Below are positions 1-22,319 of a DNA stretch of 22,319 nt, piece by piece; position 1 is the first letter of the stretch, and every line of letters begins with the position of its first letter. This DNA is from a virus. A program made the position numbers and the translations under genes. The stretch lies in IMG/VR virus record IMGVR_UViG_3300044640_001505, positions 1 through 22,319 of that record, one strand, 5' to 3'. The notes beneath the pieces are model-generated. The model was given only the letters and a program-made list of their open reading frames with translations, was not told the DNA's origin and made no database searches.

Positions 1-1536
1 TTCAGGTTTATTAACTTGTACAGATAGATATCTACCTTTATTTATTCCAGAAGCATTTTCCTCAAGTGTGAATCCACCCAATACTTTTAAATCATAATCA
101 GTATCTCCAGCAGCTTTACTACCTTTAATAATCATACCTTCAAATGTCTGACCGTCTTCTTTTGTTTGTATTTTTTTATTTACTAACTTACCGTAGAAAT
201 AAATGTAATCACCATTACCTAAAGTAACTTTTTTGCCATTTAAAACTAAATAACAAGCTTTAGGAACTGGTGCTGGTGGGTTATCCACTAATGGTCCATA
301 AGGTCCTTGTTGAAAACTAGTATCTTTAACAGTTTTAATAGGGGCATCTATACCATCGACACTTACAGTAGTTCCTTGTTCCGCTTTCGCGTCAGTACTA
401 TTTTTACTTACTTGGTCTTTAGCTAAACCACCAATTTCTGATTTAACTTTAACTTTTGTTGTAATACCATCTTTTTCTAAACCTTGTTTTACTAATTTCA
501 AAACAGAGTCAATAGTTTTCTGATTATGTGTTTCAGCACAAGGTCCTCCCTTACAATCATTACTGTCAGGAACACCATCATTGTCAGAATCAGCATTACC
601 ATCAGTATTAGATTTATCAGAATGGAATTTTAATGTGATAGATTTAACTTGTTTCCCACCTAAGTCTGGGTCTTTGTTAACATCTTTTATTGTTTTAATA
701 ATATTGTCAGCAACTTGTTGTACTTGGTCAGGTTTTAAATCGGTAACTCCGTGGTCCCTTTCTATTACACCAACGGTACTACCATCGGAACCAACCTTAA
801 CTTTAACTATACCACCATCAGGATTAACCTTAACATGTACTTGATTATCTAAAGTACTATCAGAAGCGTTTTTAACTACACTATCAGAAACATCTACATT
901 ACCGTCATCAACTTGTTTTGTAGTAGTTTTAGTATGTGAACCAATAGCTCCTGTTACATAAGCCATAGCACCTATAGCAATAACACCAACTAAAACTTTA
1001 CCAACTACAGTATCACGTAAAAAATCTCCCAATTTACCAATAATAGATTGTCCTTTACTACCTCTAAGAACTTCCTCAACACAAGATTTAATTTGTTTCT
1101 GCATCCAAACCTTTTTAGCTTCCTCACTCTTGTCGGTTTTATCGGTACCATAAACTTCCCAATCAGCTTCTTTTCTTTCGATACATATTTGAGTAGCATC
1201 AGCTACAGCTTTTTGAGATTGTTGTATTGCTTGTTGTTGTTGTGCTGTTAAATTTTTCCCTGTATTTTGTTGAGCTTGTTTATTAGCAGTTCCCCATAAA
1301 TTTTTCCATGAATCTCTTAAACTAGACATGAAACTTTCTTCCATTAATCTTCTTTCACCTTCAGAAATAATTTTTTTACCACTATTCCTATCAATTAATG
1401 AAAGTTCTGTTAAAATAAAAGCTAGTTCTCTATATAAGTCTTCACCCTCAAGGGTAAGTATGTTGTATTCTAATTCATTGCTTTCTTTATTTTCAAACAA
1501 AAGAGTTAAAGCATTATCGTAATTAGGTTTTTTCAT
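1..1536 (-). CDS. Membrane-anchored putative virion protein with calcium-loop motif (3' end outside window)
   Basis: An open frame of 512 codons runs from ATG at 1536 to the window edge without a stop, so the C-terminus is missing. The N-terminal third is charged and Gln-rich (QQQQ near residue 100) and probably helical. Residues about 178-198 (VVGKVLVGVIAIGAMAYVTG) form one hydrophobic segment, consistent with a membrane anchor or fusion-type helix. At about residues 312-330 an acidic run DSDNDGVPDSNDC matches the calcium-binding loop of thrombospondin type-3 repeats; a GGPC follows, so a disulfide or metal site is possible. The rest is Lys/Asp/Gly-rich and likely extracellular or virion-internal. 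I do not recognise the family. Its start faces clpP across a 61-base divergent gap. The role as a structural or internal head protein is inferred only from its neighbours. Confidence 0.75.
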   Translation of the reverse strand, partial: MKKPNYDNALTLLFENKESNELEYNILTLEGEDLYRELAFILTELSLIDRNSGKKIISEGERRLMEESFMSSLRDSWKNLWGTANKQAQQNTGKNLTAQQQQAIQQSQKAVADATQICIERKEADWEVYGTDKTDKSEEAKKVWMQKQIKSCVEEVLRGSKGQSIIGKLGDFLRDTVVGKVLVGVIAIGAMAYVTGAIGSHTKTTTKQVDDGNVDVSDSVVKNASDSTLDNQVHVKVNPDGGIVKVKVGSDGSTVGVIERDHGVTDLKPDQVQQVADNIIKTIKDVNKDPDLGGKQVKSITLKFHSDKSNTDGNADSDNDGVPDSNDCKGGPCAETHNQKTIDSVLKLVKQGLEKDGITTKVKVKSEIGGLAKDQVSKNSTDAKAEQGTTVSVDGIDAPIKTVKDTSFQQGPYGPLVDNPPAPVPKACYLVLNGKKVTLGNGDYIYFYGKLVNKKIQTKEDGQTFEGMIIKGSKAAGDTDYDLKVLGGFTLEENASGINKGRYLSVQVNKPE

Positions 1537-1554
1537 TTGACAAATTGTTTTATT

Positions 1555-1563
1555 ATAAATATT
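1555..1563. promoter_or_regulatory. AATATTTAT / TATAAATA box in divergent gap
   Basis: On the minus strand AATATTTAT ends 18 bases before ATG 1536. On the plus strand the same bases contain a perfect T4-late-like TATAAATA (1554-1561), 36 bases before ATG 1598. Either or both genes could use it. Confidence 0.4.
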
Positions 1564-1597
1564 CTTGTTTTAAGAAAAAAATAATAAAAGATAAAAT

Positions 1598-2287
1598 ATG
1601 ACAGAATTTGATAAATATGCAATAAAGCATATGGGTATTGGCTCACAAACCCTACACGACTACCAAAATTTTCAATCAGCAATACCAAACGTGATTGGTT
1701 CAGTTACCCCAACAATTATTGAAGAACGTCAGATGAACGTTGCAGCAATGTCAGTATTCGATAGATTGATGATGGATAGAATTATTTGGTGTGCTGGTCC
1801 TGTTGATGATAGAATGGCTATCACGGTACAGGCACAACTTCTTTTCTTGTCACAACAAGACCCAAAGAAAACAATCACAATGCACATTGATAGTCCAGGT
1901 GGTTCTGTTAAATCAGGTCTCTCTATGGTTGACGTAATGAACTATATTGACACAAAAATCCAAACAATTAACACGGGTATGGCAGCTTCAATGGGTTCAG
2001 TCCTTTTAGGAGCGGGTACAAAAGGTATGAGAAGTTCTCTACGTTTTTCAAAAACAATGTTACACCAATCTAGTGGTGGTGCTGGGGGTAATATCCAAGA
2101 CGCACGTATTACTATGATTGAATGGGAAAAAACAAACAAATTGTTGTTTGAACTTTTGGGTGAGTATTGTGGTAAAAAACCTTCACAAGTTGAAAAAGAC
2201 GCTCAACGTGATTTATGGTTAAGCTCTGATGAAGCTTTGGAATATGGTATTATTGATGAGGTAATTGGTAAAGTCAAGAAAAAATAA
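1598..2287 (+). CDS. clpP: ClpP-like serine protease
   Basis: A 229-residue peptidase S14. ClpP forms a barrel that degrades proteins delivered by an AAA+ unfoldase in the cytoplasm; phage copies may redirect host proteolysis or process virion proteins. The catalytic triad looks intact: Ser131 in GMAASMGS, His156 in MLHQSS, Asp205 in QRDLWLSS. The oxyanion-strand region HIDSPGGSV is at 97-104. The N-terminal stretch (FDKYAIKHMGIG) and IIEERQMNV...RLMMDRII strongly recall the ClpP of Bacteroidota, which suggests capture from such a host. The residues after the catalytic His (QSSGG) depart from the usual HQPxGG. Length is normal for ClpP. It is a lone plus-strand gene between minus-strand genes, with its own A-rich leader and a strong terminator 3 bases after the stop. 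Confidence 0.92.
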   Translation: MTEFDKYAIKHMGIGSQTLHDYQNFQSAIPNVIGSVTPTIIEERQMNVAAMSVFDRLMMDRIIWCAGPVDDRMAITVQAQLLFLSQQDPKKTITMHIDSPGGSVKSGLSMVDVMNYIDTKIQTINTGMAASMGSVLLGAGTKGMRSSLRFSKTMLHQSSGGAGGNIQDARITMIEWEKTNKLLFELLGEYCGKKPSQVEKDAQRDLWLSSDEALEYGIIDEVIGKVKKK

Positions 2288-2312
2288 AAAAGGGTCTTCG
2301 GACCCTTTTTTT
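2286..2312. terminator. Bidirectional terminator with UUCG loop
   Basis: The stem AAAAAGGGTC pairs with GACCCTTTTT around a TTCG tetraloop, flanked by A and T runs on both sides. It sits between clpP (+) and the zinc-ribbon protein gene (-), which converge here, so it can serve both. Confidence 0.9.
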
Positions 2313-2320
2313 ATATTCTA

Positions 2321-3265
2321 TTAATTTTTGTGTAAAGGTTTACCTTCATGACGCATTTTATCCAAGAACTGTTCAAAAATAAATAAAGTTTCTAAAAGAG
2401 TTAAATTATTTTTTTTAGCAAAAAGACCTAATGTTTCATAACCATCAACTATTGTTCTAGCTGAATCTTGTAAATAATTTTTACCACCTAAATGTCTTGT
2501 GGGTGAAAGGTAAGAATATACGTCTATAGCTAAGATTCGATATTTTTCTGAACCATCTATTGGATTAACTAAGTCATGTACCATGTTATTTAAGTCTTCA
2601 ATATCTTCTAAAAAACTGGCGTGAGACATTTCAATCTCATGAATCCAATTGTACCACCATTTAATATCACGAGCAATATAAATACCTGGAGAATTTTTTC
2701 TATTAGATTCGTATTCACCAGTACCGTAAAAGAATTCCTTAAAGTTTTCTAATGGGTCTATTTGATTTGTCCATTCAAAATCTTCCATCTCTTCTTTAAT
2801 TATTTTTTTAATAGAAATAAAAGATTCTTTTTTAACCTTTTTATCTTTAAAACTTGGTTCGGTATTAGATGTTACCCCCTTTAGTTCTTTGGGCTTTTTA
2901 TCACTACCTTTTACATTTACAGTATAATCTCGTTTATCTTTAAAGATAATATCATGTGTTCCATCACCATTATCTTTAATTTCCATTTTTAATTTTGGTC
3001 CTTTTCCTGATTTGATTCTGTGTATCTGATTATCACCCAAGTATTCACCTTGTATGATTACGTCTTTACCATTTCTTTTTTTAGAAAATGGTTGTTCTTT
3101 AAAAAAATCATTTCTTAAACCTATAACTTCACAGTCACCACCGATAGTAGCACTAATTAAATCGTCATTGTATTGACCACCAGATTTACCACATTCACAA
3201 GTCTTCCACTTAGTATGTACTAATCTAACAACATCTTCACAAGTATTACATCTGATTAACTTCAC
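2321..3265 (-). CDS. Zinc-ribbon protein of unknown function, GTG start
   Basis: 314 residues. Cys6-x2-Cys9 and Cys23-x-Cys25 form a likely zinc knuckle in an N-terminal domain of about 55 residues. A Lys/Asp-rich middle (about 56-145) follows. Residues 148-160 (ESFISIKKIIKEE) resemble the N-terminal leader of the lysozyme encoded at 16786, but here the motif is internal. The C-terminal half (about 161-314) is Trp- and acid-rich, probably helical, and not recognised. The start must be GTG at 3265: a TAA lies two codons upstream in frame, and the next ATG would remove the zinc ribbon. It overlaps the preceding lipoprotein gene by 20 bases and is last in a three-gene operon. Function unknown; phage protein by context. 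Confidence 0.8.
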   Translation of the reverse strand: MKLIRCNTCEDVVRLVHTKWKTCECGKSGGQYNDDLISATIGGDCEVIGLRNDFFKEQPFSKKRNGKDVIIQGEYLGDNQIHRIKSGKGPKLKMEIKDNGDGTHDIIFKDKRDYTVNVKGSDKKPKELKGVTSNTEPSFKDKKVKKESFISIKKIIKEEMEDFEWTNQIDPLENFKEFFYGTGEYESNRKNSPGIYIARDIKWWYNWIHEIEMSHASFLEDIEDLNNMVHDLVNPIDGSEKYRILAIDVYSYLSPTRHLGGKNYLQDSARTIVDGYETLGLFAKKNNLTLLETLFIFEQFLDKMRHEGKPLHKN

Positions 3266-3365
3266 TTTTTACTTCATTTTTACTGTAAGCATCACAATCA
3301 CCATTTCTTGTACTTTTACAAGAAAATAAAATAGTGACACCTAATATTATTAAAATTAACCTCAT
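3246..3365 (-). CDS. Tiny lipoprotein (39 residues)
   Basis: A short frame starting at an ATGA overlap with the HAD gene's stop. It encodes a hydrophobic stretch RLILIILGVTI, a lipobox LFSC with the lipidated Cys at residue 16, then a short polar tail containing a second Cys (GDCDAYS). This is a complete signal-peptidase II type lipoprotein signal with a mature part of only 24 residues. Start and stop overlap both neighbours, so it is probably translationally coupled. Small phage lipoproteins can be outer-membrane spanin subunits (Rz1-like) or host-surface modifiers; nothing here decides between them, and no spanin partner was identified beside it. The lipobox and the ATGA overlap are visible; the function is not. 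Confidence 0.62.
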   Translation of the reverse strand: MRLILIILGVTILFSCKSTRNGDCDAYSKNEVKSEVNQM

Positions 3366-4222
3366 TCTTTCTCAATAACTATTTTTTTATTCCCACCGTC
3401 AGATGTATCATATATAACAAAGTGTATTTCAGGATACATTTTAGATAATTCATCTTCCAGTAACTCAACCGTAGCTTTAACATTTCTAACATCATCATCA
3501 GAAAAACCAAAAGATACTTTTGTATATTCACCACTTTGGATTAATTTTTCTACGTTTTTAAACACCTTTTCTACAAAGTGAGCAATAGCCACTTTTTTAG
3601 AATTTTCAGGATTTGAAGCCCCACCTTTTACATTAAGGCCAAACCTATCACCAAACTCTTCAGAAGTAACAGGGTAAAACTCACCCATCTCATCTAAATA
3701 TAAATCTATTAATTGTTTATTGTTTAATCCTTTTACTAAACTTTGTGGTAATTCTTTTTTGATATTATTAATCATCATCATTTTTTCATCATCACTTAAT
3801 ACCGTTTGAATGAAAAGTTTTACCCCCTCTTTTAATGTGTTTGGACTATGACCCCTAGCAGTATTAATTGCGAATGGGTTTGCGTATATTAATGATTCAA
3901 TAAATTTTTTGTAACTTGGTGCAAAACTTTTATTATTAATAGCTTTTTTTGCGTCAATTAAAAAAGCCTCATTATTTGTAAAATCGGAAAATGAATCAGG
4001 GGTTGTTCTATAATTAGGGTCAGTTCTAAAATGAGCAAAATCTTCTGTGGAAACTCTTAATGGGACCCACTTACCGTTTTCATTCTTCTCCATTTTAACC
4101 TCTGTAGGCATCCTTAAAATGTTGTCATCCCAATCAAAAACATACATACGAATATTTTTTTCTTCTTTAAGATATTGTTGTAGTTTTATTTTTTGTGATT
4201 CTGTTAAAATAATTTTTTTCAT
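3362..4222 (-). CDS. HAD-superfamily phosphatase with N-terminal leader
   Basis: 286 residues. HAD hydrolases cleave phosphate esters through an aspartyl-phosphate. Motif I is FDWDDN with nucleophile Asp30 and Asp32; motif II is INTARG with Thr121; a motif III Lys is likely at 209-210; motif IV is GFSDDD with Asp242-244. All key residues are present, so it should be active; the substrate is unknown. A long helical cap insertion lies between motifs I and II and again at about 125-205. Before the HAD fold there is a 22-residue extension (MKKIILTESQKIKLQQYLKE) of a type seen on several other proteins in this window and not needed by the enzyme. It is the first gene of an overlapping operon (ATGA into the lipoprotein gene). 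Confidence 0.82.
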   Translation of the reverse strand: MKKIILTESQKIKLQQYLKEEKNIRMYVFDWDDNILRMPTEVKMEKNENGKWVPLRVSTEDFAHFRTDPNYRTTPDSFSDFTNNEAFLIDAKKAINNKSFAPSYKKFIESLIYANPFAINTARGHSPNTLKEGVKLFIQTVLSDDEKMMMINNIKKELPQSLVKGLNNKQLIDLYLDEMGEFYPVTSEEFGDRFGLNVKGGASNPENSKKVAIAHFVEKVFKNVEKLIQSGEYTKVSFGFSDDDVRNVKATVELLEDELSKMYPEIHFVIYDTSDGGNKKIVIEKE

Positions 4223-4231
4223 ATTTTTTAA

Positions 4232-4258
4232 AATATTTATGATATATAGATAAATATT
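4232..4258. promoter_or_regulatory. Inverted pair of AATATTTAT boxes in divergent gap
   Basis: AATATTTAT at 4232-4240 and its reverse complement at 4250-4258 are separated by nine bases in the 65-base gap between the divergent HAD (-) and membrane-protein (+) genes. Each copy reads towards one gene, suggesting back-to-back promoters or a dyad binding site. Confidence 0.4.
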
Positions 4259-4260
4259 GT

Positions 4261-4268
4261 TATATTTG
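4261..4268 (+). promoter_or_regulatory. TATATTTG box upstream of membrane-protein gene
   Basis: An exact TAnnTTTG, the Bacteroidota -7 consensus, lies 19 bases before ATG 4288. No clear TTTG partner is present at the expected upstream distance, so the promoter call is tentative. Confidence 0.35.
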
Positions 4269-4287
4269 ATAAAAAATAGATAAAGTT

Positions 4288-4608
4288 ATGACACTAGAAG
4301 ATTTTAAAGAACAATTTAGACTAACCCCTGAACAGGAGATTGAGTACAAAAAGCAAAAAGAAAGTAATTTGCGTAAAAAAAATATTCTTGGTTTAATTAC
4401 AAAACATTCTTTTGGTTTGTCTTTTGTCACCTTAACTATGTTAACTATGACACCAATGAACGTCACACTACCTTTTTTTATTGTTTTTTTATTGTCAGGT
4501 TTATTTTTCAATAACAAGTACCAATTGTACTCAGATATTGTACATGTAAATAACATGTCATTGGAAGACCATTATAAATTTTTTGAGGGACTTAACGGTG
4601 ATAAATAA
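4288..4608 (+). CDS. Small two-helix membrane protein
   Basis: 106 residues. The N-terminal 32 are charged (EDFKEQF...KKQKESNLRKK), followed by two hydrophobic segments at about 33-55 and 58-75 separated by a short turn (TPMN), then a polar tail of about 30 residues. This predicts a hairpin in the membrane with both ends on the same side. The family is not recognised. A holin or host-membrane modifier would fit the topology, but the lysozyme gene is far away at 16786, so lysis is only a guess. It is a single plus-strand gene with its own upstream boxes and a dedicated terminator. Confidence 0.75.
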   Translation: MTLEDFKEQFRLTPEQEIEYKKQKESNLRKKNILGLITKHSFGLSFVTLTMLTMTPMNVTLPFFIVFLLSGLFFNNKYQLYSDIVHVNNMSLEDHYKFFEGLNGDK

Positions 4609-4633
4609 AAAAACCCCTTTAAAAGGGGTTTTT
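4607..4633. terminator. Bidirectional terminator
   Basis: The stem CCCCTT/AAGGGG with loop TAA is flanked by A7 on the left and T5 on the right. It lies between two converging genes (4288 + and 4640 -) and can end transcription on both strands. Confidence 0.85.
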
Positions 4634-4639
4634 ATAATT

Positions 4640-5239
4640 TTATAGTTCGGTTCCACTACCAGTAGATTTGTCATAACCACTTCTAGGTTTACCTCTTTCA
4701 ATCCAATAACCCATTGTTTTATCTGGAGCCATAAGACCTTTATCCCAAGTAGCGTAAAGCATTCTACCCTTACTTTTTCCAATAAATATTAAATATTTAT
4801 TAGCTGAGTTTTCACCATACTTACTTTCATCTCTTTTAATAGTGTTGTAAATTCTTTCAGCGTTTGAGTCCATAGAAATTATTTTTTGTCCTCTAGCCAT
4901 AAGTTCTTCTGGTGTTTTAAAAATCATACCTTCTTCTAGTTCGTCTTCAGTAATTCCATAAGTTTCCATTATGTTTTTAATTTCTGCCATTCTAGATTCA
5001 GAAACTTTTCCATGAATGTTTTTCTTAACTTCAGGAGCTTGTTTCATTTTGTGTTTTTTAGATACAGGAGCTTTTTTCATTCCATCACCCATATCATCAT
5101 TTTGTTCAGCTCCCATATTCATTTTATGTTTTTTGGCAGCGTCTTTAACTATCATCTTACCTTCTGTAGATTCCATTACAAAAGATTCCACAACTCTTTC
5201 TAGTTGTTCTTTTCTGATTTTATATCTAATCTTACTCAT
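4640..5239 (-). CDS. Putative virion protein with N-terminal leader and EDELEEG module
   Basis: 199 residues, not recognised as a known family. The N-terminus (MSKIRYKIRKEQLERVVESF, then VMES) is basic then amphipathic, like other leaders in this window. Residues 35-75 are Lys/Met-rich and low in complexity, with two copies of KKHKM (36-40, 61-65). EDELEEG at 98-104 is shared exactly with the upstream 184-residue protein. The C-terminal about 95 residues look like a small folded domain (KYLIFIGKSKGRMLYATWDKG). It is the second of two adjacent small genes downstream of the tail sheath gene; eleven bases separate it from the one before. A minor structural or internal head protein is the best guess from context. 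Confidence 0.72.
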   Translation of the reverse strand: MSKIRYKIRKEQLERVVESFVMESTEGKMIVKDAAKKHKMNMGAEQNDDMGDGMKKAPVSKKHKMKQAPEVKKNIHGKVSESRMAEIKNIMETYGITEDELEEGMIFKTPEELMARGQKIISMDSNAERIYNTIKRDESKYGENSANKYLIFIGKSKGRMLYATWDKGLMAPDKTMGYWIERGKPRSGYDKSTGSGTEL

Positions 5240-5250
5240 TTTATTTTTTT

Positions 5251-5805
5251 TTATTTGTTTCTGTAATTAATTAACTTATTAAAGTTATCCATATTTTCAG
5301 TTAAGAATGAAGGGTTAAAAGTTTTTGTAACTGATTCGGCTAAATCTTTAACTGATTCTTTAACCTTATCCTCACCCTCAACAGGATAAGTTTTACCATT
5401 AAATTCAAACTCAGTTTTACCTTCTTTTCTAGCTGTTTCTAATGCTCCTGAAAAAGCGTTACCCTCCTCAAGTTCGTCTTCTTTCATGTAACTACCTTCT
5501 TCCATTTGTGACCCACACCCAGACTCACAAAGACCTTCTTTAATTACTCCACCACACTCAGAACAAGTTTTATCTTCCATATAGTCTTCATTAGTATTAG
5601 CCTTGTTTTTTTCTGCTTCTTGATTCTTTTTATCAATATCTCTATGATACTCAGAAGGTGAATTTGGATTGTATTCTTGGTCCATTTTGTTCATAAATTC
5701 CTCACCACCTGGCATTGCGTAAATAGCGTCTTCGTCTCGAACATACTCTTTTAATGTAGATTCGATTAAGGTATTTAATTGTCTTTTTGTTATAATTTTT
5801 GACAT
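5251..5805 (-). CDS. Putative virion protein: leader, zinc ribbon and EDELEEG module
   Basis: 184 residues. Leader MSKIITKRQLNTLIESTLKE (1-20), an acidic Asn/Glu/Lys-rich linker, then Cys81-x2-Cys84, Cys93-x3-Cys97 as a compact zinc knuckle. EDELEEG (109-115) matches the next protein. It is followed by a short module GNAFSGALETARKEGKTEF then NGKTYPVE, a pattern I associate with small structural proteins of marine phages; this recollection cannot be checked here. The last 40 residues are a Lys/Asn-rich tail. The leader box AATATTTAT ends 15 bases before the start. It sits between the sheath terminator and the 199-residue gene and probably forms a two-gene unit with the latter. Confidence 0.73.
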   Translation of the reverse strand: MSKIITKRQLNTLIESTLKEYVRDEDAIYAMPGGEEFMNKMDQEYNPNSPSEYHRDIDKKNQEAEKNKANTNEDYMEDKTCSECGGVIKEGLCESGCGSQMEEGSYMKEDELEEGNAFSGALETARKEGKTEFEFNGKTYPVEGEDKVKESVKDLAESVTKTFNPSFLTENMDNFNKLINYRNK

Positions 5806-5820
5806 AGTTTCTTTTTTATT

Positions 5821-5829
5821 ATAAATATT
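5821..5829 (-). promoter_or_regulatory. AATATTTAT box before 184-residue protein gene
   Basis: AATATTTAT followed by AATAAAAAAG on the minus strand, 15 bases before ATG 5805. No plus-strand gene starts nearby, so the minus-strand reading is the only useful one here. It also lies just past the sheath terminator, where a new promoter is needed. Confidence 0.5.
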
Positions 5830-5837
5830 AAAAAAAA

Positions 5838-5867
5838 GAGAAAAGGCCCGAAAGCCTTTTCTTTTTT
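5838..5867. terminator. Terminator of the tail sheath gene
   Basis: The stem GAAAAGGC/GCCTTTTC (5840-5847 with 5854-5861) with loop CCGAAA is flanked by A and T runs. It begins 6 bases after the sheath stop on the minus strand and looks symmetrical enough to work both ways. Confidence 0.85.
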
Positions 5868-5872
5868 ATTTT

Positions 5873-8665
5873 TTATAGATTGTCGAATGACGCTCCTGTT
5901 GAAGTTACGTTGAACTCTAAGATTATGAATTCTAAAGCTGGTACAGGTTTTAAAAAGATTTTACCTCTTAATTCATTTCTGTCAATTTCTTCAGGGTCAC
6001 TTGATAATTGAACTCTAAAGTCAGCCAAACCTCTTTCTCTCTTAATGTTTTCCAAGATTGGGTTAACAAGTGATAAGAATTGATTTCTTACGATTTGGTC
6101 GTTTTGTTCGAACAACAATCTTACTGCTACTGCTGAAATCAACTTTCTTGTTTGTAGTAACAATCTTCTGATGTTCAATCTATCAAGAGCTGAATCAGCT
6201 ATTTGTAAGTTTTTGTTACCCCAAATTACAACTCCTTGGTCAGAGAATGTAGCCATTGGGTTAATTCTTCCTTCATATAAAGTATCTCTATCAGCTTCAG
6301 TCAATTTAACTCTAGCTTGAATAGCTGAAGTAAGACCCCTTGTGTAACCAGCTGAAGCGAACCAAGGGAATGATACGTTATCAGTTAAAGCGATGTTACG
6401 TACTACTTCATATGTAGGTGGTAACCAAACGTTAACATTATTTTCAGTATCTTTTGATTGAATCCATGGCCAATAAGTGGCTGTGTAGTTAGAGTCAATA
6501 TCTGCTGCTTCAAGTAAACCTACCATGTCATCAGCTGTATAATTACTAATTGTTGCGAACCCAATACTAGTTAATTGAACAACATTGTTGTAAGTAACAC
6601 CTTCAGGAGAAGTTAAGATATAAACTGAATCAGCTCTTTCTTCTTCAACCATGTCAATTGTTAAACCAACCAATGAATTATTTTCTGAGTAATCAATACC
6701 AGGTGTTGCTAATACGTTAATGTTTACTGCTTCAGGATTTCTAAATGTGTAGATACCTTCTTGGTATGCGTAGTAATCAGAAGTACCTTGAGTAGCGGTA
6801 ATGTTTTCAAATTCACCGTTAAGTAAACCTGCGTCAAAACCAGCTCTACCAACTCTATATCTATCAGTATTTGTTCTTGTATTTCTATAACAGTTCCATC
6901 CGTCAAATCCTAAATAAGGTGCGAATGTGAATTTTCTAGCTTGAATAGACTGATAAGAAGTACCTTCAATACCAGCGATTGTTCTAAACGGACAACATCC
7001 TACTTCAAAAGTACCTGCTACTGTAGCTCCACTATCCATGTGGAAACCTTTTGTTGTAGCTGTCCATTGATTAGGTGATGCGTCATTAGTATAACCTTTC
7101 CAATTAAACATGTTTTGGTCAATACCAACTGTATCAGAAATACCTAAGTAAACTTTTCTAATTGTATCATTAACAATATCGTATTGTGTTTTGTAGTTTA
7201 ATTGTGGTGCTAATACACCTACAGGATAATCTCTAACAACATAACCTTCATAACCCGCTGCGAATGAGTCAATTGGTGCTTCAGCGTTCATAACCATCAT
7301 AATGTATCTACTCTTTAAAGAGAATTCACCGTCAGCGGTACCTATTCTTCTAGCAATATAGTTATCATCAGCAGGATTCATAACAACTTTACGGAAAGAC
7401 TCAATAATTGTTGGTCTTGTATCGTTGTCATAAAATTCTCTAACAAGGATATCAAATTGTTTTGTATCAGGTTTGATGTTAGCTATTGAGATTTTAATCT
7501 CTTTGTTACCCGAACTACCGTCAGAGATAGAAATAAATTTGAATAATTTTTCAACAAGGTTACCACGTAATTCAGAAACAACCCAAGGAGTTTCAGGAGT
7601 TTGCCATTGTTGTTTATAATTGTTAAAATCGTTTGTGTATGTTACGGTAGAATTTAATCCTAAGATATATCCAGCTGAAACTAAATCAGCTAATTTGTTT
7701 GGATAAATTTCCTCAACAAAAATATAAGGGTCTCTATCAAAACAATCAGTACCAAGTACTCTTGGCATATAATCTCTTGAGGATGTGTTTAAAGAAACTT
7801 CGTAAGCAGTTACTGCACTTGTTGTGGCGTTTGTAGCTGAAAGAACAAAGTTAGCTTCCGCGTTAGTAGCTGTTGTAAGTGGGTTCATAACCACACCATT
7901 TGAAGTTTGTAAAGTTCTAAATGTAAGTGTATCGGTTACTGTATTTACATCACCATAATCACCTCTAGAACGTAACATTGCTAATGCCATACCTTCATAT
8001 TCAGAATAAGAAGATGCTGAATAAGTTGTAACTGTACCAGAAACAGAACCAGTATTCGCACTAGATATATAACTAGTTTGGGTTATATTTGCTGATGTCC
8101 CTATAAAAGAAAGACCTGTTTTTGTGAATACAATACCTTCAGGGTAAGTTGCTATATCATTTGGTATTGGTTCTGTTGTTGTTAATGTTGGTCCGTTAGG
8201 GAACAATCCTAAATTGTATAACGCTTGTACGTTAGCGTTAGAAATTGAACCAAAAGTGTTTCCTGTAAAAGATGCTGTCCACCCTGTAGTTGTTACCGAT
8301 ACAATTGTTGTTGGGTCGTAGTTAGCACTTGCTGTAATTAACCAAGCCGCTCCTGCGTCATAACCAGTTAAACCAAGAATTCTTGTAACAAACATTTGGT
8401 TTGATTGTTGTAGATAACTTTTAGCAATGTAAGGTAATTCATACATTGGTTTTTTATCTTCTCCCCCAAATTTCTTAGAGTTTAGACCACCGAAAATAGC
8501 TAAGAACTCTTCATAGTTTGTAATGAAGATTGGTTCAAAAGCTGGTCCTTTAGTCGTTTCACCAACAACACCCAAAGTTGTAACACCTACTTGTTGCGCT
8601 ACGAAACTTAAATCTTTTTCTGATGTAAATACACCTGGTGATACAAATATTTTGTCTGATGCCAT
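5873..8665 (-). CDS. Contractile tail sheath protein
   Basis: 930 residues, so well above T4 gp18 (659). The sheath polymerises around the tail tube and contracts to drive DNA delivery. The N-terminus DKIFVSPGVFTSEKDLSF is the typical sheath opening, and the last about 130 residues carry the conserved C-terminal domain: LNIRRLLLQTRKLISAVAVR, a long helix, then NQFLSLVNPILENIKRERGL and a final strand FIILEFNV. The middle (about 100-330) is Ser/Thr/Asn/Gly-rich and probably forms surface-exposed domains inserted in the core fold, which explains the extra length. It has a leader with an AATATTTAT box 38 bases upstream and its own terminator. Expected to be among the most abundant virion proteins. 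Confidence 0.95.
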   Translation of the reverse strand: MASDKIFVSPGVFTSEKDLSFVAQQVGVTTLGVVGETTKGPAFEPIFITNYEEFLAIFGGLNSKKFGGEDKKPMYELPYIAKSYLQQSNQMFVTRILGLTGYDAGAAWLITASANYDPTTIVSVTTTGWTASFTGNTFGSISNANVQALYNLGLFPNGPTLTTTEPIPNDIATYPEGIVFTKTGLSFIGTSANITQTSYISSANTGSVSGTVTTYSASSYSEYEGMALAMLRSRGDYGDVNTVTDTLTFRTLQTSNGVVMNPLTTATNAEANFVLSATNATTSAVTAYEVSLNTSSRDYMPRVLGTDCFDRDPYIFVEEIYPNKLADLVSAGYILGLNSTVTYTNDFNNYKQQWQTPETPWVVSELRGNLVEKLFKFISISDGSSGNKEIKISIANIKPDTKQFDILVREFYDNDTRPTIIESFRKVVMNPADDNYIARRIGTADGEFSLKSRYIMMVMNAEAPIDSFAAGYEGYVVRDYPVGVLAPQLNYKTQYDIVNDTIRKVYLGISDTVGIDQNMFNWKGYTNDASPNQWTATTKGFHMDSGATVAGTFEVGCCPFRTIAGIEGTSYQSIQARKFTFAPYLGFDGWNCYRNTRTNTDRYRVGRAGFDAGLLNGEFENITATQGTSDYYAYQEGIYTFRNPEAVNINVLATPGIDYSENNSLVGLTIDMVEEERADSVYILTSPEGVTYNNVVQLTSIGFATISNYTADDMVGLLEAADIDSNYTATYWPWIQSKDTENNVNVWLPPTYEVVRNIALTDNVSFPWFASAGYTRGLTSAIQARVKLTEADRDTLYEGRINPMATFSDQGVVIWGNKNLQIADSALDRLNIRRLLLQTRKLISAVAVRLLFEQNDQIVRNQFLSLVNPILENIKRERGLADFRVQLSSDPEEIDRNELRGKIFLKPVPALEFIILEFNVTSTGASFDNL

Positions 8666-8703
8666 TTTTTAATTTTATTTTTTTTTCTTTCGTTATTTTA
8701 TTA

Positions 8704-8712
8704 ATAAATATT
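8704..8712 (-). promoter_or_regulatory. AATATTTAT box before tail sheath gene
   Basis: AATATTTAT followed by TAATAAAATAACG on the minus strand, 38 bases before ATG 8665. The distance is longer than at the other sites, leaving room for an A-rich 5' leader. Confidence 0.45.
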
Positions 8713-8733
8713 GGTGACTTTACCAAAAATTTT

Positions 8734-8757
8734 ATTTTGTTGTTATAACAACAAAAT
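8734..8757. repeat. Perfect 24-base palindrome, possible operator
   Basis: The half-site ATTTTGTTGTTA is followed at once by its exact reverse complement. It lies between the divergent sheath (-) and ribbon-helix-helix (+) genes. The lack of a loop and of a T-run argues for a protein-binding site rather than a terminator. Confidence 0.6.
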
Positions 8758-8762
8758 GAGTG

Positions 8763-8785
8763 TGACAAAAAAGATACTTTTGTCA
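8763..8785. repeat. Second inverted repeat, possible operator
   Basis: TGACAAAA and TTTTGTCA are separated by seven bases (AAGATAC); pairing can extend outward with one mismatch. The arms share the ACAAAA/TTTTGT core with the palindrome at 8734, and the repeat ends 20 bases before the regulator's ATG. Confidence 0.55.
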
Positions 8786-8805
8786 TACTTATCAATAAAT
8801 AGTAG

Positions 8806-8964
8806 ATGAAAAGAGATAAAAACTTAAAAATTACACCACAAACACATAAACTATTAAAAGAGTATTGTGAAAAAAATGGTTTAAAGATGTTTGCTTTTGT
8901 TGAAAAACTCATCAAAGAAAAATGTAGACCAAAAACAGATATATACGGTGAAGATTTAAATTAA
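8806..8964 (+). CDS. Ribbon-helix-helix (CopG/Arc-like) DNA-binding protein
   Basis: 52 residues. The layout is the ribbon-helix-helix fold: a basic start MKRDKN, a short strand LKIT, helix PQTHKLLKEYCEKNG, a turn, helix KMFAFVEKLIKEKC, and a polar tail. Such proteins dimerise and insert the paired strand in the DNA major groove, typically at inverted or tandem repeats. Two inverted repeats lie directly upstream (8734-8757 and 8763-8785), so autoregulation and control of the divergent sheath gene are plausible. ATG is the only suitable start; an in-frame TAG closes the frame two codons upstream. It converges with the fibre gene with no clear terminator in between. The fold is inferred from pattern, not from a search. 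Confidence 0.78.
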   Translation: MKRDKNLKITPQTHKLLKEYCEKNGLKMFAFVEKLIKEKCRPKTDIYGEDLN

Positions 8965-9022
8965 AATATTTTAGTAAGGGTTAAGTTTCTTGAAAATATA
9001 TTGTTAAAATCTTTAAAGTGAA

Positions 9023-11017
9023 CTAATTTACTTGGTTGATAGTAACAATAAGAGATGGGATTGCGGGTACACTTCCAGCGGCTGGTTGATGTTTTATTGA
9101 CAATTGGTTATCTACATTACTATTTATTTCCCATTTTAATTCAACATATTCATTTGGTGTTGTAGTACTAAAAAAGAAATTCCAAGCAGGAACAACATAT
9201 ACACTATTTGAAGGAAATCCAATCTGACTAGCACTATATAATACATCAAGACCGTTTTGATAAAGCCATATGTGTGCGTGTGTAGAACTATTACCACCAG
9301 TTTTTACCATTTGAGCGCTAAATGCTAAATTATAAACACCAGGATTTTGTATTACAAATCTTGTATTTGCACTTAAAGTAATTCCAGTATTCCAAGAATC
9401 TGATGTGTTTGCCGACATAGTTAATACTGTATTAGCAAGACCTGTTTGATTACCAGTATCATAAAAAGATGCGTAATTTTTATTTAAAGCATTTGTAATA
9501 TCTCTTTGTTTAACAACACCTGTTAAGACATCCCTTACTAAAACATTATTGTTTGTTGAGTCGTTTGCTGGTGTTGTTGATAGGTTTAATGTTGATGCGG
9601 TTACACCTTCCATTGATGTGTTACCTGTTACAGTTAAATTTCCATTAACAGTTAAACCTGTCATTGTAGAAATATTTGTAGTTAAAGATGATTGACCTTG
9701 GTTTCTACCAACTATAATATTATTATTAGAATAAGTAATCCCAGTAATAAAAGTATCGGTAAATGCTGATAAAGGAGTATAACCTAAAGCCGTATTAATA
9801 GCTGAAGATGTTAAGGTGTATCCTGTAGATAACCCAGTTACATTAAATGTACCATTTTGTCTGTTAAATGTTAAAGTTCCGTTAGAGTATGTACCACCTG
9901 TGACAAATGTATCTGTAGATGCTGAAAGTGGTGTATAACCTAAGGCTGTGTTAATAGCTGATGAAGTTAATGTGTAACCTGTTGATAAACCATTAATAGT
10001 AACTAAACCGTTTTGTCTATTAAGGGTAATAGAACCATTAGAATAGGTTCCACCTGTAACATAATTGTCTAAACCCTGTGACCAAGAGGCATTACCAAAA
10101 GAATCTGATGTCAAAACATAATTAGATACAGCTCCGTTAGTTACTTGTAATCTTGTAGTTTTTGTTTTACCATTAACATCTAATCTTTCAGTTGGTGTTA
10201 AAGTACCTATACCTACAAAACCATTACCGTTCTCAAGTATTAAAACATCACCTGAACTTATATTTTGAATATGTAATGGTGAACAAGAATTTAAATTAGA
10301 CACATAAATATCGGTAATACAATCACCCGATGTATTACCACTGAATTTAATTGAGGATAGGTCTACGGAGTAAGCATTATTTGTATCATTCCTATCAAAC
10401 TCTAATACATTACCATTTAAAGTAACACCTGTTGTATAATAATCAGTGAAACCTGTAATTGTTATAGTATTATCTTGACTATTTAAAGTTAAATTACCAC
10501 TTGAATAAGTACCCCCAGTTACGTATGTATCAGTAGACCCCGTAAAAAATCCTGAAACTGAAATTAAAACACCATCATTTCTACCAAGAGTTAAATTACC
10601 ACTTGAGTAAGTACCACCAGTCACATAAACATCTGGTGGTATAACCGAAGAAAACCCTGTAATAGGTATTGAAATGCCGTCATTTCTTCTTAAAGTTAAA
10701 GTATTAATTGAAAAAGTTCCTCCAGTTACATAAACATCGGTTGTTGGTGATGAAGAAAATCCTGTAATAGGTATTGAAATACCATCATTTCTTCTTAAAG
10801 ATAAAATATCATTTGAAAAAGTACCACCAGTCACATAAACATCCGTATAAGGCAAAGAATAAGTCCCAAAAGGTATCCCTTGATTGTATATTAAGTTTAT
10901 TAAAGCACTATTTGTGTTATTTGTAGCAGGAGTATTTACCCCCCCAATTACATACGTATCTCCTGTTAATGGTGTTACTATAAAATATTTTACTATATCT
11001 GGTCCACAATTACTCAT
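9023..11017 (-). CDS. Tail fibre / receptor-binding protein with tandem repeats
   Basis: 664 residues. Residues 58-190 hold four units of about 35 residues built on DVYVTGGTFS...LTLRRNDGISIPITGF. A second array at 318-423 has longer units (about 52 residues) containing ALGYTPLSA. Between them, FVGIGTLTPTERLDVNGK (268-284) is the VGIGT-type motif common in phage and bacterial fibre proteins. The C-terminal about 150 residues (from NYASFYDTGNQTG at 514) look like a beta jelly-roll of the C1q/TNF type, a usual receptor-binding tip. The start overlaps the stop of the upstream gene (ATGA), so it is the third gene of an operon with two neck or tail-completion-like proteins. Attachment to the virion is inferred from context and composition. 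Confidence 0.85.
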   Translation of the reverse strand: MSNCGPDIVKYFIVTPLTGDTYVIGGVNTPATNNTNSALINLIYNQGIPFGTYSLPYTDVYVTGGTFSNDILSLRRNDGISIPITGFSSSPTTDVYVTGGTFSINTLTLRRNDGISIPITGFSSVIPPDVYVTGGTYSSGNLTLGRNDGVLISVSGFFTGSTDTYVTGGTYSSGNLTLNSQDNTITITGFTDYYTTGVTLNGNVLEFDRNDTNNAYSVDLSSIKFSGNTSGDCITDIYVSNLNSCSPLHIQNISSGDVLILENGNGFVGIGTLTPTERLDVNGKTKTTRLQVTNGAVSNYVLTSDSFGNASWSQGLDNYVTGGTYSNGSITLNRQNGLVTINGLSTGYTLTSSAINTALGYTPLSASTDTFVTGGTYSNGTLTFNRQNGTFNVTGLSTGYTLTSSAINTALGYTPLSAFTDTFITGITYSNNNIIVGRNQGQSSLTTNISTMTGLTVNGNLTVTGNTSMEGVTASTLNLSTTPANDSTNNNVLVRDVLTGVVKQRDITNALNKNYASFYDTGNQTGLANTVLTMSANTSDSWNTGITLSANTRFVIQNPGVYNLAFSAQMVKTGGNSSTHAHIWLYQNGLDVLYSASQIGFPSNSVYVVPAWNFFFSTTTPNEYVELKWEINSNVDNQLSIKHQPAAGSVPAIPSLIVTINQVN
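9749..10066 (-). repeat. Two long repeat units in the fibre gene
   Basis: Two units of about 155 bases encode TFVTGGTYSNGTLTFNRQNG...STGYTLTSSAINTALGYTPLSA. The DNA copies differ mainly at third codon positions, so the protein repeat is conserved while the DNA has drifted. Confidence 0.75.
10448..10846 (-). repeat. Four short repeat units in the fibre gene
   Basis: Four units of 104-107 bases, each encoding a YVTGGT(F/Y)S strand-turn pattern ending in ITGF or similar. The boundaries are set by the recurring base pattern at 10516, 10620, 10724 and 10831. Confidence 0.75.
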
Positions 11018-12057
11018 TCTGTAATAATTAATCCTCTAAGTGTTATTTCACCAATCATGGTTGAATCGTCCTTTACTATGTTTATAATTATAACGTCAGA
11101 AGGTTCGACTACAAAAGGTATGGTTGTTAAAACCCCATTTACATAAATTGTATAAGATGTTATGTTATCTAAATCTACAGAACTAAAACTAGTTTTAACT
11201 TCGGTAGAAAATCTTATAGAAGTTGATGAACCAGGTAAAAACTGTATAATACATTTTAATGTTTTATCATCTTTAGCATTATCTTTAATAAATCTAGCTA
11301 AAGGTTTTGGTATCCTACTACTAGTTTCAAAAGTAACTAAAGCTCTACTGATTGCTGGTTTAACATCAAATTCTTCCGAATCAACCAAATAACCCATTAA
11401 CCTCATTTCATAAGTTTGTACATAAAATCTTTTTCCTTCTAAATCATCAATTTGACTTTCATCACCAATGGTTTCTAACATGATTGGGAAGTAGTGTCCT
11501 TTAATATTAACGTAAGCTTGAGCTGAAGCAAATGCCTGTAATACTTTTTGATTTAATTTGTTTAAATCCCTCATTTTGTAACAAAACAATCTAACGGTAT
11601 ACATCATGTCGACACCTACGGGATTTGGTATTCCGTAAATGTCAGCACCTTTACGATTACCATCCCAAACGGGTATTTGCATATAAGGGAAATTTTTTCT
11701 TACGGGTATTTTAAAGTCGGCTGGGTTAGTACCTTTTTCGGGATTAGGTTTTCTAACAACAGAAACAAAAGGTATTTTAACATTTTTATATTTATCTGTA
11801 TTTGGCCAAATTTTTGTAAATTCATTCCATCTTTGTAATGTTAAAAAATTAACAGGTACTTTTTCACCCTTTAAAACTATACCTAAGTCGTTTTCAACAA
11901 ATTCAACAAAACCCTCATCTAAATCAGCAAAATCAACTGACCTAGGTAAAAATTGTTTATTTTGTTCTAAAAACTGTTCAACCCAATGAGCAGGACCACC
12001 TTGTGGGTCTATACTTTTAATTTGTAAATCAGTTTTTCTTTTTTTTGGTAATGCCAT
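11014..12057 (-). CDS. Putative tail-completion / sheath-terminator-like protein
   Basis: 347 residues. It opens basic (MALPKKRKTD) and contains a Pro-rich region (VSVVRKPNPEKGTNPADFKIPV, about 98-120), then an alpha/beta core (about 148-235: VDMMYTVRLFCYKMRDLNKLNQ ... YVQTYEMRLMGYLVDSEEF). This arrangement and its place after a gp14-like gene suggest the T4 gp15 role (capping the tail and joining it to the neck), but I cannot confirm the family. The C-terminal about 100 residues look like a separate beta domain. It starts 13 bases after the stop of the 171-residue gene and overlaps the fibre gene by four bases, so the three are one operon. Confidence 0.62.
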   Translation of the reverse strand: MALPKKRKTDLQIKSIDPQGGPAHWVEQFLEQNKQFLPRSVDFADLDEGFVEFVENDLGIVLKGEKVPVNFLTLQRWNEFTKIWPNTDKYKNVKIPFVSVVRKPNPEKGTNPADFKIPVRKNFPYMQIPVWDGNRKGADIYGIPNPVGVDMMYTVRLFCYKMRDLNKLNQKVLQAFASAQAYVNIKGHYFPIMLETIGDESQIDDLEGKRFYVQTYEMRLMGYLVDSEEFDVKPAISRALVTFETSSRIPKPLARFIKDNAKDDKTLKCIIQFLPGSSTSIRFSTEVKTSFSSVDLDNITSYTIYVNGVLTTIPFVVEPSDVIIINIVKDDSTMIGEITLRGLIITE

Positions 12058-12070
12058 AATTTTATTTATA

Positions 12071-12586
12071 TTAACCCATAAACTCTTCTGGGTCAGCCGT
12101 TGTACAAACTACTTTTCTATAGTAAGATTTGTAACCTAATCTAGTTTTAGTGTTATCAGAATTAATTTTACCGTCATTTGTGACAGTAAAATATTTAATA
12201 TTATCTTCTTTATCAGGGTAACCGATATAATCACCGTATGTTATATCAACACCTAACTCTTTTAAATGGTCGGTAAAAACTGTAAAAGTTAAATTACCAT
12301 AATCCTCATATCTCATATAACCTTCTGAATATGCTTTAGACTGTGATTCTTCCAAATTTGGTCGAACTTTAATTTCTACAGGAGGATGAAATTTAATTTC
12401 TTCTACATCAGACTCACCGTATACACTATCTGTTTGACTTTTAATCCTATCAACCCTAAAAAGAATTACAACAAAATTTAAATCACCTTCTACAAATTCT
12501 CTGGCTAACTCATTATCAAAACCAAAATCAGTCTCATCATAAAATTTATGAACACGAGTTATTGGAAATCTTCTTTTATCTGACAT
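12071..12586 (-). CDS. Putative neck protein (T4 gp14-like)
   Basis: 171 residues. The pattern IKSQTDSVYGESDVEEIKF, a beta-rich middle, and ITYGDYIGYPD...NIKYFTVTND recall the neck proteins of T4-like phages, where gp14 has a D-x2-(Y/F)GE segment and a late GD-hydrophobic-(Y/F)-P strand. The resemblance is by eye and weak. A neck protein would seal the filled head and receive the tail. It is the first gene of the operon leading to the tail-completion-like protein and the fibre, which agrees with the gp14-gp15 order in T4. The AATATTTAT box is 16 bases before the start. Confidence 0.6.
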   Translation of the reverse strand: MSDKRRFPITRVHKFYDETDFGFDNELAREFVEGDLNFVVILFRVDRIKSQTDSVYGESDVEEIKFHPPVEIKVRPNLEESQSKAYSEGYMRYEDYGNLTFTVFTDHLKELGVDITYGDYIGYPDKEDNIKYFTVTNDGKINSDNTKTRLGYKSYYRKVVCTTADPEEFMG

Positions 12587-12602
12587 TTAAGTATATTTTC
12601 TT

Positions 12603-12611
12603 ATAAATATT
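12603..12611 (-). promoter_or_regulatory. AATATTTAT box before neck operon
   Basis: AATATTTAT then AAGAAAATATAC on the minus strand, 16 bases before ATG 12586. On the plus strand it would lie 55 bases before the helicase start, which is less likely. Confidence 0.45.
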
Positions 12612-12666
12612 TAGAAGAATCGTATTTCATTTATTTTTTTCTATTTGTTTCTATATTTAATAAGTT

Positions 12667-14487
12667 ATGCTAGATATTGGTAAATTAAAGAATAGAAAAA
12701 CTTTATTAAAACTAGAGACCTATGAAGGTAAAAATGAGTATTTAATATCGTTAAAAGAAAGATTAGATAAGGAAGGTTCTTTTCCTATATCACCCAGTGT
12801 ATCTGAGTATGTAGAAAATAATTTTGATAAGGACCCTGTTGATGTTAATAAAGTTATTACCATAACAGAGTTTTTGGGTAAACAGTTACAAGAAAAGTTT
12901 GAACTTAATCATGTACCTGAAAAAATATTTGTTGAAACTGTTTTAGGTGATACAGAAAAAAGTTATCATGTTAGGGGTAAGGTTTTTAAAAATCAAAAAT
13001 ACTCACCACTTTTTTATGTACCAAAAACACAGGTATTTGAGAACTTATATGATACCGAAATTAATGTTGAGGTTGATTTTGAAAAATACCAAAAATTAGA
13101 TAGAAGAGGGTGGAAAGCTTTCCCCCACCAAGAAAAGGGTATTAAATTTCTTTTAAGTAAAAAAAATTGTATTCTTGCTGATGACATGGGTCTTGGCAAA
13201 ACATTTCAATCCATTGTTTCAGCTTTAGAAACGGGAGCGGAAAAAGTTTTAGTAGTTTGTCCGGCTAACGCCAAAATTAATTGGTACCGTGAGATATCAA
13301 ATTTTGTTCCTGAAGAAGATATTAGTATTTTAAAAACTGGTCATTGGAATCCCAAAAAATTTACTATCATTAATTATGACATACTTAAAAATTTCCATAC
13401 TTTAATAGATAACAGAAAAAATTATGAAGAGTGGGAAATAAATAGACATTTGGTTAATGAAGGTTACGACATTATTATATTAGATGAAGCTCACATGGTT
13501 AAAAATCCTAAAGCTGATAGGACTAAAATAGTTAACCAGATTGCTGAAAGTATTGGTAAAAGGTGGTTATTAACGGGTACACCTATCGCAAACAGACCAA
13601 TGGATTATTTTAACCTACTTAATCTCTGTGAATCACCAGTAACTTCTAGTTGGAAATACTTTGCATTTAGATATTGTGATGGTAAAAAATTTAAAAAGAA
13701 ATTAAATAGTGGACAATACAAAGATATATGGTTAACTGATGGAGCTTCTAACTTAGAAGAGTTACATGAAAGAACTAAATCACTTATCTTAAGAAGAAAA
13801 AAAGAAGACCACCTAGACCTACCACCAAAAATTGTGGCACCTTATTATATTGAGATTGATGATATGAAAGGGTATGGTAATGTATTTGAGGAATATCTTG
13901 AATGGGCCAAAAGTGAAGGTAAACGTCTTGGTTCAGGTAGACACATGGTTGAATTAGTTGTTCTTAGAAAATATTTAGCACAAGAAAAAGTTAAACACAC
14001 GATTGAATTAGCTGAACAAGCAATTGAGAACGGTCAAAAGGTAATTATATTTACAAACTTCACCCACTCATTTGATGCATTAATGAATCATTTTGGTAGA
14101 ATAGCTGTGGGTCATAACGGTAAACTGAGTGGTACACAAAAACAAAAGTCTATTGACGGGTTCCAAGAGAATGAAAATATTAAAGTCTTTGTTGGCAATC
14201 TTGTATCTGCTGGTACCGCAATTACACTTACAGCGGCACAGGTAGTTATTATGAATGATTTAGATTTTGTACCAGCTAATCACGCACAGGCGGAAGATAG
14301 GGCCTTTCGCATCGGTCAGTCAAAAACTGTTAATGTTTATTACCCAATAGCTCAAGGTACTATTGATGAAATGATGTATGAAATGTTACAAAAGAAAAAA
14401 CGTGTTATTAATACAGTTGTCGGTGATGAACAAGAAGAATTTGACATCTCAACCGATTTCTTTAAAAAATTAATGGTGGGTTATTAA
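12667..14487 (+). CDS. SNF2-family (SMARCAL1-like) DNA helicase/translocase
   Basis: 606 residues. Superfamily 2 motor that uses ATP to translocate on double-stranded DNA; relatives remodel or anneal forks and recombination intermediates. Residues 1-145 form an unassigned N-terminal domain. Motor motifs are complete: Q-motif region FPHQEKGIKFL (152-162), Walker A DDMGLGKT (172-179), motif Ia CPANAKINW, DEAH box (273-276), motif III LLTGTP (301-306), then in the second lobe IIFTNFTHSF, GTAITLTAA and the arginine-finger motif QAEDRAFRIGQ. The compact lobe spacing and lack of accessory chromatin domains fit the SMARCAL1/HepA branch. In T4, UvsW fills a comparable repair role, though it is not closely alike. 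It is alone on the plus strand; its stop lies in a terminator loop shared with the convergent gene. Confidence 0.93.
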   Translation: MLDIGKLKNRKTLLKLETYEGKNEYLISLKERLDKEGSFPISPSVSEYVENNFDKDPVDVNKVITITEFLGKQLQEKFELNHVPEKIFVETVLGDTEKSYHVRGKVFKNQKYSPLFYVPKTQVFENLYDTEINVEVDFEKYQKLDRRGWKAFPHQEKGIKFLLSKKNCILADDMGLGKTFQSIVSALETGAEKVLVVCPANAKINWYREISNFVPEEDISILKTGHWNPKKFTIINYDILKNFHTLIDNRKNYEEWEINRHLVNEGYDIIILDEAHMVKNPKADRTKIVNQIAESIGKRWLLTGTPIANRPMDYFNLLNLCESPVTSSWKYFAFRYCDGKKFKKKLNSGQYKDIWLTDGASNLEELHERTKSLILRRKKEDHLDLPPKIVAPYYIEIDDMKGYGNVFEEYLEWAKSEGKRLGSGRHMVELVVLRKYLAQEKVKHTIELAEQAIENGQKVIIFTNFTHSFDALMNHFGRIAVGHNGKLSGTQKQKSIDGFQENENIKVFVGNLVSAGTAITLTAAQVVIMNDLDFVPANHAQAEDRAFRIGQSKTVNVYYPIAQGTIDEMMYEMLQKKKRVINTVVGDEQEEFDISTDFFKKLMVGY

Positions 14488-14497
14488 TCCCACCATT
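14472..14497. terminator. Bidirectional terminator inside the ends of two convergent genes
   Basis: AATGGTGGG (14472-14480) pairs perfectly with CCCACCATT (14489-14497). The eight-base loop holds both stop codons: TAA of the helicase (14485-14487) and TAA of the minus-strand gene (14486-14484). T-runs follow on each side (TTTTTG to the right; ATTTTTT when read leftward). Confidence 0.82.
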
Positions 14498-15074
14498 TTT
14501 GTATATTCTTTTCAAGAAGTTTAAAAATAAGTTTATTACATCTATCTTGATTTTCATGTGCAATCTCCATAGCAATTAATTTTTTATCTTTTTCTTCAAA
14601 AGGTCTTTGATATAGATTTATTTCACCACTTACCACTTTTTTATATTGACGTGGGTATTTTTTAAAATACTCATCAAAAGTTTCAGACACTAAAGTATCT
14701 TCCATGGAATACCATTTTTTACTTTCGTCTGTTGGGATAAAGTCATATTTAGTTTTATGGTAATCCATAAACTCCATACCGTAAAAATCATCTTGTTGTA
14801 ACTTAATTAGTTTAGTTACAAGACGCATTATTTCAGTATTTCTTTTAGCACTTAAATGTCTATCATTACCACCAATATAATCAGCTTGCTTATTTAATTT
14901 AAATTTTAAAACTTCAAATATATAATGGTCATCATAATCACGGTCTTTCCATATAACAGGGAACCATGACCAAAGGTTTTTAACACCTTTAATAAAATCT
15001 TTATGGTAATACCTACCCTCAAATTTCCACCAAAGACCAACTTTTTCAAATATATTTAATTTTTTTCTTTCCAT
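14484..15074 (-). CDS. Conserved phage protein of unknown function
   Basis: 196 residues, Trp/Lys/Asp-rich with no membrane segment. The N-terminal half has KGVKNLWSWFPVIWKDRDYDDHYIFEVLKFKL followed by a helical region with NTEIMRLVTKLIKL, a pattern I associate with a widespread phage hypothetical family; I know no function for it. The C-terminal half is rich in charged residues and ends KWWD within the terminator stem. It is a one-gene unit on the minus strand between the helicase and the DUF3310 gene, with an unusually good host-type promoter 19 bases ahead of its start. That suggests early or middle expression by host RNA polymerase, unlike the structural genes. Confidence 0.72.
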   Translation of the reverse strand: MERKKLNIFEKVGLWWKFEGRYYHKDFIKGVKNLWSWFPVIWKDRDYDDHYIFEVLKFKLNKQADYIGGNDRHLSAKRNTEIMRLVTKLIKLQQDDFYGMEFMDYHKTKYDFIPTDESKKWYSMEDTLVSETFDEYFKKYPRQYKKVVSGEINLYQRPFEEKDKKLIAMEIAHENQDRCNKLIFKLLEKNIQKWWD

Positions 15075-15092
15075 AAAACTTTTTTATTTTTA

Positions 15093-15122
15093 CAAATATA
15101 ACTATTTTTAATTAAAAACAAA
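15093..15122 (-). promoter_or_regulatory. Bacteroidota-type promoter (TTTG-18-TATATTTG)
   Basis: Reading leftward: TTTG (15122-15119), an 18-base spacer, then TATATTTG (15100-15093), an exact TAnnTTTG. It ends 18 bases before ATG 15074. Both boxes match the host housekeeping sigma consensus known from Bacteroides and Flavobacterium. Confidence 0.6.
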
Positions 15123-15126
15123 AATA

Positions 15127-15339
15127 ATGGAAGATAAAAATAAAGAACAAATAGAACATCCCTCACATTATAACCAAGGAATTGAGATGTGGGATTACGC
15201 ACACTCACAAAAATTAGACTTTTTTGAAGGCAATATTGTTAAGTATGTTACTAGATGGAGACATAAAAACGGTTTACAAGATTTAGAAAAATGCCTCCAG
15301 TATCTAAATAAGTTAATTGAACTGAACCAAAAGTCGTGA
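15127..15339 (+). CDS. DUF3310 family protein
   Basis: 70 residues, almost entirely the DUF3310 motif: HPSHYNQGIEMWDYAHSQKLDFFEGNIVKYVTRWRHKNGLQDLEKCLQYLNKLIEL. The family is widespread in phages and is also found fused to the T7 gp1.7 nucleotide kinase; its biochemical role is not established, though links to nucleotide metabolism have been suggested. The conserved HPSHYN, GN-x-VKY and DL-x-K-x2-YL elements are intact. It is the first plus-strand gene of the right-hand block, and the DHH gene starts 25 bases after its stop. Confidence 0.9.
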   Translation: MEDKNKEQIEHPSHYNQGIEMWDYAHSQKLDFFEGNIVKYVTRWRHKNGLQDLEKCLQYLNKLIELNQKS

Positions 15340-15346
15340 TATTTAT
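15339..15346 (+). promoter_or_regulatory. ATATTTAT box before DHH gene
   Basis: ATATTTAT then TGAAAAACAATAAG, 18 bases before ATG 15365, overlapping the last base of the DUF3310 stop. Only the plus strand has a gene to drive here. Confidence 0.45.
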
Positions 15347-15364
15347 TGAAAAACAATAAGTATA

Positions 15365-16789
15365 ATGATTATTAGTGAAAACATACTACAGGCTTTGTTA
15401 GTCGAAACTGGTATACAAAATATAAATACATTAGCTAAAAGATATCAAAAAGCTAAAATTTATTTTCATCAGGATTTAGATGGAGTTACTACGGCAATTG
15501 CCATGAAAAATTATTTAGAAAACAACGGTATTGAAGTTGTTGATGTTGAAGTAATTCAATACGGTGATAAAGAATTCTCAATTAAAAAACCTGACGCTAG
15601 TGGTGAAATAATGCCTGTATTGGTAGATTTTGCTCACGGTAAACCAATGTTTGTTATACATACTGACCACCACGATTCACAAGTTGGTGTTGAAAAAAGT
15701 ACGTCAACAAGTTTTAGACACTCAAGGTCAAACGTTGAGACTATCTCTAACGTTCTTTCACCATCAGACATTTTCCCATCAAAAGATATTATGATGATAT
15801 CTACTGTAGATAGTGCTGATTATGCTAGATTAGATATTACACCAGATGATGTTATGAACTATGTTTTTACCCTAGATAAAGGAAAAGATTTAGAACGTAA
15901 TAAAATTAGTATGGCACTTGTAACTAATAAATTATTATTAGCTTACAAAAATAAACCAAAATTTTTAGAAACTCTTGTGATGGAATGTACACCATCACTT
16001 TTAAACATTTACCAAAATATAGTTAGATTAGCAAAAGAATATGGTTACGCCACAGCTCAAGAAATGAAAGTTAACCTTTCCAATTATATTGAGGTCCAAT
16101 CAAAAAGTGGTAATGTAGAATACGATGAAGAGTATGGGATTGTAAAACAATACGGTGGGGGTTCTATGTTTAAACCAGGTTCTTATGATAGATACGTACC
16201 TTTTAAATTATACCCTAACGCCAATTTTTTGGTTATAACATGGCCATTAGGTTTATTACAAGCTTCTTGTAATCCTTATAAAAAGGGTAGGGAACTTAAA
16301 GGTGTTAATTTAGGTGAAATAGCACAAGACGTTTTAAGTATATTTAAATCTGAACTAGAAAACAAAATTATATCTATTGATACTGTAAAGTATTTTGCTG
16401 AAAAAAATAAAGAATTTTCGGAAGAATCTGTTGGTTTTAGTTTTAATGATATGGTAGCTATTTTAGGTGATACTGAGAATGGTATTATGGGATTAGATGA
16501 AATACCTAATGGTGGTTCACCAGATTATACATTAGAAAGATGGCAAAACGCCATTAAAAAAATAATGGATAAACCTTACACATCACTTTCTGATAGAGAA
16601 ATTAAAGCTTTAAAGATGTTAAAAATTACTGGTTGGGATATGGTTCAGGCTAATTCTGGTGGCCATAAATGTATAACTAATATATCAGGATTAATGTATT
16701 TTGGTAAAGACGGTGTTCCATTTTTAAAGAGATTTTCTGAAGAATTTGTTAAACAATTAAAATTTAAAATAGATACAGAATCTTTATGA
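15365..16789 (+). CDS. DHH-family phosphoesterase
   Basis: 474 residues. DHH phosphoesterases (RecJ, NrnA, pyrophosphatases, cyclic-dinucleotide phosphodiesterases) use two metal ions to cut phosphoester bonds. All four N-terminal motifs are visible: HQDLDG (Asp37, Asp39), VDFAHG (Asp88), DHH at 101-103, and STVDSADYAR (Asp149, Asp152). Near the C-terminus SGGHK (431-435) recalls the GGGH substrate-binding motif of DHHA1 domains. The region between (about 165-420) is long and not recognised. Whether it is a nuclease or a dinucleotide phosphodiesterase cannot be decided; an anti-signalling role is possible but speculative. The first 15 residues (MIISENILQALLVET) resemble the leaders on other proteins here. 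It overlaps the lysozyme gene by ATGA. Confidence 0.87.
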   Translation: MIISENILQALLVETGIQNINTLAKRYQKAKIYFHQDLDGVTTAIAMKNYLENNGIEVVDVEVIQYGDKEFSIKKPDASGEIMPVLVDFAHGKPMFVIHTDHHDSQVGVEKSTSTSFRHSRSNVETISNVLSPSDIFPSKDIMMISTVDSADYARLDITPDDVMNYVFTLDKGKDLERNKISMALVTNKLLLAYKNKPKFLETLVMECTPSLLNIYQNIVRLAKEYGYATAQEMKVNLSNYIEVQSKSGNVEYDEEYGIVKQYGGGSMFKPGSYDRYVPFKLYPNANFLVITWPLGLLQASCNPYKKGRELKGVNLGEIAQDVLSIFKSELENKIISIDTVKYFAEKNKEFSEESVGFSFNDMVAILGDTENGIMGLDEIPNGGSPDYTLERWQNAIKKIMDKPYTSLSDREIKALKMLKITGWDMVQANSGGHKCITNISGLMYFGKDGVPFLKRFSEEFVKQLKFKIDTESL

Positions 16790-17823
16790 ATATCAGAAAA
16801 ATTATTAGAGAAGAAATCCAAAGTCTAAGTTCTAATAAAATAGAAGAATCTAATAAATATTTAGATAAATTTTTACATAAACTTTTATTATTAAATGAAG
16901 TTAAAGATGTTCTCAGCCCCGAATTTGAATGGGACGTTATTTCTAATGACAAAACTAGTCCAGAGTATGTGTGGGATTTTCCACAAGAAACTAAAAAAGA
17001 ATTAGATTTATCTAAAAAATGGGTTAAAACAAAAGAAGATGTTATTGGGTATCTAAATCTTTTATTGAAAAAAATAAAATCTTTACCCAACCAACTTAGG
17101 AAAAAAATAATAAAATATGTTTTGGCATCTTTTTTAGGTATTTTAACCGTAAACCAAATAACTAGTATCACCAACACCATTGAAGGCAATGATTATCAGA
17201 GTGGTATTAGATTTGAAATGCCTTCATTTAAAAAAGAAACACCTGTAGTTAAAACACAAAAAATTAGAAAACCTAGCCAAAGATTATTTAAACATTTGAA
17301 AAAAGAAGAGGGTATTGGTGGTAAACCTGTTTTATATTTCTATAATTTAGGTGATGGTGCTTATACCACAGGTTATGGTCACGCTGTCTTTTCTAACCCC
17401 GAAAGAGGTAGTACGGGGGGTGATTATAGTTTTGTACCAAATCATGAAGATATTATACCTTACAATAAACGTAACCCTGGTAAAAAAATTACAAGAATTA
17501 CTAGAGAACAGGCTGAACAATTATTACAAGATGATATGTTAAAAGCTTCTGAAGGTGTTAATAATATATTAGATGGGTGGAATAAAAAAGGTATAGAACC
17601 TGAAATTACACAAGGTATGTATGATGCTATGGTTTCTATAACCTATAATCATGGTGTGGGTAATTTAAGGACAAGCAAATTTATTCAATACGTTAAACGA
17701 AGTGAGTTCCAAGAAGCTAAAGAAGAGATAAAAAATATCTCAAGTAATATGTTTGACGAATATCCAGGTTTAAAAACTAGAAGAGAACGAGAATCTGAAA
17801 TGTTTAAAATTTCTAGGGTTTAA
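16786..17823 (+). CDS. Membrane- or virion-associated GH24 lysozyme
   Basis: 345 residues. The C-terminal half (about 163-345) is a T4-type lysozyme that cleaves peptidoglycan: catalytic Glu175 in KKEEG, then LGDGAYTTGYGH with Asp190 and Thr194. The Asp sits two places later than in T4 lysozyme (KDTEGYYTIGIGH), a spacing I recall from other phage GH24 proteins, so I take it as active. Domain QGMYDAMVSITYNHGVGNL follows as expected. The N-terminal half is unusual: leader MNIRKIIREEIQSL, an acidic Trp-rich stretch, and a hydrophobic segment at about 108-125 (IIKYVLASFLGILTVNQI). This suggests a signal-anchor endolysin or a virion lysozyme. Translationally coupled to the DHH gene. Confidence 0.88.
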   Translation: MNIRKIIREEIQSLSSNKIEESNKYLDKFLHKLLLLNEVKDVLSPEFEWDVISNDKTSPEYVWDFPQETKKELDLSKKWVKTKEDVIGYLNLLLKKIKSLPNQLRKKIIKYVLASFLGILTVNQITSITNTIEGNDYQSGIRFEMPSFKKETPVVKTQKIRKPSQRLFKHLKKEEGIGGKPVLYFYNLGDGAYTTGYGHAVFSNPERGSTGGDYSFVPNHEDIIPYNKRNPGKKITRITREQAEQLLQDDMLKASEGVNNILDGWNKKGIEPEITQGMYDAMVSITYNHGVGNLRTSKFIQYVKRSEFQEAKEEIKNISSNMFDEYPGLKTRRERESEMFKISRV

Positions 17824-17841
17824 ATTTTAAAAAATAAGGTT

Positions 17842-17849
17842 TTATTTAT
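17842..17849 (+). promoter_or_regulatory. TTATTTAT box before glycosyltransferase gene
   Basis: TTATTTAT then AAAAAGTTATATA, 13 bases before ATG 17863. It is the least exact of the set (TT instead of AA/AT at the left), in a 39-base gap after the lysozyme gene. Confidence 0.35.
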
Positions 17850-17862
17850 AAAAAGTTATATA

Positions 17863-19437
17863 ATGATTAGTGTTATTGTTTCTTCTAATAAAGACAATTT
17901 ATGTGTTGATAAGTTTAAAAATCACATAAAAAAAACTAGTGGTTTAAAGGAATATGAAATATTATTATATAATAATCAAAATGAGTTTTCCTTATCAGAA
18001 ATTTACAATAGAGGATTAAAAGAATCTAAATACGATATTCTAGTTTTTTGTCATGATGATATTTTTTTATCACAGAATTGGGGTGTAAAATTGTTAAATG
18101 ATTTTTTAAAAAATCCTGAGTTTGGTGTTATAGGTAAAGCCGGTTCTTGTTTCATGTCTGAATCAGGTATTTTTTGGAGCAAAAGGGACCAAACTATGGT
18201 GGGACAAGTTTACCACAGAAATAATAACAAAAAAACGTTAACCAAATACTCACCTAAATTTAATGATTTAATTGAAGTAGTCACCCTAGATGGACTCTTT
18301 ATTTCTGTTGATAAAAATAAAATTAAAAAACTATTTGACGAGGATATAAATGGGTTTCATTTTTATGACCATTCTTTTTGTGTTAGTAATTTTATTGAGG
18401 GTGTAAAATTAGGTGTTACATTTTCTTTCGACATTACACACAATTCAGAGGGTAAACCTAATGAAGAATTTTTTAAAATAAAAGAAATTTTTTTAGAAAA
18501 ATATAAAAAATATTTACCATTAGATTTAAAACCTAAAAATATATTTTACGAAAAAATAAAAAGAAAAAATTTTAAAAAATTAAAAAAAGTAGCAATAATA
18601 ATACCAACAAAAGGAAATTTAGAACTTTTAATAAATTGTGTTAATTCATTTTACAGTAATTGTGACCATGACATATTTAGTATTTTTATTGCTGATACTG
18701 GGTCTACAAAAGAAGAATTGGACCAAATAAAAATTAGTTTTGAAGATTATAAGAATTTAAAAATAATTGAGTATGATTATTATAATTTCGCTAAAATAAA
18801 TAACGATGTTGTTAAAAACTATGTAGGTAACGGTCACGATTTTTTATTATTTTGTAATAATGATATTGAAATCAAAAATGATGTTCTTAGTTCTATGTTA
18901 AACGTTTTTTTAACAAATAAAGATTGTGGTTCTGTTGGGTGTAGGTTACATTACCCAAATAACACCATACAACATAATGGAGTTATAGTTCATTCCGATA
19001 AAGTTTTAAATGCTAACAATTTTGAAGAACTTTATCCATCCATAAATCTAACCCACGAAAAATTAAATAACTACTATAATTTTAATAACACTGTTAGAGA
19101 AGTTTTTTGTAATACAGCCGCATTACTATTAATAAATAAAGATTTATTTATTAAAATGGGACTTTTTAATGAAAATTATAATAATTGTTTTGAAGACGTT
19201 GAGTTAGGTATAAAAGTATTATCTAATGGGTTTAAAAACTATAACGATGGTTATTCTGTTGCTTACCATAAAGAAAGTTATACCAGAAAAAATGATGAAA
19301 AATATTTAGATGAATCTAAAAAAGATTTTAAAGAAACACTTCACCCTTTTATATTGGAAAATAAAAATTTGGTTAGTAAATGGATTAAAGTTATAAATAC
19401 TTTTATATATAAAAATGATAAATTTATTAAAATATGA
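17863..19437 (+). CDS. Two-domain family 2 glycosyltransferase
   Basis: 524 residues with two GT-A domains. Domain 1 (1 to about 205) starts ISVIVSSN and has FCHDDIFLSQNWG with His64-Asp65-Asp66 and GVIGKAG, the style of StrF/Glyco_tranf_2_5 proteins. Domain 2 (about 242-480) is a rhamnosyltransferase-like GT2: VAIIIPTKGN, ADTGS, the nucleotide-metal site CNNDIE (331-336), and FEDVELG (443-449) with a likely base Asp445, then AYHKES. Both keep catalytic features, so it could add two sugars. Donor and acceptor are unknown; candidate targets are virion proteins, phage DNA or host surface glycans. The gene is strikingly A-rich: the linker segment 18541-18600 has six G/C in 60 bases by hand count. 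Its stop overlaps the next start (ATGA). Confidence 0.88.
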   Translation: MISVIVSSNKDNLCVDKFKNHIKKTSGLKEYEILLYNNQNEFSLSEIYNRGLKESKYDILVFCHDDIFLSQNWGVKLLNDFLKNPEFGVIGKAGSCFMSESGIFWSKRDQTMVGQVYHRNNNKKTLTKYSPKFNDLIEVVTLDGLFISVDKNKIKKLFDEDINGFHFYDHSFCVSNFIEGVKLGVTFSFDITHNSEGKPNEEFFKIKEIFLEKYKKYLPLDLKPKNIFYEKIKRKNFKKLKKVAIIIPTKGNLELLINCVNSFYSNCDHDIFSIFIADTGSTKEELDQIKISFEDYKNLKIIEYDYYNFAKINNDVVKNYVGNGHDFLLFCNNDIEIKNDVLSSMLNVFLTNKDCGSVGCRLHYPNNTIQHNGVIVHSDKVLNANNFEELYPSINLTHEKLNNYYNFNNTVREVFCNTAALLLINKDLFIKMGLFNENYNNCFEDVELGIKVLSNGFKNYNDGYSVAYHKESYTRKNDEKYLDESKKDFKETLHPFILENKNLVSKWIKVINTFIYKNDKFIKI

Positions 19438-20399
19438 AAATGAATACAAATTTAATAGAACACAAACATGTGGTAACAAAAGAAGATAGGCAAAAACTTA
19501 TTAAACAAAAATCGCCAGTTATTTGGTTAACTGGGTTATCAGCGTCAGGTAAATCAACAATAGCAAATGAATTAGCACTTAGACTCCAAAAAGAAGGTAA
19601 ATTAGCTTATATCTTAGATGGTGATAATATTAGAATGGGCCTTAACAAAGATTTAGGTTTTTCTGATGATGACAGAAAAGAAAATATTAGGAGAATTGCT
19701 GAGGTAGCTAAACTTTTATCTGATTCTGGTGTAATTGTTATTACAGCATTTATTTCACCATTTAGAGAAGAAAGAGAAAAAGCAAAAGATATTATTGGTA
19801 GAGATAACTTTTTAGAGGTTTATGTAAAAGCAGATTTAGATATTTGTGAACAACGTGACCCTAAAGGGTTATATAAAAAAGCGAGAGCAGGTGAAATTAA
19901 ACAATTTACTGGAATAGACTCACCATACGAAGAACCAATTAAACCATTTAGAACACTAGACACTGATAAATGGTCGATAGAACAATGTACTGACGTGATT
20001 ATAGTAGACTTAAAAGACTTAGGTATCATTGAATCTAATTTGAAGGAAGTAAACAACTTAGATAAAAGAAATACCATCGCAATTGATTTTGATGGTGTTA
20101 TTCATAAATATTCTAAAGGATTTAAAGGTTTAGGCAATGCTTACGACCCTCCCATGGAAGGTACTGAAGAATCTCTTAAGAAATTACATGAAGAGGGTTA
20201 TATCCTTAAAATTCTCTCATCAAGACCAAAAGAGGTTATCAACCCTTGGTTAGAAAAATATGGTTTATCTAAATACATAACTGAGGTTTCTAACCATAAA
20301 TTCCCGGCAACTGTCTATATCGATGATAGAGGTATGTTGTTTGAAAATTGGGAAAAGTGTTTAAATGAATTACAATTACACCCTAAAATAAAAAAATAA
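19434..20399 (+). CDS. cysC: APS kinase fused to a HAD phosphatase domain
   Basis: 321 residues. Residues 1 to about 200 are a full adenylylsulfate kinase, which phosphorylates APS to PAPS, the sulfate donor: P-loop GLSASGKST (34-42), DGDNIRMGLNKDLGFS (62-77), DDRKENIRRIAEVAKL and the AFISP loop with Ser108, plus GLYKKARAGEI and FTGIDSPYE. Residues about 212-315 are a small HAD domain: IDFDGVIH (Asp218, Asp220), LSSRP (Ser262/263), Lys289, YIDDRG (Asp297, Asp298). The fusion of kinase and phosphatase on one chain is unusual; the HAD could remove a 3'-phosphate or act on another metabolite. No ATP sulfurylase or sulfotransferase is visible nearby, so the sulfate role is not proven. It follows the glycosyltransferase with a four-base overlap. 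Confidence 0.9.
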   Translation: MKMNTNLIEHKHVVTKEDRQKLIKQKSPVIWLTGLSASGKSTIANELALRLQKEGKLAYILDGDNIRMGLNKDLGFSDDDRKENIRRIAEVAKLLSDSGVIVITAFISPFREEREKAKDIIGRDNFLEVYVKADLDICEQRDPKGLYKKARAGEIKQFTGIDSPYEEPIKPFRTLDTDKWSIEQCTDVIIVDLKDLGIIESNLKEVNNLDKRNTIAIDFDGVIHKYSKGFKGLGNAYDPPMEGTEESLKKLHEEGYILKILSSRPKEVINPWLEKYGLSKYITEVSNHKFPATVYIDDRGMLFENWEKCLNELQLHPKIKK

Positions 20400-20403
20400 A
20401 ACT

Positions 20404-20868
20404 ATGAGTTGGGAAAAGAAAAACCACGGTGGACAACCCACCACAAATAAAGATAAAAAATACGCTATTTTTATAGGTCGATATCAACCATACCACTACG
20501 GACATGTTAACCTAATACAACAAAAGTTAAATGAGGGAATACCAGCTTTAATAATGGTTAGGGATATTGAACCTGATGATAAAAATCCATTTACCACTAA
20601 ACAAACGGTAAAGATGATTGAAGAATATCATAACTCAAAAGGTGATGATGTTAAAGTTATCATTATTCCTGATATTGAATCCGTTAATTACGGTAGAGGT
20701 GTTGGGTATGAAATAAATGAATTTACACCGCCAGATAATATCGGATTCATATCTGCAACAGGAATAAGAAACTCAATCGCTAAAGGAGACGACAAATGGA
20801 AGGATATGGTGGACGAATCGATACAAGATTATATAATTAATTTTTTAACATATGCAAATACAAAGTAA
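20404..20868 (+). CDS. HxGH-motif nucleotidyltransferase (NadM/cytidylyltransferase-like)
   Basis: 154 residues. This superfamily transfers an NMP from NTP to a phosphorylated small molecule. Motif 1 is FIGRYQPYHYGH (His31, His34 of HxGH) and motif 2 is ISATGIRNSI (116-125), the ISxTxxR that binds the triphosphate. Length and the GRYQPYHYGH wording favour NMN adenylyltransferase of the NadM type, but an unusual activator of some other phosphate is equally possible. A leading extension of about 18 residues (SWEKKNHGGQPTTNKDKK) is unordered. It lies four bases after the kinase-HAD gene and overlaps the DUF2061 gene by 17 bases. Both neighbours suggest a joint pathway: kinase, phosphatase and nucleotidyltransferase in a row. 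Confidence 0.87.
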   Translation: MSWEKKNHGGQPTTNKDKKYAIFIGRYQPYHYGHVNLIQQKLNEGIPALIMVRDIEPDDKNPFTTKQTVKMIEEYHNSKGDDVKVIIIPDIESVNYGRGVGYEINEFTPPDNIGFISATGIRNSIAKGDDKWKDMVDESIQDYIINFLTYANTK

Positions 20869-21319
20869 AACTTATCAAATCAGATTTAACACAGATTCAA
20901 AAACTGATGATGGAAGATGGAGATTAATTGAAAACGGTAACGAGACATTAGTTTCAGACATCATTATTGATGGACACACTCAAACAACTAAAGATTGGTT
21001 ACCGGAAATTAATGATTATAAATGGCATGTTAGTTGTGTTGGTTATTGTAGTGTCGAAAATAATGTCGCATATATAAAAACTATAAAAGAAGAATCTGTT
21101 TTAATTAGACATATTTTAAAAACAGTTAGTTATAGATTTTTAGGAACCTTAACTACAGTTGTCGTTGCATATTCGTTAGGTGCGACAATTGAGGTTTCGA
21201 CATTGCTTGGTGTTGGTGAACTTATTATGAAGCCATTTATATATTTTGGTCATGAAAGATTGTGGTATAAATATATAAGAATTAAAAAAGATATTAAAAA
21301 TAAAACAAATGAAAAATAA
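20852..21319 (+). CDS. DUF2061 membrane protein with N-terminal beta domain
   Basis: 155 residues. Residues 86-142 are a DUF2061 domain: RHILKTVSYRFLGTLTTVVVAYSLGATIEVSTLLGVGELIMKPFIYFGHERLWYKY, with two membrane helices (about 94-111 and 116-133) and the signature HERxW. The function of DUF2061 is unknown; I recall that bacterial copies occur near sulfate-assimilation genes including cysC, which would fit the kinase two genes upstream. The first 78 residues are a separate soluble domain (RWRLIENGNETLVSD, TTKDW, KWHVSCVG), a pattern I have seen in Bacteroidota and phage proteins but cannot name. The soluble domain probably faces the cytoplasm. The start lies in the tail of the nucleotidyltransferase gene and the stop overlaps the next gene. 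Confidence 0.85.
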   Translation: MQIQSKTYQIRFNTDSKTDDGRWRLIENGNETLVSDIIIDGHTQTTKDWLPEINDYKWHVSCVGYCSVENNVAYIKTIKEESVLIRHILKTVSYRFLGTLTTVVVAYSLGATIEVSTLLGVGELIMKPFIYFGHERLWYKYIRIKKDIKNKTNEK

Positions 21320-22319
21320 ATTACCTGAAGATTTTGATTGGGAATTCTATTTGGGGTATTATGAAGATTTAAGAAACGCTGGTCTTAAAACAAAAAATGA
21401 TGCTAATACACATTATTTAAATCATGGACAATTTGAGAATAGAATTATTTATGGCAATAAAATAGATTTTACCAAATTCATAGAAATTTGTAAAAATATA
21501 ACAAATCATCTACCAAAAGAATTTCCAAAAATAGATAAATCATCAAAAAAGAAATCATTAATAATTGAAACCAGAAATTTAGACCATAATGAATTTGTTA
21601 TAAAAAACACCATTCAAAAATTGGGTGACGGTTGGGGTCACATTATTTATTGTCACCAAAATAATTACAAACAAATTAAATCTATTTGTAACCAAATTAG
21701 TTTAGAAATAGAAATTAGATTAATTAAAAGAGAATTAAATAGAAACGATTATAACAACTTATTACTAGATATTAACTTTTGGGATGAGATTGATTGTGAA
21801 AAAGTTTTAATTTACCAAACAGATACTTTTATTTATAAAAATTTTGATGATTACTTTTTAGAATTTGACTATTTAGGGGCTAACTGGGGATTGGACCATA
21901 CTAAAGGAATTCAAAAAATGATAACAAATATTACATTTATTAATATGACACAAGGAAACGGTGGGTTATCACTAAGAAGTATTAGTTTAATAAAAAAAGC
22001 ACTAAACGATAAAAATTTTAAAAAAATAATTACCAATGGATTTGACGACTTAGAAAAAATACCAGAAGATGTTTATTATTCAATATATAACCATCTTTAC
22101 TATAAAGATATGGGTGACACCAAAAAATTTAGTATAGAACCTTCATACAATTTTAAAGATAATTTAAATTTTTATGACGACCCATTTGGATTTCATAAAA
22201 TTTATAACTTTGTTGATGGTGAGTTTTTTATAAAAAAATATGAAAAAAAATTATTAATTTCTAAAAAAATTAAAAATATATCCTTGTTAACAAATAAATA
22301 TGAGATAATAAAAAATCAT
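21309..22319 (+). CDS. DUF5672-like glycosyltransferase (3' end outside window)
   Basis: 337 codons are visible without a stop, so the gene continues beyond the window. Residues 8-48 hold FDWEFYLGYYEDLRNAGL...A..HYLNHGQFENRIIY, a short module common at the front of phage and bacterial glycosyltransferases. The central region (about 83-250) has the DUF5672 pattern: a UDP-sugar-type strand SLIIETRN, VLIYQTDTFI (167-175) with a likely metal-binding Asp172, DYLGANW (187-193), and GNGGLSLRSI (216-225). Such domains are family-2-like GTs of unproven specificity. The visible C-terminal part (about 295-337) starts a further region. The ATG at 21309 overlaps the DUF2061 stop by 11 bases. With the GT at 17863 it frames the kinase-nucleotidyltransferase cassette. 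Confidence 0.83.
   Translation, partial: MKNKLPEDFDWEFYLGYYEDLRNAGLKTKNDANTHYLNHGQFENRIIYGNKIDFTKFIEICKNITNHLPKEFPKIDKSSKKKSLIIETRNLDHNEFVIKNTIQKLGDGWGHIIYCHQNNYKQIKSICNQISLEIEIRLIKRELNRNDYNNLLLDINFWDEIDCEKVLIYQTDTFIYKNFDDYFLEFDYLGANWGLDHTKGIQKMITNITFINMTQGNGGLSLRSISLIKKALNDKNFKKIITNGFDDLEKIPEDVYYSIYNHLYYKDMGDTKKFSIEPSYNFKDNLNFYDDPFGFHKIYNFVDGEFFIKKYEKKLLISKKIKNISLLTNKYEIIKNH

Follow-up and report, generated by a model that had tools for sequence, protein, structure and literature searches.

Bacteriophage T4 has a handful of proteins that bear a capsid-targeting sequence (CTS). N-terminal propeptides of head and ejected proteins are also described for SPN3US and phiKZ, where they are removed at x-x-E motifs, A-x-E in SPN3US and S-x-E in phiKZ; several SPN3US propeptides exceed 100 residues, but that of gp45 has 20, and the cut in phiKZ gp93 falls at residue 13 (PMC5694885). 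Genes for T-even internal proteins were found by way of a signal sequence (Repoila 1994, as related in PMC12373910), and at least 10 such genes are reported there for T-even relatives.

We analyzed a 22,319-nucleotide stretch of viral DNA (the window), which is a portion of a T4-like phage genome. A near-identical 226-kb record, G003, encodes a portal, a prohead protease of the gp21 family (PF03420, E 2.7e-28), a scaffold-like protein, and a gp23-type capsid protein, with the head module genes in T4 order, which bears out the T4-type head protease context assumed in an initial annotation of this DNA. Four megaphage genomes of 634–735 kb (W01–W04) were included; G003 and W01 were covered in full, W02 and W03 over 390.5 kb each, and W04 over 137 kb. 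Judged from sequence, the leaders described here are most likely a tag, on about twenty unrelated proteins, for head loading and delivery with the DNA. We put the probability at about three in four that they are T4-type capsid-targeting propeptides in lineage-specific dialects, whose bodies would be packaged, cut, and delivered with the DNA.

Leaders across the phage genome and its relatives

The initial annotation had proposed that a basic leader with a hydrophobic-x-Glu step recurs on unrelated proteins, and had suggested a profile search of N-termini as a check. Leader classes were initially defined by eye, and held-out profiles were trained on proteins of other phages without G003 homologs (1336 ORFs, dereplicated to 997 and reduced to 499 once G003 homologs were removed; 1 of 13 sequences was dropped before the type B profile was built). 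At 10 bits or more, these profiles recognized 19 of the 236 N-termini of G003, compared with 1 of 1024 windows at internal Met residues (Fisher, 1.4e-13) and none of 2360 shuffled N-termini. The recurrence thus holds and extends well beyond three proteins, but two of the three leaders originally named (on the HAD-like, 199-, and 184-residue proteins of the window) are not recognized, and the three are not one class.

The type A profile accounted for 14/236 N-termini in G003, 0/868 in W01, and 2/495 in W02, and the type B profile for 5/236, 0/868, and 1/495, respectively. A megaphage profile recognized 43/868 N-termini in W01 and 28/495 in W02 (internal windows, 3/2917 and 1/1666) and 0/236 in G003, in a test that kept homologs common to the training and test megaphages. 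Among cultured relatives, strict matches were few in Flavobacterium phage immuto (3/206; internal, 1/641; positions 1–150,000 of 160,410) and in Mel-JY01 (1/110; positions 11,977–104,000 of 190,001). Immuto, whose host is Flavobacterium sp. LMO8, has an annotated prohead core protease and N-termini that resemble the leaders by eye. A tblastn search of phage records with short peptides gave no match.

A set of 67 leader proteins, gathered at 8 bits in G003 (the same 19) and at 9 bits in W01 (48 of 49, the one left out being without a single-stretch reference), fell into 60 body clusters, so that short N-terminal peptides precede many unrelated bodies. An alignment of the 67 has a single nearly invariant column, a Glu, which is partly by construction because the proteins were picked by profile. 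Several leader-bearing bodies are enzymes, namely PPK2, RNA ligase, methyltransferase, lysozyme, DHH, and a 2H phosphoesterase with an additional match to Acb1, an anti-CBASS family. Leader lengths range from about 7 to 38 residues. All 19 strict G003 leaders have at least one [ILVF]xE within the first 40 residues, again partly by construction.

AT-rich genomes might by chance or composition favor N-termini rich in Lys, Ile, and Glu, and both the 31% GC of G003 and the poor alignment of the three named leaders with one another would suit that explanation. We rejected it as exceedingly improbable because of the internal-Met and shuffled controls and of the control phages, which at 10 bits gave 0/97 for crAss001 (all but its last 2.7 kb) and 0/63 for phiST (50 of 79 kb) in a comparison that leaves GC and protease type aside. 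Synonymous variation of the codons in the six leaders compared also argues against it.

Separately, a D[FL][DE]W-type motif is enriched at residues 9–40, occurring in 5/236 G003 proteins (0.66 per 1000 residues versus 0.20 elsewhere) and in 11/997 proteins of other phages (0.34 versus 0.09); it is present on just 6 of 54 type A leaders in those phages.

Leader-bearing and candidate proteins of the window

The clearest of the three originally named cases is the HAD-like protein (286 residues; positions 3362..4222, minus strand), whose type B leader, MKKIILTESQKIKLQQYLKE (4163..4222, minus strand), scored 22.2 bits with the held-out profile and ranked 4th of the 236 G003 N-termini. Two candidate cuts follow residues 8 (LTE|S) and 20 (LKE|E), and the body begins at about RMYVFDWDDNIL. 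Homologs were found at 20 viral loci and in 5 megaphage records, with differing leaders before homologous bodies. In an alignment of 9 homologs, K3 and E20 are the sole invariant leader residues (E20 in 9/9), and position P3 is L or I in 8/9. Exceptions occur among the megaphage homologs: L009 reads FLE, L010 reads KNE and is without [L/I]-x-E, and L011 has no leader. The initial description as a HAD enzyme (phosphatase) agrees with the DWDDN and GFSDDD motifs, which we take to be those of the HAD family, but the protein had no Pfam match at E 0.1. Its AlphaFold model (9 sequences, pLDDT 71.2) matched no PDB fold at E 0.001, and for this reason we treat the HAD fold as putative.

The other two named proteins are encoded upstream on the same strand. 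The 184-residue protein (5251-5805, minus strand) starts with MSKIITKRQLNTLIESTLKE (5746..5805, minus strand), which might be cut at LIE|S or LKE|Y. The 199-residue protein (4640-5239, minus strand) starts with MSKIRYKIRKEQLERVVESFVME (5171..5239, minus strand), where VVE|S and VME|S are the candidate sites. All three N-termini occur in the sequence as the initial annotation quoted them, and its view that the bodies are unrelated is confirmed from residue 26 onward, where no significant similarity was detected (best blastp E between different bodies, 0.12). The proposal of a leader common to all three did not fare as well: the HAD-like protein was recognized, but the held-out profiles recognized neither the 184-residue leader (2.9 bits, p 0.066) nor the 199-residue leader (1.4 bits, p 0.157), and profile recognition thus places neither protein in the class. 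Compared with shuffles, the 199/184 pair is similar (p 0.002), the HAD/184 pair marginal (p 0.09), and the HAD/199 pair not similar (p 0.91). The three leaders therefore do not appear to form one sequence class, and their resemblance as a set of three is weak.

Both leaders are retained among relatives. That of the 184-residue protein is kept in L007, which was reached through the body (64% identity), and in 4 distinct members, where its conservation is partly by construction because the leader pattern gathered them. That of the 199-residue protein is kept in L135 and L136, reached through the body and divergent in their C-terminal halves, and in 5 distinct members gathered by the leader pattern. 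The two proteins may belong to the leader class.

Two further proteins of the window share the arrangement. A lysozyme-domain protein (16786-17823, plus strand), one of the 19 strict cases, has a type A leader, MNIRKIIREE..., extending to LNE|V at residue 38 (16786..16899, plus strand; 14.1 bits with the held-out profile), and in its homologs a common body is preceded by either a type A or a type B leader. A DHH-family protein has a short leader, MIISENILQALLVE|T (15365..15406, plus strand), which scored 2.9 bits with the held-out profiles. Among 41 distinct N-termini of its homologs, 39 have [LI]xE immediately ahead of the body, and the bodies have differing leaders. Together with the HAD-like and lysozyme proteins and the RYMFFSN family, in which one body type has differing leaders, this supports the earlier proposal that the leader is a detachable module.

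Within a 314-residue protein, the stretch FISIKKIIKEE followed by MEDFEW (2789..2821, minus strand) scored 14.2 bits against the type A profile, the highest of any internal window of G003; in a relative, a stand-alone protein (L126) starts with MRSLIKKILKEDFEWASQVDPL. An 806-residue protein that extends past the window end has a possible, weak leader recognized by eye, MKKPNYDNALTLLFE|N (1492..1536, minus strand; profile score, 1.1 bits).

The junction and the prohead core

The hydrophobic-x-Glu step noted in the initial annotation is borne out as [L/I]-x-E, which usually stands at the leader/body junction and recurs in the capsid protein. At the junction it is retained while upstream residues vary, as in the DHH (39/41) and HAD-like (E20 in 9/9, with L or I at P3 in 8/9) homologs, the megaphage proteins L009 and L010 excepted. 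T4 gp23 is cut at such a site, at residue 65, and its propeptide comprises 65 residues (PMC5694885). By sequence, the capsid proteins of relatives have [L/I]-x-E at the T4-equivalent site in 57 of 57 cases, an anchor-based count of the distinct N-termini with the anchor from 80 loci. By sequence, then, a gp21-family protease and a capsid protein bearing this kind of site are both encoded by the phage. The leader is probably removable.

By eye, the leaders, which are basic, seem amphipathic, and a low-confidence helix is predicted at residues 8–24 of the HAD leader. A helix for docking or localization to a non-head target, such as a membrane, a replication compartment, or a host factor, would have these properties, with the Glu pattern as a feature of the helix. 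We regard this as very unlikely: [L/I]-x-E is kept at the junction while the residues upstream change, the capsid protein has the same site, and the megaphage protease-like protein contains repeats of the leader motif.

In the four megaphages the leader appears T4-CTS-like, and this protease-like protein, whose PF03420 matches lie under the Pfam cut-off (with a second such match in W03), has 9–12 tandem copies of the motif. In the parts examined it has the most internal copies of any protein, contributing 11/43, 10/34, 12/34, and 9/24 of the internal [YFW]..[FY][IL].E matches in the four genomes. In a sliding-window profile scan it ranked first in W02 only, and the scaffold/protease proteins of W01 and G003 were not among the best 8 matches listed. 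Repeats in a 1691-residue W03 protein were judged by eye to be unrelated.

The scaffold-like protein has a segment matching a loose form of the consensus EI..LVKESL in 58 of the 60 ORFs scored. The starting set was 73 distinct ORFs preceding the capsid gene, from which 13 had been removed by means of a pattern already including 'EI'. The 58 matches scored between 1.4 and 10.6 bits with the type A profile (median, 6.05), and the G003 scaffold resemblance depends on this single conserved segment. In the model we propose, each leader mimics part of the scaffold/protease core of its own phage and would thereby draw its protein into the core of the prohead. The gp21-family protease would then cut after [L/I]-x-E and the leader be discarded, and the mature protein, retained in the head, would be carried into the cell along with the DNA. 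Docking in the core, cutting, incorporation in the virion, and injection are the inferred parts of this model.

The same segment would also be expected if the leader proteins were themselves parts of the prohead core, consumed in maturation as T4 gp67, gp68, and gp22 are, with no delivery to the host, and two leader proteins of 92 and 174 residues are indeed encoded between the protease and scaffold-like genes. We consider this unlikely, as several of the bodies are enzymes (PPK2, RNA ligase, and the others listed above), which would be odd for a scaffold that is consumed.

Predicted cargo and known systems compared

The packaging-tag reading could be extended to a lineage-specific password system in large T4-like phages, in which the leader of each lineage is a copy of part of that lineage's scaffold/protease core, any gene gaining a leader becomes injected cargo, and the delivered proteome can be read from N-termini alone; we judge the odds of this to be even. 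If it is true, the delivered set would include RNA ligase, PPK2, 2H phosphoesterase, methyltransferase, the HAD-like, DHH, and lysozyme proteins, and many unknowns. To our knowledge, the proteins delivered in the first minutes are known for few phages. Should the leaders prove to be such tags, sequence would suffice to predict what uncultured jumbo and mega phages deliver, genes of unknown function would yield early-acting and counter-defense candidates, and the leaders could be used in the laboratory as modules that direct proteins of choice into phage heads. Searches of open-licence PMC papers turned up no title, abstract, or passage describing leader dialects or leader-motif repeats in a protease-scaffold protein.

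Like the T4 CTS of IPI, IPII, IPIII, and Alt, the leaders are short N-terminal peptides on unrelated proteins with a hydrophobic-x-Glu end, and they accompany a gp21-family protease and the type of site found in T4 gp23. The megaphage leaders are enriched for the T4 pattern [YFW]..[FY][IL].E. The systems differ in number, G003 having 19 proteins that pass the strict threshold and W01 having 43 against a handful in T4, and in sequence, G003 having types A and B and 0/236 matches to the megaphage profile. With that profile, T4 IPI–III and Alt scored 0.0–6.1 bits (IPI–III, 3.0–6.1), below the threshold. The single T4 ORF of 234 to reach 10 bits (genome minus its last 9.9 kb) was nrdC.3, not a known internal protein. 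The start of T4 gp24, MAKINELLRE|S, where the bar marks what we take to be the exact cut, is similar to the type A leaders, whose profile gives it 7.8 bits, but gp24 is a capsid vertex protein and not cargo.

The N-terminal propeptides of SPN3US and phiKZ likewise end at an x-x-E type motif, but the junctions here read [L/I]-x-E and not A-x-E or S-x-E. The T-even internal-protein genes similarly combine a common N-terminal packaging signal with diverse bodies; the phages studied here differ in having more bearers within one genome and leader dialects specific to each lineage.

Leader profiles in the window and in a related genome

Three minus-strand proteins, a HAD-like enzyme (3362-4222), a 199-aa protein (4640-5239) and a 184-aa protein (5251-5805), had been proposed in the initial annotation to share an N-terminal leader on unrelated bodies. 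All three N-termini are present in the window exactly as quoted there, and comparison confirmed that the bodies are unrelated. The likeness of the leaders held in part: the 184/199-aa pair scored clearly above shuffles, but the other pairs did not clearly do so, and the three form no tight set. In the 184- and 199-aa families the leader is retained and the downstream sequence diverges; because one set of family members was gathered with a leader pattern and the bodies are still partly homologous, these families do not demonstrate that leaders move between unrelated bodies.

The window, a virus record of 22.3 kb, encodes a T4-like tail sheath (phrog_23), and 100% identical copies of the three proteins occur in five IMG/VR records, including the 226-kb record G003. 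Type A (approximately MKNLIKKILKES, 33 training sequences) and type B (approximately MKKIILTESQLKKL, 12 training sequences) profiles were built from ORFs of other phages without a blastp homolog in G003. At ≥10 bits, they recognized 19 of 236 G003 N-termini, and the controls gave 1 hit in 1024 internal-Met windows and none in 2360 shuffled N-termini (Fisher 1.4e-13). Only the test sequences were held out: the leader classes had first been spotted by eye, so the pattern itself was not chosen independently. A wider leader pattern across G003 is strongly supported. The profiles recognized the HAD-like protein (22.2 bits, held out) and also a lysozyme protein (14.1 bits), but the leaders of the 184-aa (2.9 bits), 199-aa (1.4 bits) and DHH (2.9 bits) proteins fell below threshold.

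At ≥10 bits, no N-termini were recognized in the control phages crAss001 (0/97) and phiST (0/63), and one was in T4 (1/234, nrdC.3). T4 IPI-III and Alt scored 0.0-6.1 bits, under the 10-bit threshold, indicating that the profiles are tied to their lineages and fail to pick up known capsid-targeting sequences (CTS). Among cultured relatives, Flavobacterium phage immuto had 3 of 206 N-termini (internal, 1/641) and Mel-JY01 1 of 110 at this cut-off; by eye, leader-like N-termini in immuto exceed the profile count.

Different leaders on one body

HAD homologs carry type B leaders (MKKFLITETQYKKLRKSLLE/NK), type A leaders (MSNRNLIKKILRE/VT) and, in the uncultured megaphages, T4-like leaders (MDILRFDQFIRE/SK and MIKKFNQFLE/NN); the exceptions are L010, whose leader lacks [L/I]-x-E, and L011, which has no leader. 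An alignment of nine homologs leaves K3 and E20 as the sole invariant leader residues, and P3 of E20 is L or I in eight. The DHH body is preceded by leaders of 7 to 19 residues, with [L/I]-x-E immediately before it in 39 of 41 distinct N-termini (L213 begins at the body, and in megaphage L009 the site lies one residue further upstream). Lysozyme homologs share a body behind type A or type B leaders, and by eye [L/I]-x-E falls at about residue 35; both kinds occur among the 9 members of the RYMFFSN family.

Several arrangements were seen besides these. The leader-bearing lysozyme protein of the window (16786-17823, plus strand) has by eye a hydrophobic stretch ahead of its lysozyme domain; the homologs L182, L183, L185 and L191 have additional N-terminal sequence between leader and body, which in L191 looks GNAT-like by eye. 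A 314-aa protein (2321-3265, minus strand) has a leader-like stretch mid-protein (2789-2821), and its C-terminal part stands alone, leader first, in a relative (L126 6894), which suggests a fusion. A D[FL][DE]W-type motif is enriched behind some leaders (residues 9-40; 5/236 G003 proteins) and occurs on 6/54 type A leaders in other phages. In one plus-strand protein of the window (19434-20399), an APS kinase domain precedes a HAD-like one.

Head genes, predicted cleavage site and prohead core

G003 has its head genes in T4 order: large terminase, portal (phrog_213), gp21-family protease (PF03420, E 2.7e-28; phrog_207), an acidic 425-aa scaffold-like protein and a gp23-family capsid protein (phrog_138). 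Position, composition and sites point to the 425-aa protein being the scaffold. A protein glutamine synthetase-like by eye (G003 22297-23376; PHROG match without known function) lies two genes upstream of the protease; G003 6316-8799 encodes a protein ClpC-type ATPase-like by eye, and the window encodes a ClpP (1598-2287, plus strand; PF00574, 1.4e-57).

Among capsid proteins of relatives, [LIM]-x-E lies 9-12 residues ahead of FETVVFP in 57 of 57 distinct N-termini bearing that anchor. T4 gp23 has FLTE/AEIGG, after residue 65, at the equivalent place. The predicted leader site is the capsid protein's own site.

A megaphage profile was trained on W03 and W04 leaders, with homologs common to training and test megaphages retained. 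It recognized 43/868 N-termini in W01, 28/495 in W02 and 0/236 in G003 (internal windows, 3/2917 in W01 and 1/1666 in W02), whereas type A recognized 14/236 in G003, 0/868 in W01 and 2/495 in W02. These opposite counts indicate that the leader dialect follows lineage; HAD and DHH bodies are nevertheless common to both lineages. N-terminal [YFW]..[FY][IL].E occurs in 22, 18, 27 and 10 proteins of the four megaphages (3.2, 2.3, 2.2 and 1.5 expected) and in none of G003 (0.4 expected).

In these megaphages a protease-like protein matches PF03420 below Pfam's cut-off (E 4e-6 to 1e-4) and runs on into tandem repeats, e.g. NIAYSEYIAENLDK. In the megaphage parts examined it tops all proteins for internal [YFW]..[FY][IL].E (11/43, 10/34, 12/34 and 9/24 matches across the four); a second W03 protein has 7. 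Within the G003 group, a segment resembling EI..LVKESL is kept in the scaffold-like protein encoded ahead of the capsid gene: of 73 N-termini, 13 were dropped and 60 were scored, and 58 of those 60 contain it (median 6.05 bits with type A). A sliding-window scan ranked the W02 protease-like protein first, but the W01 protease-like protein and the G003 scaffold were absent from the top 8, which counts against a link to the prohead core. A 1691-aa W03 protein (LR756501, 21458-26533) contains AIGTFVKYIIEIQ repeats, which probably have no relation to the leaders.

Predicted cargo and comparison with T4

The 67 leader proteins (19 from G003 at 8 bits, 48 from W01 at 9 bits) fell into 60 body clusters. 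Pfam (E 0.001) matched 25 families, including PPK2, T4-type RNA ligase, phage lysozyme, methyltransferase, HNH, DHH and ankyrin repeats, with one member each, so that at least 42 of the 67 have no Pfam family. A leader-bearing 2H phosphoesterase (W01, LR756502, 473773) best matches 2_5_RNA_ligase2 (2e-11) and narrowly exceeds the cut-off for the anti-CBASS family Acb1 (28.4 against 27 bits).

Judged from sequence, the leaders are most likely T4-type capsid-targeting propeptides in lineage-specific dialects. The T4-type logic first proposed for all three proteins most likely applies to the HAD-like enzyme as head cargo; the 184- and 199-aa proteins, whose leaders the profiles did not recognize, may plausibly be tagged likewise.

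Leaders of the four megaphages (634-735 kb) appear similar to the T4 CTS, and the T4 gp24 N-terminus, MAKINELLRE/S, scores 7.8 bits with type A. The T4 protease gp21 prefers L/I-x-E. The T4 gp23 propeptide is given elsewhere as 65 residues (PMC5694885). By analogy with T4, whose internal proteins are described as carrying a packaging signal and being injected into the host (PMC12373910), the leader proteins would be delivered into the host.
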